Below, one piece after another: positions 1 through 64,000 of a DNA stretch of 64,000 nucleotides. Numbering within the stretch: the stretch's first letter is position 1; each line of letters begins with the position of its first letter. The stretch spans positions 2,617,001 to 2,681,000 of the forward strand of contig NZ_CP119676.1 in the NCBI RefSeq assembly GCF_029318635.1. The letters run 5' to 3'. The position numbers and the translations under genes are program-made. Below the pieces are notes generated by a model that was given only the letters and a program-made list of their open reading frames with translations, was not told where the DNA came from and ran no database searches. The stretch is from Varunaivibrio sulfuroxidans (GTDB lineage Bacteria > Pseudomonadota > Alphaproteobacteria > Rhodospirillales > Magnetovibrionaceae).

Positions 1-330
1 GCCTGAGCTTTTAGGGCGTTTTGGGGGCGTGCGCACGTCCGCGGCGTCCTTTTGTGTCTCCTGATATTTATTTTCCGATATGTTTCTGGATGCGGGTTCC
101 GAACCGTAAGGGGGCGCGGTTTCGCTTCGCCGTGCGTTTTTTTCGCCTTTCATGCTAACGTCGCGTCGTATGACGTCGTGCAGGCTTTGTATTGAACTTT
201 ACCTGTGGGGCCGATATGTATCGCGTCATCGGTTCGATGTGGGGAACGTATCGCGGCGCAAATGGCGCAATGCCCCCATGCCCCCATGACATCGATTCGC
301 AGGTGTTGAACGGCGCGAAAAGGTCCCGCC
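1..330. other. Leader region without a recognisable gene
   Basis: No convincing coding region is visible here on either strand. Open frames crossing it are antisense shadows of fdhD. The segment is presumed to hold the promoter of the fdhD operon and possibly the end of an upstream transcription unit lying outside the window. Confidence 0.6.
192..220 (+). promoter_or_regulatory. Possible sigma-70 promoter for fdhD
   Basis: TTGAAC (192-197) and TATGTA (215-220) are separated by 17 bases, close to consensus -35/-10 elements, and lie about 110 bases upstream of the fdhD start. Found by eye only, so chance occurrence is possible. Confidence 0.35.
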
Positions 331-1209
331 ATGCAAGAACAATTTATCATTCGTCCAAATCCCGATGATCCGCGCTTGACGCGCCGGGTTGACGGCATCG
401 ACCATGCCGGCCGGCCGATAACGACGTCCGTGACCGTCGAGCGTCCCCTGACTCTGTTTCTTAATGGGCGGGAAATTGTCACCATGATGACGATCGGCGA
501 TTATCCGGAATATTTGGCCCTGGGATACCTGCTTAATCAAAATATGATCCGCGATGGCGAGCGCGTACGGGCGGTAGAATATGATCCCGATATCGACACC
601 GTCGTCGTGCGCACCGATGGGGAAACCAGTTTTGAAGAGAAGCTGAAGAAAAAAACCCTGACATCGGGATGCGCCCAGGGGACGGTGTTTGGCGATATGA
701 TGGAAAAATTTGAAACCGTCACTCTGCCCGAAGGCCATGTCGTCAAAACCTCGTGGCTGTCGGCCCTGGTGAAGAAAATCAATACGGCCCCCAGCCTGTA
801 TTTGCAGGCCGGAGCCATTCACGGTTGCGCCCTGTGTCAGGAAGATCGGCCCCTTTTGTACATGGAAGACGTCGGGCGGCATAATGCGGTCGATAAGATC
901 GCCGGCTACATGTTTCGTCACGGCGTCGATGGCGGGGATAAGATTTTTTACACCACCGGGCGGCTGACCAGCGAAATGGTCATTAAGACCGTGCAAATGG
1001 GCATTCCCATCTTGGTGTCCCGATCGGGTTTCACCGCCTGGGGGGTCGATCTCGCCCGGCAGGTCGGATTGACCCTGTTGGGGCGGGCGCGGGGGCGGCG
1101 CTTCGTCGCCCTGTCGGGACAGCAGAGGATTATTTTTGACGATGTTCCCAGCGAAGACACCGCCGCGTCAACGCACGATGCGCGCGCGGGACGGCGCGAT
1201 GAACGATGA
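331..1209 (+). CDS. fdhD: FdhD, formate dehydrogenase accessory sulfurtransferase
   Basis: 292 aa, near the usual FdhD length. FdhD passes sulfur from a cysteine desulfurase to the bis-MGD cofactor so that formate dehydrogenase becomes active. Visible landmarks are the SGCAQGT loop (Cys114), the family-typical segment DVGRHNAVDK, and an extra CALC pair at residues 166-169 just before it. The gene heads the formate dehydrogenase island and its stop overlaps the mobA start (ATGA), so the two are translationally coupled. Family assignment is firm; which cysteines carry the persulfide in this variant is not decided by the sequence alone. Confidence 0.95.
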   Translation: MQEQFIIRPNPDDPRLTRRVDGIDHAGRPITTSVTVERPLTLFLNGREIVTMMTIGDYPEYLALGYLLNQNMIRDGERVRAVEYDPDIDTVVVRTDGETSFEEKLKKKTLTSGCAQGTVFGDMMEKFETVTLPEGHVVKTSWLSALVKKINTAPSLYLQAGAIHGCALCQEDRPLLYMEDVGRHNAVDKIAGYMFRHGVDGGDKIFYTTGRLTSEMVIKTVQMGIPILVSRSGFTAWGVDLARQVGLTLLGRARGRRFVALSGQQRIIFDDVPSEDTAASTHDARAGRRDER

Positions 1210-1850
1210 GCGAAAGCCAACCTATTGATAAACAAAGGATCGCCCGGCAAAATATCTTGGGTGTTTTGTTGGCGGGCGGCCTCGCCCGGCGTATGGGGGG
1301 CGGCGATAAATGTCTGCGCACGGTCGGCGGCAAAACGATGTTGACGCACGCCATCAATCGGGCGGGGCCGCAGGTCGGCTCCCTGATCATCAATGCCGCG
1401 GGCGACCCCGAACGTTTCGCGTCATATGGTTTTCCCGTTGTTCCCGATGCGATTGAAGGTTTCGCCGGACCGTTGGCGGGGATATTGACGGCGATGGAAT
1501 GGGCCCATACCCATGCCCCAGAGGTGGCCTGGGTCGCCAGTTTCGCCACCGATGCGCCGTTTTTTCCGGAAGATTTGACGTCTCGTTTGGCGCAGGCGAT
1601 CGAATGCGACGGGGCCGAGATGGCCTGTGCGCAAACGGGCGCACGCACGCACCCCGTTTTCGCGTTGTGGCCGGTCGCGCTGGCCGCCGCGCTTCGCCGG
1701 GCGATGGAGGATGAGAAGATGCGTAAAATCGACCTCTGGACCGCACGCTATAAAATTGCACATGTTGTTTGGACCAGCGATCCCGTCGATCCTTTTTTCA
1801 ACATCAATACGGTGGACGATCTTCATGTAGCGGAGGAGTTTTCCTTATGA
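1206..1850 (+). CDS. mobA: MobA, molybdenum cofactor guanylyltransferase
   Basis: 214 aa cytoplasmic enzyme that joins GMP from GTP to Mo-molybdopterin to make the MGD form used by formate dehydrogenase. The N-terminal nucleotide-binding motif VLLAGGLARRMGGGDK is intact, followed by the GPLAGI segment and the TDAPFF motif typical of MobA-type nucleotidyltransferases. It overlaps fdhD upstream and the DUF3305 gene downstream, both by ATGA junctions, placing cofactor modification and maturation in one operon. The MocA relative is less likely given the context. Confidence 0.93.
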   Translation: MSESQPIDKQRIARQNILGVLLAGGLARRMGGGDKCLRTVGGKTMLTHAINRAGPQVGSLIINAAGDPERFASYGFPVVPDAIEGFAGPLAGILTAMEWAHTHAPEVAWVASFATDAPFFPEDLTSRLAQAIECDGAEMACAQTGARTHPVFALWPVALAAALRRAMEDEKMRKIDLWTARYKIAHVVWTSDPVDPFFNINTVDDLHVAEEFSL

Positions 1851-2407
1851 CGGACAAGGACGACGCGCAGCAACCCATCCCCGCGACAATGGATGTCGGG
1901 ATCGTTTTGGAACGGCGTCGTGTGGACAACCCCTGGGTCGATTACAGATGGACGGCGAACGGCGTTCTCGTGGGGCGGGGCGCACGGGCGGGGGGAAACG
2001 CAGAGGCCGATTGGCGCGTTCTACGCCAAGACGACGATCGAACCCATTTTATCGCCGGGACGTTGACCCTCGAATTGTTTCGCCGCGAGACCGAAGGTTA
2101 CAAGCTCAACCTCAGCCAACCCGTGCCGCAGGTCTTCATCGTTTTGCGTCCCGAGGAAGAGGGCGCGCATCCGCACGAGGTTACGCCTTTTCATGTCACC
2201 GTTTGTCCCTACGAGGCGGAGTCTTATGACGAGAGTGGTGATGAATGGGTCGAGGGCGTGGTGATGCCTCCGGCGATTCGCACCTGGGTGCAGGCCTACG
2301 TCGAGCGCTATCATGTCGATGTTCCGTTTAAAAAGCGCCAACGCAAACCCTATGACCCGCGTAAATCGGGGCCCCATTATGGCGGAGGATCCGATGGCCG
2401 AGGGTAA
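1847..2407 (+). CDS. DUF3305-type protein of the formate dehydrogenase island
   Basis: 186 aa, predicted cytoplasmic, with no signal peptide or membrane segment. The opening VGIVLERRRVDNPWVDYRW and the phrase PQVFIVLRPEE resemble the DUF3305 family, which in Proteobacteria sits next to DUF3306 and formate dehydrogenase genes. Biochemical function is unknown; a role in assembling or targeting the enzyme is inferred from linkage only. I start at 1847 rather than 1769 because this ATG overlaps the mobA stop and follows a GGAGGAG ribosome site. Confidence 0.8.
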   Translation: MTDKDDAQQPIPATMDVGIVLERRRVDNPWVDYRWTANGVLVGRGARAGGNAEADWRVLRQDDDRTHFIAGTLTLELFRRETEGYKLNLSQPVPQVFIVLRPEEEGAHPHEVTPFHVTVCPYEAESYDESGDEWVEGVVMPPAIRTWVQAYVERYHVDVPFKKRQRKPYDPRKSGPHYGGGSDGRG

Positions 2408-3047
2408 ATCGTTCTTGAGGCGGTGGTCGGCGCAAAAAATAATCGGCGATGCGTCCGATGGGGGCGGTCCGTCGCCCGTTTTAAACGAACCCAAGGATTC
2501 CACCTATGAGGATGGCGTCGGCTCCGAAATGTCCGCCGCCCCGCTTTCCAAGGCGGTCGATGGGGAGGGTGATGGTGTTCTGGGCGATGGATGTTCGGCG
2601 CAAACTCCGGAAGAAATCGCCGCCGCGTTGCCCGATATCGATACCCTGGACCGGGACTCGGACTATACGCCTTTCCTCGGCGAAGGGGTGCCGCGGGACT
2701 TGGCGCAAAAGGCATTGCGAAAATTGTGGCGCAGCGACCCGGCGTTATCGAATTTGGATGGCCTCAACGATTATGACGATGATTATTCGGCGCTCGGCAT
2801 CGTCGAGCAAATCGTCGAAACGGTGTTCGAGGCGGTAAAGCCCACTTTCGAGGAACAGGACGACCCGGGAGAAGACGCCCGCGCGTATCCCGGCTCTCCC
2901 GTGTCCTCTCCCGAATCGTCGTCCCATGCCGCCGCCGCTCAGGTCGGTCCGAACGAACCGGTGACGGCGAAAGTGGGCGACGTCGATGCGTCACGCGCCC
3001 AGAGGGACGGGAAAGAGGGCGGCGTTGGAGATCGTGATCGGGAATAG
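2394..3047 (+). CDS. DUF3306-type protein of the formate dehydrogenase island
   Basis: 217 aa acidic protein with low-complexity stretches. The N-terminal FLRRWSAQK motif and the central block around LPDIDTLDRDSDYTPFL and LAQKALRKLWRSDP are characteristic of DUF3306, the usual partner of DUF3305. The C-terminal 80 residues are rich in Ser, Pro, Asp and Ala and are probably disordered. The start at 2394 follows GGCGGAGG by five bases and overlaps the preceding gene by 14 bases. Function is unknown; linkage suggests a formate dehydrogenase accessory role. Confidence 0.75.
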   Translation: MAEGKSFLRRWSAQKIIGDASDGGGPSPVLNEPKDSTYEDGVGSEMSAAPLSKAVDGEGDGVLGDGCSAQTPEEIAAALPDIDTLDRDSDYTPFLGEGVPRDLAQKALRKLWRSDPALSNLDGLNDYDDDYSALGIVEQIVETVFEAVKPTFEEQDDPGEDARAYPGSPVSSPESSSHAAAAQVGPNEPVTAKVGDVDASRAQRDGKEGGVGDRDRE

Positions 3048-3197
3048 CTCCCCGACCGCGACCGTAGAGCTCCGGGCCGTATAACGCCGGGCCAATAAGA
3101 ACCTTTCAAACGACCGATAAGAACCTTTCCAAACGGGAAGGAGGATGTCGTTATGTCTTTTTTAACATAATGCGCTCGCCGGAGGGAGTTGATAGAA
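3048..3197 (+). promoter_or_regulatory. Regulatory leader ahead of torD and the fdh structural genes
   Basis: Two copies of ATAAGAACCTTTC lie at 3095-3107 and 3117-3129, a 22-bp period. They are followed by a strong AAGGAGG at about 3138 that leads only into very short frames of five to six codons, then by the inverted repeat TTATGT (3151-3156) / ACATAA (3165-3170). The arrangement looks like an activator site plus leader, but no factor can be named. Confidence 0.4.
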
Positions 3198-3374
3198 GTG
3201 AGGACGGTCGCGTTTTATAAAATGGCCTTCGACATCAAGGCGTGTGGGGACGGAACCCGAGGCGTCGGGTCGCCGTTTTGGCGGATATTTATGGGCGTAA
3301 GCGACACGATCGCGCATCGAAAAGAGAGCTTCGTCATGCAGGTGCGTATAAAAAACGGCAATAAGAAACGATAG
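3198..3374 (+). CDS. Possible small protein, function unknown
   Basis: 58 aa if translation starts at the GTG at 3198, which lies nine bases after GGAGGGAG; a TTG at 3189 is in frame but touches the ribosome site. The frame stops nine bases before the torD start, as expected for an operon member. The product is basic with the segment FWRIFMGVSDTIAHRKES and has no membrane helix or known motif that I recognise. It could be a genuine short gene of the formate dehydrogenase island or a chance frame in a leader. Nothing supports a specific role. Confidence 0.4.
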   Translation: MRTVAFYKMAFDIKACGDGTRGVGSPFWRIFMGVSDTIAHRKESFVMQVRIKNGNKKR

Positions 3375-3383
3375 GGGTCGAAT

Positions 3384-3998
3384 ATGCGTAAAAAACAAAA
3401 CGAGCAGACCTCTTCGCCCCGAGATGAAAGCGATTTTTTGCGTGCGCGGTTTTATGCGCTGCTGTCCCGCCTTTTGGGCTGCCCGCCCGATTCCGACACC
3501 CTGGATTTATTGCGCGCCCTGGATGGCGACGAAACCCCCATGGGGTGCGCTTTGAGCGCCCTGCGCGAGGCCGCTCGGGTAAGCTCGGTGGATGATGCGC
3601 GAGATGAGTATACCCGCCTTTTTTACGGCGTTGGCGCGGGCGGCGAACTGTTGCCTTACGCATCGCATTATTTGAGCGGCCTGCTTTATGACCGCCCGCT
3701 TGCCGATTTGCGCGCCGAGATGGCCCGCCTTCGTCTTCGTCAAGACGAGGACGTTCATGAACCGGAAGATCATATCGCCACGGTTTTGGAAATTATGCAC
3801 ACGCTGATCTTGGATGGGGACGCTTCGCATGGGCGCCAACGCCAAGAGGATTTTTTCGCCGCCCATGTTTTACCCTGGGCGCCTAATTTTTTCGCCGAGT
3901 TGGAGGCCGCGCAAAATGCGGCGCTTTACGTCCCGCTGGGCAGCGTCGGTCGGTTGCTTATGCAAATAGAACGACAGGCATTCGAAATGGCCGCCTGA
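3384..3998 (+). CDS. TorD-family chaperone for formate dehydrogenase
   Basis: 204 aa, all-helical protein of TorD/DmsD type. These chaperones bind the Tat signal or the apo-catalytic subunit of molybdoenzymes and hold back export until the cofactor is loaded. Recognisable features are the N-terminal RARFYALLSRLLGCPPDS segment, the central DEYTRLFYGVG motif and the conserved EPEDHIATVLEIMH stretch. It sits directly upstream of the Tat-signal protein and the catalytic subunit. FdhE would be the alternative accessory protein but lacks these motifs. Confidence 0.88.
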   Translation: MRKKQNEQTSSPRDESDFLRARFYALLSRLLGCPPDSDTLDLLRALDGDETPMGCALSALREAARVSSVDDARDEYTRLFYGVGAGGELLPYASHYLSGLLYDRPLADLRAEMARLRLRQDEDVHEPEDHIATVLEIMHTLILDGDASHGRQRQEDFFAAHVLPWAPNFFAELEAAQNAALYVPLGSVGRLLMQIERQAFEMAA

Positions 3999-4062
3999 TG
4001 TTCACGGCGCGTCGAACGATATATGGGCGAACGCGGGTTCGCCCTAGGAGGGAGTGAATTTT

Positions 4063-4281
4063 ATGTCCGATAGTCAAAAAAACGTCGCGCCGGAGTTGCG
4101 CGCCAGGCGCGCCTTTCTTAAAGGGGCCTTGCTGTCAACCGGCGGGGTTGCCGCGCTGGCGGTGGGCGGCGCAGGGTCGGCGTCCGCGGCGGTTCAAGCC
4201 GCGCGGGTCGAAACGCCTCGTGACGCGGGTTATCGCGAAACCGATCACGTTCGGGCGTATTACGCCGCGGCGCGGTTCTGA
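4063..4281 (+). CDS. Small Tat-signal protein of formate dehydrogenase clusters
   Basis: 72 aa. Residues 14-38 form a twin-arginine-type signal (RARRAFLKGALLSTGG, then a hydrophobic run ending in SASAA). The short remainder ends in DHVRAYYAAARF. Small proteins of this architecture are known next to FdhA in many Proteobacteria as formate dehydrogenase region Tat targets; their function is unsettled. I chose the ATG at 4063, eight to nine bases after AGGAGGG, over the GTG at 4054 that overlaps the ribosome site. It is 18 bases upstream of the catalytic subunit gene. Confidence 0.82.
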   Translation: MSDSQKNVAPELRARRAFLKGALLSTGGVAALAVGGAGSASAAVQAARVETPRDAGYRETDHVRAYYAAARF

Positions 4282-4299
4282 TAGGCAGGAGAGAACAAC

Positions 4300-7173
4300 A
4301 TGTTGACGAAAAGAAAAAGCGCATCGGCAAAGAGCGCCCGCTTGAGCGCGGCGCTGTCCGGCGCCACCGGCGGGACCATCGACCGGCGCTCCTTCCTGCG
4401 CAATTCCGGCCTCGCCGCCGGAGGGATCGCGTTGGCTTCGGCCAGCACCCTGGGGCATGTTAAACCGGCCGCCGCGGCGACGGATCAGGCGAAAAAGGCG
4501 GTCAAGCGGGTCAGTTCCGTGTGCACCCACTGTTCGGTCGGCTGCGGCGTCATCGGCGAGGTCGAGAACGGCGTATGGACCCGCCAAGACCCCGATTTCG
4601 ACAGCCCGTTCAATCTTGGATCGCACTGCGCCAAGGGCGCCAGCGTGCGTGAACACGCGCACAGTGAACGCCGCCTTAAGTATCCGATGAAGCTTGAGGG
4701 CGGAAAGTGGACGCGGATTTCCTGGGATCAGGCGATCGACGAGGTCGGCGACAAAATTCTCGATATCCGTAAGACCTCCGGGCCCGATTCGGTGTACTGG
4801 CTGGGGTCGGCGAAGTTCAATAACGAACAGTCTTATCTGTTCCGCAAATTTTACGCCATGTGGGGGTCGAACAACGGCGATCATCAGGCGCGAATTTGCC
4901 ATTCCACCACGGTTGCCGGTGTCGCCAACACCTGGGGCTACGGTGCGATGACCAACTCGTTCAACGACATCCACAATTCGCGGGCGATCTTCCTGATCGG
5001 CTCGAACCCGGCGGAAGCCCACCCGGTGTCGTTGCAACACATCTTGAAGGCGAAGGAGCAAAACAACGCGGTGCTGATCGTCTGCGATCCGCGTTTCACG
5101 CGCACCGCCGCCCACGCCGATGAATTCATGCGTTTTCGTCCCGGCACCGACGTCGCCCTGATTTGGGGCATCTTGTGGCATGTCTTCGACAATGAATGGG
5201 AAGACAAGGAATTCATCCGTCAGCGTGTCTGGGGGTTGGATCAGGTCAAGGCCGAGATTTCCAAGTGGACCCCGGATGAAGTCGAACGGGTGACCGGCGT
5301 CCCCGGGACGCAGGTCAAGCGTGTCGCGCGCTTGATGGCCAGCAACCGGCCGGGCACCTTCGTGTGGTGCATGGGCGGCACCCAGCATCACACCGGCAAC
5401 AACAATACCCGGGCCTATTGCACCATGCAATTGGTGCTCGGAAACATGGGCACCCAGGGCGGCGGAGCCAATATCTTCCGCGGTCACGACAACGTGCAGG
5501 GTGCGACGGACATGTGCATCCTGTCGCATTCGCTGCCCGGGTATTACGGCCTATCCACCGGCGCCTGGAAGCATTGGGCGCGGGTATGGGATGTCGATTA
5601 CGACTGGCTGAAGGGGCGCTTCGCCTCGCAAAAATTGATGGAATCCAAAGGTATTCCGGTTTCGCGCTGGATCGACGGCGTGCTTGAGAAAAAGGAAAAC
5701 ATCGATCAGCCCGACAATGTCCGCGCCATGGTGTTGTGGGGGCACGCGGTCAACTCGCAGACCCGATTGCCGGAAATGAAAACGGCGATGGAAAAACTCG
5801 ATCTGATGGTGGTCATCGATCCGGTGCCGACGTTCGCCTCGGTCATCCCCGACCGTCAGGACGGCGTTTACGTGCTGCCGGCGTGCACGCAATTCGAAAC
5901 TTATGGTTCGGTCACCGCGTCCAATCGTTCGATCCAGTGGCGCGACAAGGTGGTCGATCCGGTTTTCGAATCCCAACCCGATCACACCACCATGTACCGT
6001 TTCGCCAAGAAATTCGGCATCGAAAAAGAGATGTTCAAGAATATCAAGGTCAATGGCGATGAACCGTTGATCGAGGACATCACGCGTGAATTCAATCGTG
6101 GAATGTGGACCATCGGGTACACGGGGCAGTCGCCCGAACGCCTGAAAAAGCACGCGCTCAACAAGATTACCTTCGACCGCACCACGCTGCAGGCGCGCGG
6201 CGGTCCGTGCGATGGCGAGTATTACGGCTTGCCCTGGCCGTGCTGGGGAACCGCCGAGATGGGCCATCCCGGAACGCCGGTTTTGTACGATACCTCCAAG
6301 TCGGTCGCCGAGGGCGGATTGACCTTCCGCGCCCGTTTCGGAGTCGAGCACAACGGCGAGAACCTGCTGGCCGAAGGATCGTATTCGGCGGGCTCGGAAA
6401 TTAAGGACGGCTATCCGGAATTTTCCATGGCGATGCTCAAGAAATTGGGCTGGGACAAGGATCTGACGGCCGAGGAGCGCGCCGCGATCGAGAAAGTCGC
6501 GGGCGACAAGACGAACTGGAAGACCGATCTTTCGGGCGGCATCCAACGCGTCGCCATCAAGCACGGCTGCGCGCCGTTCGGCAACGCCAAGGCGCGCACC
6601 GTGGTGTGGACCTTCCCCGATCCGGTGCCGGTGCACCGCGAACCGCTGTACACGCCGCGCCGCGACTTGGTGAAGGATTATCCGACCTACAAGGACACCC
6701 GGGCCTATCGTCTGCCGACCCTGTACGAATCGATCCAGAAAAACGATTACGCCAAGGACTTCCCGACCATTTTGACCACGGGTCGCTTGGTGGAATACGA
6801 GGGCGGCGGCGAGGAAAGCCGTTCGAATAAGTGGCTGGCCGAATTGCAACAGGAAATGTACTGCGAGATCAACCCGGTGGACGCCAACAACGCGGGTATC
6901 CGCGACAAGGCCGACATGTGGGTGGTCAGCCCCGAGGGCGGCAAGGCCCTGGTCAAGGCGATGGTTACCGAGCGGGTGGCTCAGGGGGTTGTGTTCATGC
7001 CCTTCCACTTCGGCGGGCATTGGCAGGGCAAGGACTTGCGCGCCAAATATCCCGAGGGGGCGGATCCTTACGTTTTGGGCGAGGCGGCCAACATGGTCGG
7101 CACCTACGGCTATGATTCGGTGACCCAAATGCAAGAAACCAAAGCAACCCTGTGCCGCGTCGAAGCCGCGTAA
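4300..7173 (+). CDS. fdhA: Formate dehydrogenase catalytic (alpha) subunit
   Basis: 957 aa molybdo- or tungsto-bis-MGD enzyme oxidising formate to CO2 on the outer side of the membrane. A Tat signal is seen at RRSFLR (residues 29-34). The N-terminal [4Fe-4S] site is Cys75, Cys78, Cys82 and Cys110. The active-site motif ARICHSTTVAG places Cys200 where FdnG of E. coli has selenocysteine, so no UGA recoding is needed. Molybdopterin-binding landmarks such as GSNPAEAHPVS and MGGTQHHTGNNN are present through to the C-terminal dinucleotide-binding domain. It is followed 16 bases later by the Fe-S subunit gene. Confidence 0.96.
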   Translation: MLTKRKSASAKSARLSAALSGATGGTIDRRSFLRNSGLAAGGIALASASTLGHVKPAAAATDQAKKAVKRVSSVCTHCSVGCGVIGEVENGVWTRQDPDFDSPFNLGSHCAKGASVREHAHSERRLKYPMKLEGGKWTRISWDQAIDEVGDKILDIRKTSGPDSVYWLGSAKFNNEQSYLFRKFYAMWGSNNGDHQARICHSTTVAGVANTWGYGAMTNSFNDIHNSRAIFLIGSNPAEAHPVSLQHILKAKEQNNAVLIVCDPRFTRTAAHADEFMRFRPGTDVALIWGILWHVFDNEWEDKEFIRQRVWGLDQVKAEISKWTPDEVERVTGVPGTQVKRVARLMASNRPGTFVWCMGGTQHHTGNNNTRAYCTMQLVLGNMGTQGGGANIFRGHDNVQGATDMCILSHSLPGYYGLSTGAWKHWARVWDVDYDWLKGRFASQKLMESKGIPVSRWIDGVLEKKENIDQPDNVRAMVLWGHAVNSQTRLPEMKTAMEKLDLMVVIDPVPTFASVIPDRQDGVYVLPACTQFETYGSVTASNRSIQWRDKVVDPVFESQPDHTTMYRFAKKFGIEKEMFKNIKVNGDEPLIEDITREFNRGMWTIGYTGQSPERLKKHALNKITFDRTTLQARGGPCDGEYYGLPWPCWGTAEMGHPGTPVLYDTSKSVAEGGLTFRARFGVEHNGENLLAEGSYSAGSEIKDGYPEFSMAMLKKLGWDKDLTAEERAAIEKVAGDKTNWKTDLSGGIQRVAIKHGCAPFGNAKARTVVWTFPDPVPVHREPLYTPRRDLVKDYPTYKDTRAYRLPTLYESIQKNDYAKDFPTILTTGRLVEYEGGGEESRSNKWLAELQQEMYCEINPVDANNAGIRDKADMWVVSPEGGKALVKAMVTERVAQGVVFMPFHFGGHWQGKDLRAKYPEGADPYVLGEAANMVGTYGYDSVTQMQETKATLCRVEAA

Positions 7174-7189
7174 AAGGAGACCCTAGATC

Positions 7190-7795
7190 ATGGCACGTAT
7201 GAAGTTTCTCTGTGACGCGGAACGCTGCATCGAATGCAATAGCTGTGTTGTCGCATGCAAAAATGAAAATGAGGTCCCTTGGGGGATCAACCGCCGCCGG
7301 GTCGTGACCATCAACGACGGTCTTCCCGGAGAGCGTTCGTTGTCGGTGGCCTGTATGCATTGTTCGGATGCGCCGTGTATCGCGGTCTGTCCGGTCGATA
7401 CGATTTATTCCACCGACCAAGGCGTGGTGCTTCATTCCAAGGACCTGTGTATCGGTTGCGGTTATTGCTTTTACGCGTGCCCGTTCGGCGCGCCGCAATA
7501 TCCCCAGTCGGGCGATTATGGTTCGCGCGGCAAAATGGATAAGTGCACCTTCTGCAATGGCGGCCCCGAGAAGGACATGTCCGAGATCGAGTTCAAGAAA
7601 TACGGTCGCAATCGTCTGGCGGAAGGCAAACTGCCGCTATGCGCCGAAATGTGTTCGACCAAGGCTCTCCTGGCCGGAGACGGCAACGAGGTTTCCAATA
7701 TTTATCGCGAACGTGTCGTCGCGCGTGGTTTCGGTTCCGGGGCATGGGGTTGGGGCAAGGCCTATGGAAAGAAAGACCGCGCGGTCGCCAGATAA
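7190..7795 (+). CDS. fdhB: Formate dehydrogenase iron-sulfur (beta) subunit
   Basis: 201 aa electron-transfer subunit carrying electrons from the catalytic subunit to the cytochrome b. Cysteine groups typical of four [4Fe-4S] clusters are visible: CIECNSCVVAC near residues 13-23, CMHCSDAPCIAVCP in the middle, CIGCGYCFYACP, and a later CTFC with CAEMC. It lacks the long C-terminal membrane anchor of E. coli FdnH, as usual for the shorter FDH3-type beta subunit. It is presumably exported bound to the Tat-bearing alpha subunit. Confidence 0.94.
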   Translation: MARMKFLCDAERCIECNSCVVACKNENEVPWGINRRRVVTINDGLPGERSLSVACMHCSDAPCIAVCPVDTIYSTDQGVVLHSKDLCIGCGYCFYACPFGAPQYPQSGDYGSRGKMDKCTFCNGGPEKDMSEIEFKKYGRNRLAEGKLPLCAEMCSTKALLAGDGNEVSNIYRERVVARGFGSGAWGWGKAYGKKDRAVAR

Positions 7796-7860
7796 AACCG
7801 CCACGACGGGGCGGCTTTCACGCCGTCCCGTCGGCAATGCTTTCGCTGAAGGATCCATAC

Positions 7861-8199
7861 ATGCTCATACACACATCGAGAGTGGCGCGCACATCGAAAG
7901 TGGTTGCGGTCGGCGCGATTTTGGTTGCGGTTCTCAGTCTTGGCGCATGCCGGGCCGAGGAACAAGGCCGTGTGCTGACTGACACGCCCGGCGTCTACGC
8001 GGGGCCAATGCCCGACAGGCCGTTGAGTGCGAAACAATTGACCGAACTTCGCGCGCGGACATGGTTTCAGGTTGGCGTGCATGCCCCTTCCCGGGTGCGT
8101 CCATTGCCGTCGCTGGTAGGTGATAACCCGCCTTCCGATCGTACCGACAAACACGTGCAGGAGCTGGATAAACGGTTGCTGTTGCAAGCCGGAGAATAA
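7861..8199 (+). CDS. Small predicted lipoprotein between fdhB and fdhC
   Basis: 112 aa. A signal peptide with hydrophobic core VVAVGAILVAVLSLGAC ends in a lipobox (LGAC), so the mature protein should be lipid-anchored at its Cys. The remaining 80 residues contain no cysteine pair or known cofactor motif. The ATG at 7861 is the only start that gives the signal peptide; the frame remains open far upstream but that part is a shadow of fdhB. It lies five bases before the cytochrome b gene, so a structural or assembly role in the complex is a reasonable guess from context. Confidence 0.75.
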   Translation: MLIHTSRVARTSKVVAVGAILVAVLSLGACRAEEQGRVLTDTPGVYAGPMPDRPLSAKQLTELRARTWFQVGVHAPSRVRPLPSLVGDNPPSDRTDKHVQELDKRLLLQAGE

Positions 8200-8203
8200 A
8201 GCG

Positions 8204-9283
8204 ATGGATGCGCAATCAATGAAATTGAACGTATGGCGGCGAGGATTTTCGGCCCTGGGGCTTGCCCTTGCGCTGTTATGGGCCGCAGCCGTGGGGTTTG
8301 GCGCGTCGCCGGCGCTAAATTTCCAAACCGCCGAAGCCCAAGTCGGCGGCGCCGTGCCGGGGCATGTGCACGGCACGACGTCGGATTCGGATATCTGGCG
8401 GATGATACGCCGGGGACAGACCTTCGATCTTTCGGGAACGGGAATGGGAACGCCGGTGTTGATACAGGCCCGGGGCGAACAGTGGCGCGCGATCCGCAAT
8501 GGTCCATTGTCGTATTGGGGCGGTATCCTCATTCTGTTTTCCACCGCCGCGATCGCGACATTTTTCGCCGTGCGCGGTCGGGTTAAGTTAAAGGATGGGC
8601 GTTCGGGCCGCGTGGTGCCGCGGTTCACGCAGGCCGAACGTTGGATTCACTGGTTTGTCGCCAGTTTGTTCATCATGTTGGGGGCGAGCGGCCTTTTGAT
8701 CATGTTTGGACGTTACACGATTAAGGCGCTTGTCGGTGCGCAGGCCTGGTCGGTGTTCGCCAGCGCCGCGTTGCAGGCGCATAACCTTCTGGGACCTATT
8801 TTCATCATCGCCTTGGTGATCTTGTTGGTTAATTTTTTCAAGGACAATGTGTACCAGCGCGGGGATTTCTCGTGGGCATTGAAGGGTGGAATTTTCCTAG
8901 GTCAACACGCCCCGTCCTGGAAATACAATTTGGGTGAAAAAACGTGGTACTGGCTGATGTTCTTCGCCGGTCTGGCAATCTCGGCTTCCGGATTGTTTTT
9001 GGACTTTCCGACGTTGGCCGGCGCCGTTGTCCAACTGCAGATCGCCCAGCTCATTCACGCCGGCATGGCGGTGATTTTGGTCGCGGCGTCGCTGGGTCAC
9101 ATTTACTTGGGGACCCTCGGCGTGGAGGGTGCGCTTGAGGGTATGACCAAGGGGTATGTCGATGAAAATTGGGCGATCGAGCATCATGAATGGTGGGCCA
9201 AAGAGGTCATGGCCCAACAGGATACGCCCGTCGAAGGGGCGCCACAGGCCATAGGGGCGCCCAAAAGCGCGTCCGCGCATTAG
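8204..9283 (+). CDS. fdhC: Formate dehydrogenase cytochrome b (gamma) subunit
   Basis: 359 aa membrane subunit that receives electrons from FdhB and reduces quinone. It has an N-terminal signal-like segment, a periplasmic stretch with DSDIWRMIRRGQ, then a membrane segment near YWGGILILFSTAAIATFF and four further helices. Histidines that can ligate heme b occur in RWIHWFVAS, in the QAHNLLGP helix and in LIHAGMAV, as in the FdnI/FdoI family. The start at 8204 follows GGAGAATAAAGCG. The long N-terminal extension is usual for FDH3-type gamma subunits. Confidence 0.92.
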   Translation: MDAQSMKLNVWRRGFSALGLALALLWAAAVGFGASPALNFQTAEAQVGGAVPGHVHGTTSDSDIWRMIRRGQTFDLSGTGMGTPVLIQARGEQWRAIRNGPLSYWGGILILFSTAAIATFFAVRGRVKLKDGRSGRVVPRFTQAERWIHWFVASLFIMLGASGLLIMFGRYTIKALVGAQAWSVFASAALQAHNLLGPIFIIALVILLVNFFKDNVYQRGDFSWALKGGIFLGQHAPSWKYNLGEKTWYWLMFFAGLAISASGLFLDFPTLAGAVVQLQIAQLIHAGMAVILVAASLGHIYLGTLGVEGALEGMTKGYVDENWAIEHHEWWAKEVMAQQDTPVEGAPQAIGAPKSASAH

Positions 9284-9337
9284 CGCCGGGCGCTACGCGG
9301 GTGGATATTTTCATCGCCGGGATGAAAGGGGACTAGG

Positions 9338-9982
9338 ATGTCGTTTCTCGAACTTACCCAGGGGCCATTGTGGATCTTGGCGGCAGGCGTTTTTGTACTT
9401 GGCGTGCTGTGGCGAATTTTCGCCGTGCTTCGCTTTGGACGAAAGCCCGACATCTCCGTCCCCCGCGCCTCGGCGGTGATGGGGGCGCTCAAGGGGCAGT
9501 TGTTGCACTTCGTTCCCCATGGCGGCTTCACCTTTCGCACGCAATACCACTTGGTCGCCGGGTATGCGTTTCATTTTGGGCTATTGATCCTGGTGCTGTT
9601 CGCCGCACCGCATATCGCCTTTTTGGATAAAAACGTGCTTGGCTTCAGTTGGCCGGCCCTCCCGCGGTGGGGCTTCGTTCTCAGCGCCGAGGTCGCCTTC
9701 GCCGGAATTATTCTGCTCTGGATTCGGCGTATCTCCGATCCGGTAATGCGGCATATTTCGGACTGGGACGATCACATCGGTTCATGGTTGACCTTCATCG
9801 TGATGATGACGGGGTGCATGGCGCTTCAGGAAAGTCACGATGTTTTACGCGCCTTACATATGCTGTGTGTCGAAATCTGGTTGGTGTATTTCCCGTTTTC
9901 GCGGCTGATGCATGCTTTTACCTTCGTTTTTGCAAGAGGATATACGGGGGCATTTTTTGGGCGTAGGGGAGTTGTGCCATGA
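9338..9982 (+). CDS. NarI/DsrM-like membrane cytochrome b
   Basis: 214 aa with about five membrane helices. Histidines appear in HFVPHGGF, the TQYHLVAGYAFHFG helix and the RALHMLCVEIWLVYFPFSRLMH helix, consistent with a diheme quinone-reactive protein of the NarI, DsrM or HdrE type. Its stop overlaps the start of the HdrD-like gene by ATGA, so the two are almost certainly subunits of one complex. It is distinct from the formate dehydrogenase gamma subunit just upstream. Whether it oxidises or reduces quinone cannot be read from sequence. Confidence 0.82.
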   Translation: MSFLELTQGPLWILAAGVFVLGVLWRIFAVLRFGRKPDISVPRASAVMGALKGQLLHFVPHGGFTFRTQYHLVAGYAFHFGLLILVLFAAPHIAFLDKNVLGFSWPALPRWGFVLSAEVAFAGIILLWIRRISDPVMRHISDWDDHIGSWLTFIVMMTGCMALQESHDVLRALHMLCVEIWLVYFPFSRLMHAFTFVFARGYTGAFFGRRGVVP

Positions 9983-11235
9983 ACGTTCAATCGGCCGTCG
10001 ATAGCCTTATCGCCAATGTAGACGCGTCGAGCGCGTCGTATTTCGACGCCTGCGTGCATTGCGGACAGTGCGCCGAGGCCTGCCATTTTTACGAGACGAC
10101 CGGCGATGTGCGCTACACGCCGACTTGGAAAATGGAACCCATGCGCCGGGTCTATAAGCGCCATGTCGCGCCCTTTTCCGGCCTTAAGAGGGCGATCGGC
10201 CTCGTTCCCGCCGAAATCACCGAAGATACTCTGAAGGAATGGGAAACCCTCATATACGATTCCTGCACTTTGTGCGGGCGCTGCACCATTGTGTGTCCGA
10301 TGGGGATCGATATCGCGGGCGTGGTGCGCAAGACCCGCGAGGCTTATGTCGCCGCCGGTCTGGTCCCCGACGGCCTGACCGGGGCCGCCAAGCGAGTCTT
10401 GGAAACGGGCAGCCCGCTGGGAATTAAGCCGGAGACGTTGCGCAAAATCGTCGCCGAGCAGGCCGAGGAGGTCGGCATCCCGATCGAATTCGATAAAGTC
10501 GGCGCCGACTACATGGTCATTCTGTCGGCGATGGAGATGCTCAACTTTTATGAAATCTTCGGCGCCTTGGCGCGGATTTTCAAGCAAGCCGGGGTGTCGT
10601 GGACAATTTCAACCGAGGCTTATGAGGCCACCAATGTCGGCATCCAAATGGGTGACAAGGGGGTTGCCCGCACCTTGGTGCAGCGCATCGTTGACGCCGC
10701 CGAGAAACTTCAGGTGAAATACGTCGTCAGCCCGGAATGCGGTCACGCCTATTCGGCGCTCAACTGGGAAGGTCCGAACCTTGTCGGCAAGAGCTATGAG
10801 TTCAAGGTGATACACATTCTTGAATTGCTCGATCAGTTGTTGCGCGAAGGGCGGATCAAGACTAAGTCGGAAAAGGATCATCGTCGGATTACCTTCCACG
10901 ATCCCTGTCAGATCGTGCGCCGTGGCGGCATTGTTCAAGAACCGCGCCGCCTGCTGGACGCCGTCAGCGACAATTTCATCGAGATGGAAAACTGCGGCAC
11001 GGCCAACGTGTGCTGTGGCGGCGGCGGCGGCGTCAGTTCGAACCCTCGCGCCGAGGAATTGCGCATTACCGCCTTTGCCGCCAAGAAGCGGCAACTGGAC
11101 GACGTCAAACCCGAAGCCTTGGTGACGGCATGCGGAAATTGTCGTAACGTTCTCGAAGAAGCGATCGACGAGTACGAGATGACCCTTCCCGTTTTGGGGT
11201 TGAGCGAATTGGTGGCGCAATACCTTGACGATTGA
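9979..11235 (+). CDS. HdrD/DsrK-like iron-sulfur protein
   Basis: 418 aa, predicted cytoplasmic. Two ferredoxin motifs (CVHCGQCAEACHF near residue 30 and CTLCGRCTIVCPMGI near 96) are followed by a CCG-type domain with HDPCQIVRRGG, VCCGGGGG and ACGNCR, the signature that holds a noncubane [4Fe-4S] centre in heterodisulfide reductase HdrD, DsrK and relatives. The first CCG repeat (SPECGHAYSAL) is reduced. It pairs with the upstream membrane cytochrome b, so electrons could pass between quinone and a cytoplasmic thiol/disulfide or Fe-S partner. Substrate is unknown. Confidence 0.85.
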   Translation: MNVQSAVDSLIANVDASSASYFDACVHCGQCAEACHFYETTGDVRYTPTWKMEPMRRVYKRHVAPFSGLKRAIGLVPAEITEDTLKEWETLIYDSCTLCGRCTIVCPMGIDIAGVVRKTREAYVAAGLVPDGLTGAAKRVLETGSPLGIKPETLRKIVAEQAEEVGIPIEFDKVGADYMVILSAMEMLNFYEIFGALARIFKQAGVSWTISTEAYEATNVGIQMGDKGVARTLVQRIVDAAEKLQVKYVVSPECGHAYSALNWEGPNLVGKSYEFKVIHILELLDQLLREGRIKTKSEKDHRRITFHDPCQIVRRGGIVQEPRRLLDAVSDNFIEMENCGTANVCCGGGGGVSSNPRAEELRITAFAAKKRQLDDVKPEALVTACGNCRNVLEEAIDEYEMTLPVLGLSELVAQYLDD

Positions 11236-11301
11236 CCGCAAGCAGGATCGGCGCCGTCTTTTTGCGGCGCCATTCGTGAATATCGTGGACAGGATATTTC
11301 C

Positions 11302-12246
11302 GTGATCAATATTTTTCCTTTCGCCGGCTATCCCGTCGCCGTCCTGGGGTTGGGCCGCGATGGCGTGGGTACGGCGCGCGCCTTGACGCATAGCGAGGCC
11401 GAGGTCGTCGCGTGGGACTTTGACCCCCGTCGCCGGGATGAAGCGGTGGAGATGGGGATTGCCGTGCGCGATTGGACGGACGGGGATCTACGCCAATTCA
11501 CCACGGTTGTGTCGTGCCCGGACATTGCCGTCGATCCGCGTGCGACAGCGGTTGTGGCGCGCGCGCGCGCGGCGGGGTGCGAAATTATCTCCGATATCGA
11601 ATTGCTTGCCCGCAGCCAACGCGAATGCGGGTACATCGGCGTCGCCGGTTCCAATGGGAGCGCTTTTACAAGCGCCCTGATCGGCCATGTCTTATCGGTC
11701 ACCGGGCGCGAGGCCGAAACGATCGGACTGGCGCCGACGTGCGCGCTGGACAGTGAACCTCTGGGCATGGAAGGGGCTTATGTTCTGGAAATGTCCCCTT
11801 TCCGCCTGGAACATACCGTGTCGATTACGTTCGATATCGCCGTCTTTTTGGGCGATGGCGAGGGGGGACAGGATTCGGATATTAAACGGCTCGCCCCAGA
11901 ATTGTTTCGCCGCCAGACCCACCCTCGGGCGGCGGTCGTCGTTATCGATACACCATACGGCCAAATGCTGCACGATACCTTGGCGGATAAAAACGAACAG
12001 CGGGTGCTCGCCGTCTCGCGCAACGCCACGTTGATGCGGGGTGTTTTCGTTAAGGACGGTGCGCTTTTCGACGCCACGGAAGGTGATGACCCGGTCCCCG
12101 TGGTCGATCTTTCGGCTTTGTGCGCCGACGAACATTTCGGCTGCGTCGCCGCCGCTTTCGGCGCGGCCCTGGCCGCCGGCGTCAAGCCTTATCAGGCGAT
12201 GGCGGCGATCAACAGTTTTCCCGATTTCGACGCCGACGCGGCGTGA
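11302..12246 (+). CDS. MurD-like protein with degenerate ATP-binding loop
   Basis: 314 aa, against about 450 for true MurD. The N-terminal dinucleotide-type fold is retained (VAVLGLGRDGVGTARAL), as is the outline of the central Mur ligase domain. However, the phosphate loop reads AGSNGSAFT (residues 115-123) where Mur ligases have GTNGKTT, so the essential Lys is Ser120. The His-Asp segment after the loop (NISPDHLDRH in MurD) is absent. Catalysis of peptidoglycan ligation is therefore unlikely. It lies between the HdrD-like gene and mobB, suggesting a repurposed role in the formate dehydrogenase island. Confidence 0.75.
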   Translation: MINIFPFAGYPVAVLGLGRDGVGTARALTHSEAEVVAWDFDPRRRDEAVEMGIAVRDWTDGDLRQFTTVVSCPDIAVDPRATAVVARARAAGCEIISDIELLARSQRECGYIGVAGSNGSAFTSALIGHVLSVTGREAETIGLAPTCALDSEPLGMEGAYVLEMSPFRLEHTVSITFDIAVFLGDGEGGQDSDIKRLAPELFRRQTHPRAAVVVIDTPYGQMLHDTLADKNEQRVLAVSRNATLMRGVFVKDGALFDATEGDDPVPVVDLSALCADEHFGCVAAAFGAALAAGVKPYQAMAAINSFPDFDADAA

Positions 12247-12283
12247 ACGGCCGTCTTTAACAAAAACCAAAACCAGGATCGTG

Positions 12284-12808
12284 ATGAAAATTTTTGGCAT
12301 CGTCGGCATGAGCGGCAGCGGAAAGACCGAACTTTTGGTGAAGTTAATTCCGCAATTGGCCGCGCGCGGGCTCGACGTCTCGACGATGAAGCACACGCAC
12401 CACAATTTCGATATCGATAAGCCGGGCAAGGACTCTTACCGCCATCGGGCGTCGGGGGCCAGACAGGTCATGGTCGCCTCCTCCGGGCGCTGGGCCTTGG
12501 TTAATGAATTGCGCCACACGCCCGAGCCTGCGATGACGGAACTGATCGACAAGATGGATCCGGTCGATCTTTTGCTGATCGAGGGTTTCAAACGCGAGAA
12601 GCACCCCAAGTTGGAAGTTTTCCGTCCGGCGCATAAACAACAGCTTCTGGCCCTGGAGGACGACACCATCATCGCCGTCGCCAGCGATGCGCCGCTCGAC
12701 GATTATGACCTCGCCGTTCCGGTGATCGATCTCAACGATGTCGTGGCGTTGACGGATTTCATCATCGCCTTCAACGCCCTCGGGGCGCGCTGCGAAAACG
12801 TCGCCTAG
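12284..12808 (+). CDS. mobB: MobB, molybdopterin-guanine dinucleotide biosynthesis adapter
   Basis: 174 aa P-loop GTPase that assists MobA. The Walker A motif GMSGSGKTELL is near the N terminus. The conserved TMKHTHHNFDIDKPGKDSYRH and the LLIEGFKREKHPKLEV segment are diagnostic. The ATG at 12284 follows AGGA by six bases; upstream in-frame sequence belongs to the preceding gene region in another frame. Its stop codon shares bases with the stop of the convergent ferredoxin-type gene. Confidence 0.94.
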   Translation: MKIFGIVGMSGSGKTELLVKLIPQLAARGLDVSTMKHTHHNFDIDKPGKDSYRHRASGARQVMVASSGRWALVNELRHTPEPAMTELIDKMDPVDLLLIEGFKREKHPKLEVFRPAHKQQLLALEDDTIIAVASDAPLDDYDLAVPVIDLNDVVALTDFIIAFNALGARCENVA

Positions 12809-14880
12809 ACGTCGTCCTCACCGCTTTTCCCACGCTGTGTGGCGGCGTCTTGACGGAGCTTGTCGCGCTCGGCGAGATAGTCGTCCGTTGACTTGACGCG
12901 GCGCTCGGTGCTGGCCCACGGATCTTCGTTCGACAGCGCCAGGTCGATCACCCGGCATTGGTCGCACATGCGCAGGCGGTTGAGCGCCTCGGGTTCGGCG
13001 AACATGGGATTGTCCTTAACTTTTTCGATCATTCGTTCGATGGTCGAGCGTACGCCGAAGGGCTTGGCGCAACGCACGCAGGCGAAGGGTTCTTCCTCCT
13101 TCACCGTGCGCGGGGTCAGGGCGGCGCGGGTAAAGTCGATGCGCGCCTCCAAGGTGATGGCGTCTTCGGGGCAGGTCGTACGGCACAGCCCGCACTGGAT
13201 GCAGTTGATTTCGCGGAAATTGAGCTGCGGTGCGTTGGGGTTGTCCGTTAATGCCGCCGCGGGGCAGGCGTTGACGCACGACAGACACAAGGTGCATTTG
13301 TTCTGGTCCACGATGACGGCGCCGAAGGGCGCGCCGGGCGTCAGAGGCAGAATATCGACCGGTGTGGGCGCATGGTCGTGCAGGTGTTCCAAGATGACAT
13401 GAAGGCGGTGACGTTTCTTGCCGACCGACGCGAAGCCCCCCGTCGGCGTGCTTCGGGCAGGCGCATGTTCCGCATCTTGGTAAAGGCGCGCCGCGATGGC
13501 CTCGGGATCGTTGCTGTCGATGACGCACACTTGTTCTTCGCCGTAGCCCAGAGCGCCTACAATTTCATTGGCGAGCGCGACTTGGCGCAGCAAACCGTCT
13601 TGATCCTCGCGCTTGTGCGGCGGCGCGAGGACGAAAACTCGACAGGCGCCGTGGGCGAGCGCACCGAGCAGAACGTCGCCGCTCAACTGCGTTACCTCGT
13701 TCATCGCGAAGGGGATGACGCGGGCGGGCAGCCCCTGTCCGAATCGCGCCATCAGGGTAATGGCCTCGGCGCCGAATTCTTGATCGTGAATGAGAACGCG
13801 GGGCGCGCTTTCCCCGGCTTTGCGTGCGGTTTGCATCAACACGCGTAGGCGCGCCAGGGCGGTGGTGGCGCTGGGCATGGCGTATTCGACGGCCCCGGTC
13901 GGACAAACCCCGGCGCACCCCCCGCATCCGGCGCAGATATAAGGATCGATGGCGACGTGATCGCCGTCGGGGCCGATCGCCCCGGTGGGGCAGATGTCGA
14001 GGCATTGACGGCAGCCTTGAATGGCGTTGCGCGCGTGGGCGCAAAGATTGGATTCGTAGTTGACGTACCGGGGCTTGTCGAACGTGCCGACCATGTCGAT
14101 CAGGTCAAACAGCGCGCGTTCGACATGGGTCGAATCGTTGGGTGCGCACAAAACATAGCCATCGCGGCGTTGCGCCGCCGGAAATAAAGGCGTCTTGGCG
14201 CGCAGATCGAGAATCAAATCGGCGCTTAGCGTTTTTTCTCCGCCGCTTTTCGTGAATCCGAGGCCATTGCGCGATGATGGATCGCTGGGCGATAGCGATG
14301 CGAAAGAGACGTTAAAATTGCCTAGGTGACCGCCGGCGCGGGTTGCCGCGCCAAAGAAAATGGGGAACGAGGCGACCGCCGGCGGCATGATTTCGCCCGC
14401 GACCTCGGGGGAGAGCGCCACGGTGATATCGAGATGGCCGTCCAGGCGTTGCGCCGCGCGTATCGCCTCGTCGCCGGCCCCCAGGATAAGGAGTCGTCCC
14501 TCGCTTTGCATGCTGACCTGCGTAGCGGGGGGGGCATGAACGCCGGCCTCGGCGATGAGGGCGGCCATTTTGGCCGTCGCTTTGCCGCCCTCGCGCGACC
14601 ATCCGGCCTGTTCGCGGATGTTGACGAAAGAAAGCGCGGCCTCCGCGTCGTTCCCTTCGCTCAGTTCGAGAAAAATCGGCGCTTCTTGCGTGCAGGCGAT
14701 GCGCACCGTGCGCCCTCCACCTTGCGCGAGGGCGTGCCGAGCGGCGTCGATTTGGTGTCGGCATAGGGCGTTGAAGGTCTCGATCGTCGCCGAGCCTAGG
14801 GCTTTGCTCAGGGTCTTGATATCGAAACGCATGGCGCCGTTGCAGTCGCACAAAAGAATTTTGGCGGGAGATTCAGTCAT
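12805..14880 (-). CDS. Large multi-[4Fe-4S] ferredoxin-type protein of the fdh island
   Basis: 691 aa. Four ferredoxin motifs are seen: CAHARNAIQGCRQCLDICP, CAGCGGCAGVCP, CTLCLSCVNACP and CIQCGLCRTTCP, plus two late pairs (CVRC, CDQC). The N-terminal 250 residues hold no cluster motif except a CDCNG opening, and contain a dinucleotide-like LLILGAGDEAIRAAQRL. Proteins of this layout are regularly linked to DUF3305/DUF3306 and formate dehydrogenase genes in Proteobacteria and may carry electrons in the cytoplasm. It is transcribed against mobB and overlaps it by the shared CTAG. Confidence 0.8.
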   Translation of the reverse strand: MTESPAKILLCDCNGAMRFDIKTLSKALGSATIETFNALCRHQIDAARHALAQGGGRTVRIACTQEAPIFLELSEGNDAEAALSFVNIREQAGWSREGGKATAKMAALIAEAGVHAPPATQVSMQSEGRLLILGAGDEAIRAAQRLDGHLDITVALSPEVAGEIMPPAVASFPIFFGAATRAGGHLGNFNVSFASLSPSDPSSRNGLGFTKSGGEKTLSADLILDLRAKTPLFPAAQRRDGYVLCAPNDSTHVERALFDLIDMVGTFDKPRYVNYESNLCAHARNAIQGCRQCLDICPTGAIGPDGDHVAIDPYICAGCGGCAGVCPTGAVEYAMPSATTALARLRVLMQTARKAGESAPRVLIHDQEFGAEAITLMARFGQGLPARVIPFAMNEVTQLSGDVLLGALAHGACRVFVLAPPHKREDQDGLLRQVALANEIVGALGYGEEQVCVIDSNDPEAIAARLYQDAEHAPARSTPTGGFASVGKKRHRLHVILEHLHDHAPTPVDILPLTPGAPFGAVIVDQNKCTLCLSCVNACPAAALTDNPNAPQLNFREINCIQCGLCRTTCPEDAITLEARIDFTRAALTPRTVKEEEPFACVRCAKPFGVRSTIERMIEKVKDNPMFAEPEALNRLRMCDQCRVIDLALSNEDPWASTERRVKSTDDYLAERDKLRQDAATQRGKSGEDDV

Positions 14881-15046
14881 GAGGGTCTTCTTTTTTTAAT
14901 TAACGAGGGCCGCGCGCGCGGGGCGCCATTGTCACGACTGAGAGGGGGGAGTGCAACAGGCAATGCGCGCCCGAACGGCACTTTATCGTCACGGGGATGA
15001 CGCGGCGCGTCTGGCCGCTTGTTCATGGGTGTGCTAGGCATGGACA

Positions 15047-15472
15047 ATGATCGAGATCACACCATCGCTAAGCGTGCCCGACGAGGCCATCGAATGGCGG
15101 TTCGTGCGCGCCTCCGGCCCCGGCGGGCAGAACGTCAACAAGGTCTCCAGCGCCGTGCAATTGCGTTTTAACGTCGGGGTATGCGCGGACCTCGGCTCGG
15201 CCGCGCGCGCCCGGCTCAAGGTCTTGGCGGGACGCAGGATGACCAAGGAGGGCGTCATCGTGATCGGCTCGGATCGTTTTCGCAGTCAGGAGCGCAACCG
15301 CATCGACGCCTTGCAGAGGCTTCGCGACCTGATCGTTCAGGCGATGACGCCCCGCAAACACCGCCGGGCGACGAAACCCAGCAAGGCCGCGAAGGCGCGT
15401 CGCCTGCAAGGTAAACTCCACCGCGGCGGTATCAAAAAAGGTCGGGCGAAACCGGGGCGCGACGATATTTGA
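15047..15472 (+). CDS. arfB: ArfB, alternative ribosome-rescue hydrolase
   Basis: 141 aa. The GGQ motif of peptidyl-tRNA hydrolysis is at residues 26-28 in SGPGGQNVNK, and the C-terminal 45 residues are a highly basic tail (RKHRRATKPSKAAKARRLQ) that in ArfB enters the mRNA channel of stalled ribosomes. There is no codon-recognition domain, so it is not RF1 or RF2. Monocistronic, divergent from the ferredoxin-type gene and convergent with the symporter gene. Confidence 0.93.
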   Translation: MIEITPSLSVPDEAIEWRFVRASGPGGQNVNKVSSAVQLRFNVGVCADLGSAARARLKVLAGRRMTKEGVIVIGSDRFRSQERNRIDALQRLRDLIVQAMTPRKHRRATKPSKAAKARRLQGKLHRGGIKKGRAKPGRDDI

Positions 15473-15503
15473 GGCGATAAGGCCGGGCGTGGGACCGCCT
15501 TTG

Positions 15504-16928
15504 TCAGGCGGCCAGCTTCCGGTGTTGCGCCGTTTGCCGGGCGACCAGCGCCCCGGCGACGAAACCGGCGGTACACAGCAGCAGGCCGTAGGCGTTGACC
15601 CCCAGGTCGAGGGCGTATTTTCCTTGGCCCAGCGTCATCGAGGCGGGCAGGATAGCACGCCCGCTCGCCGTCTCCACGGCGCGCGCCACGCCCAGGGCGA
15701 CGCCCGGCCAGAACGCCATGTGAAAGCTGAGCCGCCCCGCCGATTTAACCCAGGACAGTAAAAAGATAGGCGCCAGGCCCATCACCATGGCGCCGCTGAT
15801 CGTGGTCGCGGCGATGACCGCGGGACCGGCCTTATCGCCCAGATAGAGGGCGAGCAGGGGCAGGTTGCCGACGACCGCGATGATCGCCATCAGCCGTCGT
15901 CCGCGATCGGCGTGGCGGGGCGTCACCGGGGCGTCGTCGTTGGCCCAGTCGCGCGCGCCCAATTTGGCGGTGGCGGCGAAGGCCGAATCGATGGTCGAAC
16001 CGGCGCTGGTCAACATGATGGCGTTGAACAGCACCAACATCGCGGGGCCGAGCAAACCGGCGACACCGACCACGGGATTGCCCCGGAGGCCCTGGGTGTG
16101 GGCATAGACGCCGACGAACGAAAACAGGAAAATAAAACCGCCCGACAGCACACCGGCGACGATAAAAGCGCGCAACATTTTACCGGGGCGGGTGATAAAG
16201 GCGCGGTCGGTCATCACCGGATCGTGAAAGCCGTAGGATAACGCCTGCACCAGGGCGAGGACGAAAAAAGTTATTCCGGCGTCCCGCGCCGCCGGGGCGA
16301 CTTGGGGCAGTCCGGTGCGCCCGAGGCCCGGGCCGACGACGGCGAGCACGATCACGAGGAGGACCGCCGCCATGATCATTTGTGCGCCGTCGGTCAGCAA
16401 GCTGGCGCGCAGGCCGCCGCGCCACGAATAATACAAGGTGAAGGCGGTGACGGCGAGCACCGCGATCCAATAGGGAAGGCTGCCTTCAGGGCCAAAGAAC
16501 AGCGCCGTGACCTTGGTGTTGGACCAGATCTCGTTAAACAGGCGGATCGCGATTGCGGCCAAAAACAGCTTGGCGCACAAGGGGCCGTATTTCGCCACCA
16601 GAAATTCCGACAACGATCCCCATCCGCCCCGTGTGCGGATGACATAGACGGTGACGCCGACCACGACGAAGCTTAGGTAATAGGCGGCGTATCCGATGCC
16701 CCCCCAGATTCCGAAGGCCTGACCCAGGGTCGCGGCATTGGCGATGGATTTGGCGAAAATCCAGGAAATCGCCCCGCTGGCCACCAACAGCCAGAACCCC
16801 GGCTCGTCGCCGCGGCGGCCCCGACCGCTGAAAAATTGGTCCGCGCCGACATGCCGGGGAGAGATGATCCAGATCAAAACGCCGTATGCGCCAAGCACGA
16901 TCCAGGGTAGGGCGTTGGCCGAGGTCAT
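15504..16928 (-). CDS. Sodium:solute symporter family transporter
   Basis: 474 aa inner-membrane protein with about 12-13 helices in the SSS/LeuT-like pattern. Helix 1 (LPWIVLGAYGVLIWIIS), the GFWLLVASGAISWIFAKSIANAA segment and the later AIMLTSAGSTIDSAFAAT stretch fit the family, the last matching the sodium-site helix 8. The start at 16928 follows AAAGGA and overlaps the stop of the metallophosphoesterase by ATGA; an upstream in-frame extension lies within that gene. The substrate cannot be assigned. Confidence 0.85.
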   Translation of the reverse strand: MTSANALPWIVLGAYGVLIWIISPRHVGADQFFSGRGRRGDEPGFWLLVASGAISWIFAKSIANAATLGQAFGIWGGIGYAAYYLSFVVVGVTVYVIRTRGGWGSLSEFLVAKYGPLCAKLFLAAIAIRLFNEIWSNTKVTALFFGPEGSLPYWIAVLAVTAFTLYYSWRGGLRASLLTDGAQMIMAAVLLVIVLAVVGPGLGRTGLPQVAPAARDAGITFFVLALVQALSYGFHDPVMTDRAFITRPGKMLRAFIVAGVLSGGFIFLFSFVGVYAHTQGLRGNPVVGVAGLLGPAMLVLFNAIMLTSAGSTIDSAFAATAKLGARDWANDDAPVTPRHADRGRRLMAIIAVVGNLPLLALYLGDKAGPAVIAATTISGAMVMGLAPIFLLSWVKSAGRLSFHMAFWPGVALGVARAVETASGRAILPASMTLGQGKYALDLGVNAYGLLLCTAGFVAGALVARQTAQHRKLAA

Positions 16929-17827
16929 TGAAAGTCCTTTCGCCACGGGGGGCGGGCGTTTGGCGCCGGGGCGCGCCACCGGGTCGGCGGTGCGGACAGG
17001 GGGGCGCCCCTGTTTTTCCGCTCGCCTTGGGGAAGGCTGTCCATGCTTGGCCACAATCCGGATTCCAGGGCGCCGGCGTAATCCTCGCCCAATCCGGCGG
17101 CGCGCATCGCCGTCGCCGCCGTCGCCGCGTCATAGCGCAGAGCATGGTGCTCGACCATCAGGCCTCCGTCGTCGTCCGGATCGAGTATGGCGTACCACAC
17201 ATCGGCCCGCCCGTCGTTGGCGGGCAGGCCGATGACACCGGCATTGTGCCAAAGGCGACCGTCGATGATTTGGGTAAAGGGAATGCCGCCATGCCCGGCA
17301 ATCACGCCATCGGCCCCGGATTTTTGAATTTCGGCATATTTTTCGCGCGCCGGAGTGGAGGCATAGACAAAGGCGTTCCGGCTGGTAGGGGTGGCGTGCA
17401 CGACGGCGAGACGCGCGCCGCCGATGAGAAGATCGAGGCGGGGCGGCAGGGCGCGCATCCAGGTGCGTGCGTCCGCGGATATCCGGGCGCGGGCGTAGGC
17501 GTACCAGCGCCGGGACAACGTGTCGCAGGCGCCGCCCTCGGGAAAGCCGCACCCACAATCGGCGCGGTCCTGCCCCAGAGCGTATTCGCAGTTGCCCTGC
17601 ACGACATGGATCTCCGAACGGGCGATCAGATCGACGGTGGCCTGCGGGTCGGCGCCATAAGCGACGACATCGCCGGTGCAGAAAATCCGCTGGGGGGGGA
17701 TGGCGCGCCGGGCGGCTTCGTCCAGCAGCGCTCGGCAGGCGTGAAGGTTGCTGTATGGCCCGCCGAACACGAGGACGGTGTTCGTGCAGTAAATTTCTGT
17801 TACGGCGGCGGTCCGTTGCGAAGACAT
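16925..17827 (-). CDS. Divergent calcineurin-like metallophosphoesterase
   Basis: 300 aa cytoplasmic protein. Later motifs of the superfamily are present: CTGDVVAYGADP, QGNCE, VVHATP and AGHGGIPF. The first motif, normally D-x-H in SDIHSN, reads GGPYSN (residues 22-27), so two usual metal ligands are missing. A variant metal site or altered activity is possible. The C-terminal 45 residues are rich in Pro and Arg and probably disordered. It is translationally coupled to the downstream sodium symporter, suggesting a shared physiological role. Confidence 0.78.
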   Translation of the reverse strand: MSSQRTAAVTEIYCTNTVLVFGGPYSNLHACRALLDEAARRAIPPQRIFCTGDVVAYGADPQATVDLIARSEIHVVQGNCEYALGQDRADCGCGFPEGGACDTLSRRWYAYARARISADARTWMRALPPRLDLLIGGARLAVVHATPTSRNAFVYASTPAREKYAEIQKSGADGVIAGHGGIPFTQIIDGRLWHNAGVIGLPANDGRADVWYAILDPDDDGGLMVEHHALRYDAATAATAMRAAGLGEDYAGALESGLWPSMDSLPQGERKNRGAPLSAPPTRWRAPAPNARPPWRKDFQ

Positions 17828-17947
17828 GGGCGGGTGGTTGAAACTTGTTTGTTGTGACGGGACGCCCGCTCAGTATTCGGGCCGGGCGCGCCCCAGACAA
17901 GCCCCCTCACGCAAAAGTGACCCGGCGTAGGCGAGGGGGTCCGTTTT

Positions 17948-18931
17948 TCAAGGGTTCGGCGGCTTGATGCGCCAGCGCAGACGGATCAGGCTGGACCGGG
18001 CGATGATCCTGGCGGCGATGGCGTCGCCTTGGGTGACCAGCCAAATGCCCACGGCGACCGGAACAATGCCGATCAATTCCGACGGATCGACGGGTTCCCT
18101 GAGGAACAGCCATCCGAACGCCAACCCGAGGGGCGGCATCAAAAAATGAAAGGCGCTGGCCGAGGTGGCGCTCATCCTTTCGAGCAGGAAGAACCACAGC
18201 ACGATCGCCCCCAGGGAAACGACGAAAACATGGTAGGCCAACGTCCAGAAGAAGGTGAACCCCAACTGCATGTCGAGCGGGCTTTCGAACGCCAAGCCAC
18301 AAGCCATCAACAGCGCACCCGCGCCGACGAACTGCCCGCCCACCAGCACCGCCAGCGGATAGCGGGGCGACCATTTTTTGTAAATCAAGGTCCCCACGAC
18401 CAGCGAGCCGAGGGCGATCAGGACCAAGGCGACGCCGCCCGCGTCCTCGCCGGAGATCACGATCCGGTGGCGTAAGACAATCGCCACCCCGGCCAATCCC
18501 AGCACTAGGCCCAAGGCGCGCATGAAGGACACGCGCTCGCCCAGTACCGGCTTGGCCAGGGCGGCGATGAAAATGGGGTTGGTGCTGATGATGATTGCGG
18601 TCAGCGCCGAGGACACCCGTTCCATCGCCACCCAGGCGAGGCCGATGTATCCGGCCTGGGTCAAAACCCCCAGCAGGCAGAGCCGCCCCCAGGCAACGGC
18701 GCGCAGATCGGGGATGCGCCCGCTTAGATGCGCCCATGTCAGCATAATCCCCCCCGCCAAAAGAAAGCGCAGGCCGAGAAACAAAAGCGGGGGGCTGACT
18801 TGTACCGAGAGTTTGCCGACGGCGAAGGCCGAACTCCAGGTCAGCACGAACGCCACGATCAAGATGAAATAGCGCCCCGAGGACAAGGTGCTTGGAGACG
18901 GCGCGCTCGAAAGCCGTGGGGCTGGAGACAT
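17948..18931 (-). CDS. EamA/DMT-family transporter
   Basis: 327 aa with ten predicted membrane helices in two EamA repeats. Helix 1 reads FILIVAFVLTWSSAFAVGKL; the second repeat ends in the typical FGWLFLREPVDPSELIG and VPVAVGIWLV segments. Such proteins usually export amino acids or other metabolites. It is divergent from a LysR-type gene, the common arrangement in which the regulator controls the exporter. A GC-rich inverted repeat at 17902-17939 (CCCCCTC / GAGGGGG) follows the gene but has no U-tract. Confidence 0.88.
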   Translation of the reverse strand: MSPAPRLSSAPSPSTLSSGRYFILIVAFVLTWSSAFAVGKLSVQVSPPLLFLGLRFLLAGGIMLTWAHLSGRIPDLRAVAWGRLCLLGVLTQAGYIGLAWVAMERVSSALTAIIISTNPIFIAALAKPVLGERVSFMRALGLVLGLAGVAIVLRHRIVISGEDAGGVALVLIALGSLVVGTLIYKKWSPRYPLAVLVGGQFVGAGALLMACGLAFESPLDMQLGFTFFWTLAYHVFVVSLGAIVLWFFLLERMSATSASAFHFLMPPLGLAFGWLFLREPVDPSELIGIVPVAVGIWLVTQGDAIAARIIARSSLIRLRWRIKPPNP

Positions 18932-19124
18932 GGATCACCTTAGATTTGGGCGTTGAGGCCAGCGGGCGGCCGGGGTGGCCCACGATACGGGATTGAAGAT
19001 AAATTTGAAAATTAAATGATTGAATGTAAACTATCTGAAAAATGAATATTTGAAGGCGACCCCTTTCGGTGGGCGCCATGATGGCGCCCGTCTCGCGTCC
19101 AGGGCAAAGCGTCGAGGATCATCC

Positions 19125-20048
19125 ATGGATATTGATGTGCTGAAAACGTTTGTCGCGGTGGCCGAGTGCGGCGGCTTTTCCAAGGCCGAAGAACGGGTGC
19201 ACCGCACCCAATCGACGATCAGCCAACAGATCGCCCGCCTGGAAAAAGAACTGGGCGTGGTTTTGTTCGACCGGCGCAACCGGACGGTACGTTTGAGCGA
19301 TCCCGGCGAACGTTACCTCGGTTATGCCCGGCGGATCGTCGCCCTGGATAGGGAAGCGCGGACCGTGGTCGGGCGCGACGGCGAGGTCACGGTGGTGCGC
19401 CTGGGCGTGGCCGAGGATTTCGCCGCCGTCGGCCTGCCCGAGGTTTTGGGCCGCTTCGCCGCCGCCAATCCGGCGATCCGCCTGGAGGTCCTGTCCGCCC
19501 CCAGCGAAGCGTTGCGGGGGTATCGCGATGGCGGTCGGATCGACCTTTCGATCGCCCACGAATTGGATACGCCCAATGATGCGCTGGGGTTTGGATCCGA
19601 AAAATTGAGCTGGATTGGAGATCGCTTTAGCCTCAACTACCGGGAAAGACCGGTGCCGTTGGTCGTCTATCCCCAGGGCTGCGCCTACCGCAATCGCGCA
19701 ATTTCCACACTGGAGGCGGCGGGGATAGATTGGCGCATCGCCTATGAAATTCCGCACTGGTCGGGGATCCGCAGCGCGGTACAGAGCGGCCTCGGGGTTA
19801 CCGTCCTCAAAAAAGACAGTATTGCCGACATCCCGGATGTTCGAGCGTTGGATCTTGCGGACGGCTTGCCGGATATCGCGGACGTCTATCTGACCTTGCG
19901 CGCGCGCGAAACGCCGTGCCGGGGGGTATTCGAACGGATGGCCGCCGCCATTGCCGGAGTTGTTTTCACGCAAGAGGGGGCCGGAGTTGTTTTCACGCAA
20001 GAGGGATATGGTGCGCATCGTGACGTTGCCGGGCTCGCCGGGACCTAA
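19125..20048 (+). CDS. LysR-family transcriptional regulator
   Basis: 307 aa. Residues 1-60 are the winged helix-turn-helix (LKTFVAVAECGGFSKAEERVHRTQSTISQQIARLEKEL region in pieces) and the rest is the substrate-binding-like effector domain starting near VVRLGVAEDF. It probably controls the divergent DMT exporter; the 193-base gap is A+T-rich around 19000-19055. The C terminus carries a duplicated nine-residue block (AGVVFTQEG twice) produced by a 27-bp tandem repeat. ATG at 19125 gives the standard LysR N terminus; upstream in-frame extension is not needed. Confidence 0.9.
   Translation: MDIDVLKTFVAVAECGGFSKAEERVHRTQSTISQQIARLEKELGVVLFDRRNRTVRLSDPGERYLGYARRIVALDREARTVVGRDGEVTVVRLGVAEDFAAVGLPEVLGRFAAANPAIRLEVLSAPSEALRGYRDGGRIDLSIAHELDTPNDALGFGSEKLSWIGDRFSLNYRERPVPLVVYPQGCAYRNRAISTLEAAGIDWRIAYEIPHWSGIRSAVQSGLGVTVLKKDSIADIPDVRALDLADGLPDIADVYLTLRARETPCRGVFERMAAAIAGVVFTQEGAGVVFTQEGYGAHRDVAGLAGT
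19953..20005 (+). repeat. 27-bp tandem duplication inside the LysR gene
   Basis: Unit 1 is 19953-19979 and unit 2 is 19980-20005, identical over 26 bases. It is in frame and adds nine residues near the C terminus, after the conserved effector domain, so the protein is probably tolerant of it. Confidence 0.9.
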
Positions 20049-20081
20049 GGAGGGCATCTCTTGCGTGCGCTACGGGATTTC

Positions 20082-20109
20082 TTGACATTGTTCGCAAAAC
20101 CTCTATACC
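20082..20109 (+). promoter_or_regulatory. Sigma-70-type promoter of the DEAD-box helicase
   Basis: TTGACA (20082-20087) and TATACC (20104-20109) with a 16-base spacer, the best promoter match I find in the window. Transcription would begin near 20116, giving a leader of about 200 bases. Confidence 0.65.
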
Positions 20110-20115
20110 TTGCGT

Positions 20116-20314
20116 CGGATTGATCTGACGTCTTATGTCCTGGGCAGCCGCAGCGACGCGCTGCCTTTCTTTCTCTCTGGCATTGTGGGCGTTAACCGTT
20201 TGGAGGCATCATTGTCGATGTCCCGCGGGTTATGGGCGGTCGCTACGGCCCTATGATCGCACACCTGCCACGCGGAATGCCGCGCGGTGTCCCCATGACA
20301 GACTGAGAGTTCAT
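20116..20314 (+). other. Long untranslated leader of the DEAD-box helicase mRNA
   Basis: About 200 bases between the inferred transcription start and the ATG at 20315. An open frame runs through part of it (from 20135) but its composition is Arg/Cys/His-rich and unlike a helicase N terminus, so I treat it as untranslated. Long leaders are typical of cold-responsive helicase genes; temperature control is an inference. Confidence 0.4.
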
Positions 20315-21607
20315 ATGAAATTTACCGATCTTAACCTGATCGAACCCATCGAGCGCGCCATCGCCGCCCAGGGCTATACCGCCCCGACGCCGATCCAAGC
20401 CCAATCGATCCCCTATCTTCTCGCCGGCAAGGACCTTTTGGGCGTCGCCCAGACCGGAACCGGCAAGACCGCGGCGTTCGCCCTGCCCCTGCTGCAGCGT
20501 CTGGTTCAATCCGGCGCGCGGCCGACCTCGGGCGCGCCGAGGGCCTTGATCCTGGCTCCGACCCGCGAGTTGGCCAGCCAGATCGACGCCTGCATCAAAA
20601 CCTATGCCCGCCATTTGCGGCTGTTCCACACCGTGGTCTTCGGCGGCGCGCCGATGCGCCCGCAGGTACGTGATCTGCAACGCGGCGTGGACATCCTCGT
20701 CGCCACGCCGGGACGCCTGCTCGACCATATCAATCAGCGCAACGTGCGCCTGAACGGGGTCGAAACGTTTATCCTCGATGAAGCCGACCGCATGCTCGAC
20801 ATGGGCTTCGTCGGCGACGTCAAGAAAATGGCGGCGATGTTGCCCAAGGCCCATCAGACGGTTTTGTTTTCGGCGACGATGCCGCCCTCCGTCGCCGCCC
20901 TGGCGCAAGGGTTGCTCAACGACCCGGTGCGCGTCGAGGTCGCCGCCCAGGCGACGACCGCCGAGCGGGTCGAACAGCGGGTCCTTTTCGTCGCCAAGCA
21001 AAAGAAGCGCGATCTGTTGACCAGCCTTATGGACGATGAAAAAATTGCCCGGGTGCTGATTTTTACACGCACCAAACACGGCGCGGACCGGGTCGCCAAG
21101 CACCTCGATCAATGCGGCGTCAAAGCGGGCGCCATTCATGGCAACAAGACACAGCGCGCCCGTGAAAACGCCCTGCGCGCCTTCCGCGGCGGTCACTTGC
21201 GCGCCCTCGTCGCCACCGACATCGCGGCCCGGGGCATCGACGTCGAGGGGGTCACTCATGTGATCAACTTCGAGCTGCCGAACGACCCGGAAAGTTACGT
21301 CCACCGGATCGGCCGCACGGCGCGCGGCGGAGCCGACGGCATCGCCCTGTCGTTTTGCGATGGCGAGGAACGCGGCTATCTGCGCAGCATCGAAAAAATC
21401 ATTCGCCAAAGCGTGACGGTCGAAGAAGACCATCCTTTTCATTCCGCCGAGATCGCCAACGATCCGGGATTCGGGGCGGCGAAACCGAAAAAGAGAGGCG
21501 GCTTCAAAAAACGTCGTTCCGACGCCCGCTCTCAGCAAAATGCCGGAAAGCCGTGGCAGAAGGGTAAACCCTCCACGCCCAGCCGCAGGTCTAAGAAAGT
21601 TGCCTGA
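20315..21607 (+). CDS. rhlE: RhlE-like DEAD-box ATP-dependent RNA helicase
   Basis: 430 aa. All core motifs are visible in order: Q motif (APTPIQAQSIP), AQTGTGKT, PTRELASQI, TPGRLLDH, DEAD, SAT, the RVLIFTRTKHGA strand, DIAARGID and HRIGRTAR. The C-terminal 60 residues are Lys/Arg-rich (KPKKRGGFKKRRSD), an RNA-binding tail as in RhlE. Roles include rRNA maturation, mRNA turnover and cold adaptation. It is monocistronic with its own promoter and terminator. The ATG at 20315 places the Q motif at the usual distance. Confidence 0.93.
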   Translation: MKFTDLNLIEPIERAIAAQGYTAPTPIQAQSIPYLLAGKDLLGVAQTGTGKTAAFALPLLQRLVQSGARPTSGAPRALILAPTRELASQIDACIKTYARHLRLFHTVVFGGAPMRPQVRDLQRGVDILVATPGRLLDHINQRNVRLNGVETFILDEADRMLDMGFVGDVKKMAAMLPKAHQTVLFSATMPPSVAALAQGLLNDPVRVEVAAQATTAERVEQRVLFVAKQKKRDLLTSLMDDEKIARVLIFTRTKHGADRVAKHLDQCGVKAGAIHGNKTQRARENALRAFRGGHLRALVATDIAARGIDVEGVTHVINFELPNDPESYVHRIGRTARGGADGIALSFCDGEERGYLRSIEKIIRQSVTVEEDHPFHSAEIANDPGFGAAKPKKRGGFKKRRSDARSQQNAGKPWQKGKPSTPSRRSKKVA

Positions 21608-21650
21608 GGCTGCGTGATATACGCTTGTAGGCGCGAAGAATAAGATGAAA

Positions 21651-21680
21651 AGAGGGGGGCTTAGCCGCCCTCTTTTTTTT
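21651..21680 (+). terminator. Rho-independent terminator of the helicase gene
   Basis: Arms AGAGGGGGGC (21651-21660) and GCCGCCCTCT (21664-21673) pair except for one G-G mismatch around a TTA loop and are followed by a run of Ts. It is 44 bases after the helicase stop. Confidence 0.88.
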
Positions 21681-21826
21681 GCGCTTTCTTCGGCTTTTTT
21701 ACACGCCAAGATGTTAAAGAGAGATGGAAACACCTTTTGCGGATGTGTTTTGTGTTGTCTCAGCGGGGGGCAAAATCTACCATCGGTGCGTTTACGCCAT
21801 GGGTGCGAGCGAGAGGAAGGGATGAC

Positions 21827-23437
21827 ATGAACGCGTTGAAAGTTGTCGATTGGGACCGCCTAGGAGATCGCGAACCGTACCCGGCGCTGTTGTCGGATGT
21901 GGATCTGGTGGTGATCCGCTTCGATGACGCGGTCAGCGTTTTATACGGCCGCTGCCCGCATCGGGGCGCATTACTCGCCGATGGTCGGGTTTCGGGCGAC
22001 AATCTGATTTGCGGCATGCATTTTTGGGATTTTCGCCTGGAGTCCGGGGTGAGCGAATACAACAACGAGGAACGCTTGCATAAGTTCAACGCCTGGCGCG
22101 AAGGTGGCGTGGTCTGGATTGACGGCGATGAGCTTGAAGCCTGGCGCGAAGACAATCCCCAACCGTATAACCGTGACGCCTATCTTGGTGCGTACGCCGA
22201 TATTCACGGAACCCCGGAAGAGCCCTTCGTCGGCGACATCCACGCCCTGGCGCGAAACGGCCTTAAAGGCGCCGGGCACGGGCCGATGGCGGCGATGGGC
22301 GTGCCGTTGACGCAGTTGCCGCGTTGGGATGACATCCAAATTTTGACGGCGCAACTGGCGCGCTTGGCCTTGCTCGACGACGAGGAGGTGATTAGCGAAA
22401 CGGTGATCGGCCCCAAGGCGAAGAAACCCCTGCGCCTGGCGATGCCGTTGTTCGTTTCGGACATGAGTTTCGGGGCGCTATCCCAGGAAGCCAAGGTGGC
22501 CCTGGCGCGCGGCGCCGAGATGGCGGGCACCGGCATTTGTTCCGGCGAAGGGGGCATGTTGGATGAAGAACAGCGCGCCAACACGCGCTATTTCTACGAA
22601 TTGGCGTCGGCGCGGTTCGGTTTCTCCATGGATAGGGTGGCGCGCTGTCAGGCGTTTCATTTCAAGGGCGGGCAAGGGGCCAAGACGGGAACCGGCGGGC
22701 ATTTGCCGGGAAGCAAGGTGACGGCGAAAATCGCCGAGGTCCGTGGTCTTTCCGTCGGCGAGGACGCCGTCTCGCCGCCACGCTTCGCCGACTGGACGGA
22801 GCTTTCCCAATACCGCGATTTCGCCGACGAGGTGCGCGCCGCCACCGGGGGCGTCCCGGTCGGCTACAAGCTGTCCGCCCAACATATCGAAAAGGATATC
22901 GACGCCGCGCTGAAGGTGGGCGTCGATTATATTATTTTGGATGGCCGCGGCGGCGGCACGGGCGCGGCGCCGGTGATTTTCCGCGACAACATTTCGGTGC
23001 CCACGATCCCCGCGCTGGCTCGCGCCCGCCGCCATCTCGACCGCAGCGATGCGCGGGATGTCACTCTGGCGATCACCGGCGGGTTACGTACCCCGGCGGA
23101 TTTCGTCAAGGCGCTGGCGCTGGGCGCCGACGCCGTGGCGCTGTCAAACGCGGCGATGCAAGCGATCGGATGCATCGCCATGCGGGCATGCCACACCAAC
23201 AACTGCCCGGTCGGCATCGCGACCCAAAAGCCCCACTTGCGCGCGCGCCTGGATGTGCAAAAATCCGCCGAACGTCTGGCGCGTTTCTTCACTGCGTCTT
23301 GCGACCTGATGAAAGTTATGGCGCGCGCCTGCGGGCATCGACGTCTCGATCAGTTCGGCATCGACGATTTGGTGACCTGGGATCGCGACATGGCGCGGCT
23401 CTCGGGGGTTCCTTATGCCGGGGCGGCGGCGCCGTAA
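21827..23437 (+). CDS. Rieske-glutamate synthase domain fusion protein
   Basis: 536 aa. The first 105 residues are a Rieske [2Fe-2S] domain with ligands Cys43, His45, Cys62 and His65 (CPHRG and CGMHF). The rest is the FMN-binding glutamate synthase domain: PLFVSDMSFGALS, GEGG, FKGGQGAKTGTGGHLPG, and the [3Fe-4S] ligands of CIAMRACHTNNCPVG in the C-x5-C-x4-C spacing of GltB. The glutaminase domain of GltB is absent. It could aminate 2-oxoglutarate, or form an N-substituted glutamate like MgsC, with electrons arriving through the Rieske centre. Its end overlaps the convergent phosphodiesterase. Confidence 0.85.
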   Translation: MNALKVVDWDRLGDREPYPALLSDVDLVVIRFDDAVSVLYGRCPHRGALLADGRVSGDNLICGMHFWDFRLESGVSEYNNEERLHKFNAWREGGVVWIDGDELEAWREDNPQPYNRDAYLGAYADIHGTPEEPFVGDIHALARNGLKGAGHGPMAAMGVPLTQLPRWDDIQILTAQLARLALLDDEEVISETVIGPKAKKPLRLAMPLFVSDMSFGALSQEAKVALARGAEMAGTGICSGEGGMLDEEQRANTRYFYELASARFGFSMDRVARCQAFHFKGGQGAKTGTGGHLPGSKVTAKIAEVRGLSVGEDAVSPPRFADWTELSQYRDFADEVRAATGGVPVGYKLSAQHIEKDIDAALKVGVDYIILDGRGGGTGAAPVIFRDNISVPTIPALARARRHLDRSDARDVTLAITGGLRTPADFVKALALGADAVALSNAAMQAIGCIAMRACHTNNCPVGIATQKPHLRARLDVQKSAERLARFFTASCDLMKVMARACGHRRLDQFGIDDLVTWDRDMARLSGVPYAGAAAP

Positions 23438-24162
23438 AGGGGGTTCATTTCGCCGATCCGATCGGTGAAGACGGCGTCCAGGCCGTCATCGAACAGGCGC
23501 TTCGCCTCGGCCGTGTCGTTGACCGTGTAGGCGAGGATTTTATACCCCGCGTCCTGAACCTCGCTGATCGTGCCGGGGGTGGCGAAAAAATGGCTGCAAT
23601 GCAGGCTGACACAGCCCAGGTCCGTCATCCGTTCGCGCCAGTTTTCGGGAATCGCGTAGGTGATCAGGCCGCGGGGAAATTGTGGGGCGTGCGCCTTGAA
23701 GACGCCGAGCGCCCTCTCGCTCATGGACGAGACGACGATCGGCGCGTCCGCGGGCCACACTTGAGCGAGCGTCTCGGCGCAAACGCGGGCGGTCGGCTCA
23801 TCCCAGCCTAGGCTCGGTTTAATTTCCAGATTGAGGGCCATCGAACGGTCCAGGATTAAACGCGCCGCCTGGGCGAGCGTGGGCAGGGGCTCGCCGGCGA
23901 ATTTGACCGGCGCGTCCGGGTATTTTTTATCGAACCATGCGCCGCAGTCGAGGGCCTGAAGTTGTTCGTAGGTATGTTGGATGATCGGCCCCGTTCCATT
24001 GGTGCAGCGGTCGAGTTCGAAATCGTGATGGACGACGGCGACGCCGTCGGCGCTGACGGTGGCGTCCATTTCGATCATCCGCGCCCCCCGGTCGGCGGCC
24101 AACGACAGCGCCGCCAAGGTGTTTTCCGGGGCGTCGGCGCTGGCCCCGCGGTGGGCGATCAG
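23413..24162 (-). CDS. Glycerophosphodiester phosphodiesterase, start uncertain
   Basis: About 249 aa. The enzyme family splits glycerophosphodiesters into glycerol-3-phosphate and an alcohol. The catalytic HRG and PENT motifs (AHRGASADAPENT) lie upstream of the first in-frame ATG (24117), so a product from that ATG would lack the first catalytic His. The only upstream in-frame start is a CTG at 24162. Alternatively, the ATG at 24190 would join this frame if one C were removed from the CCCC at about 24163-24167, hinting at a frameshift or sequencing error. Further motifs EMDATVSADGVAVVHHD and LNLEIKP are intact. It is the last gene of the Pot-type ABC operon. Confidence 0.8.
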   Translation of the reverse strand: MIAHRGASADAPENTLAALSLAADRGARMIEMDATVSADGVAVVHHDFELDRCTNGTGPIIQHTYEQLQALDCGAWFDKKYPDAPVKFAGEPLPTLAQAARLILDRSMALNLEIKPSLGWDEPTARVCAETLAQVWPADAPIVVSSMSERALGVFKAHAPQFPRGLITYAIPENWRERMTDLGCVSLHCSHFFATPGTISEVQDAGYKILAYTVNDTAEAKRLFDDGLDAVFTDRIGEMNPLYGAAAPA

Positions 24163-24242
24163 GCGGGGAGAAAGGCGAGGGTAAAACCATTACAGGCGGT
24201 CCATGACTGGGGATGAAGAGGGGATGCGGCGCAGGCCGCGGT

Positions 24243-25103
24243 TCAGTCGTTTTTTTCTCCGCGTTGCACGAAGACGCTGAGGATGGCGAGCGCGCCCGAA
24301 CCCAACATCAACATCAAGGACAAGGCGTTGAGCACCGGCGTCGAACCTTCGCGCAGGCGCCCGTACATGGCGATGGTCAGCGGCTGGTCCGATCCGACCA
24401 GCATGAGAGTGGTGTTGAAGTTCTCGAACGACATCAAGAAGGCGACGATGGCCGCGCCGACAATCGCCGGCTTCAGGTAGGGGATCGTCACCGTCCGGAT
24501 CGCGCTCAGCTTCGATGCGCCGAGATTGAGCGCCGCCTCTTCCAGCGAGAGATCGAATTTACGCAGCCGCGCCGAGATCACCAAGGTGGTGATGGTGGTG
24601 ATGAAGGAAAATTGGCCGAGAATGACCAGGAACGTGCTCGGCCGCAAAAATTCCAAGTCCCAACCCATCGTCGTATCGAACCAATTGGCGATGGTCGAGG
24701 AGAAGATCAAGATTGAAATGCCGAGGATCACGCCGGGGATCACCAGGGGCGTTAGCATCAGCATGTAAAACAGGTTCTTGAAGGGAAAATTCTCGCGCTC
24801 GAACAAGAAGGCGTTCGTCGTGCCGACGGTGACGGTCAAAAACGTGACCCAAAGGGCGATGTAAAACGAGGTGCCGATGCTGCGCAGCAGACGATTGTCG
24901 AAAAACAACCCCAGGTGTGGCGCGCTGGGGTGGAAAAACCAGTCCAATGTGAAGCCTTTCCACGGCAGCGAGGGAAACATCGCATCGTTGAAGGCGAACA
25001 CGGCGACGACGACCAGCGGCAAAAGCAGGAAGACGAAAAAGAGGCCGACATAGGCGCCGTAAAGGACGCGGAAACTTTTCGGTTGGGGAATCGAAGGGAT
25101 CAT
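24243..25103 (-). CDS. Pot-type ABC transporter permease (PotC-like)
   Basis: 286 aa with six membrane helices. The EAA loop is visible as EEAALNLGASKLSAIRTVTIPYLKP, the contact site for the ATPase. The N terminus (LYGAYVGLFFVFLLLPLVVVAVFAFND) is typical of PotC-like permeases of polyamine and related amine importers. The start at 25103 follows TTAGGAGACGCACAG; a longer in-frame extension lies within the upstream permease gene. It is the second of two permeases in the operon and precedes the phosphodiesterase gene. Confidence 0.9.
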   Translation of the reverse strand: MIPSIPQPKSFRVLYGAYVGLFFVFLLLPLVVVAVFAFNDAMFPSLPWKGFTLDWFFHPSAPHLGLFFDNRLLRSIGTSFYIALWVTFLTVTVGTTNAFLFERENFPFKNLFYMLMLTPLVIPGVILGISILIFSSTIANWFDTTMGWDLEFLRPSTFLVILGQFSFITTITTLVISARLRKFDLSLEEAALNLGASKLSAIRTVTIPYLKPAIVGAAIVAFLMSFENFNTTLMLVGSDQPLTIAMYGRLREGSTPVLNALSLMLMLGSGALAILSVFVQRGEKND

Positions 25104-25114
25104 CTGTGCGTCTC

Positions 25115-25978
25115 CTAACCCATGGTGCCCGAAAGGGTCTGGCGGCTGAGCTTGAGGCCGCTCCAGACGATCAACGAGGACAGGCCGAGCAGTAGGAAGC
25201 CGAACGCGGAGCCCAGTTCCCAATTGAAGCGGGTGATGAACTGGGTGTAGATCTGCGCGGTGAACCACATGCTGTCCTTGCCGCCCAATAGAACCGGGGT
25301 CAGATAATTGCCCAGGGTCAGCATGAACACCACGATGCACCCCGAAACGATTCCCGGCATGGCGTGGGGGACGATGATCTCGCGAAGCACGGTCAGGCCG
25401 TTGCCGCCCAGATCGTAGCCGGCCTCGACCAGGCTGTCGTCGAGGCTGTCCAGCGTGGTCACCAAAGGCACCACCATGAACAGCATCGAGGTGTACACCA
25501 GTCCCAACATGATGGTGGCGTCGTTGTAGAGCATTTCCACCGGGGCGCTGGCCAGGCCCGTCCACTGCAGGACGGCGCTGAAAATGCCCGATTCACGCAG
25601 CAGAATCATCCAGCCGAAGGTGCGCACCAATTCGCTGACCCAAAACGGCACCAGACACAACAGAAACAACACCGCCTTCAGGCGTCCGCGCAGCATTTTC
25701 GCGATGTAATACGAAATCGGGAAGGCGACGACCAGGGTGATCGCGGTCGCCACGATCGACATGATCGCGGTGCGCGCGAAGGTGCGCCAATACAAAGGTT
25801 CATTGAAAAATTCGGCGTAATTGGCGAGGCTCGTCCGATAAACCCGGGGCGCGACCCTTTCATGCAGAGAAATCAGGAACATGTCGATGTGGGGCAGGAT
25901 GATCAGCGTGAACAGCCACACCGCCAAGGGGGCCAACAACAGGTAAATGCTCAACTTCCCCGTGGTTGAGGCTTTCAT
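25115..25978 (-). CDS. Pot-type ABC transporter permease (PotB-like)
   Basis: 287 aa with six membrane helices. Helix 1 reads IYLLLAPLAVWLFTLIILPH and the EAA loop is VEAGYDLGGNGLTVLREIIVPHAMPG. The start at 25978 overlaps the stop of the ATPase gene by ATGA, a translational coupling that also argues against the longer in-frame start within the ATPase gene. It forms the heterodimeric membrane channel with the following permease. Confidence 0.9.
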   Translation of the reverse strand: MKASTTGKLSIYLLLAPLAVWLFTLIILPHIDMFLISLHERVAPRVYRTSLANYAEFFNEPLYWRTFARTAIMSIVATAITLVVAFPISYYIAKMLRGRLKAVLFLLCLVPFWVSELVRTFGWMILLRESGIFSAVLQWTGLASAPVEMLYNDATIMLGLVYTSMLFMVVPLVTTLDSLDDSLVEAGYDLGGNGLTVLREIIVPHAMPGIVSGCIVVFMLTLGNYLTPVLLGGKDSMWFTAQIYTQFITRFNWELGSAFGFLLLGLSSLIVWSGLKLSRQTLSGTMG

Positions 25979-27108
25979 GGCTGATCCTCGCCGCTCACCG
26001 CAAAGGCCAGCGCTTTGTCGTGCATCCATCCCAGATAGACCGTTTGCCCGCGCCTTAGGGTGCTGAATTCTCCCGTTTGGGGAAGGGCGACGGTAAGCTC
26101 GCCACCGGTTTTCTCGTCGCGCACCAAAGCTCGGCTGTTGGCGCCGTTGAACAGCAGGTTGACGACGGTACCGTTGAGCCGGTTTTCCAAATCCTGGATG
26201 CGCGCGCTTTCCTGGGAAATGATCACCGCTTCGGGGCGGACGAAAATATCGACCTGTTGACCGACGCTTAAAGCCATGCCGCCCGCCGGGGTCGCCAGCA
26301 GGGAAATACCGTCTTTCGTGGACACCCGCACGCCTGTGCCGTCCGCGCTTTCGACCGCGCCGCGCCAGCGGTCGCTGTCGCCGACGAAGCCGGCGACGAA
26401 GGCCGTCTTGGGGTGATAGTACAATTCCTGTGGGGTGCCGATCTGCTCGAAGCGACCCTTGTTCATGATCGCCACCTGATCGGACATCACCAAGGCTTCG
26501 GACTGATCGTGGGTGATGTACATGAAGGTGGTGCCGAATTGGCTTTGCAATTGCTTGAGTTCGATCTTCATGTGTTCGCGCAGCTTCAGGTCGAGCGCGC
26601 CCAAAGGTTCGTCAAGCAACAGCACAGCCGGGTTCAACACCATGCATCGGGCGATGGCGATGCGCTGTTTCTGTCCGCCGGAAAGCTGGTCGATCTTTTT
26701 GTCGATGGCGTCGGGCAGGTTAACGCGCTCCAGGGCGTCCCGAACCAGGGTGGGAATCTCCCGCTTCGGCGTTCCGCGTCGCTTTAGGCCATAGGCGATG
26801 TTTTCGCCCACCGTCATCATCGGAAACAGGGCGAGATGCTGGAACACCATATTGACGGGGCGTTTGTTGGGGGCGACGCCCAGCATGGATTGCCCCTTGA
26901 TCGCGATATCGCCCGACGTCGGCTCCAAAAAGCCCGCAAGCATGCGCAAAAGGGTTGTCTTACCGCATCCCGAGGGCCCCAGAATGGAAAAGAACGCGCC
27001 GCTGGGGACGGAGAAGGAGACATCGTCCACGGCGAGGAAATCCCCGAAGGTCTTGGTGAGGTTGTGACACTCAAGATCGAGAGCCGGGGTGTCTGCGTTG
27101 GCCATCAT
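25975..27108 (-). CDS. Pot-type ABC transporter ATP-binding protein (PotA-like)
   Basis: 377 aa. Walker A GPSGCGKTT, the signature LSGGQKQR and Walker B VLLLDEP are intact, with the H-loop in YITHDQSEAL. The C-terminal 130 residues form the TOBE regulatory domain typical of PotA-like subunits. The ATG at 27108 is followed by a second ATG; either could start. A 14-bp palindrome and a 13-bp hairpin lie just upstream, so this gene may be expressed at a lower level than the binding-protein gene before it. Confidence 0.92.
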   Translation of the reverse strand: MMANADTPALDLECHNLTKTFGDFLAVDDVSFSVPSGAFFSILGPSGCGKTTLLRMLAGFLEPTSGDIAIKGQSMLGVAPNKRPVNMVFQHLALFPMMTVGENIAYGLKRRGTPKREIPTLVRDALERVNLPDAIDKKIDQLSGGQKQRIAIARCMVLNPAVLLLDEPLGALDLKLREHMKIELKQLQSQFGTTFMYITHDQSEALVMSDQVAIMNKGRFEQIGTPQELYYHPKTAFVAGFVGDSDRWRGAVESADGTGVRVSTKDGISLLATPAGGMALSVGQQVDIFVRPEAVIISQESARIQDLENRLNGTVVNLLFNGANSRALVRDEKTGGELTVALPQTGEFSTLRRGQTVYLGWMHDKALAFAVSGEDQP

Positions 27109-27171
27109 GCCGCCTATATTCTCCGTAAAATCGTTGGGTCGGGATACCCCTGATCGCGGACGCTTGAAAAA

Positions 27172-27185
27172 ACAATCGCGATTGT
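27172..27185. promoter_or_regulatory. 14-bp perfect palindrome upstream of the PotA-like gene
   Basis: ACAATCGCGATTGT reads the same on both strands and lies 64 bases before the ATPase start. It could be an internal operator; alternatively, followed by TTTTTT on the minus strand, part of a weak terminator. Confidence 0.4.
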
Positions 27186-27195
27186 GAAAATGCGC

Positions 27196-27231
27196 AAGGG
27201 GCGCCCGGAGAATTGATCCCGGGCGCCCCTT
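27196..27231 (-). other. Intercistronic 13-bp hairpin after the binding-protein gene
   Basis: Arms AAGGGGCGCCCGG (27196-27208) and CCGGGCGCCCCTT (27219-27231) pair perfectly around a 10-base loop. There is no U-tract. It lies 15 bases after the stop of the binding-protein gene and should protect that mRNA from 3'-exonucleases or partly attenuate downstream genes. Confidence 0.75.
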
Positions 27232-27246
27232 CGTGTTCGATCGGCC

Positions 27247-28320
27247 TTACTTGGCGGCTTTCACGTGGTCGAGAACCTTGCCTTCCATATCTTCAAGACC
27301 GGAGGGCACCGGCGGGTACCATTTGATGTTGTCGATGGCGGCGGGCGGGAAGGTCTTCTGATACAGCGCGCGTTTGCTGGCTTCGACATAGGCGTCCGAA
27401 CCCTTGGACGCGGTGAAGTTGCCGGCGGCGGCGGTCACCATCGCCGCGATCTTGGGCTGCATCACGAAGTTGATCCACTTGTAGGCGGCGCTTTCGTTCT
27501 TGGTCTTGCGCGGCAGGGCGAAGGTATCGACCCAACCCAGGGCGCCCGATTTCGGCGCGATGGTCTGAATGTCGGGGTTTTCCGCGCTCAATTTCCAGCC
27601 CGAGCCGTCCCAAGCCATGGCGGCCACGACTTCGCCCGAACGCATCAGGTTAAGCAGGGCGTCGCCGCCGGACCAATAGGCTTTGACATTGGACTTGCAG
27701 GAAATCAGCTTCTTTTCGACCTTTTCCATGATCACTTTGTATTTGGAGCTGTCGTTGTACGCGGCGAACGGATCCATCCCCATGGCGAAGGCGAAGGCGA
27801 TCAGGGTCGGACGTTTCAGGCGGTACGACACCTTTCCGGCGTATTTGGGATCGCACAGGTCGGTGTAATCCTTGACGTCGGGCGCTTTCTTGACGTTGAC
27901 CGTCAGGGCGCTGGTGCCCCAGACGTCGGGAACGCCATAGACCTTGCCGTTATAGGTGGTGTTCTTTTTGGTGCCTTCCAGAAGCGAAGGGATGAACAGC
28001 GACGTGTCGATCTTGGACAGGTCGATCGGCTTGTAGATGTTGAAATCGCCCTGGGCGCCGGAGATGCGGTCCTGCGACGGTTGAACCAGATCGAACCCGG
28101 CCCCGCCGGTGGCGCGCAACTTGGAGATCATCTCCTCGTTGTTGGAATTGGTGACCTGGACGTCGATGCCGGTTTCGGCCTTGAACATCTGCACCACTTT
28201 CTCGGGGGCGTATCCACCCCACGTCAGCAGACGCAAGGTTTCCGCCTGAGCGCCGCCCGCACTAAGGGCGATGCCGACGCCGGCGATCAGGCCTGCAATC
28301 ATTTTCGTTCTGTTCAACAT
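27247..28320 (-). CDS. Pot-type ABC transporter periplasmic binding protein
   Basis: 357 aa. A cleavable signal peptide (GLIAGVGIALSAGGAQA) precedes the mature sequence ETLRLLTWGGYAPEKV, the typical opening of PotD-like solute-binding proteins. The pocket segments GGAGFDLVQPSQDR, YGVPDVWGTSAL and MAWDGSGWKLS are in the expected order. I chose 28320 because GGAG precedes it by nine bases, whereas the ATG at 28335 has no ribosome site. First gene of the operon. The ligand could be a polyamine or, given the phosphodiesterase at the operon end, an ethanolamine- or choline-containing compound. Confidence 0.88.
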   Translation of the reverse strand: MLNRTKMIAGLIAGVGIALSAGGAQAETLRLLTWGGYAPEKVVQMFKAETGIDVQVTNSNNEEMISKLRATGGAGFDLVQPSQDRISGAQGDFNIYKPIDLSKIDTSLFIPSLLEGTKKNTTYNGKVYGVPDVWGTSALTVNVKKAPDVKDYTDLCDPKYAGKVSYRLKRPTLIAFAFAMGMDPFAAYNDSSKYKVIMEKVEKKLISCKSNVKAYWSGGDALLNLMRSGEVVAAMAWDGSGWKLSAENPDIQTIAPKSGALGWVDTFALPRKTKNESAAYKWINFVMQPKIAAMVTAAAGNFTASKGSDAYVEASKRALYQKTFPPAAIDNIKWYPPVPSGLEDMEGKVLDHVKAAK

Positions 28321-28335
28321 GTTGGAATTCTCCAT

Positions 28336-28395
28336 GGGTATGTAAATTTAGGGGTACGTGAATTTTTGGGCTATGTGATGGGCTGTGTGAATAGT
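28336..28395 (+). repeat. Degenerate tandem repeats upstream of the binding-protein gene
   Basis: Four blocks start with GGG and continue TATGTAAATTT, GTACGTGAATTT, CTATGTGAT and CTGTGTGAAT, at 28336, 28351, 28368 and 28380. Spacing is 12 to 17 bases. They may be a cluster of weak regulator sites or a decayed repeat. Confidence 0.4.
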
Positions 28396-28838
28396 GGGGC
28401 GATGATGTGTATGTCTACGCCCCCTTTTTCAATTTTTTCGCGTCCGAAAGCGCACCGGCGCTATCCCAATCTCCGTTCATGCCTCGGTATCTGTTCATGT
28501 CATCGAAAGCCCTGCTTCTTCAAAACCGGGTTTCACCGGGACGACCTTCGCCATCGCGCCGCGTTCCCCCGCCGCCTTCGCCCACCCATCGGGCCAGGCA
28601 AGCACGGGGATGTTGCTTTGCGAACATCCGGACGAGGCGTGTATAAGGAAGAAATGTTTCGTAGATATGACGGTTTCGCAGAGATCGCTGAATTATCTAT
28701 TACAGCCGCCGAAACCCCCGGAACCACGATCTCCCCCCTTAAAATACGTGTGTTCACCCCGGACGAGCGCCGGATGGGTGACGGGTCGTCGTCGCCCTTG
28801 TTTGCACAGTAGTAAGGGCGTTTTTCTTTGGCAACAGC

Positions 28839-28868
28839 AAATTTTCCGCTCCGGCGCGCGGAAAATTT
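28839..28868. other. 11-bp inverted repeat, possible terminator or small-RNA end
   Basis: AAATTTTCCGC (28839-28849) and GCGGAAAATTT (28858-28868) pair perfectly around an eight-base loop. The A/T-rich base of the stem resembles a bidirectional terminator, but no gene is known to end here. Confidence 0.4.
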
Positions 28869-29085
28869 TCGAAAGTGAACGGCTCGGGCGGCGCGACGTT
28901 AAATAAAAAAAACGGTGATATCGTTAGCGGCATGAAACACATTGATTTTTTTCAGGTTATCCGAAATATTCGCAAACGAATAAGAGGACGAGGTGGAATA
29001 GGGCGATTCGCGGAAAACGTCCCGCCGTCCGTCGTACGGGAAAAAAACGCGCCCGGGTCAATCCGGTGGATAACCAGAGGACGAA

Positions 29086-29958
29086 ATGACGGCATTACCA
29101 AAAATAAAGCCCCCCCGGATACTGGTGGTCGATGGCTATCCGAAGGACCACCGCGCCGAATTAACCGAATGCGCCATGACCGTGGCGGCGGAGCTGTACG
29201 TCGCTATGCTCCGCCGCTGCCATCCGGGCGTGGCGACGGAGGTCCTCTTTCCCTCGGACCCCGACGCCGCGCTTCCTTCGGGGGCGGCGATCGGCGATTA
29301 CGACGGCGTGGCGTGGACGGGTTGCTCGCTGAACGTTTACGATGACGATCCCCGGGTTCATCGCCAAATCACCCTGGCGCGCGCCGCCTTCGCGGCCGGC
29401 GTGCCGTCGTTCGGCAGTTGCTGGGCGGCGCAAATCGCGGTCGTCGCCGCGGGGGGAAGCGTCGCCGCCAACCCACGCGGACGGGAGATGGGCGTGGCGC
29501 GTAAGATTGCGCTGACGGCGGAAGGCCGGGCCCATCCGATGTATGTGGGCAAGCCCTCGGTCTTCGACGGCTTTATCAGCCATGTTGACGAGATCACGCA
29601 CGTTGCGCCGGGAACGCAGGTGTTGGCGAGCAACGCCTTCACCCGGGTTCAGGCGGTCAGCGTCAATTACGCCCGGGGGACGTTCTGGAGCGTCCAATAT
29701 CACCCCGAATACGATCTGCGCCAGATGGCCCGGCTGACCCAGTGCCGCGCCAAGGTTCTGGTCAAGGCAGGGTTTTTCTCCGGCGATGCGGCGGCGAAGG
29801 CCTATATCGAGCGGCTCGACACCCTGCACGGCGACCCCGCGCGCGGCGACATTGCGTGGGAATTGGGCCTCGACGACGATGTGCTCAACGCCGATATCCG
29901 CCAAATCGAAACCCGGAACTGGATCGAACATCTGGTGATCCCGGCGATGCGACGTTGA
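29086..29958 (+). CDS. Class I glutamine amidotransferase-like protein (paralogue A)
   Basis: 290 aa of the GMP synthase-like GATase1 superfamily. The nucleophile elbow FGSCWAAQ supplies Cys, and QYHPEYD supplies His and Glu of the triad. It lacks any synthetase domain, so it is a free amidase or gamma-glutamyl hydrolase. It is a clear paralogue of the protein at 37809-38693, with shared ANPRGRE and GRAHPMY segments. It lies 16 bases upstream of a GlpR-like regulator and is divergent from the Pot-type importer. Substrate unknown; a gamma-glutamyl amide is my inference. Confidence 0.85.
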   Translation: MTALPKIKPPRILVVDGYPKDHRAELTECAMTVAAELYVAMLRRCHPGVATEVLFPSDPDAALPSGAAIGDYDGVAWTGCSLNVYDDDPRVHRQITLARAAFAAGVPSFGSCWAAQIAVVAAGGSVAANPRGREMGVARKIALTAEGRAHPMYVGKPSVFDGFISHVDEITHVAPGTQVLASNAFTRVQAVSVNYARGTFWSVQYHPEYDLRQMARLTQCRAKVLVKAGFFSGDAAAKAYIERLDTLHGDPARGDIAWELGLDDDVLNADIRQIETRNWIEHLVIPAMRR

Positions 29959-29974
29959 ACGGAGGGGGCGTGAA

Positions 29975-30769
29975 ATGAACCGTATGCCCTCCGGCGAGGA
30001 TCCCGGGTTGAACGCGCGCCAGCGCGAAATGCTCGATCTCGCCCGCCGCCGCGGCTTCGTCGCCATCGAGGCCATGGCGCGCCATTTCAAGGTCACCGCC
30101 CAGACCGTGCGCCGCGACATTAACGTGTTGTGCGAACGGGGTATCTTGCACCGCTACCACGGTGGGGCGGGGGTGTCCTCAAGTGTCGAAAACATGTCCT
30201 ACGACACCCGACAGGTCATGTTTTTAAAGGAAAAGCAGCGCATCGCTAAAATGGTGGCGGCGCACATTCCCGACCGGGCGTCGCTGTTCGTCAATATCGG
30301 CACCACCACCGAGGAGGTGGCGCGGCACCTCAAAGCCCATCAAAGCCTGAGAATCATCACCAACAATCTGAACGTCGCCACCATTCTTTCGGCGCGGCCG
30401 CGTTTCGAGGTCATCGTCGCCGGCGGCGTGGTGCGGACGCGCGATCGCGGCATTATCGGCGAGGCGACAATGGACTTCATCAACCAATTTAAGGTCGATT
30501 GCGCGATCATCGGGATTTCCGGGATCGACGCCGACGGCGCGCTTTTGGATTTCGACTACCAGGAGGTCCGCGTCGCCCAGGCGATCGTCAACAATGCCCG
30601 CCGGGTCTATCTGGTGGCCGATCACAGCAAGTTCGAACGCAGCCCGATGGTCCGCCTGGGGCACATCGCGCAAATCGACGCCCTGTTCACCGACAGGCCG
30701 CTGTCCACGGCGATGGCCGAGGTTTTCGCCCGCGCGCAGACGGCGGTTTATGTCGCGGATGCTTCGTAG
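29975..30769 (+). CDS. DeoR/GlpR-family transcriptional regulator
   Basis: 264 aa. The N-terminal helix-turn-helix (IEAMARHFKVTAQTVRRDINVL) is typical of DeoR proteins, and the C-terminal sugar-isomerase-like sensor includes NIGTTTEEVARHL, ITNNLNVA and ADHSKFERSP. GlpR-type members sense glycerol-3-phosphate, which the nearby glycerophosphodiesterase would release. A GGAGGGGG ribosome site precedes the ATG. It probably forms an operon with the amidotransferase gene. Confidence 0.9.
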   Translation: MNRMPSGEDPGLNARQREMLDLARRRGFVAIEAMARHFKVTAQTVRRDINVLCERGILHRYHGGAGVSSSVENMSYDTRQVMFLKEKQRIAKMVAAHIPDRASLFVNIGTTTEEVARHLKAHQSLRIITNNLNVATILSARPRFEVIVAGGVVRTRDRGIIGEATMDFINQFKVDCAIIGISGIDADGALLDFDYQEVRVAQAIVNNARRVYLVADHSKFERSPMVRLGHIAQIDALFTDRPLSTAMAEVFARAQTAVYVADAS

Positions 30770-30778
30770 CGCGGCGGC

Positions 30779-31636
30779 CTAACCGTCGCGTAGGTGCTCC
30801 AACTGTTCGATTCTCCTGCGGGTGCTTTGCCAGTTTTTTTGCCCGGTCGCTTCCAACAGGGCTTCGATGAAGACCACGATCGCAGCGGCGCTATCCCACG
30901 TGGTGCCGGTCTCGATGCGCAACGGAAAAATGTGCTTGGCGAAGCGGGCGATCGGAGACAGCCACTGGTCGGTGACGAGGACGACGTTGACGCCCTGTTG
31001 GTGCGCGGTTTGGGCGAAGCGTACGATGTCGTCTTGATAACGCCGAACGTCGAACGCCACCAGGGTGTGACGTTTGCCCATGTCGAGCAAATGGTCGGTA
31101 AGAAAAGAATTTTGCCCTGATATTTGGTGTACGCGCGGACGAATGGTGCGTAGGTGTTCGTACAGATAATGCGCCAGCGCACCGCTCAAACGACCGCCTA
31201 AAATATGCACCGGACGCTTGGTGTCGGCGATCAATGCCGCGGCGCGATCAAATTCGGCGGGGGACAAGCCTTCCAGGGAATCATGAATGTTCGCGCTCGC
31301 CATTTCGGAAAATTGAGGCAAGAGCCCATCGCGTTTTTGCGGATGGACGGCGTCGGGACGCTGGTTTTTACTGAGTGGCGAGCGTAGGCGCTCCTCCAAT
31401 TCCTGGCGTAACTTCGCTTGGAATTGTGGGTATCCGGAGAACCCCAATTTCCCTACGAAACGCAAGACCGTGGGCGCACTGACGCCGGCCTGTGATGAGA
31501 AATCCGCGACCGTGCTCAGTCCTGAAATGGGGTAGTTGGACAAGAGTATTTGCGCCAGCTTTCGTTCCGAAGCGGTGAACCGTTCGAAATGGCCATGAAT
31601 TTGTTCGGCGATGGTGTGCGCGGCATGTGTCGTCAA
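30779..31636 (-). CDS. RpiR/MurR-family transcriptional regulator
   Basis: 285 aa. The N-terminal RpiR helix-turn-helix contains LSTVADFSSQAGVSAPTVLRFVGKLGFSGYPQFQ, here noted as separate helices, followed by a SIS phosphosugar-binding domain (PVHILGGRLSGALAHYLYEHL). It is convergent with the DeoR gene and divergent from the ethanolamine-type permease gene, which it probably regulates; two related 16-bp sites in the gap support this. The effector is unknown. Confidence 0.88.
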   Translation of the reverse strand: MTTHAAHTIAEQIHGHFERFTASERKLAQILLSNYPISGLSTVADFSSQAGVSAPTVLRFVGKLGFSGYPQFQAKLRQELEERLRSPLSKNQRPDAVHPQKRDGLLPQFSEMASANIHDSLEGLSPAEFDRAAALIADTKRPVHILGGRLSGALAHYLYEHLRTIRPRVHQISGQNSFLTDHLLDMGKRHTLVAFDVRRYQDDIVRFAQTAHQQGVNVVLVTDQWLSPIARFAKHIFPLRIETGTTWDSAAAIVVFIEALLEATGQKNWQSTRRRIEQLEHLRDG

Positions 31637-31703
31637 TGCGGAGGGATCTCCTTAGTCTTGCGCGTCATCAAAAGGTCTAGCATTAAAGGTTTAGCGTCGA
31701 AAA

Positions 31704-31719
31704 TGTAACAAACGTAACA
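31704..31719 (+). promoter_or_regulatory. Putative RpiR operator, copy 1
   Basis: TGTAACAAACGTAACA, containing GTAACA-type half sites in direct orientation. A related copy in opposite orientation lies at 31902-31917. Position is 68 bases upstream of the RpiR start. Confidence 0.5.
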
Positions 31720-31901
31720 ATCAAAGGTGCGCTCGTTCATGTCAAGATACAGCCATCGGAAAACTTGATTCGGCCCTTGCAATCGTATTGCGCGCATAAC
31801 GGCATGCCATGCCGACGTGTAAAAGTCTATGATAAACCCACCGTAACATATTGAATTTAAGTCATTATGAAAAAAACAATTGAGTATTCGGAGTAAGATA
31901 A

Positions 31902-31917
31902 TGTAACGTTTGTTCCA
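31902..31917 (-). promoter_or_regulatory. Putative RpiR operator, copy 2
   Basis: On the minus strand this reads TGGAACAAACGTTACA, matching copy 1 at 14 of 16 positions. The inverted pair flanks the A+T-rich core of the divergent promoter region. Confidence 0.5.
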
Positions 31918-32131
31918 CAAAAAATAAAAATTAAAGGGGGCGCGCTTTACTTCCGGCGATATCGAGTGGCCTCTCATAAAAAAAGAACGTCAACGGCGTG
32001 CCGGTTTGCGCGCGTTCGGGCGTTAGGTCTCGGGTGCGTAAGGGGTGGGGGCGCTGTCTGATTTCAGTGGCCTCCTTTGGATACGGACGGAGATATTTTT
32101 CCGTCCCCGTAATCTCGAAGGGTGATTGACC

Positions 32132-33643
32132 ATGTCAGATAAAAAGAAAGTCGGCAGTGTGACCTATCGTCAGGCCGACGACGGATATTTCGAAAACCGC
32201 GGCTTGCGGCGTTACGCCGGCGTTTGGTCGTTATGGGCGCTGGGGGTCGGCGCGGTTATTTCCGGCGATTTCTTCGGATGGAACTTCGGCCTTACGTCGG
32301 GCGGCTTCGGCGGCCTTTTGTACGCCACCGTGATCATCGCCGTGATGTACATCGGGATGTGTTATTCCCTGGCCGAAATGTCGCCCGCGCTGCCTCACAC
32401 CGGCGGCGCGTATTCGTTCGGACGCACGGCGATGGGGCCGTGGGGCGGGTTCATCACGGGGCTTGCCGAAAACATGGAATACGTGCTCACCCCGGCGGTG
32501 ATCGTGGTCGGAATCGGCGGTTACATGGGGGCGATCTTCAACGATCTGTTCGGCGTGCAGATCGCCGATCCGGTATGGTGGCTGGTCTCCTATGCCGTCT
32601 TCGTCGGTCTCAATTTCTGGGGGGTGGAACTGACGTTCAAGTTTTCGGTGTTCATCACCTTCCTCGCCCTGTTGATCCTGTTGGTGTTTTGGATCGGCGC
32701 CATTCCCCTGTTCCATTGGGACAACCTGCTCACCGTCGCGCCCGATCCGGGTCATGGCGCTTGGTTGCCCAAGGGGATGATGGGGATCGCTTATGCGTTG
32801 CCCTTCGCCATGTGGTTTTATCTGGCGATCGAACAGTTACCCCTGGCGGCTGAAGAATCCCACGATCCGGCGCGCGACATGCCCAAGGGGTTGCTTTACG
32901 GCATCCTGACGCTGATCATCGCCTCGGTGCTGACGTTGTTCCTCAACGCCGGCATCGCGCCCGGCGCGGCGGTGGTCGGCAAATCGTCCGAACCGTTGTT
33001 CCTGGCCTTCAAGACCATCTTCGGCGAAGGCGCGGGCGCGGCCCTCTTGGCGTTGATCGCGGTGGCCGGACTGATCGCCAGTTTTCACACCATCATTTAC
33101 GCTTATGGGCGCAACATCTATTCGCTGTCGCGGGCGGGCTATTTTCCGCACTGGATGTCGGTGACCCACAGCAAACGCAAGACGCCGCACGTGGCGTTGG
33201 TTTTGGGCGCGGTCGTGGGCTATGTGGTGGCCCTGATTATCCAGTTCGGCGACAAGATATTCGGCGGCGTTCCGGTCGGCGGCGTGTTGCTCAACATGGC
33301 GGTGTTCGGCGCCGTGATCGCCTATGTCATGCAGATGATTTCGTTCGTGATCCTGCGCAAGAAATATCCCGACATCGAACGGCCCTATGTTAGCCCGCTG
33401 GGCAACGGCGGGGCGATCGTCTCCGCGCTGATCGCGGCGATCACACTGGTTTTTCTGTTCTTTACCCCCGACTACCGTCCGGGCATTTACGGATGCGCGG
33501 CGTGGTTCGGCGCGGGACTGGTTTACTTCTACTTCGTCGGGCGGCATAAACTGATCCTGTCCCCCGAGGAAGAATTCGCGATCACCGGCGGCCACCATGG
33601 CCATCCGGAGACGGAAGGTTACGGCCACACCGCCATCGAGTAA
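32132..33643 (+). CDS. Ethanolamine-type amino acid/amine permease
   Basis: 503 aa with 12 membrane helices of the APC superfamily. The segments GVGAVISGDFFGWNFGL, GGAYSFGRTAMGPWGGF and the AEESHDPARDMPKG loop match bacterial ethanolamine permeases (the Eat/2A0305 group) better than general amino acid permeases. The C terminus is His-rich. The ATG at 32132 follows AAGGGTGA; the TTG at 32126 is in frame but too close to it. It is the first gene of the run of catabolic genes extending to 38693. Confidence 0.85.
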   Translation: MSDKKKVGSVTYRQADDGYFENRGLRRYAGVWSLWALGVGAVISGDFFGWNFGLTSGGFGGLLYATVIIAVMYIGMCYSLAEMSPALPHTGGAYSFGRTAMGPWGGFITGLAENMEYVLTPAVIVVGIGGYMGAIFNDLFGVQIADPVWWLVSYAVFVGLNFWGVELTFKFSVFITFLALLILLVFWIGAIPLFHWDNLLTVAPDPGHGAWLPKGMMGIAYALPFAMWFYLAIEQLPLAAEESHDPARDMPKGLLYGILTLIIASVLTLFLNAGIAPGAAVVGKSSEPLFLAFKTIFGEGAGAALLALIAVAGLIASFHTIIYAYGRNIYSLSRAGYFPHWMSVTHSKRKTPHVALVLGAVVGYVVALIIQFGDKIFGGVPVGGVLLNMAVFGAVIAYVMQMISFVILRKKYPDIERPYVSPLGNGGAIVSALIAAITLVFLFFTPDYRPGIYGCAAWFGAGLVYFYFVGRHKLILSPEEEFAITGGHHGHPETEGYGHTAIE

Positions 33644-33658
33644 TGGCGCGCCGTCGCC

Positions 33659-33692
33659 GCGGCGGACCGGGGAGGGGATCCCGGTCCGCCGC
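33659..33692 (+). other. Intercistronic 13-bp hairpin after the permease gene
   Basis: Arms GCGGCGGACCGGG (33659-33671) and CCCGGTCCGCCGC (33680-33692) pair perfectly around an eight-base loop, 16 bases after the permease stop and without a U-tract. Probably an mRNA stabiliser or attenuator between transporter and enzyme genes. Confidence 0.75.
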
Positions 33693-33771
33693 GCTTGGCG
33701 CCTCTTCGCCATACCCACCATTGCAGTCATCGCGAGGGGCGCGCCCCTCCGGGCACAGGAGCGTACGAAAA

Positions 33772-35142
33772 ATGAACCCAAGACACGTCAAAACGGCGGC
33801 GGACGCCCTTAAGGCGCTGGACGCCTATAATCTGGACCATGTGAAGGTTGGGGTTTTCGATGTCGATGGCGTCTTGCGCGGCAAATACATGTCGCGCAAA
33901 AAGTTCGAATCGGCTCTGAAAGGCGGTTTTGGCTTTTGCGACGTCGTCCTGGGATGGGACTCGCGCGATCAGCTCTATGACAACGTCACCTACACGGGCT
34001 GGCATACCGGCTACCCCGACGCCCCGGTGCGGGTGCTGCCGGAAAGCTGCCGGGCGATCCCCTGGGAAGACAACATGCTGCTTTTCCTCGGAGAATTTTC
34101 CGGCGCGGCCGAGGAAATCTGCCCGCGCGGGACCTTGAAGCGGATCCTCGCCCTGGCCGACGAGATGGGCTACCGGGTCAACGCCGGGGTCGAATATGAA
34201 TTTTTCGTCTTCGACGAGACGCCCGATTCCGTGCGCGAGAAAAATTTTCGTAACCTCAAACCGATCGCGCCGGATTATTTTGGCTATTCGGTGGTCCGCA
34301 ACACCGTGCATTCGGACCTCTACCGGGACATTCTGTCCGGCTGCGAGGCGATGGACATGGGTCTGGAGGGGCTTCACGAAGAAACCGGCCCCGGCGTCCT
34401 GGAGGCCGCGATCGCGGTCGATGACGCCCTCGCCGCCGCCGATAAGGCGGCCTTGTTCAAAACCTTCATCAAGGTGATGGCGCAAAAGCGCGGCCTGATG
34501 GCCACCTTCATGGCCAAATGGTCGCCCGACTGGCCGGGCCAAAGCGGTCACATTCATATTTCCCTGACCGACAAGAAAACCGGCAAGAACGCCTTTTACG
34601 ACGCCGCCGAGGATCACGCCATGAGCGACGTTCAGCGCCGGTTCGTCGGCGGCCAGCAAAAGCTGATGCCCGAATTCCTGGCGATGATCGCGCCCACGGT
34701 CAACGCCTACACGCGCCTGATCCCCGGGTTTTGGGCGCCGACCGAATCGACCTGGGGGATCGAAAACCGGACCTGCGCCCTGCGCGTCATCCCGGGCGGC
34801 GAAAAATCCCAGCGCGTCGAATACCGCGTCGCCGCGGCCGACGCCAATCCCTATATCGCGCTGGCCGCGGCGATCGCCTCGGGTCTTTGGGGGGTGCAAA
34901 ACCAGACCCAACCGGAAGCGCCGGTCGCGGGCAACGCCTACGACAAGACCTTCCCCAAAAAGCTCCACCTTCCCGACACGTTGTGGGAGGCGGCGCGGCG
35001 TCTGAAAGCCTCCAAACCGGCGCGCCAGTTGTTCGGCGATCCCTTCGTCGCGCATTTCGCTGCGACCCGCGAATGGGAGGAAAGGGAATTTCGCCGTCAT
35101 ATCACCGATTGGGAGATGGAACGGTACTTCGAAATCATTTAA
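33772..35142 (+). CDS. Glutamine synthetase-like gamma-glutamyl-amine ligase (paralogue 1)
   Basis: 456 aa. Glutamine synthetase motifs are visible: the N-terminal grasp-like segment with GVFDVDGVLRGKYM, VEYEFFVFDE, HEETGPGVLEAA, GQSGHIHISL, ENRTCALRV and the substrate loop VEYRVAAADANPY. Divergence from the canonical enzyme and its place between an amine permease, dehydrogenases and an amidotransferase point to ligation of glutamate to an amine, as PuuA does for putrescine, IpuC for isopropylamine and GlnA4 for ethanolamine. Ethanolamine is my favoured substrate by context. ATG at 33772 follows AGGAG by ten bases. Confidence 0.88.
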   Translation: MNPRHVKTAADALKALDAYNLDHVKVGVFDVDGVLRGKYMSRKKFESALKGGFGFCDVVLGWDSRDQLYDNVTYTGWHTGYPDAPVRVLPESCRAIPWEDNMLLFLGEFSGAAEEICPRGTLKRILALADEMGYRVNAGVEYEFFVFDETPDSVREKNFRNLKPIAPDYFGYSVVRNTVHSDLYRDILSGCEAMDMGLEGLHEETGPGVLEAAIAVDDALAAADKAALFKTFIKVMAQKRGLMATFMAKWSPDWPGQSGHIHISLTDKKTGKNAFYDAAEDHAMSDVQRRFVGGQQKLMPEFLAMIAPTVNAYTRLIPGFWAPTESTWGIENRTCALRVIPGGEKSQRVEYRVAAADANPYIALAAAIASGLWGVQNQTQPEAPVAGNAYDKTFPKKLHLPDTLWEAARRLKASKPARQLFGDPFVAHFAATREWEEREFRRHITDWEMERYFEII

Positions 35143-35213
35143 GAAGCGGGAAATCGGCCCCCTCGCGCCGCGAGAGGCCTCCTGTGCAACGCTTTTATGC
35201 AAACGAGTAAAAA

Positions 35214-36602
35214 ATGACGACACTGAAAACCATATCCCCGGTGGACGGCAGCGTTTATGTCGAGCGCGATCTCGCCGGTCCCCGGGAGATCGACCACGCC
35301 TTAAGCCGCGCCAAGGCGGCGCAAAAATCCTGGCGCGAAACCCCGCTTGCGACCCGCCGGGAACTGCTCGGCAAGGCGGTTGACGCCTTCCTCGCCAAGG
35401 GCGGCGACATCGCCCGGGAATTGACCTGGCAGATGGGCCGCCCGGTTACTCAAACCCCGAGCGAGGTGGCGGGGTTCGAGGAACGCGCCCGTCATATGCT
35501 CGCGATCGCCCCCCAGTCCCTGGGCGATGTGGTTCCGCCGCAAAAAGAAGGTTTCAACCGCTTCATTCGCCGCGTGCCGTTGGGCGTCGTCGCCGTCATC
35601 GCGCCGTGGAACTATCCGTATTTGACCTCGGTCAACGCGGTTATTCCGGCCCTGATGGCGGGCAACACGGTGATTTTGAAGCATTCCCATCAGACGCCGC
35701 TGTGCGCCGAACGCTACGACGAAGCGTTCAAGGCGGCGGGCCTTCCCGAGGGGGTGTTCCAATACCTGCACCTGTCGCACGCCGACACCGAGGCGCTGAT
35801 CGCCGACGACCGGGTCGATAGCGTCAACTTCACCGGCTCGGTCGGCGGTGGCGCGGCCATTGAGCGGGCGATCGGCGGGCGCTTCATCGCTTCGGGATTG
35901 GAGCTGGGTGGTAAGGATCCGGGCTATGTCCGCCCCGACGCCAACCTTGCCCATGCGGTGGAAAATCTGGTGGACGGATCGTTTTTCAATTCCGGCCAAT
36001 CGTGCTGCGGAATCGAACGGATTTATGTGCACAAGGATGTTTACGACACTTTCGTCGAGCGCTTCGTCGAATTGACGCGGACCTACCGCCTGGGCAACCC
36101 ACTGGAGGCGGACACCAACCTGGGGCCGATGGTGCGTACATCGTCGGCGCAGTTCGTTCGCGGCCAAATCGCCGAGGCCGTCGCGGCCGGGGCGAAGGCC
36201 CTGATCGACCCCGCCGCGTTCCCCGCCGACCGACCGGACACCCCCTACATGGCGCCCCAGGTCCTGGTCGATGTCGATCACACCATGCGCGTGATGGCCG
36301 AGGAATCGTTCGGTCCCGTGGTCGGGATCATGAAGGTCGGCGGTGACGACGAGGCGCTCGCCCTGATGAACGATAGCGAATTCGGCCTTACCGCATCGCT
36401 GTGGACCGAGGACGAGGATGCGGCGCTGGCGCTGGCGGGGCGGGTCGAAACCGGCACCGTGTACATGAACCGCTGCGATTATCTGGACCCCGCCCTGGCG
36501 TGGACCGGGGTCAAGAATTCGGGCCGCGGATGCACGCTGTCCCAGATCGGCTATGAAAGCCTCACCCGGCCAATGAGTTTCAACTTCCGCACCAAGATTT
36601 AA
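35214..36602 (+). CDS. NAD(P)-dependent aldehyde dehydrogenase
   Basis: 462 aa. The catalytic Glu lies in LELGGKDPG and the nucleophilic Cys in FNSGQSCCGIER; the cofactor segment is APWNYPYLTSVNA and the binding loop is FTGSVGGG. It oxidises an aldehyde to a carboxylate. In this operon it would follow the iron-type alcohol dehydrogenase and act on a gamma-glutamylated amino aldehyde or the free aldehyde. It is shorter than the PuuC-like enzyme at 61935-63440 and not closely similar to it. Confidence 0.9.
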   Translation: MTTLKTISPVDGSVYVERDLAGPREIDHALSRAKAAQKSWRETPLATRRELLGKAVDAFLAKGGDIARELTWQMGRPVTQTPSEVAGFEERARHMLAIAPQSLGDVVPPQKEGFNRFIRRVPLGVVAVIAPWNYPYLTSVNAVIPALMAGNTVILKHSHQTPLCAERYDEAFKAAGLPEGVFQYLHLSHADTEALIADDRVDSVNFTGSVGGGAAIERAIGGRFIASGLELGGKDPGYVRPDANLAHAVENLVDGSFFNSGQSCCGIERIYVHKDVYDTFVERFVELTRTYRLGNPLEADTNLGPMVRTSSAQFVRGQIAEAVAAGAKALIDPAAFPADRPDTPYMAPQVLVDVDHTMRVMAEESFGPVVGIMKVGGDDEALALMNDSEFGLTASLWTEDEDAALALAGRVETGTVYMNRCDYLDPALAWTGVKNSGRGCTLSQIGYESLTRPMSFNFRTKI

Positions 36603-36634
36603 GTGTGGGATTTCTTTTTGAAGGCGCTACGAAA

Positions 36635-37804
36635 ATGACGAAAATTATTGCGGGAAACTGGAATTTTCCGACCAAGATCACATTTGGACCGGGGACGATC
36701 GCCCAATTGGCCGACAGTTGCGCGGCGCTGGGCATACGCCGGCCCCTGCTGATTACCGACCGGGGCCTGAGGGACCTGCCGATGATCGCCGCCGCGATCG
36801 CGGCCAACGCGGCGGCGGGCCTGCCGACGGGCCTGTTCGCCGAGGTCAAGGGCAACCCGGTCGGCAAAAATGTTGAGGACGGCGTGGCGGCCTTTCGCGA
36901 CGGCGGGCATGACGGCGTTATCGCCTTCGGCGGCGGCAGCGCCCTGGACGCCGCCAAGGCGGTGGCCCTGATGGTCGGCCAGGATCGCCCGTTGTGGGAT
37001 TTCGTCGATGAGGGCGATAACTGGCTGCGCGTCAACGAAGACGGTATGGTCCCCGTGGTCGCGGTGCCGACCACGGCGGGCACCGGATCGGAAGTCGGTC
37101 GGGCCAGCGTGATTACCGACGAGGACGGGCATCGAAAAAAGATCATTTTCCATCCCCGGATGATGCCGGGGATCGTGATTTCCGATCCCGAGTTGACGGT
37201 GGGTCTGCCCGCCCATGTCACCGCGGCCACCGGGATCGATGCCTTCGTGCACTGTTTCGAGGCTTACTGCGCCCCCGGATACCATCCGATGGCCGAAGGC
37301 ATCGCCCTGGAAGGCATGCGTCTGATTGCGGGCGCCCTGCCCAGAGCCTATGCCGACGGCGCCGACGTGGTCGCGCGCGCCGACATGTTGGCGGCGGCGT
37401 CGATGGGCGCGGTCGCGTTTCAAAAGGGCCTGGGCGGCGTCCATGCCCTGGCCCATCCGATCGGGGCGGTATACGACACCCATCACGGCCTCGCCAACGC
37501 CATTTTACTGCCCTACGTGATGCGCGCCAATCGGGCGGCGATCGCGCCCCGGATGGGGCTCGTCGGGCGGGTCCTGGGGCTGGATCGGGCCGATTTCGAC
37601 GGCGTTTTCCAGTGGGCCCTGGAGTTCCGCAAGACCCTGGGAATCGCGAACGCCCTGAAGGACATCGGCCTCGACGCCGGGCGCGCCGACGACATCGGGG
37701 CAATGGCCGCCGCCGATCCTTCGGCGGGGGGCAATCCGATCGCCATCGGTGCCGCCGGTTATGGCGATATTTTCCGCAAGGCCGTGTCCGGCGATCTGGG
37801 CTAG
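36635..37804 (+). CDS. Iron-containing alcohol dehydrogenase
   Basis: 389 aa of the group III (Fe-ADH) family. The nucleotide-binding GGGSALDAAK and the TTAGTGSEVG motifs are present, and metal-binding histidines are seen in DAFVHCFEAY, HPMAEGIALEG, and GVHALAHPIGAVYDTHHG. It oxidises a primary alcohol to an aldehyde with NAD(P). In context the substrate would be the hydroxyethyl group of gamma-glutamylethanolamide or another amino alcohol. The ATG at 36635 is preferred over the GTG at 36605 because it restores the normal N terminus. Confidence 0.9.
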   Translation: MTKIIAGNWNFPTKITFGPGTIAQLADSCAALGIRRPLLITDRGLRDLPMIAAAIAANAAAGLPTGLFAEVKGNPVGKNVEDGVAAFRDGGHDGVIAFGGGSALDAAKAVALMVGQDRPLWDFVDEGDNWLRVNEDGMVPVVAVPTTAGTGSEVGRASVITDEDGHRKKIIFHPRMMPGIVISDPELTVGLPAHVTAATGIDAFVHCFEAYCAPGYHPMAEGIALEGMRLIAGALPRAYADGADVVARADMLAAASMGAVAFQKGLGGVHALAHPIGAVYDTHHGLANAILLPYVMRANRAAIAPRMGLVGRVLGLDRADFDGVFQWALEFRKTLGIANALKDIGLDAGRADDIGAMAAADPSAGGNPIAIGAAGYGDIFRKAVSGDLG

Positions 37805-37808
37805 GGGA

Positions 37809-38693
37809 ATGGTCTCGCCCCTCGCCTTCCTGGTTTTCGACGGCAATACCGAGGCCGTCAACGACCGTAGCCGCGCCTTGGGCGGGGTCGGCACGGGCAA
37901 GGCGTACGCGCGCGTTCTGCAAGGGCTTTGTGGAGACCTGGGACGGGTGGCGCGGTGCGTCGTCGTCGCCCCGGCGGACAACGGCGCGGGGTGCCTGCCC
38001 GTCGGGGTCGCGCTGGAGGATTTCGACGCCATCGTGTGGACGGGATCGGCGCTCAATGTCTATGCCGGCGGCCCCGAGGTCGAAGCCCAGATTGAATTCG
38101 CCCGCGCCGCGTTCGACAGCGCGGCGCCCGTTTTCGGAAGTTGTTGGGGTCTTCAGGTGATGACCGCGGCCTTGGGCGGCGTGGTGCGGGCCAACCCCAA
38201 GGGCCGCGAGATCGGCATCGGTCGCGCCATCACCTTGACCGACATCGGGCGGGGGCACCCGATGTACCGGGGGAAACCGGGTCCCTTCGACGCCATCACC
38301 GTGCATCTAGACGAGATCGAGACCGCGCCGCCGGGCGGTGTGGTTCTGGCCGCAAACGCGGTCTCGGCCATTCAGGGCATGGATATTCGCCAAGGAAAAA
38401 AATCGTTTTGGGGGGTGCAATATCACCCCGAATTCGATTTGGCCGAAATCGCCCGCGTCCATCAGCGTTACGGGTCGCGTTTGATCGATGAGGGATTTTT
38501 TGGCGATGCGCGGGAACTTGAGACCTACATAGATGGCCTGTTCGAACTCGACGGTAACCCCGAAGACGCGGCCCTAGCGCAAAAAATGCGGATCGGGATC
38601 GACGTTCTCGACCCCGTGCGGCGTATGGCGGAACTGCGCAATTGGATCGCCGTCAAGGTGATCGGCGACGAAGCCGCCGTCTATCCCCGATAG
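37809..38693 (+). CDS. Class I glutamine amidotransferase-like protein (paralogue B)
   Basis: 294 aa. Nucleophile elbow FGSCWGLQ and the His-Glu segment QYHPEFD are intact. It is a paralogue of the protein at 29086-29958. It lies four bases after the alcohol dehydrogenase stop and ends the catabolic operon. By analogy with PuuD and IpuF it may cleave the gamma-glutamyl group from the oxidised product and recycle glutamate. It is of a different subfamily from the PuuD-like protein at 49794-50591. Confidence 0.85.
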   Translation: MVSPLAFLVFDGNTEAVNDRSRALGGVGTGKAYARVLQGLCGDLGRVARCVVVAPADNGAGCLPVGVALEDFDAIVWTGSALNVYAGGPEVEAQIEFARAAFDSAAPVFGSCWGLQVMTAALGGVVRANPKGREIGIGRAITLTDIGRGHPMYRGKPGPFDAITVHLDEIETAPPGGVVLAANAVSAIQGMDIRQGKKSFWGVQYHPEFDLAEIARVHQRYGSRLIDEGFFGDARELETYIDGLFELDGNPEDAALAQKMRIGIDVLDPVRRMAELRNWIAVKVIGDEAAVYPR

Positions 38694-38703
38694 AGATTTT
38701 CGC

Positions 38704-39674
<971 letters not shown>

Positions 39675-39678
<4 letters not shown>

Positions 39679-40634
39679 GAGGCGGGCTCCGATAGGGGGG
39701 CGCTTTTTAGCGCAAAGTGACAGCGCACGTCGTTTTCATAGGGTGGCGCTTCGTTGCGGCACTTGGCCTGGGCGAAGGCGCAGCGCGGATTGAATAGGCA
39801 GCCCGTCGGGCGGTCGTACTGGCCGGGGACGACGCCGGGAATGGCGTTCAACCGCTTGCCATGGGACCGTTCGGGCAAGGCGTCCAGCAGGGCGCTGGTA
39901 TAGGGGTGGCGCGGCGCTTGAAAAAGGGCGGCGACATCGCCTTCCTCGACCTGCTGGCCGGCGTATTGGATCACCATCCGCTTGGCGGTTTCGGCGACGA
40001 CGGCCATGTCGTGGGTGATCAACACCATCGCCATGCCTTCGCTGCGTTGCAGATCGACCAGAAGGTCGAGAATTTGCGCCTGAATGGTGACGTCCAGCGC
40101 GGTGGTCGGCTCGTCGGCGATCAAAAGGCGCGGGCTGCACGACAGCGACATGGCGATCATCACCCGCTGGCTCATGCCCCCCGACATCTGGTGGGGAAAG
40201 GCCTTCAGGCGGCGTTCGGGGGCGGGGATGCCGACCCGTTCGAGCATTTCAATGGCGCGGGCATGCAGCTTGGCCCCACCCAGGCCGAGGTGCACCTTCA
40301 TCGCCTCCTTGATCTGGTAGCCGACCGTGAAGCACGGGTTGAGCGAGGTCATCGGTTCTTGGAAAATCATCGCCATGTCCTTGCCGATGACGCGCCGACG
40401 CTGGCCGGCGGGCATGGCGCGCAGGTCGATGCCATCGAAGGCCATGCGCTCGGCCTCGATCTTCGCGGTCCACGGCAACAGCCCCATCACCGCCATCATG
40501 GCGACGCTTTTGCCCGATCCCGACTCGCCGACGATGGCCAGCACCTCGCCCTCGTCGAGGCGGATGTCGATGCCGTCCACGGCGACGAAATCGCCGAAGG
40601 AAATGCGCAGGTTCTTGATATCGAGCAGGCTCAT
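39675..40634 (-). CDS. dppD: Dipeptide-type ABC transporter ATP-binding protein DppD
   Basis: 319 aa. Walker [10 protein letters not shown], signature MSGGMSQR and Walker B LLIADEP are typical of DppD/OppD. The C-terminal extension includes CLFNPRC with further cysteines, which in this family may bind an Fe-S cluster. The start at 40634 overlaps the stop of dppC by ATGA; the longer in-frame extension is a shadow of dppC. Confidence 0.92.
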
Positions 40635-41581
40635 GAGCGTTTCATCTTCGGATCGAGGGCGTCGCGCAGACCATCCCCCATCAGGTTGAACGAAATCACC
40701 GTGATCAAAATCGCCAATCCGGGCAGCGTCACCACCCACCAGGCGCTGAGGATGAACTCCCGCGCTTCGGCGAGCATGGTGCCCCACTCGGGGGTCGGTG
40801 GTTGCGCCCCCATGCCCAGGAAGCCGAGCGCCGCGGCGTCCAGGATGGCCGACGAGAAACTGAGCGTCGCCTGGACGATCAGCGGCGCCATGCAGTTGGG
40901 CAGCACGGTGATGAACATCAGGCGTAGCGGCCCCGCTCCGGCGACACGGCTGGCGGTGACATAATCGCGCGAGCGTTCGGAAATCACCTGGGCCCGGGTC
41001 AGACGCACGAAATGGGGTTGCAAAACCAGGGCGATGGCGATCATGGCGTTGGTCAGGCTGGGACCTAAAATGGCGACCAAGACCAGGGCCAGGAGAAGGC
41101 TGGGAAAGGCGAGGATGACGTCCATCACGCGCATGATGACGATTTCCACCGGGCCGCGCAGGAAGCCCGCGATCAGCCCTAAGGTAATTCCGCTGGTGAG
41201 CGCCAGCACGACGACGAACGCGCCGATGAACAGCGAATAGCGGGTGCCGTGGATCAGCCGCGAGAAAATATCGCGGCCGATGGCGTCGGTGCCGAGGGGA
41301 AACGCCCACGAACCGCCATGCTCCCAAAACGGTGGCTGCAACAGGTGTTGGCGGTACTGTTCGTTGGGTCCGTGGGGCGAGACCTGATTGGCGAAAATGG
41401 CGAGCAGGATGATGATGGCGATGACCGCCAATCCCGCCAGCGCGCCCTTGTTCTCGCAAAACGAATTCCAAAACACGCGAAACGGCGCGGGCGGGGCCTC
41501 GGGCGCGGTGTCGGGCGTCGCGGCCGCCCCGACGGTTTCCGGGGGGCGTGCGGGGGCGTTGTGAGGAGGCTGGGTCATCAT
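40631..41581 (-). CDS. dppC: Dipeptide-type ABC transporter permease DppC
   Basis: 316 aa. The N-terminal 45 residues are Pro/Ala-rich and cytoplasmic, followed by six helices. The family segments [24 protein letters not shown] and [20 protein letters not shown] (EAA loop) are present. It forms the channel with DppB. Two adjacent ATGs (41581 and 41578) could start translation. Confidence 0.91.
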
Positions 41582-41582
41582 A

Positions 41583-42593
41583 TTACTCGTTATGGCGAAT
41601 GCGCGGGTTGATCAGGCCGTACAATAGATCGACGATTAGATTGACGATCATGACGATGCCCGCGATCAGCAACAGGCCGCCCTGCACGGACGGATAGTCG
41701 CGCCGGAAAATGGAATCGACCATCCATTTGCCGATTCCCGGCCAGGAAAAAATGGTCTCGGTCAGGATCGCGCCGGCCATCAGGACGCCGATTTGCAGGC
41801 CGATCGTGGTGATGACCGGGATCATGGCGTTGCGCAGGGCGTGCACGGCGATCACGCGCATCGGCGACAGTCCCTTGGCGCGGGCGGTGCGTACGTAATC
41901 CTCACCGAGGACTTCGAGCATGGCCGAGCGCGTCTGGCGCGCGATCACCGCCAGCGGGATGGTGCCCAGCACGATGGTCGGTAAAATCAAATGGCGCACG
42001 ACGGAGGTGAACGCCCCCGGTTCGCCCGACAACAGACTGTCGATGAGCATGAAGCCGGTCACCGGTTCGAAATAATACATCGCCGAGATACGTCCGGAAA
42101 CGGGGGTCCAACCGAGGATCGAGGAAAACAGGATGATCATCAAAAGCCCGGACCAGAAAATCGGCATCGAGTAGCCGACCAGCGAGACCCCCATCACCGA
42201 ATGATCGAAGGCGGAGCCGCGCTTGACCCCGGCGATCATGCCCGCCGGAAGGCCGATCGCGGCGGCGAAGACAATCGCGCAGATCGACAGTTCCAGGGTC
42301 GCCGGGAACAGGGTGAAAAATTCATGAATAACGGGGCGTCGGGTGACGATCGACATCCCCAGGTCGCCGTGAAACAAATGACCGATATAGGTGAAATATT
42401 GGACCCACAGAGGCTTATCGAACCCGTATTGCGCCATCAATTGGGCGTGCAGGGCGGCGGAAACGCCCCTCTCGCCGGCCAGCAATTCGATCGGATCGCC
42501 GGGGATCAGGCGGATGAAGGCGAACGAAACCACGGTGACCCCGAAGAACGTCGGCACCACCATCGCCAGCTTGGAGAGTAAGAATTTTAACAT
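41583..42593 (-). CDS. dppB: Dipeptide-type ABC transporter permease DppB
   Basis: 336 aa with six helices. The N terminus MLKFLLSKLAMVVPTFFGV and the RLIPGDPIELLAGERG segment are characteristic of DppB/OppB permeases, as is the EAA loop VRTARAKGLSPMRVIAVHAL. Its gene follows the binding-protein gene after an 84-base gap that contains a strong hairpin. Confidence 0.92.
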   Translation of the reverse strand: MLKFLLSKLAMVVPTFFGVTVVSFAFIRLIPGDPIELLAGERGVSAALHAQLMAQYGFDKPLWVQYFTYIGHLFHGDLGMSIVTRRPVIHEFFTLFPATLELSICAIVFAAAIGLPAGMIAGVKRGSAFDHSVMGVSLVGYSMPIFWSGLLMIILFSSILGWTPVSGRISAMYYFEPVTGFMLIDSLLSGEPGAFTSVVRHLILPTIVLGTIPLAVIARQTRSAMLEVLGEDYVRTARAKGLSPMRVIAVHALRNAMIPVITTIGLQIGVLMAGAILTETIFSWPGIGKWMVDSIFRRDYPSVQGGLLLIAGIVMIVNLIVDLLYGLINPRIRHNE

Positions 42594-42625
42594 TGAGGTC
42601 CGATGCGCGTTGTTCGAAAGAAATT

Positions 42626-42655
42626 CCGGGAGACGCCCGGCGGGGCGTCTCCCGG
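42626..42655 (-). other. Intercistronic 13-bp hairpin after dppA
   Basis: Arms CCGGGAGACGCCC (42626-42638) and GGGCGTCTCCCGG (42643-42655) pair perfectly around a four-base loop. It lies 22 bases after the dppA stop, before dppB, without a U-tract. Likely to raise dppA transcript stability relative to the membrane components. Confidence 0.78.
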
Positions 42656-42677
42656 ATCAAGGAGAAAAGAGAAGGCG

Positions 42678-44279
42678 TTACTTCAGATCGACGCCGTAAA
42701 ATTCGTGGCCGCCGAACGGGTCGATGCGGTAATCGACGACGTTCTTGCGCACCGGTATGAAGACCACCGAATGGGCGATGGTCGCCCAGGGGGCCTGCTG
42801 CTTGAAGATGACCTGCGCCTTTTCGTACAGCTTGGTGCGCTCGGCCTTGTCGCTGACCCTGGCGGCCTTTTTGATCAGGTCGTTGAAGGGCTTGTAGCAC
42901 CATTCGGCGCGGTTCGACCCGCCGACGGCGTCGCAGCCCAACAACACGGTCAGGAAGTTGTCGGGATCGCCGTTATCGCCGGTCCAGCCCAACAAGATGG
43001 TCTGGTGCTCGCCGTCCTTGGAGCGTTTCAAATACTCGCCCCATTCGTAGCTGACGATCTTGGCGTCAACGCCGACCTTGGCCCAGTCGGCCTGGATCAT
43101 TTCGGCCATGCGCCGGGCGTTGGGGTTGTAGGGGCGCTGCACCGGCATCGCCCAAATGTTGGTTTGAAGGTTCTTCACCCCGGCTTCGGCGAGCAGTTTC
43201 TTCGCCGCGGCGGGATCGTAGGGATCGTCCTTGACCTTCTTGTTGTACGACCAGATGGTCGGTGGGATCGGATTCTTGGCGACTTGTCCCGCACCCTGGA
43301 AGACCGCCTCGATGATGGCCTTTTTGTTGATCGCCATGTTCAACGCCTTGCGCACGCGCACGTCGTCGAAGGGTTTTTTCTTGGTGTTATAGGCAAGGTA
43401 TCCGATGTTCAGACCCGGTTGCTGCAGCAGCTTGATGTTGGCGTCTTTGCGCATGGACGCCAGGTCGCCGGGATTGGGATAGGGCATGACCTGGCACTCG
43501 TTGGCCATCAGCTTTTGATAGCGCACCGAAGCGTCGGGTGTGATCGAAAACACCAGGGTGTCGATTTTCGCCTTGCCGCGCCAGTAGGTGGGGTTGGCCT
43601 TGTAGCGGATCATCGAATCCTTTTGATAGGCGACCAGCTGGAACGGTCCGGTGCCCGACGGCGTCTGGTCGAGCTTCTCGGGCGTGCCGGCGGCCATATA
43701 CTGGGCGGCTTGCTCGGCCGAGAAAATAGAGGCGAAATCCATCGCCATGTCGGCGATGAACGGGGCTTCGGGGTGTTTCAGGTCGAAGCGCACGGTGTAC
43801 GGATCGACCTTGACGATGGCCTTGATCAGGTCCGGCATGCCCATGCCGTTGAAATATTCGAACGATCCGTTGGACACCTTGTGCCAGGGGTCTTTTTTGT
43901 CCCACTGGCGGTTGAACGAGAACAACACGTCGTCGGCGTTGAAATCGCGGGTCGGGGTGAAATCCTTGGTGGTCTGGAACTTGACGCCCTTACGCAGGTG
44001 GAACGTGTAGTGCAGGCCGTCCTTGGAAATATCCCAACCGGTGGCGAGACCGGGCTCGACGGCGGTGGTGCCACGCTTGAATTCGACCAGGCGGTCGAAA
44101 ATGGGGTGCGACGAGGCGTCGAACGTGGTGCCCGTGGTGTAAAACGCCGGATTGAAGCCTTCCGGGCTGGCTTCCGAACAATAAACGAGGGTTTTTGCGC
44201 TGGCGCTTGCGGCCAGGGCCGTGGCGGCGGTCAGGGCAAGCCCGACGCCCACGGCCGCCTTAAGGAAACGATGGGTCAC
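42678..44279 (-). CDS. dppA: Dipeptide-type periplasmic binding protein DppA
   Basis: 533 aa. The signal peptide (KAAVGVGLALTAATALAASASA) is followed by KTLVYCSEASPEGFNP, a typical DppA opening. Family-5 features such as KDGLHYTFHLRKGVKF, SGTGPFQLV and ALNMAINKKAI occur in order. The start is a GTG at 44279 that follows GGAGG by six bases; ATG starts further upstream have no ribosome site. Ligands of the family are di- and tripeptides, heme or delta-aminolevulinate; gamma-glutamyl dipeptides are conceivable here but unproven. Confidence 0.92.
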   Translation of the reverse strand: MTHRFLKAAVGVGLALTAATALAASASAKTLVYCSEASPEGFNPAFYTTGTTFDASSHPIFDRLVEFKRGTTAVEPGLATGWDISKDGLHYTFHLRKGVKFQTTKDFTPTRDFNADDVLFSFNRQWDKKDPWHKVSNGSFEYFNGMGMPDLIKAIVKVDPYTVRFDLKHPEAPFIADMAMDFASIFSAEQAAQYMAAGTPEKLDQTPSGTGPFQLVAYQKDSMIRYKANPTYWRGKAKIDTLVFSITPDASVRYQKLMANECQVMPYPNPGDLASMRKDANIKLLQQPGLNIGYLAYNTKKKPFDDVRVRKALNMAINKKAIIEAVFQGAGQVAKNPIPPTIWSYNKKVKDDPYDPAAAKKLLAEAGVKNLQTNIWAMPVQRPYNPNARRMAEMIQADWAKVGVDAKIVSYEWGEYLKRSKDGEHQTILLGWTGDNGDPDNFLTVLLGCDAVGGSNRAEWCYKPFNDLIKKAARVSDKAERTKLYEKAQVIFKQQAPWATIAHSVVFIPVRKNVVDYRIDPFGGHEFYGVDLK

Positions 44280-44602
44280 TGGTATCCTCCCAAAAGTAAA
44301 CAGATGCGCGGCGAAACATCGTGTTTCGACGCGCCGACGGCCGCGAAATGACACTCCCCTACGCCGTCCGTCCGATCCCTTGGGTCGGCGGGGCTTCGTT
44401 TTCGTCATTCGCGGCGGTGCAAAATTTCGCACGGCTTGCGAAAATTTCGCACCCCTTCATGTGACAAGTCAATGACTGTTTGGTGACTGTTCCGGGTATT
44501 ACATTCGTGGAGGTTTCTTGTGCCCTGTTTTATTTGTAATTTTTAGGACACATTTTTTTTACGGATATTTTCGCGGTATTTCTTGGGAGAGGAGGGAGGG
44601 AC
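44280..44602 (-). other. Promoter region of the dpp operon
   Basis: A 323-base gap between dppA and rimO with no coding frame of note. It holds two palindromic sites at 44417-44451 and an A+T-rich stretch at 44515-44580. No clear rimO terminator is seen. Confidence 0.6.
44417..44451. promoter_or_regulatory. Two operator-like palindromes upstream of dppA
   Basis: Site 1 GTGCAAAATTTCGCAC (44417-44432) is palindromic at 14 of 16 positions. Site 2 TGCGAAAATTTCGCA (44437-44451) is a perfect odd palindrome. They share AAAATTTCGCAC, with copies exactly 20 bases apart, two helical turns. About 140-160 bases upstream of the dppA start. Confidence 0.6.
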
Positions 44603-45955
44603 CTAAAAATCCGATTTAGGGGCTTTACCGTCGGCGCGAACGGCCCACAAATCGTATTCGTCGCCGGCGACGATGCGTGCGCGGATCATGTCGCCTTCGT
44701 TGATATCCTGGGCGTCGTCCAGCAAAACCGTGCCGTCGATTTCCGGGGCGTCGGCGTAGGTCCGTCCGACGGCGCCGTCGTCGTCAACCCGGTCGATCAG
44801 TACGTCGAAGGTGCGTCCGACCTTGGCCTTGGTGCGCGCGGCGCTGATTTCCTGTTGCAGGTCCATCAGGCGTTCCCAGCGGTCCTGCTTGATATCCTCG
44901 TCGATGTCCTCGGCGAGGGCGTTGGCCTGGGCCCCGGCGACCGCCTCGTATTTAAAACAGCCGACGCGGTCGAGCCGGGCTTCTTCGAGCCAGTCTAAAA
45001 GAAACTCGAATTCTTCCTCGGTCTCGCCGGGGAACCCGGTGATGAAGGTCGAGCGAACGGCGATGTCCGGGCACTGGGCGCGCCATTTTTCGATCCGACC
45101 CAGGATTTTTTCCTGGTGGGCGGGGCGGCGCATGGCTTTGAGGACGCGCGGGCTGGCGTGCTGAAAGGGGATATCCAAATAGGGCAGAATTTTGCCCTCG
45201 GCCATCAGCGGCACCAGGTTATCGACGTGGGGGTAGGGATAGACGTAATGCAGGCGCACCCACACGCCCAACGACCCTAGGGCCTCGGCCAGGGGGGCGA
45301 TCCGGGTTTCGACGGCGTTGCCGCGCCAGGTGTCGGCGGCATAGCCGGTGTCCAGGCCATAGGCCCCGGTGTCCTGGCTGATGACCAGCAATTCGCGCAC
45401 GCCGGCCTCGACCAGGCGTTCGGCCTCGCCCAGCACGTCGCCCGCTAAGCGGCTGACGAGCTTGCCGCGAATGTCGGGGATGATGCAGAAGCTGCAGTCG
45501 TGATTGCAGCCTTCGGAAATCTTCAAGTACGCGTAATGGCGCGGCGTCAGGTGGAGGCCTTCCTTGGGCACCAGATCGACGAAGGGGGCGTGCGCCGGCG
45601 GGCGGGCGCGGTGCACGGCGTCGATCACCGCCGCGTATTGGTGGGGGCCGGTGACCGATAGCACGTCGGGATGAACGGTGCGGATCGCGTTCTCGTCGAT
45701 CCCCATGCAGCCGGTGACGATGACCCGGCCGTTCCGGTTCATCGCCTCGCCGATGGCGTCCAGGGATTCCCGGCGGGCGCTGTCGAGAAAACCGCAGGTG
45801 TTGACCAGCACCACGTCGGCGCCTTCGAAACTGTCGGAAATTTGATACCCTTCGGCGGCGAGACGGGTCAATATCCGCTCGGAATCGACCAGGGCCTTGG
45901 GGCAACCAAGGCTGACGATACCCACCTTGGGCGGCGTTTTCGGCGGGGTATTCAT
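44603..45955 (-). CDS. rimO: RimO, ribosomal protein S12 methylthiotransferase
   Basis: 450 aa radical SAM enzyme that adds a methylthio group to an Asp of ribosomal protein S12. The N-terminal UPF0004 domain has [15 protein letters not shown] and NTCGF; the radical SAM cluster motif is CNHDCSFC; the C terminus contains a TRAM domain ([13 protein letters not shown] through [13 protein letters not shown]). [10 protein letters not shown] distinguishes RimO from MiaB. It is a single gene flanked by non-coding gaps on both sides. Confidence 0.95.
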
Positions 45956-45981
45956 GATCCGTTGCGCTCCGTTGCGTTAAG

Positions 45982-46084
45982 GGGCCGACCTAGTGGTTTG
46001 AGTTTAACATTTGAGTCCGATGCAATTGGACACAAATGTGTGAAGAAATCAAACTGCAACAAAAAGATAGATAGTGGTCGGCCC
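45982..46084. repeat. Nested inverted-repeat element of 103 bases
   Basis: Outer arms GGGCCGACC (45982-45990) and GGTCGGCCC (46076-46084) are perfect. Inside are GTTTGA/TCAAAC (45996-46001, 46049-46054), ACATTTG/CAAATGT (46007-46013, 46033-46039) and GTCC/GGAC around a nine-base loop. The nesting predicts one long imperfect hairpin; it may be a small MITE-like element or a structured leader of rimO. Confidence 0.55.
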
Positions 46085-46199
46085 GATGGTTCGCGGGAGC
46101 GAAACGTCGGAGTCGATCCACTAGCACATAGCCCAGGAGGCAGGAAAATTCAATCGCCGCCCCGCTTTTCGCCCGAAGCGGCTTAGAGGCGGGGGAAAT

Positions 46200-46229
46200 G
46201 AAACGGTCGGCGCGAAGGCCGACCGTTTC
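46200..46229 (-). terminator. Hairpin after ald, probable terminator
   Basis: Arms GAAACGGTCGGC (46200-46211) and GCCGACCGTTTC (46218-46229) pair perfectly around six bases, 72 bases after the ald stop. The following minus-strand sequence is ATTTCCCCC, so the U-tract is weak. The arms share GGTCGGC with the outer arms of the nested element. Confidence 0.55.
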
Positions 46230-46300
46230 CTTGCCTAGCGCGTGCAACGCAAGACAGGCAATCGAGAATGTTCCGGGAGTCCCGAACGCCGTCGGTTCAA

Positions 46301-47425
46301 TCAAGCGCCGAGGGCGGTACGGGGGGCGGTGTAATCGTAACCGAGATCGTCGGCGACGGCCTTGTAGGTCACCTTGCCGCCGATCACGTTGAGACCCGCC
46401 AGCAGGTGGGCGTCGTCCAGCAGGGCCTGCGCGTAGCCCTTGTCGGCCAACGCCAGACCGAACGGCAGGGTGGCGTTGTTGAGGGCGTAGGTCGAGGTCC
46501 TGGGCACCGCGCCCGGCATATTGGCGACGCAATAATGTACGACGTCATCGACGATATAGGTCGGATCGGCATGGGTGGTGGCGTGGGAGGTGGCGAAACA
46601 GCCGCCCTGGTCGATCGCGACGTCAACCAGGACGCTTCCCGGCTTCATCGCCTTGACCATTTCGGCGCTGACCAGTTTGGGCGCCTCGGCGCCCGCCACC
46701 AGGACCGCGCCGACCACCATGTCGGCTTCCAGGACGTGACGTTCCAGGGCCTCGCGGGTCGAATAAACCGTTTTCAGCGCCGCGCCGAAGCGGTTGGTGA
46801 GGTGGCTGAGGACATTGACGTTGCGGTCCAGAACGGTGACGTCCGCGGCTTGGCCGAGGGCCATGTAAATGGCGTTTTCGCCGACCACGCCGCCGCCGAT
46901 GACGACCACTTTGGCGGGTTCCACGCCGGGCACGCCGCCCAGCAACATGCCGCGCCCGCCGTGGGCGCGCTCCAGGCTGTGGGCGCCGGCCTGCACCGAC
47001 ATCCGCCCGGCGACCTGGGACATCGGCGCCAGCAGCGGCAGGCCGCCATGGCTATCGGTGACCGTCTCGTAGGCGACGCAGACCGCGCCGCTATCGACCA
47101 GATCGCGGGTTTGATCGGGATCGGGCGCGAGGTGCAAATAGGTGAACAGGAGCTGGCCTTCACGCAGCATCTTGCGCTCGACCGCTTGGGGTTCCTTGAC
47201 CTTGACGATCATTTCCGCCTTGGCGAAGACGTCCTTGGCGTCGGCGGCGATCGCGGCCCCGGCGGCGACATAGTCTTCGTCGTTGCACCCGATGCCGACG
47301 CCGGCGTTGGTTTCGACCATCACGGCGTGGCCGTGGGCGACGAACTCGCGCACGCTGGTGGGCGTCAGGCCGACGCGATATTCATGATTTTTGATTTCCT
47401 TGGGCACACCGATCAGCATGGCCAT
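46301..47425 (-). CDS. ald: Alanine dehydrogenase
   Basis: 374 aa. It converts alanine to pyruvate and ammonia with NAD, or the reverse. The opening [33 protein letters not shown] and the nucleotide fold [13 protein letters not shown] are diagnostic, with the catalytic region at [19 protein letters not shown]. It is divergent from an Lrp/AsnC regulator, the usual arrangement for alanine-induced ald genes. It could also re-form pyruvate from alanine made by the pyruvate-dependent transaminase further on. Confidence 0.95.
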
Positions 47426-47538
47426 CTCCTTTAAATTGACGTTTTCGAGAAGCTGTTCCTTGATGCGTGCCGCATTATAAAATTGCGACTTTCAAGAGGG
47501 CCTTATCATAAGTCGTTCAGGGGTGGAATGTACTTGCT

Positions 47539-47590
47539 AAATTATGCCGTAATTTGCAGATAATGTTAATATCATTCGATTGAATTCAAT
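47539..47590. promoter_or_regulatory. Putative Lrp/AldR operator region
   Basis: AAATTA (47539-47544) and TAATTT (47550-47555) form an inverted repeat around TGCCG, flanked by GC on each side. ATTGAATTCAAT (47579-47590) is a perfect 12-bp palindrome 20 bases before the regulator start. Both lie in the divergent ald/lrp gap and suit the A+T-rich sites of Lrp-family proteins. Confidence 0.5.
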
Positions 47591-47610
47591 TATTTTCGAA
47601 GGAAGTTGTT

Positions 47611-48078
47611 GTGATTGATCTTGATGTCGTTGATCGTAAGATATTGGATCTGCTTCAGGAAGATGGGCGGATGACCAATGCGGAACTGGCCGATAAAATT
47701 AATTTATCGCCGTCGGCATGTCTGCGCCGGGTTCGCCGCCTAGAGGATGAAGGCGTGATCGCGGGCTATGTCATGTTGCTCGATCAGCGTGCGATCGGTC
47801 GGCCCGACGATATTTTCATCGAGATTACCTTGGTCAGTCAAAGCCAGGAGTGCCAAGAAGCCTTCGAGCGGGCGGTGCGCGAATGCCGAGACATCATGGA
47901 GTGTTATCTGATGGCCGGCGAGGCGGATTACCTGTTGCGCGTCGCCGCCGCGGGAACCGCCGATTACGAACGCATCCACAAAAGTCACCTGTCGCGGCTT
48001 CCCGGCGTGTCGCGCATTCGCAGCAATTTCGCCTTGCGCACGGTGTGCAAGACCACCGCGTTTACCTGCCGTATTTGA
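47611..48078 (+). CDS. Lrp/AsnC-family regulator, probable ald activator
   Basis: 155 aa. The helix-turn-helix is in MTNAELADKINLSPSACLRRVRRLE, given here as the recognition region, followed by the RAM ligand-binding domain with ECYLMAGEADYLLRV. The start is a GTG at 47611 behind GGAAG. Divergence from ald implies alanine-responsive control of that gene, as described for AldR-type regulators; autoregulation is likely from the palindrome close to its own start. Confidence 0.9.
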   Translation: MIDLDVVDRKILDLLQEDGRMTNAELADKINLSPSACLRRVRRLEDEGVIAGYVMLLDQRAIGRPDDIFIEITLVSQSQECQEAFERAVRECRDIMECYLMAGEADYLLRVAAAGTADYERIHKSHLSRLPGVSRIRSNFALRTVCKTTAFTCRI

Positions 48079-48095
48079 ACTCCGAGGGCCTGACC

Positions 48096-49421
48096 CTAAA
48101 GAAGATCGCGCAATTTGTAATAGGCCATCGCCAACACCAGGGCGGGCATGCGCATGAATTTTCCGCCGGGGAAACGGGTGTGGGGGATACGCGTGAAGAC
48201 ATCGAACCGTTCGGCGGTTCCGGCGACGGCGTCGGCCATCAGCTGACCGGCCAGGCCGGTGAGGAAAACGCCGTGTCCCGAGAAGCCGTGGGCAAAATAA
48301 ATGTTATTCGCCAGCCGTCCGAAATGGGGCAATCGGTTCATGGTGATGGCGACGTTACCGCCCCAAGCGTAATCGATGCGGGCGTCCGCGAGTTGGGGGT
48401 AGACCTTGGCCATGGTCCGGCGCATGGTGCGTTCCAGGTTGAACGGCGCGACCCCGGAATAGCTGACCCGCCCGCCGAAAAGCATCCGCCGATCGGCGGA
48501 TTTGCGAAAATAATTGAGGACGAAATTGACGTCGGCGACGGCGTCGTCGTCCGGTAAAATGGTGTCGTTCAACGCCGCACTCAAAGGTTCGGTGGCGATG
48601 ATATAGGTGCCCACCGGCATGATCTTGCCCGCGATATCGGGCTGTAGGTCTTCGATATAGGCGTTGGTCGCCAAAATCAGGTGATCGCACGAAACGCCGC
48701 CGCCGGGAGTCGCGATGCGGGTTTTTTGTCCGGCGCGCCGGGCGGGCGTGATTTGCGTCGCGGGGCTTTGCTCGAAGATCGCGGCCCCGGCGTGCTCGCC
48801 CGCCCGCGCCAGCCCCAAGGTGTAATTGAGCGGATGCAGGTGGCCGCTGTGGGGATCATGCAACGCGCCGACGTAATGGGCGCTGCCGGTCCTCTGCACG
48901 GTTTCTTCGCGCGACAGCAGGCGCGTGCCGGGATAATCGCCGCCAAGATCGCCGCCGACGGCGTCGTGCTCGGCCTTCATGTCTTCCAGGTCGCGAATTT
49001 GCCGAGGCTTCACGGCGGCGTGCAGATGCCCCCATTTGAGGTCGCAGTCGATGTCGTGGCGCGTGATGAGGTCGTCCAGCAGCGTCTGCGATTGCCGCCC
49101 CAGCTCCCAGAGCTTTTGCGCATCGTCGCGCCCGACCAGAGCGGCGATTTGGGTGAGGGTGCGGTTGTACCCGACGATCGCCTGCCCGCCGCTGCGCCCC
49201 GACGCGCCCCAGCCGACCCGGCGCGCTTCGAGCACGATCACCTTATAGCCCTTTTGCGCCAGATGCAGCGCCGCCGAGGCGCCGGTCATCCCCGCCCCAA
49301 GAACGCACACGTCACACGATACGTCGCCCTTCAAGGGCGGGCGGAGGGTCGTGGTGCTTGCGCTCGCGGCATAATAGGAGGGGGCGTGAACATCGCCGTC
49401 ACGGTGAATGTTGTCCTTCAT
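48096..49421 (-). CDS. puuB: PuuB-like gamma-glutamylputrescine oxidase
   Basis: 441 aa FAD-dependent oxidoreductase of the DAO family. The dinucleotide fold is VLGAGMTGASAALHLAQKGY, then VGWGASGRSGGQ, both as in PuuB. The C-terminal AWGGNVAITMNRLPHFGRL and YFAHGFSGHGV segments bind flavin. It should oxidise gamma-glutamylputrescine to the aldehyde with release of ammonia and hydrogen peroxide. The gene is convergent with the Lrp gene and divergent from puuD and puuA. Confidence 0.88.
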   Translation of the reverse strand: MKDNIHRDGDVHAPSYYAASASTTTLRPPLKGDVSCDVCVLGAGMTGASAALHLAQKGYKVIVLEARRVGWGASGRSGGQAIVGYNRTLTQIAALVGRDDAQKLWELGRQSQTLLDDLITRHDIDCDLKWGHLHAAVKPRQIRDLEDMKAEHDAVGGDLGGDYPGTRLLSREETVQRTGSAHYVGALHDPHSGHLHPLNYTLGLARAGEHAGAAIFEQSPATQITPARRAGQKTRIATPGGGVSCDHLILATNAYIEDLQPDIAGKIMPVGTYIIATEPLSAALNDTILPDDDAVADVNFVLNYFRKSADRRMLFGGRVSYSGVAPFNLERTMRRTMAKVYPQLADARIDYAWGGNVAITMNRLPHFGRLANNIYFAHGFSGHGVFLTGLAGQLMADAVAGTAERFDVFTRIPHTRFPGGKFMRMPALVLAMAYYKLRDLL

Positions 49422-49793
49422 GAGAGACGGCCCTCTTTTTGCGCGTGGTGGTGACTGTTCGGGTCAAGCTCGATCCTCAATAATGCGGTGTTGCACCGGG
49501 TCTTTGTCAAGACTATCCAACATTTTTTTGATGCTCCGCGGATAGCTTTAATTTTTAAAAACACTTGGCGATGCGTAAAAATCATACAAATTAATTTTAT
49601 ATAACAATCATGTATAAGGATTATTTTAGCTTGTCGTTGTGATAATCTTCTCTCTTGTAAGGTTTTTTTCGCCATGATAGCGTTAAAAATAATCATCAAG
49701 CATTCAGGGTGCGCGCGCCTTTTTTAATGGCAGGTGCGGCGCGACGCGAAATGTGCGACGCTAAAGCGTTTCAACAGGGAAGTGACTTCGATC
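49422..49793. other. Divergent promoter region between puuB and puuD
   Basis: A 372-base gap, strongly A+T-rich at about 49540-49710. It must contain promoters for both directions and is the natural place for PuuR-type operators, but I find only a weak inverted repeat TTATA/TATAA (49597-49617). A minus-strand frame at 49418-49699 looks non-coding. Confidence 0.6.
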
Positions 49794-50591
49794 ATGCGCC
49801 CCAGGGTTAAGCCGGTTGTTGGTGTATCGACGTGCGTGAAGGATGTTGACGGCTTCGCCAATTACGCCGTCGCCATGAAGTATGTTGACGCCCTGGCCCA
49901 CGGCGGCGACGTCACGCCGATTTTGATCCCCGCGCTGGGGGAAATCCTGGCCATCGACGATATTCTGGGATTGGTCGATGGATTGATGTTGACGGGCAGC
50001 ATGTCCAATATCGAACCGCACCACTACGGCGCGCCGCCCAGCGTTTCGGGGACCCTTCACGATCCTCTGCGCGACGCCACAACCTTGCCGATGATCCCCG
50101 CCGCCGTCGCCGCCGGTCTTCCGGTGTTTGCGATCTGCCGCGGCTTTCAGGAATTGAACGTGGCCTATGGGGGAACCCTGCATCAGCGCGTTCACGAAGT
50201 CGCGGGCAAGATTGATCATCGTGAGGATCGCAGCTTAACGCCGGAAGGTTATTTCGCCCCGGTCCACGACATCGCGCTTGCGCGTGAGGGGTATTTGGCG
50301 CGCTTGTTGGGGCGCGAAAAAATTCGCGTCAATTCCTTGCACGGCCAGGGGATCGACCGCCTGGGCGATGCCCTGACGATCGAAGGGGTCGCCCCGGACG
50401 GTCTGATCGAGGCGGTCAGCGTCACGGGGGCGCAAACCTTCGCCCTTGGGGTGCAATGGCATCCCGAATGGAAGGTGATGGAAAACGCCATCTCGCGCGC
50501 CCTATTTGCGGCCTTTGGCGACGCCTGCCGCGCGCGCCTCGATAGCGCCGCCGCCCGTTGGCGGTCCGATGGAGGGGGCGAACATGCCTGA
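49794..50591 (+). CDS. puuD: PuuD-like gamma-glutamyl-GABA hydrolase
   Basis: 265 aa class I amidotransferase-like hydrolase (peptidase C26). Nucleophile elbow FAICRGFQE, the SLHGQGID segment and the triad His-Glu in VQWHPEW match PuuD. It releases glutamate and GABA from gamma-glutamyl-GABA. The ATG at 49794 gives the usual start (VKPVVGVSTC); upstream in-frame GTG adds an unlikely basic stretch. It overlaps the puuA start by eight bases. Confidence 0.9.
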   Translation: MRPRVKPVVGVSTCVKDVDGFANYAVAMKYVDALAHGGDVTPILIPALGEILAIDDILGLVDGLMLTGSMSNIEPHHYGAPPSVSGTLHDPLRDATTLPMIPAAVAAGLPVFAICRGFQELNVAYGGTLHQRVHEVAGKIDHREDRSLTPEGYFAPVHDIALAREGYLARLLGREKIRVNSLHGQGIDRLGDALTIEGVAPDGLIEAVSVTGAQTFALGVQWHPEWKVMENAISRALFAAFGDACRARLDSAAARWRSDGGGEHA

Positions 50592-51924
50592 CGTTGCGCA
50601 ATGGTGCCGGGAACACGGCATTACCGAAGTGGAATGCATGGTGCCCGATATGTCGGGAATCGCGCGGGGTAAAATTTTGCCCGCGGAAAAATTTTTGAAG
50701 GGGATCGACGGCGATTCTCATCGGTTGCCGGAAAGCGTTTTCGTCCAATCGGTGACCGGGGACTTTCCCGATAACAACGATATCGTTTCGGTGGTCGATC
50801 AGGACGTGATCATGCGCCCCGATCCCGAGACCATCCGCCCGGTCCCCTGGTATGACGAACCGACCGCCCAGGTAATCTGCGATTGCTGCTATCCCGACGG
50901 GCGCCCGGTCGATATTTCCGCCCGTCAGGTCTTGCGCCGGGTGCTTCAGCTTTACGAAAATAAGGGATGGGCGCCGCTGATCGCCCCCGAGGTCGAACTG
51001 TTCTTGGTGAAGGTTAACGACGATCCCGATTATCCCTTGTTGCCGCCGGTGGGGCGTTCGGGGCGCGCCGAAACCGGACGTCAGGCATTCGGCATCGACG
51101 CCACCAATGAGTTCGATGCCGTTTTCGAGGATGTTTACGATTACTGCGAGGCGCAGGAAATCGATATCGACACCCTTAACCACGAAGGCGGCGTCGCCCA
51201 GATGGAGGTCAATTTCCTTCACGGGGACGGGCTGTCGTTGGCCGATCAGGTGTTTATGTTTAAGCGCACCGTGCGCCAAACGGCGATTTCGCACAAAATA
51301 TACGCCACCTTCATGGCCAAGCCGATGCAACGCGAACCGGGCAGCTCCATGCATATCCATCAGAGCATCGTGGACATGGAAACGGGTGAGAATATTTTCT
51401 CCCTGCCGGACGGCGGCGATTCCGGTCTGTTTCTCTCTTATATCGCGGGGTTGCAGAGATATGCGCCGTCAATGATGGCGTTGTTCGCCCCCAACGTGAA
51501 TTCATATCGCCGTTTCACTTATGAAGAAGCCCCGATCAACGTCCATTGGGGATTGGATAACCGTAGTTGCGGGTTGCGTGTGCCCAGATCCGCCCCGCAG
51601 GCGCGAAGGATCGAGAACCGTCTTCCCGGCGCCGACGTCAATCCTTACCTGTGTATCGCCGGCACCCTGGCGTGTGGCTACCTGGGCATGGTCGAGGGAC
51701 TGACGCCCAGCGAACCGACCCAGGACAACGCTTATGTCCTTCCCCGTCGCCTGCCCCGCCACCTGTCCGACGCCCTCGACCGCCTGGAAGGCAGCGAGCA
51801 GATCGCGATGGTCTTGGGCGAGCGTTTCGTCAAGGCGCTGTGTTCGGTGAAACGGGGCGAATTGAAAACCTACGAGCAGGTCATCAGTTCGTGGGAGCGC
51901 GAACACCTTCTGTTGAACGTCTAG
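50584..51924 (+). CDS. puuA: PuuA-like gamma-glutamylputrescine synthetase (paralogue 2)
   Basis: 446 aa glutamine synthetase fold. Motifs include ECMVPDMSGIARGKIL, IAPEVELFLV, NHEGGVAQMEVNF, GSSMHIHQS, DNRSCGLRVPRS and RIENRLPGADVNPY. It joins glutamate to putrescine with ATP, the first step of the Puu route. The ATG at 50584 follows GGAGGGGG and lies inside the puuD end. Linkage with puuB, puuD and potFGHI makes this the best candidate of the three paralogues for putrescine. Confidence 0.9.
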   Translation: MPDVAQWCREHGITEVECMVPDMSGIARGKILPAEKFLKGIDGDSHRLPESVFVQSVTGDFPDNNDIVSVVDQDVIMRPDPETIRPVPWYDEPTAQVICDCCYPDGRPVDISARQVLRRVLQLYENKGWAPLIAPEVELFLVKVNDDPDYPLLPPVGRSGRAETGRQAFGIDATNEFDAVFEDVYDYCEAQEIDIDTLNHEGGVAQMEVNFLHGDGLSLADQVFMFKRTVRQTAISHKIYATFMAKPMQREPGSSMHIHQSIVDMETGENIFSLPDGGDSGLFLSYIAGLQRYAPSMMALFAPNVNSYRRFTYEEAPINVHWGLDNRSCGLRVPRSAPQARRIENRLPGADVNPYLCIAGTLACGYLGMVEGLTPSEPTQDNAYVLPRRLPRHLSDALDRLEGSEQIAMVLGERFVKALCSVKRGELKTYEQVISSWEREHLLLNV

Positions 51925-51987
51925 GGTATTGAACGTGCCGATCGCTTGGTGATGGTCGGTGGAATTTTTGGTTTGGAGCACCTTCTT

Positions 51988-53358
51988 ATGAGCACCGTTC
52001 TCAACAGCACCCGACAGTGGCAGGATGAAGACCGCGATCATCACCTGCATCCCTTCACCGACATCAATGTCCTGAAGAAAAAGGGCGCGCGCATGATTAC
52101 CCGCGGCGAAGGCGTTTACCTGTGGGACAGCGAGGGCGAAAAAATCATCGACGGCATGGCCGGTCTGTGGTGCGTCGGTTTAGGGTACGGGCGCAAGGAA
52201 CTGAGCGCGGCGGCGGCGCGCCAGATGGACCAGTTGGCTTATTACAACACGTTTTTTCAGACCTCGACCATGCCCGCGACCGAACTTTCCGGGCTTCTGG
52301 CGGAGGTCACCCCGGAAGGCTTCAACCACGTTTTTTACGGCTGTTCCGGCTCGGAATCCAACGATACCGTGGTCCGTCTGGTGTGGCGCTATTGGGATAT
52401 GCGGGGTAAGCCCGGCAAGAAAACGATCATTGGGCGCATCAACGGTTATCATGGCTCGACCCTGGCGGGGGCGAGTCTGGGGGGGATGGGCTTCATGCAT
52501 GCCCAGGGGCCGTTGCCGCTGCCCGGTTTCGTGCACATCGAACAGCCCCATTGGTACGTTAACGGCGGCGATCTTAGCCCCGCCGAGTACGGCCTGAAGG
52601 CGGCGCGCGCGCTTGAAGAAAAAATCGCCGAATTGGGCGCCGAGACCATCGGCGCCTTTATCGGCGAGCCGATCCAGGGCGCCGGCGGGGTGATCGTGCC
52701 GCCCGAGACCTATTGGCCGGAGATTGAGCGAATCTGCCGCGCCAACGACATTTTGTTGATTTCCGACGAGGTGATTTGCGGCTTCGGGCGCACCGGCAAC
52801 TGGTTCGGTTGCGAGACCTTCGGGTTCGAGCCCGATATCATGACCATGGCCAAGGGAATGTCGTCGGGTTATGCGCCGATTTCGGGGGTCATGGTCAAAG
52901 ATCATATCGTCGAGACGATCGGCGACGGCGGCGAGTTCGCCCACGGCTATACCTATTCCGGCCACCCGGTGTCGTGCGCCGTGGCGCTGGCGAATATCAC
53001 GATCCTGAAAGATGAGAAAATCATCGACATCGTGCGTACCGACACCGGGCCGTATTTTCAGAAACGCCTGGGCGAATTCGCCGATCATCCCTTGATCGGC
53101 GAGGTGCGGGGGAAGGGCTTGGTCGGCGCGGTGCAGATCGCGCGCGACAAAAAAAGTCGGGCCCTGTTCGACGATGTCGGGCGGGTTGGTGGAATTTGTC
53201 GCGATCACTGCTTCGAAAATGGCTTGATCATGCGCGCTTCGGGGGATTCGATGCTGTTGTCGCCGCCCCTGGTGGTCACGCGCGCCGAGATCGACGAGAT
53301 GATGGACAAGGCGCGGATGTGCCTTGACTTGACGGCCAGGGATGTCGGCCTGTCGTAG
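51988..53358 (+). CDS. spuC: SpuC-like polyamine:pyruvate aminotransferase
   Basis: 456 aa class III PLP-dependent transaminase. The PLP lysine lies in MTMAKGMSSGYAPISG, with the preceding LLISDEVICGFGRTG and the early YGCSGSESNDTVVRLVWRY typical of omega-amine:pyruvate transaminases such as SpuC. It moves the amino group of putrescine or related diamines to pyruvate, giving alanine, which ald could recycle. It offers a second way into 4-aminobutyraldehyde besides the Puu route. ATG at 51988 follows GGAGC. Confidence 0.87.
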   Translation: MSTVLNSTRQWQDEDRDHHLHPFTDINVLKKKGARMITRGEGVYLWDSEGEKIIDGMAGLWCVGLGYGRKELSAAAARQMDQLAYYNTFFQTSTMPATELSGLLAEVTPEGFNHVFYGCSGSESNDTVVRLVWRYWDMRGKPGKKTIIGRINGYHGSTLAGASLGGMGFMHAQGPLPLPGFVHIEQPHWYVNGGDLSPAEYGLKAARALEEKIAELGAETIGAFIGEPIQGAGGVIVPPETYWPEIERICRANDILLISDEVICGFGRTGNWFGCETFGFEPDIMTMAKGMSSGYAPISGVMVKDHIVETIGDGGEFAHGYTYSGHPVSCAVALANITILKDEKIIDIVRTDTGPYFQKRLGEFADHPLIGEVRGKGLVGAVQIARDKKSRALFDDVGRVGGICRDHCFENGLIMRASGDSMLLSPPLVVTRAEIDEMMDKARMCLDLTARDVGLS

Positions 53359-53451
53359 GCGGCGTTTTTGGGGACGACGGATTTGGGGAGCGTCCGTAAG
53401 TTTGCGTCGCGCCGTGTGGCGTGACGTTTGCGATTTATCTGGGAGGTGAAC

Positions 53452-54549
53452 ATGAAACGGTTACTGAGAAATTCCCTGTTGGCGTTGGCGGGCGTCGCCG
53501 CGCTGGCGGGTTGTGCGAAGGAAGAAGACAAGGTCGTCAACGTCTATAACTGGTCCGACTATATCGACCCTTCGGTCTTGAAGTCGTTCGAGAAGGAGAC
53601 CGGCATCAAGGTCGTTTACGACGTCTTCGATTCCAACGACGTGTTGGAAACCAAGCTCCTCGCCGGGGGATCTGGTTATGACGTGGTGGTGCCGTCGGGA
53701 ACCTTCCTGGGGCGGCAGATCAAGGCCGGGGTGTTCCAGAAACTCGATAAATCGAAGTTGACCAACTTGGGGAACATGTGGGGGGTCATCTCCGAGCGCG
53801 TGGCGACCTACGATCCGGGTAACGCTTATTCGGTCAACTACATGTGGGGGACCACCGGGATCGGCTATAACGTGGCCAAGATCAAGGAACGCATGCCCGA
53901 CGCGCCGACCGACTCGTGGCGCATGATTTTCGACCCCGCGGTGGTTTCAAAATTCGCCGACTGCGGCGTCTATATGCTCGACGCCCCGGATGAAATGATC
54001 CCGGCGGCGCTGAAATACATCGGCGAGGATCCCAACAGCAAGGATCCCGCGGTGATCGCCAAGGCCGAACCGGTGCTGGCCGCGATCCGCCCGTATATTC
54101 GCAAGTTTGATTCCTCGGCCTATATCGACGGTTTGGCGAACGGCGACATCTGCCTGGCCGTGGGTTGGTCCGGCGACGTTCTACAGGCCCGCGACCGGGC
54201 GGTGGAGGCCAAGAACAACGTGGAAATCAAGTATGTCGTGCCCAAGGAGGGCGCCTATATGTGGTTTGATGAAATGGCGATACCCAAAGACGCCCCGCAT
54301 CCCGGAAACGCGCTCAAATTCATCAACTACATGATGCGCCCGGAGGTCATCGCCAAGTCCTCGGACTATGTCCATTACGCCAACGGCAACCTGGCGTCGC
54401 AGAAATATATCAGCAAGGACGTTCTCGACGATCCGGCGGTTTACCCCTCCGCCGCAGTGATGAAGACGTTGTACACCACGACGCCCTATTCGACGGAGAC
54501 TCAAAGCATCCTGACGCGGATGTGGACCAAAATCAAAACCGGGCAATAA
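53452..54549 (+). CDS. potF: PotF-like putrescine-binding lipoprotein
   Basis: 365 aa. The mature part starts with VVNVYNWSDYIDPSVLKSFE, the hallmark of PotF/SpuD. Unlike E. coli PotF the signal ends in a lipobox (ALAGC), so the protein is probably anchored by lipid rather than free in the periplasm. Pocket segments YDVVVPSGTFLGRQ, YMWGTTGIGYN and AVGWSGD are conserved. ATG at 53452 has GGGAGGTGAAC in front. First gene of the potFGHI importer. Confidence 0.92.
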   Translation: MKRLLRNSLLALAGVAALAGCAKEEDKVVNVYNWSDYIDPSVLKSFEKETGIKVVYDVFDSNDVLETKLLAGGSGYDVVVPSGTFLGRQIKAGVFQKLDKSKLTNLGNMWGVISERVATYDPGNAYSVNYMWGTTGIGYNVAKIKERMPDAPTDSWRMIFDPAVVSKFADCGVYMLDAPDEMIPAALKYIGEDPNSKDPAVIAKAEPVLAAIRPYIRKFDSSAYIDGLANGDICLAVGWSGDVLQARDRAVEAKNNVEIKYVVPKEGAYMWFDEMAIPKDAPHPGNALKFINYMMRPEVIAKSSDYVHYANGNLASQKYISKDVLDDPAVYPSAAVMKTLYTTTPYSTETQSILTRMWTKIKTGQ

Positions 54550-54564
54550 CCGGGGGTGTGGCTC

Positions 54565-54597
54565 CGGCGTCCCGTGGCGTTCGGCCGCGGGACGCCG
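54565..54597 (+). other. Intercistronic 13-bp hairpin after potF
   Basis: Arms CGGCGTCCCGTGG (54565-54577) and CCGCGGGACGCCG (54585-54597) pair throughout with one G-U wobble around seven bases. It lies 16 bases after the potF stop and has no U-tract. Confidence 0.72.
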
Positions 54598-54626
54598 TCT
54601 CGCGTGCGAACAGGAGTAATCTTATC

Positions 54627-55775
54627 ATGGTGGAAACCACCGGCCCGGCCCGCAAAGTTTGGGCGCCTTGGGACGATGCGGATAACAAGCCCTTCGTGCG
54701 GATCGAGGGGGTTACGAAAAAATTTGGGGATTTTGTCGCCGTCGATAATATTACGCTCGACATCTTCGAGCGCGAATTCTTTTCCCTGTTGGGCCCCAGC
54801 GGATGCGGAAAAACCACGCTTCTACGCATGTTGGCGGGATTCGAAACGCCGAGCGACGGGCGCATTTTGCTCGACGGCGAGGACATGTCGCGGGTGCCGC
54901 CGCACAAACGCCCGGTCAACATGATGTTTCAGTCCTACGCGCTGTTTCCCCACATGACGGTGGAAAAGAATATCGCCTTCGGATTGAAACAGGATGGAAT
55001 TTCCAGAGACGAGATCGGCGAACGGGTGGGACGTATCCTGGCCTTGGTGCAGCTGGGAAAATTCGCCGCGCGCAAGCCCGATCAATTGTCGGGCGGCCAG
55101 CGTCAGCGGGTGGCCCTGGCGCGCGCCTTGGTCAAGAACCCCAAAATCTTGCTGCTCGACGAGCCGCTGGGCGCGCTGGACAAGAAGCTGCGCGAGGAAA
55201 CCCAGTTCGAACTGATGAACATCCAGGAAAAACTGGGCATTACCTTTATCATCGTCACCCACGACCAGGAGGAGGCGATGACCGTCTCCTCGCGCATCGC
55301 CCTGATGGACCAGGGGCGGGTGGTTCAGGTCGCCACGCCGAGCGAGATTTACGAGGCGCCCAATTCACGAAAAGTGGCCGAATTCATTGGCGAGGTGAAT
55401 ATCTTCGAGTGCCGGGTCGATAGCGTGGAAAAAGATTGCGCACACCTCGAAAGTGCGCAGATGCCCTGCCGCGTGCGCACGGCGCGCAGTTTGGACGCGC
55501 GCCCGGGGGATACCGTGTGGTCGGCGATTCGGCCGGAAAAAATGGTGGTCAGCCTGACCCCGCCCGGCGACTTGTCGGTCAATTGCATCGCCGGGGAAGT
55601 CTGGGACATCGCCTACCTGGGTAAGTTGTCGGTTTTTCACGTGAAGACGGACAGTGGGTTGATGGTGACGGTGACGCAGACCAACCGCCTGCGCGAGACC
55701 GAACGGACCATCACCTGGGAAGACCGGGTTTATATCACCTGGTCGGCCAACGCCGCGGTCGTGCTGCGCGATTAG
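54627..55775 (+). CDS. potG: PotG-like putrescine ABC transporter ATP-binding protein
   Basis: 382 aa. Walker A GPSGCGKTT, signature LSGGQRQR, Walker B ILLLDEP and H-loop IIVTHDQEEAM are intact, with a C-terminal TOBE domain. The N-terminal extension with [19 protein letters not shown] fits PotG. ATG at 54627 follows AGGAG by ten bases. It pairs with PotH and PotI. Confidence 0.92.
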   Translation: MVETTGPARKVWAPWDDADNKPFVRIEGVTKKFGDFVAVDNITLDIFEREFFSLLGPSGCGKTTLLRMLAGFETPSDGRILLDGEDMSRVPPHKRPVNMMFQSYALFPHMTVEKNIAFGLKQDGISRDEIGERVGRILALVQLGKFAARKPDQLSGGQRQRVALARALVKNPKILLLDEPLGALDKKLREETQFELMNIQEKLGITFIIVTHDQEEAMTVSSRIALMDQGRVVQVATPSEIYEAPNSRKVAEFIGEVNIFECRVDSVEKDCAHLESAQMPCRVRTARSLDARPGDTVWSAIRPEKMVVSLTPPGDLSVNCIAGEVWDIAYLGKLSVFHVKTDSGLMVTVTQTNRLRETERTITWEDRVYITWSANAAVVLRD

Positions 55776-55784
55776 GAGGAAACG

Positions 55785-56738
55785 ATGCCCGACACAGCCG
55801 GCGATACACCGAACGCCCCGCGCGCAAGGAGAGGCGTTCTGCGGGCGCTGATCGAGCGTCACGGTCGCAAGGGGGCGATCGCCGTGCCCTATTTGTGGTT
55901 GGTGGTGTTTTTCCTGGTGCCGTTCCTGATCGTCGCCAAGATCAGCCTGTCCGAGGTGCGCATCGCCATTCCGCCCTACGGCCCGCTGTTGGACGTGGTC
56001 AACGGCGCGGTCGTCGGTATCAGGGCGAATTTCAACAACTACACGGCGTTGGTCGGCGATGCCCTGTATTGGAAATCGTACCTGAGCAGCTTGGAAATCG
56101 CGTCGTTGTCAACGCTCCTCACCCTGCTGGTCGGCTATCCGATCGCCTACGCCATGGCGCGGGCGCCCCGCAATCGCCGCGCGGTGTTGTTGATGATGGT
56201 GATTTTGCCGTTTTGGTCGTCGTTCCTGATCCGCGTCTATGCCTGGATCGGAATCTTAAAGGACGAAGGGTATCTCAATCACCTTTTGTTGGGATTGGGG
56301 ATCATCCATCAACCGCTCAATATTCTGCATACCTATAGCGCGGTTTATATCGGTATCGTTTATTCCTATCTTCCCTTCATGGTGTTGCCGCTTTACGCCA
56401 ATCTGGAAAAAATGGATTGGTCGTTGTTGGAGGCGGCGGCCGATTTGGGCTGTGCGCCGCTCAAGGCGTTTTGGAAAATTACCGTCCCGCTCTCGATGCC
56501 GGGTATCGTCGCAGGCTGCTTTTTGGTGTTCATCCCCGCCGTGGGCGAATTCGTCATCCCCGATTTGTTGGGCGGCTCGTCAACGTTGATGATCGGCAAG
56601 ACGCTGTGGGTCGAATTTTTCAACAACCGCAACTGGCCCTTGGCGTCCGCCGTTGCGATCGTGCTGCTGTTGTTTCTGGTTGGGCCGATCCTTTTGTTCC
56701 AGCGCCTCCAGGCGCGCCACGCGGAACGCAACGGTTGA
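55785..56738 (+). CDS. potH: PotH-like putrescine ABC transporter permease
   Basis: 317 aa with six helices. The segments LPFWSSFLIRVYAWIGILKDEGYLN and the EAA loop LEAAADLGCAPLKAFWKITVPLSMPG match PotH. An AGGAGG ribosome site lies just before the ATG. The gene follows potG after nine bases. Confidence 0.92.
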   Translation: MPDTAGDTPNAPRARRGVLRALIERHGRKGAIAVPYLWLVVFFLVPFLIVAKISLSEVRIAIPPYGPLLDVVNGAVVGIRANFNNYTALVGDALYWKSYLSSLEIASLSTLLTLLVGYPIAYAMARAPRNRRAVLLMMVILPFWSSFLIRVYAWIGILKDEGYLNHLLLGLGIIHQPLNILHTYSAVYIGIVYSYLPFMVLPLYANLEKMDWSLLEAAADLGCAPLKAFWKITVPLSMPGIVAGCFLVFIPAVGEFVIPDLLGGSSTLMIGKTLWVEFFNNRNWPLASAVAIVLLLFLVGPILLFQRLQARHAERNG

Positions 56739-56751
56739 GGAGGGCGCGATT

Positions 56752-57573
56752 ATGCGCAAAGGCTTGACGGCATTTAATTATATTTCGCTCATCTTGGGTT
56801 TTTCTTTCCTCTATATCCCGATTATCCTGCTGATCATTTTCAGCTTTAACGAATCGCGCCTGGTGACGGTTTGGGCGGGTTTCTCCACCAAATGGTATGG
56901 CGCGTTGGCGCGCAATCAATCCATTCTCGACGCCGCCGTGGTGACGCTGAAAGTGGCCTTGATGTCGTCCACTCTGGCGGTCGTGTTGGGCACTATGGCC
57001 GGATTTTCACTGTCGCGCTTTCGCCGTTTCAAGGGGCGTACGTTGTTTAGCGCCATGATTTTCGCCCCTCTGGTGATGCCGGACGTCATCATCGGACTTT
57101 CGCTGTTGTTGATGTTCGTGGCGATGGGGATCGACCGGGGCATCGTCACCATCACCCTGGCGCACGCGACGTTTTCGATGTGCTATGTCGCCGTGATTAT
57201 TCAGTCGCGGCTGTCCTCGTTCGACCGTTCGATCGAGGAGGCGGCGATGGACTTGGGCTGTCCGCCGCTAAAAACCTTTTTCCTGATCACGCTGCCGGTG
57301 ATCATGCCGGCGGTGGTTTCGGGTTGGCTGCTGTCGTTCACTCTGTCGCTGGACGATCTGGTGATCGCCAGTTTCACTACCGGTCCCGGGGCGACCACCT
57401 TGCCGATGCGGATTTACAGTCAGGTGCGCCTGGGCGTGACGCCGCAAATCAACGCCGTTTCGACGATTTTGATCGGCATCGTCGCCGTCGGCGTGCTGAT
57501 CGCCTCGATCCTGAACCGCCGCCAAGAAATGCAGCGCATGCGCAATGAACGCATGGCCGCCGATAACGCCTAA
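56752..57573 (+). CDS. potI: PotI-like putrescine ABC transporter permease
   Basis: 273 aa with six helices. N-terminal FLYIPIILLIIFSFNESRLVTVWAGFS and the EAA loop IEEAAMDLGCPPLKTFFLITLPVIMP are typical of PotI. ATG at 56752 follows GAGGAGGGC; the longer in-frame start falls inside potH. With PotH it forms the channel. Confidence 0.92.
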   Translation: MRKGLTAFNYISLILGFSFLYIPIILLIIFSFNESRLVTVWAGFSTKWYGALARNQSILDAAVVTLKVALMSSTLAVVLGTMAGFSLSRFRRFKGRTLFSAMIFAPLVMPDVIIGLSLLLMFVAMGIDRGIVTITLAHATFSMCYVAVIIQSRLSSFDRSIEEAAMDLGCPPLKTFFLITLPVIMPAVVSGWLLSFTLSLDDLVIASFTTGPGATTLPMRIYSQVRLGVTPQINAVSTILIGIVAVGVLIASILNRRQEMQRMRNERMAADNA

Positions 57574-57598
57574 GATGAAACGCCAAAAAGAGGACGCC

Positions 57599-58975
57599 AT
57601 GACCGCGACACCGAAGACCTTACTGATGGAAGAATTCCATAGCTTTTTTGAACGTCATCCGGATATCGAATATCTCGACGCCATTACCTTCGACATGAAT
57701 GGAATCGTGCGCGGAAAGCGGTATCCACGCCGCGACTGCCTGCATTTGTACGAGAAAGGCATGCAACTTCCCTATTCGGTGATGGCGCTGGATATTCGGG
57801 GCAATTCGTCCGGCGCGGGCGGCGTCGGTTTTGGCGACGGCGACCCGGACGGGGTGTTGACCCCGGTGCCGGGCACACTGGCCACGATCCCTTGGGCCGA
57901 CGTGCCGATGGCTCAGGCAATGTTCACCTATCTGCGCGCCAACGGTCCCGACGCCATGCTTGAGCCGCGCAATATTCTCAAATCGGTCGAGGAGAGGCTC
58001 AACGCCGACGGTATTTTCCCGGTCGCCGCGTTGGAGTTGGAATTTTACCTGATTGACCGCGAGCGGACCCGCGACGGCCGCCCGCAGGCGCCGATTTCCC
58101 CGGCGACCGGCGAACGGGATACCGCGACCCAAGTCTACGGCATGGCCGAAATGGACAGTTACGGCGCGATCCTGCGCGACATCGAGAACGCCTGCGAGGA
58201 ACAGAACGTCCCCGCCTATACGGCCACGGCGGAATATGCGCCGGGACAGTTCGAGGTCAACTTGATGCACACCGACAGCGCCGTCGCCGCCGCCGACCAT
58301 GCTTCGTTGCTGACCCGCGTGGTGATGGCGGTCGCCGAGCGTCACGGTATGCGCGCCACCTTTATGGCCAAGCCCTTTACCGATATGGCGGGCAACGGCA
58401 TGCATATTCACCTCAGCCTATTGGACGAGGCGGGGCGCAACCTGTTCGACGCCGGCGACGACAATCCTTTTGGTTCCGATACCCTGCGCCACGCCATTGG
58501 CGGCTTGAAGGAAACCCTGGTTCAGTCGATGGCCGTGTTCGCGCCCAACCGCAACGCCTTTCGCCGCTTTCGGCCTAATCTTTACGTGCCGATCAGCGCC
58601 ACTTGGGGGGTCAACAATCGCTCCTTGGCGTTTCGCATCCCGGCGGGCGACGGCGCGTCGCGACGGATCGAACACCGGGTCGCGGGGGCCGACGCCAACC
58701 CCTATCTCGCCCTGGCGGCGGTAATGGCGGGTGCGCATCACGGCATCAAGGACACGATCGATCCGGGTCGGCCCGACACCGGCAACGCCAGCGCCGAGTT
58801 CGGCGAGGGCATGCCCCATACCATCGACGAGGCCTTGTCCGCCACGGCGGAGGGGGCGATCCTCAAGGACTATTTCGGAGAACGTTATGTCGAGGTCTAT
58901 ACCCTGACCAAAAAGGCCGAATTGGACAGCTACCGCGAACACATTTCCGGGCTTGAATACGATTGGTATCTGTAA
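57599..58975 (+). CDS. Glutamine synthetase-like gamma-glutamyl-polyamine ligase (paralogue 3)
   Basis: 458 aa. Motifs include DAITFDMNGIVRGKRYPR, AALELEFYLID, EYAPGQFEVNL, GNGMHIHLSL, NNRSLAFRIPAG and RIEHRVAGADANPY. It resembles PuuA-type ligases as much as does the product at 50584-51924, so it may handle a second polyamine such as spermidine or cadaverine, or duplicate the putrescine step. ATG at 57599 follows AGAGGA; an ATG at 57575 is also in frame. It lies right after potI, hence in the importer operon. Confidence 0.87.
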   Translation: MTATPKTLLMEEFHSFFERHPDIEYLDAITFDMNGIVRGKRYPRRDCLHLYEKGMQLPYSVMALDIRGNSSGAGGVGFGDGDPDGVLTPVPGTLATIPWADVPMAQAMFTYLRANGPDAMLEPRNILKSVEERLNADGIFPVAALELEFYLIDRERTRDGRPQAPISPATGERDTATQVYGMAEMDSYGAILRDIENACEEQNVPAYTATAEYAPGQFEVNLMHTDSAVAAADHASLLTRVVMAVAERHGMRATFMAKPFTDMAGNGMHIHLSLLDEAGRNLFDAGDDNPFGSDTLRHAIGGLKETLVQSMAVFAPNRNAFRRFRPNLYVPISATWGVNNRSLAFRIPAGDGASRRIEHRVAGADANPYLALAAVMAGAHHGIKDTIDPGRPDTGNASAEFGEGMPHTIDEALSATAEGAILKDYFGERYVEVYTLTKKAELDSYREHISGLEYDWYL

Positions 58976-59048
58976 TCGGGTTGATTATCCCAAGGGCGCG
59001 CGCCAAACTCGGCGGATTGTTTTATCACTTTGAATATCGGGAGAGACC

Positions 59049-59963
59049 ATGCTTGCGCAGGAAGGAATTTTCGCCCCCACGCAACCGCATCAATATGCGT
59101 TGGAGTACGATCGCTCCGGCGAGGCCGACGAAGCGACCGTTTTCGCGGCCTTGGCGGCCTTGGAAGCGGCGCTTTCCTCCGCCCGGGAACGGAAAACCGG
59201 CGCCGTGATCGCGTTCGGTCTGAATTTTTATCGCGCTCACGCCGCCGCCCCCGCGCCCGAAAAAGGCGGCGCCTTCGCGCCGATTTTGGGGACCGACGGA
59301 AAATCCGCGCCGGCGACCCAGCACGATCTTCTGGTCTGGTTGCAAGGACCGTCGCGCGATGTCGTTTTCGACGCCGCCAAGGCGATCGATGCGGCGCTCG
59401 ACGGCGCGTTCCGCCGGGCGTTGGAGGTGTCGGGCTTCGTCTACCACGACAGCCGCGACCTGACCGGGTTCGTCGATGGTTCGGCCAACCCGGAGGGGGA
59501 TTTGCGGGTCGAGACCGCCCTTGTCCCCAAGGATGCGCCGGGCGGCGAGGGTGCGTTTATGATAACCCAGAAGTGGGTCCATCATTTATCCCCGTTCGAG
59601 GCCCTGCCTGTCGATGAACAAGAGCGCGTGATCGGACGCACCAAGCCCGACAGCATCGAATTCGAGGGCGATGCGATGCCCGAAAACGCCCACGTCGCCC
59701 GCGCCGACGTCGATGTTGACGGTGCGCCGCAGCGCCTTTTTCGGCGCAGCTTTCCTTACGGAACTCTGGGAGAGCACGGCCTTTATTTCCTCGCCTTCAG
59801 CGCCGATCCCGACCGCTTCGATCTGATTTTGCGGCGCATGTACGGGGCGACGGCGGACGGAACCGTCGATCGGCTTTTGGATTTTTCGACGCCCCATAGC
59901 GGGTCGTACTGGTTCGCGCCGTCGGCGCCCGACCTCGCCGCGTTGATCGCGCGGGCGGATTGA
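59049..59963 (+). CDS. Dyp-type heme peroxidase
   Basis: 304 aa, with no signal or Tat peptide, so cytoplasmic. The signature GFVDGSANPEG (distal Asp and Arg region) is present, as are WVHHLSPFEAL with candidate heme-ligand His and the RRSFPYGT segment. It matches the B-type/YfeX-like group. It reduces hydrogen peroxide while oxidising an organic donor. Its position inside a polyamine locus that includes an H2O2-forming PuuB suggests a protective role, though this is inference. Confidence 0.88.
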   Translation: MLAQEGIFAPTQPHQYALEYDRSGEADEATVFAALAALEAALSSARERKTGAVIAFGLNFYRAHAAAPAPEKGGAFAPILGTDGKSAPATQHDLLVWLQGPSRDVVFDAAKAIDAALDGAFRRALEVSGFVYHDSRDLTGFVDGSANPEGDLRVETALVPKDAPGGEGAFMITQKWVHHLSPFEALPVDEQERVIGRTKPDSIEFEGDAMPENAHVARADVDVDGAPQRLFRRSFPYGTLGEHGLYFLAFSADPDRFDLILRRMYGATADGTVDRLLDFSTPHSGSYWFAPSAPDLAALIARAD

Positions 59964-59977
59964 ACGGCGGGGCCGAT

Positions 59978-60880
59978 TTACCCCGGCGCTTCCTCGCCCA
60001 TTCCCATCAGGGGACCGTAAAGGTCGGCCCGGCGGTCGCGCAGCAGACCCCACGACGCACGTTCACGTTGAAGCCGGTCCCGCTCGAAAGTGGCGGTGAT
60101 GACGGCGCGCTCCGTGCGTCCGGCCTCGGCGACAATCGCCCCCGTTCCGTCGGCGATGAAGGACGATCCATAAAACGTCAAGGTGGTGTCCCCCGCCGTT
60201 TCCGCGCCGATCCTGTTGGATGCGATCACCGGGACCATGTTGGCCGCCGCGTGGCCTTGCATGGCGCGCCGCCAGTGCGCTTGCGAATCGATTTCTGGGG
60301 CCTGCGGTTCCGATCCGATCGCGGTGGGATAGAGCAACACCTCGGCGCCGCCCAGGACCATCGCCCGCGCCGCTTCGGGAAACCACTGATCCCAGCAAAT
60401 GGCGCAGCCGACGGCCCCGAAGCGGGTGGCGAAGACCCGAAACCCGGTGTCGCCGGGGCTGAAATAATATTTTTCCTGATAGCCCGGTCCCTGGGGAATG
60501 TGCGATTTGCGATACAGGCCGAGGATCCCGCCGTCGGCGTCGATCATGGCCAGAGAATTGAAGTAGGCGGGGCCGGATTTTTCGAAAAAGCTGATCGGCA
60601 GCACCACGCCCAGTTCTTGCGCCAGGGCGGCGAAGCGCGCGAGCGTCGGGTTGTCCGTAAACGGGCGGGCGCGGGCGAAGTGGCGCGGCTCCTGCGTCTT
60701 GCAGAAATAGGGGGTCTCGAACAGTTCCTGCAACAGGACGATGTTCGCCCCGCGTTCGGCAGCATCGCGCACCAGGGTCTCGGCGTTATCCAGGTTTTGC
60801 CCGCCGTCCTCGCCACAGGCCATTTGGGTGGCGGCGACGGTGATCGTGTTGGGGGGGCTTTTCGCGGCTGACGCGCTCAT
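59978..60880 (-). CDS. aguB: N-carbamoylputrescine amidase
   Basis: 300 aa nitrilase-superfamily enzyme that splits N-carbamoylputrescine to putrescine, CO2 and ammonia. The catalytic Glu is in LLQELFETPYFC, Lys in YRKSHIPQGPGYQEKYYF (shown in parts) and Cys in GCAICWDQWFPEA. These residues and the following LLYPTAIGSEP identify AguB. Start at 60880 restores the normal N terminus; the upstream in-frame stretch is antisense-like shadow of aguA. Confidence 0.93.
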   Translation of the reverse strand: MSASAAKSPPNTITVAATQMACGEDGGQNLDNAETLVRDAAERGANIVLLQELFETPYFCKTQEPRHFARARPFTDNPTLARFAALAQELGVVLPISFFEKSGPAYFNSLAMIDADGGILGLYRKSHIPQGPGYQEKYYFSPGDTGFRVFATRFGAVGCAICWDQWFPEAARAMVLGGAEVLLYPTAIGSEPQAPEIDSQAHWRRAMQGHAAANMVPVIASNRIGAETAGDTTLTFYGSSFIADGTGAIVAEAGRTERAVITATFERDRLQRERASWGLLRDRRADLYGPLMGMGEEAPG

Positions 60881-60905
60881 CTGTCGTTCCTTAAGATGGA
60901 CCGGC

Positions 60906-61928
60906 TCAGGGAACCGGCTGTTGCTGGGTGATACAGTGGATGTTGCCGCCGCCGTGCAAAATGGTGAGGGCGGCGGCGCACAGTTGGATGACCTCGCGTT
61001 CGGGGAAGGCGGCGGCGATAATGGCCCTGGCCTTGGCGTCTTCGGGGCAGCCGAAGCCGGGCATGATGACGGCTCCGTTGGCGACGTAAAAATTGATGTA
61101 CGACGCGGCGAGGCGCTGCTCGTCATCGCCGAACATCGGCGTGGGCAGGGGCACCGGGGTAATTTCGAGAGGTCGTCCTTGGGCGTCGGTTTCGCGGCTC
61201 AGGGTGTCGATATTGCGCGAAAGGCGGTCATAGTTTTCGCCGTCATCGGGGTCGCACGTGCAAATCAGCACCTTGCCCGGGGCATGAAAGCAGGCCAGGT
61301 TATCGACATGGCCGTCGGTTTCGTCGTTGAAGACGCCGTGATCGAGCCAGATCACCTTTCGCACCCCCAGGTAATCCTTGAGATGGCGCGCGATCTCATC
61401 TTGATCGAGGTCGGGATTGCGGTTGGGGTTGAGTAGGCATTCGCGGGTGGTCAGCACCGTGCCCTCGCCATCGACCGCGATCGACCCGCCCTCCAGGATC
61501 AGGGGCGCTGCGAAGCGGGGAATATCCTCGGTCTTGAGAATAATCTCGGCGACGGCGGCATCTTTGTCATGAGGCCGGTATTTGCCGCCCCAGCCGTTGA
61601 AGCGCCAATCGACGCCGGCGAGGCCGCCGTTTCCGTCAATGACGAAGGTGGGGCCGCTGTCGCGAATCCACGAATCGTCGATCGGCGCGCAGAGAATATC
61701 GATTTCCGGTCCGAGCACGGCGTGTGCCTGGGCCGCCTCGGCCGGAGGGACGACCATGGTCACAGGTTCGAACCGGGCGATCGTGCGTGCGACCTCGCCA
61801 TAGGCCGCGCGCGCGGCTTCGATGCGCCCCCCCCACAAAGCGGCGCGGGTCGGCCACGCCATCCAGCAGCGCCGATGTTCGCGCCATTCGGCGGGCATGA
61901 CATAGCCCGATTCCGTGGGGGTCGTCAT
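60906..61928 (-). CDS. aguA: Agmatine deiminase
   Basis: 340 aa. It converts agmatine to N-carbamoylputrescine and ammonia. The opening MPAEWREHRRCWMAWP, WIRDSGPTFVID, DETDGHVDN and the C-terminal catalytic Cys in GGGNIHCITQQQP are diagnostic of AguA. It lies 25 bases upstream of aguB in the same transcription direction, so the two successive steps are co-expressed. Confidence 0.95.
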   Translation of the reverse strand: MTTPTESGYVMPAEWREHRRCWMAWPTRAALWGGRIEAARAAYGEVARTIARFEPVTMVVPPAEAAQAHAVLGPEIDILCAPIDDSWIRDSGPTFVIDGNGGLAGVDWRFNGWGGKYRPHDKDAAVAEIILKTEDIPRFAAPLILEGGSIAVDGEGTVLTTRECLLNPNRNPDLDQDEIARHLKDYLGVRKVIWLDHGVFNDETDGHVDNLACFHAPGKVLICTCDPDDGENYDRLSRNIDTLSRETDAQGRPLEITPVPLPTPMFGDDEQRLAASYINFYVANGAVIMPGFGCPEDAKARAIIAAAFPEREVIQLCAAALTILHGGGNIHCITQQQPVP

Positions 61929-61934
61929 CGCCGG

Positions 61935-63440
61935 TCACCCTTCGCCGAAGTCGAACCAGGTTGCCTTGATTTCGGTGTATTTATCCAGTGCATGCAGGGA
62001 CTTATCACGCCCGTTGCCCGATTGTTTGTAGCCGCCGAAGGGCATCGTCATATCGCCGCCGTCCCAGCAGTTGACCCACACGCTGCCCGCGCGCAGACGC
62101 CGCGCGACGGCGTGGGCGCGCTTGAGATTGGAGGTCCACAATCCGGCGGCGAGGCCGAAGGTGGTGTCGTTGGCGATGGCCAGCGCCTCTTCCTCGTCGC
62201 GGAAGGTGAGCGTGGACAGAACCGGCCCGAAAATTTCTTCGCGCGCGATGCGCATGGTGTTGACGACGTTGTCGAATACCGTGGGGGCGATGTAAAAACC
62301 GCCACTGTTGTGCAGCACGCGTTCGCCGCCGCACAACAGGCGCGCGCCCTCGTCCTTTCCGATTTCGATGTAGTCGAGGACGCGCTTCATATGGCCTTCC
62401 TCGACCATCGCCCCCATCCGCGTCGCGGGATCGAGCGGGTCGCCCGGGTGCATGGCCTGGGCGGTGGCCAGAACCTTTTCCATGAAGGCGTCCTTGATGG
62501 TGTCCTGCACCAAGAGGCGCGAGGCCGCGGTGCATACCTCGCCCTGGTTGTAAAATATCCCGATCGCCGCCTGCCGAGCGGCGTTGTCCAGGTCGTCGCA
62601 GTCGGCGAAGACGATGTTCGGCGACTTGCCGCCGCATTCCAGCCAAACCCGCTTCATGTTCGACTGTCCGGCGTATTGCAAGAACAGCTTGCCGACCTCG
62701 CCCGAGCCGGTGAAGGCGATGCAATCGACGTCGTCGTGCAGACCTAAGGCGCGCCCCGCGGTGGGGCCGAAGCCGGAAACCACGTTGAGGACGCCCTCGG
62801 GCAGTCCCGCCTCCATCGCCAGTTCACCGATGCGCAGGGCCGTCAGGGGGGATTGTTCGGCGGGCTTAAGGACGACCGAGTTTCCCCCCGCGAGGGCGGG
62901 TCCCAGCTTCCACATCGCCATCAGAAGGGGGAAATTCCAGGGCACCACCGCGCCGACGACGCCGATCGCCTCGCGGGTGACGGCGCCCAGAGCGCCGGGG
63001 CCGGTAGGGGCGATTTCGTCGTAAATTTTATCGCACGCCTCGCCGTTCCAGCGGATGGCGTTGGCCGAGGACGGGATATCGACGCTCAGGCTGTCGCCGA
63101 TCGGCTTGCCCATGTCGATGGTCTCCAAGATCGCCAGTTCTTCGCCATGCTTTTCGATCAAATCGGCGAGACGGATCAAGATTTTTTTACGTTCCTTGGG
63201 GGCCATGCGGGACCAGTGGCCGGCATTAAAGGCGCGCCGGGCGGCGGCGACGGCAAGCTCGACGTCGGCGTCGTCCCCTTCGGCGATCTCGGCGATGACT
63301 TTTCCGGTTCCGGGGTTGACGCAGGGAAACGTCTTGCCCGAGACGGCGTCCCGGTAGCGCCCGTCGATGAACAATTTCGACGGCAAGGAAAGCGCCTGGG
63401 CGCGTTGGCTGTAATCTTCGAAGGTGCGCGGGCTTGACAT
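61935..63440 (-). CDS. puuC: PuuC-like gamma-glutamyl-aminobutyraldehyde dehydrogenase
   Basis: 501 aa. The catalytic Glu lies in LECGGKSPN and Cys in NQGEVCTAASR, with cofactor segment VPWNFPLLMAMWK. The N-terminal LSLPSKLFIDGRYRDAVSGKTF is typical of PuuC. It oxidises gamma-glutamyl-gamma-aminobutyraldehyde to gamma-glutamyl-GABA and may also accept 4-aminobutyraldehyde from the transaminase route. The start at 63440 follows GGAGAAGCC. It ends six bases before aguA begins. Confidence 0.9.
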   Translation of the reverse strand: MSSPRTFEDYSQRAQALSLPSKLFIDGRYRDAVSGKTFPCVNPGTGKVIAEIAEGDDADVELAVAAARRAFNAGHWSRMAPKERKKILIRLADLIEKHGEELAILETIDMGKPIGDSLSVDIPSSANAIRWNGEACDKIYDEIAPTGPGALGAVTREAIGVVGAVVPWNFPLLMAMWKLGPALAGGNSVVLKPAEQSPLTALRIGELAMEAGLPEGVLNVVSGFGPTAGRALGLHDDVDCIAFTGSGEVGKLFLQYAGQSNMKRVWLECGGKSPNIVFADCDDLDNAARQAAIGIFYNQGEVCTAASRLLVQDTIKDAFMEKVLATAQAMHPGDPLDPATRMGAMVEEGHMKRVLDYIEIGKDEGARLLCGGERVLHNSGGFYIAPTVFDNVVNTMRIAREEIFGPVLSTLTFRDEEEALAIANDTTFGLAAGLWTSNLKRAHAVARRLRAGSVWVNCWDGGDMTMPFGGYKQSGNGRDKSLHALDKYTEIKATWFDFGEG

Positions 63441-63487
63441 GATGGCTTCTCCGTTGGGTGCGGCGGTTTTTCGATAACGGCGGCGGA

Positions 63488-64000
63488 TCAGAAAGATGGC
63501 GGGGTGGCGGCGCTGACGACGACGCATTCCGCGTCCGACGTGTTGCGAAAGCGGTGTGGCGTCTTGGTGTCGATGTAATAGGCCTCGCCTTCCTCCAGGA
63601 CGCGGACTTTATGCCCGACGGTGAGTTCGACCTTTCCCTTGATGACGATGCCCGCTTCCTCGCCGTCGGAGGACAGCAGTTTCTCGCCCGAATGCGCGCC
63701 TGGGATGTAGGTTTCATGAAGGAAACGCAGGGCGCGGTGTTTGCGCATCGCCCCGACCAGGCGCAACGTCGTGCCGTTGTCGTCGAACGCCACCAGTTCG
63801 TCCTCGGCGTAGAACACTTTCTCCTCAACATCTAAATCGAGGGTTAAAAACGTAATCAGCGACATCGAAAACCCGCTAAGGACTTTTTTTAATGAATCGA
63901 TCGACGGGCTGACCTTGTTTTGCTCGATCAACGAGATGGTGCTGTTGGTCACGCCGGCGAGACGCGCCAATTCTCGTTGGGATAGGTTGTAAATGGAGCG
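63488..64000 (-). CDS. puuR: PuuR-like XRE/cupin regulator, truncated by window edge
   Basis: The 3' part encodes 170 residues. An XRE helix-turn-helix (SQRELARLAGVTNSTISLIEQ) reads from the window edge and is followed by a cupin domain with EEAGIVIKGKVELTV and YYIDTKTPHRF. The N-terminal start lies beyond position 64000. PuuR represses puu genes until putrescine binds; linkage to puuC, aguA and aguB supports the same role here. The frame is open from the edge, so no frameshift is implied. Confidence 0.87.
   Translation of the reverse strand, partial: RSIYNLSQRELARLAGVTNSTISLIEQNKVSPSIDSLKKVLSGFSMSLITFLTLDLDVEEKVFYAEDELVAFDDNGTTLRLVGAMRKHRALRFLHETYIPGAHSGEKLLSSDGEEAGIVIKGKVELTVGHKVRVLEEGEAYYIDTKTPHRFRNTSDAECVVVSAATPPSF

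Follow-up and report, generated by a model that had tools for sequence, protein, structure and literature searches.

A putative gamma-glutamylation operon for ethanolamine whose ligase and hydrolase belong to families other than those of the described pathway

Background

Ethanolamine derived from phosphatidylethanolamine is a plentiful source of both nitrogen and carbon. Gamma-glutamyl protection of an amine is the principle of the isopropylamine pathway of IpuC and IpuF, and the PuuA/PuuD putrescine pathway follows a similar logic of gamma-glutamyl ligase, aldehyde oxidation and amidotransferase. For ethanolamine itself, a gamma-glutamylation pathway has been described in Phaeobacter sp. MED193 (Westermann et al. 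2023, PMC10132767) and, as cited in that paper, in Chromohalobacter and Agrobacterium, which contradicts the claim of an earlier note on the DNA studied here that no such pathway had been characterised in proteobacteria. In the same paper, the oxidative enzymes of MED193 are named gamma-glutamylethanolamide dehydrogenase (an iron-containing alcohol dehydrogenase, Fe-ADH) and gamma-glutamylacetylaldehydeamide dehydrogenase (an aldehyde dehydrogenase, ALDH), and the ligase, the ALDH, the ADH, the hydrolase and EtoX are reported as induced on phosphorylethanolamine (its Table 2). The GlnA4 pathway of Streptomyces coelicolor likewise starts with gamma-glutamylethanolamide; as described in PMC6529630, its cluster includes an ALDH and a transporter and, according to a figure legend, a glutamine amidotransferase, a short-chain dehydrogenase is found where the locus studied here has an Fe-ADH, and the text assigns the last step to a formylglutamate-amidohydrolase-family protein.

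Here we examine a stretch of 64,000 nucleotides from Varunaivibrio sulfuroxidans, hereafter the window, which carries an operon that we consider likely to support B12-independent use of ethanolamine as a nitrogen and carbon source via gamma-glutamylation, with a different ligase and hydrolase. The pathway itself is already known, and what differs here are the ligase and hydrolase families; a survey of the pathway that took EtoX or the described ligase as its marker would overlook genomes such as that of the window.

Results and discussion

Five intact open reading frames, all on the + strand and separated by gaps of a few bases to about 130, span positions 32132-38693. They encode an APC-family permease resembling ethanolamine permeases (EAT-like; 32132-33643; TIGR00908, 371.6 bits), a glutamine synthetase (GS)-like ligase (33772-35142; PF00120, 338 bits), an ALDH (35214-36602; PF00171, 415 bits), an Fe-ADH (36635-37804; PF00465, 167.6 bits, and PF25137, 138 bits) and a class I glutamine amidotransferase (GATase)-like hydrolase (37809-38693; PF00117, 59.4 bits). 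The GATase starts at ATG 37809, and ATG 36635 is the presumed start of the Fe-ADH, whose frame opens at GTG 36605. The five co-oriented genes of the earlier note are confirmed by these frames and family matches, and the genes do not lie together by chance, because the order permease-GS-ALDH-FeADH-GATase is seen again in loci L066 and L049. Among 40 loci with a ligase of the window type, a non-random pick from 76 genomes spread over families and identities, tblastn placed an ALDH (at least 50% identity, same strand, within 5 kb) near the ligase in 20 and an Fe-ADH (at least 45% identity, same strand, within 6 kb) in 27, both being present in 18, at least one in 29 and neither in 11; a class I GATase was close in only five. 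No Fe-ADH was seen next to the ligase in the Burkholderia, Rhizobium and Rhodobacteraceae plasmid relatives.

The likeness to the EtoX/ETAGA pathway of MED193 lies in the steps, which for the window are predicted, in the two homologous dehydrogenases (54-56% identity), in the regulator, and in the gene order GS-ALDH-ADH, common to the window and to the MED193 (L104) and Chromohalobacter (L074) loci. The window ALDH is 56% identical to its counterpart in the MED193 operon and 54% to that of Chromohalobacter, the corresponding values for the Fe-ADH being 54% and 55%. On the strength of this homology, the Fe-ADH is proposed to be a gamma-glutamylethanolamide dehydrogenase and the ALDH a gamma-glutamylaminoacetaldehyde dehydrogenase with gamma-glutamylglycine as its product; a PDB search with the ALDH gave no match at E <= 1e-80.

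Divergently oriented upstream of the operon, and missing from the earlier note, lies a gene for an RpiR/MurR-family protein with HTH_6 and SIS domains (30779-31636, - strand; PF01418, 55.8 bits; PF01380, 63.1 bits). It shares 37% identity with the RpiR proteins of both the MED193 and the Chromohalobacter ethanolamine loci and 55% with that of locus L053, and is probably the regulator of the operon. No regulatory site was identified at the operon by an Rfam scan of 24000-46000 (no matches), by promoter-like matches (at chance level), by terminator-like matches (12 versus 8.4 +/- 3.8) or by palindromes, of which the 31637-32131 region held a single weak one.

The ligase belongs to a clade separate from that of the described pathway. 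It shares only 30-32% identity with the MED193 and Chromohalobacter ligases and, judged by sequence, is barely nearer to the described ethanolamine ligases (30-31%, 194-204 bits) than are the PuuA-like genes of the window (132-172 bits); by identity and by clade alike it is not an orthologue of MED193_10046 or the Chromohalobacter ligase. A protein annotated as IpuC is closer to it (40.5% identity, 296 bits) than these are. Window-type and described ligases formed separate clades, with SH-aLRT values of 99-100 on the branches parting them, in a quick tree in which the window-type group was labelled by best BLAST match, and the distance between the two clades was about five times that between their partner dehydrogenases. 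The divergent plasmid members L191 and L192 of the window-type group may act on other amines.

According to PMC6529630, E327 is the flap residue that GSI requires for glutamine production, and its equivalent is F in GlnA4 and W in PauA7. At this position the window ligase has W, as do 47 of the 49 ligases of its clade, the other two having F; GlnA4 resembles it in this bulky non-polar residue, a likeness drawn from the published description of GlnA4. The metal, glutamate and ATP residues of the window ligase are conserved except N264, and the D50 position is D in 42 of the 49 rows, in a loop that aligns poorly. The ligase scores below the family cut-offs of both GlnA (TIGR00653, 223 versus 429 bits) and GGputSyn, i.e. 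PuuA (NF045547, 193.7 versus 650 bits), and we propose that it is a gamma-glutamylethanolamide synthetase.

Uptake differs as well, since MED193 uses a TRAP system where the window has an APC permease: at E <= 1e-60, no EtoX, the ethanolamine-binding TRAP protein, was found in the window's own genome, and the EAT-like permease stands in its place. This permease, which scores just below the TIGR00908 ethanolamine permease cut-off of 381.75 bits and whose homologues (53-62%) directly precede the window-type ligase in L039, L049, L055 and L066, is a probable ethanolamine importer. Of the 76 window-type genomes, 15 have an EAT-like permease, which adjoins the ligase in seven of them; at E <= 1e-60, none was detected in the other 61. 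EtoX homologues occur near the window-type ligase in three of the 40 loci (L046, L048 and L053) and, among genomes without the described ligase, in 17 of 76 window-type genomes versus 11 of 260 others (P = 6e-6), 59 of the 76 being without EtoX. In L053, from the window's own order, RpiR is followed by TRAP S/L/P genes, ligase, ALDH, Fe-ADH and class I GATase, the last four being 66%, 70%, 71% and 47% identical to the window proteins; the binding protein of its TRAP system scores 564 bits against PDB 4uab, an entry given in PMC12410723 as Csal_0678 with bound ethanolamine.

With respect to the hydrolase, the MED193 and Chromohalobacter enzymes belong to PF05013, the N-formylglutamate amidohydrolase (FGase) family, whereas that of the window belongs to PF00117. 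The operon GATase contains Cys, His and Glu at the motifs GSCWG and YHPE, which we take to be the class I triad sites, and its homologue is the last operon gene in L053, in L066 and in a Legionella lytica plasmid. No PF05013 hydrolase (GGAH) is present in the operon, the genome has genes for two PF05013 proteins at other places, and in bridging loci the window-type ligase is found beside either hydrolase type. The operon GATase is proposed, from its family and position, as a gamma-glutamylglycine hydrolase.

Across 387 sampled genomes of the window's class, in which at most 4-5 candidates per genome were scored, the window-type ligase was detected in 76 and the described type in 51, or in 65 and 30 once matches below 60% identity to their own query were set aside. 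Both types never occurred in the same genome (0 of 387, 10.0 expected, P = 6e-6) or genus (0 of 264, 7.1 expected, P = 2e-4), all P values for these genomes being indicative only, as the genomes are related to one another. A different function is possible for the six window-type matches of 44-48% identity; when these were left out, there were still no shared genomes versus 9.2 expected. The absence of EutBC from the set, recorded in the earlier note, holds more widely for EutB (PF06751), for which a search of the entire 3.07 Mb genome found nothing. Window-type ligase and EutB avoid each other weakly among genomes (three shared versus 6.1 expected, P = 0.11) and not at genus level (four versus 3.8).

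The best-supported prediction for the operon coincides with the chemistry given in the earlier note, and is favoured by the dehydrogenase identities, the loss of E327 and the EtoX neighbours. For its substrate, products and reaction direction we infer the following course. Ethanolamine would be taken up by the EAT-like permease and linked through its amine to the gamma-carboxyl of glutamate by the GS-like ligase, at the expense of ATP. In the gamma-glutamylethanolamide so formed, the Fe-ADH would oxidize the CH2OH group to the aldehyde, which the ALDH would convert to gamma-glutamylglycine; oxidation would take place on the glutamylated compound, and therefore no free aminoacetaldehyde would be formed. 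The class I GATase would finally release glutamate and glycine, the latter being further cleavable, perhaps by the GcvP-family protein encoded in the genome. This would be the known EtoX/ETAGA pathway with the same oxidative pair, a ligase and a hydrolase from other families, and a permease instead of the TRAP importer.

As the chemistry is identical for any primary amino alcohol, the operon might instead serve another small one (L-alaninol/2-aminopropanol, 3-aminopropanol or isopropanolamine), yielding alanine, beta-alanine or a related acid, with ethanolamine at most a side substrate. The proximity of the ligase to the annotated IpuC and the permease score slightly below its cut-off would suit such a substrate, which is nevertheless unlikely given the EtoX orthologues beside the window-type ligase in L046, L048 and L053, the EtoX association in genomes without the described ligase, the relatedness of the two dehydrogenases to proteins of the ethanolamine pathway and the mutual exclusion of the two ligases. 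The ipuC-annotated locus of Paenarthrobacter aurescens TC1 resembles the window in its GS-like ligase and in the amidotransferases nearby; unlike the operon, it carries P450/ferredoxin genes, no annotated Fe-ADH in the stretch and an ALDH of only 33% identity, and no P450 or other oxygenase, as expected for IpuC, was found among the five operon genes scanned.

Polyamine catabolism, with the ligase as a gamma-glutamyl synthetase of the PuuA/GlnA2/GlnA3 type, could be argued from the shared superfamily, the NF045547 match and the Pot-like ABC genes upstream (25115-28335), but the match lies far under the family cut-off, diamines need no alcohol dehydrogenase, and the window has a polyamine-type cluster of its own at 49734-63527, with PuuD-like, two GS-like, aminotransferase, PotFGHI-like and PuuC-like genes, which makes this role very improbable. 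Still harder to credit is the production of glutamine from ammonia amid unrelated neighbours: the GlnA match and the D at the approximate D50 position would agree with it, but the score under the GlnA cut-off, the W in place of E327, the conserved linkage to ALDH and Fe-ADH and a separate GlnA-like protein with GSI motifs elsewhere in the genome (L004) all speak against it.

Returning to ethanolamine as the preferred substrate, we lean towards the view that gamma-glutamylethanolamide synthetases were recruited twice, the window-type clade being the second family, and that one of the two ligases, in whichever direction, took the place of the other within an ALDH/Fe-ADH module common to both. 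The hydrolase would have been exchanged too, related genomes holding one ligase or the other and never both, and the window-type version being the commoner in the class. Replacement rather than fast evolution of the ligase is what we infer here, and no claim is made as to which ligase came first, because the ALDH and Fe-ADH trees were rooted by midpoint only. In the literature examined, which comprised few subscription papers and some sources in part, we found no account of the window-type clade, no measured activity for its members, no description of this exact set with a class I amidotransferase, and no paper bringing together an ethanolamine permease, a glutamine synthetase and an iron-containing alcohol dehydrogenase; should the Agrobacterium locus in Vetting et al. 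2015 turn out to belong to the window type, the novelty would be lower still. Should the function be confirmed, the operon would represent a clean ligase replacement in a pathway whose dehydrogenases are still homologous, and the 'glutamine synthetase' annotation of a large clade would need correcting.

Some other features of the window were missing from the earlier note. A second class I GATase (29086-29958, + strand), a paralogue of the operon hydrolase with 45% identity, also has the triad motifs, and its homologue separates the ligase gene from the ALDH gene in L054; its membership of the pathway is uncertain, and the predicted structure of the GATase with this paralogue was poor (mean pLDDT 54.9). 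The polyamine (Puu/Pot-like) cluster, with its two more GS-like genes, lies separately, 12 kb downstream of the operon.

Operon content and the described pathway

Genes for a permease (32132-33643; TIGR00908, 371.6 bits, slightly short of the 381.75 cut-off), a glutamine synthetase (GS)-like ligase (33772-35142; PF00120), an aldehyde dehydrogenase (ALDH, 35214-36602; PF00171), an iron alcohol dehydrogenase (Fe-ADH, 36635-37804; PF00465) and a class I glutamine amidotransferase (GATase, 37809-38693; PF00117) form a compact block on the + strand (32132-38693), divergent from an RpiR-family gene (30779-31636). The ligase scored below the curated cut-offs for GlnA (223 vs 429 bits), type III GS (216 vs 470) and gamma-glutamylputrescine synthetase (194 vs 650). 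The whole genome (3.07 Mb, one contig) yielded no EutB, the marker of the B12-dependent ammonia-lyase route, and three other GS-like proteins, one GlnA-like outside the window and two in a polyamine-type cluster.

The operon probably serves the use of ethanolamine by gamma-glutamylation. This pathway has already been described in Phaeobacter sp. MED193, whose operon comprises RpiR, gamma-glutamylglycine amidohydrolase (GGAH), the TRAP transporter EtoVWX, ethanolamine gamma-glutamylase (ETAGA) and two dehydrogenases; phosphorylethanolamine raises the binding protein, ETAGA, both dehydrogenases and GGAH (Westermann et al. 2023, PMC10132767). A review also has the steps proposed for C. salexigens (PMC9397018), and gamma-glutamylethanolamide is the product of Streptomyces GlnA4 (PMC6529630). 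The chemistry advanced in the earlier note (gamma-glutamylation, oxidation and release) is therefore very likely right, whereas its statement that no such proteobacterial pathway had been characterised was mistaken. What is new is the altered form of a known pathway, through putative replacement of ligase and hydrolase, and its interest lies in this exchange together with the broad spread of the putative version.

Ligase and hydrolase differ from their described counterparts

Genome contigs were scanned with the sequence of 4UAB, the structure of Csal_0678 with ethanolamine (PMC12410723). The best 80 of 584 relatives included the MED193 locus proper (Roseobacter sp. MED193, L104) and the Chromohalobacter locus (L074), whose binding protein is 100% identical to 4UAB. 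Identities of the window proteins to MED193 and Chromohalobacter, respectively, were 56% and 54% for ALDH, 54% and 55% for Fe-ADH and 37% in both for RpiR, but only 32% and 30% for the ligase. No counterpart of the window GATase (PF00117) was found at E <= 1e-8 in either stretch, where the hydrolases belong instead to PF05013 (N-formylglutamate amidohydrolase, FGase). Over 445 residues, the Chromohalobacter operon ligase (L074:11052-12425) shares 99.6% identity with PDB entry 5dm3 ('L-glutamine synthetase'), a match which suggests that a structure of the described ethanolamine ligase is already available under a different name.

A tree of 94 GS-like sequences, including 49 window-type and 38 described-type ligases (types assigned by best BLAST match), separated the two types by branches with strong support (SH-aLRT 99-100); annotated IpuC lay outside both clades, and PDB 11zs fell in the clade of 5dm3. 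The stems parting the clades sum to about 2.7 changes per site, whereas the branch setting off the described type measures 0.51 in the ALDH tree and 0.57 in the Fe-ADH tree, built from similar but fewer loci. End-branch medians are alike in the three trees (0.25, 0.28 and 0.30), so that the distance between the ligase types is about five times that between the accompanying dehydrogenases. We take this distance as a probable replacement of the ligase within a conserved oxidative module, although a burst of ligase evolution could also account for it.

Active site of the ligase

Residue positions follow Salmonella numbering and were placed by known motifs and from PMC6529630, which gives F in GlnA4 and W in PauA7 at the flap E327 position. 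All 49 window-clade ligases retain the metal-binding E129, E131, E212, E220, H269 and E357 and the glutamate-binding R321 and R359, with no conservation of N264. The E327 position holds W in 47 and F in two of them, and F in 38/38 of the described type; that of D50, in a poorly aligning loop, holds D in 42/49. Such a site argues against an ordinary glutamine synthetase and fits a ligase for a larger amine, although it does not by itself single out ethanolamine. The ligase sequence is not the basis for assigning this substrate, which depends on the bridging loci, the homology of the dehydrogenases and the finding that the two ligases exclude each other.

Bridging loci and distribution across the class

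The bridging locus L053 belongs to a genome of the same taxonomic order as the source genome and carries RpiR and TRAP small, large and binding subunits, followed by a window-type ligase (66% identity to the window), ALDH (70%), Fe-ADH (71%) and class I GATase (47%); its binding protein matches PDB 4uab at 564 bits. Among 40 hand-picked, non-random window-type loci, homologues of EtoX, the ethanolamine-binding TRAP protein, lie close to the ligase in three (L053, L048, L046) and an FGase-family hydrolase in three others (L038, L049, L068), as in the plasmid locus L190. Ligase, hydrolase and importer types thus occur in varying combinations while the pathway logic would stay constant. The order permease-ligase-ALDH-ADH-GATase recurs in L066 and L049, and ligase-ALDH-FeADH-GATase on a Legionella lytica plasmid; by hand count, 11 of the 40 loci have neither dehydrogenase at the thresholds applied (same strand; ALDH of >= 50% identity within 5 kb, Fe-ADH of >= 45% within 6 kb).

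Among 387 sampled genomes of the class, the window-type ligase occurs in 76, the described type in 51, EutB in 31 and EtoX in 56. The two ligases never occur together (0 genomes vs 10.0 expected; 0 vs 7.1 at genus level). Since six families hold both types in different genera (f17, f69, f70, f92, f94 and f136, f69 on divergent matches), this exclusion is not just deep phylogeny. EtoX is present in 28/51 described-type genomes and, with these set aside, in 17/76 window-type vs 11/260 other genomes; across all 387, which are related to one another, the excess in window-type genomes is smaller (17 vs 11.0 expected, indicative P = 0.026). Avoidance of EutB by the window-type ligase was not significant (3 common genomes vs 6.1 expected) and absent at genus level. 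Within the window's own family, the ligase was detected at E <= 1e-90 in 1/18 genomes, the source genome itself. Three EutB carriers of one genus (G043, G153, G234) each have an EtoX homologue with one in-frame TGA, possibly a common pseudogene left by a change to the Eut route, or a match that runs past a gene end.

Neighbouring clusters and divergent loci

The polyamine-type cluster (49734-63527) holds two different GS-like ligases (50506-51924 and 57545-58975), a PuuD-like hydrolase, a class III aminotransferase, a PotFGHI-like ABC transporter, a Dyp-type peroxidase (at 59049) and a PuuC-like ALDH (61935-63527). At 25115-30769, Pot-like ABC transporter genes (- strand) are followed on the + strand by a second class I amidotransferase, 45% identical to that of the operon, and a GlpR-like DeoR regulator; homologues of the latter two occur in the ligase locus L054.

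A Rhizobium leguminosarum plasmid (L157:5059-9302) carries genes for a GMC-family oxidoreductase, a PuuD-like hydrolase and a LysE-family protein upstream of a window-type ligase and ALDH. Fe-ADH is absent from that stretch, and the oxidoreductase may serve the pathway as a different alcohol-oxidising enzyme. Divergent window-clade ligases (58-63%) in L056, L057 and L058 adjoin a gene of cluster c25, represented in L057 by a 2OG-Fe(II) oxygenase-family protein, and cluster c6, of the ELFV amino acid dehydrogenase family as judged from its L057 member, occurs in 6/40 loci (L037, L038, L042, L057, L058, L068). The proteins of both clusters may act on a different amine or on the product.
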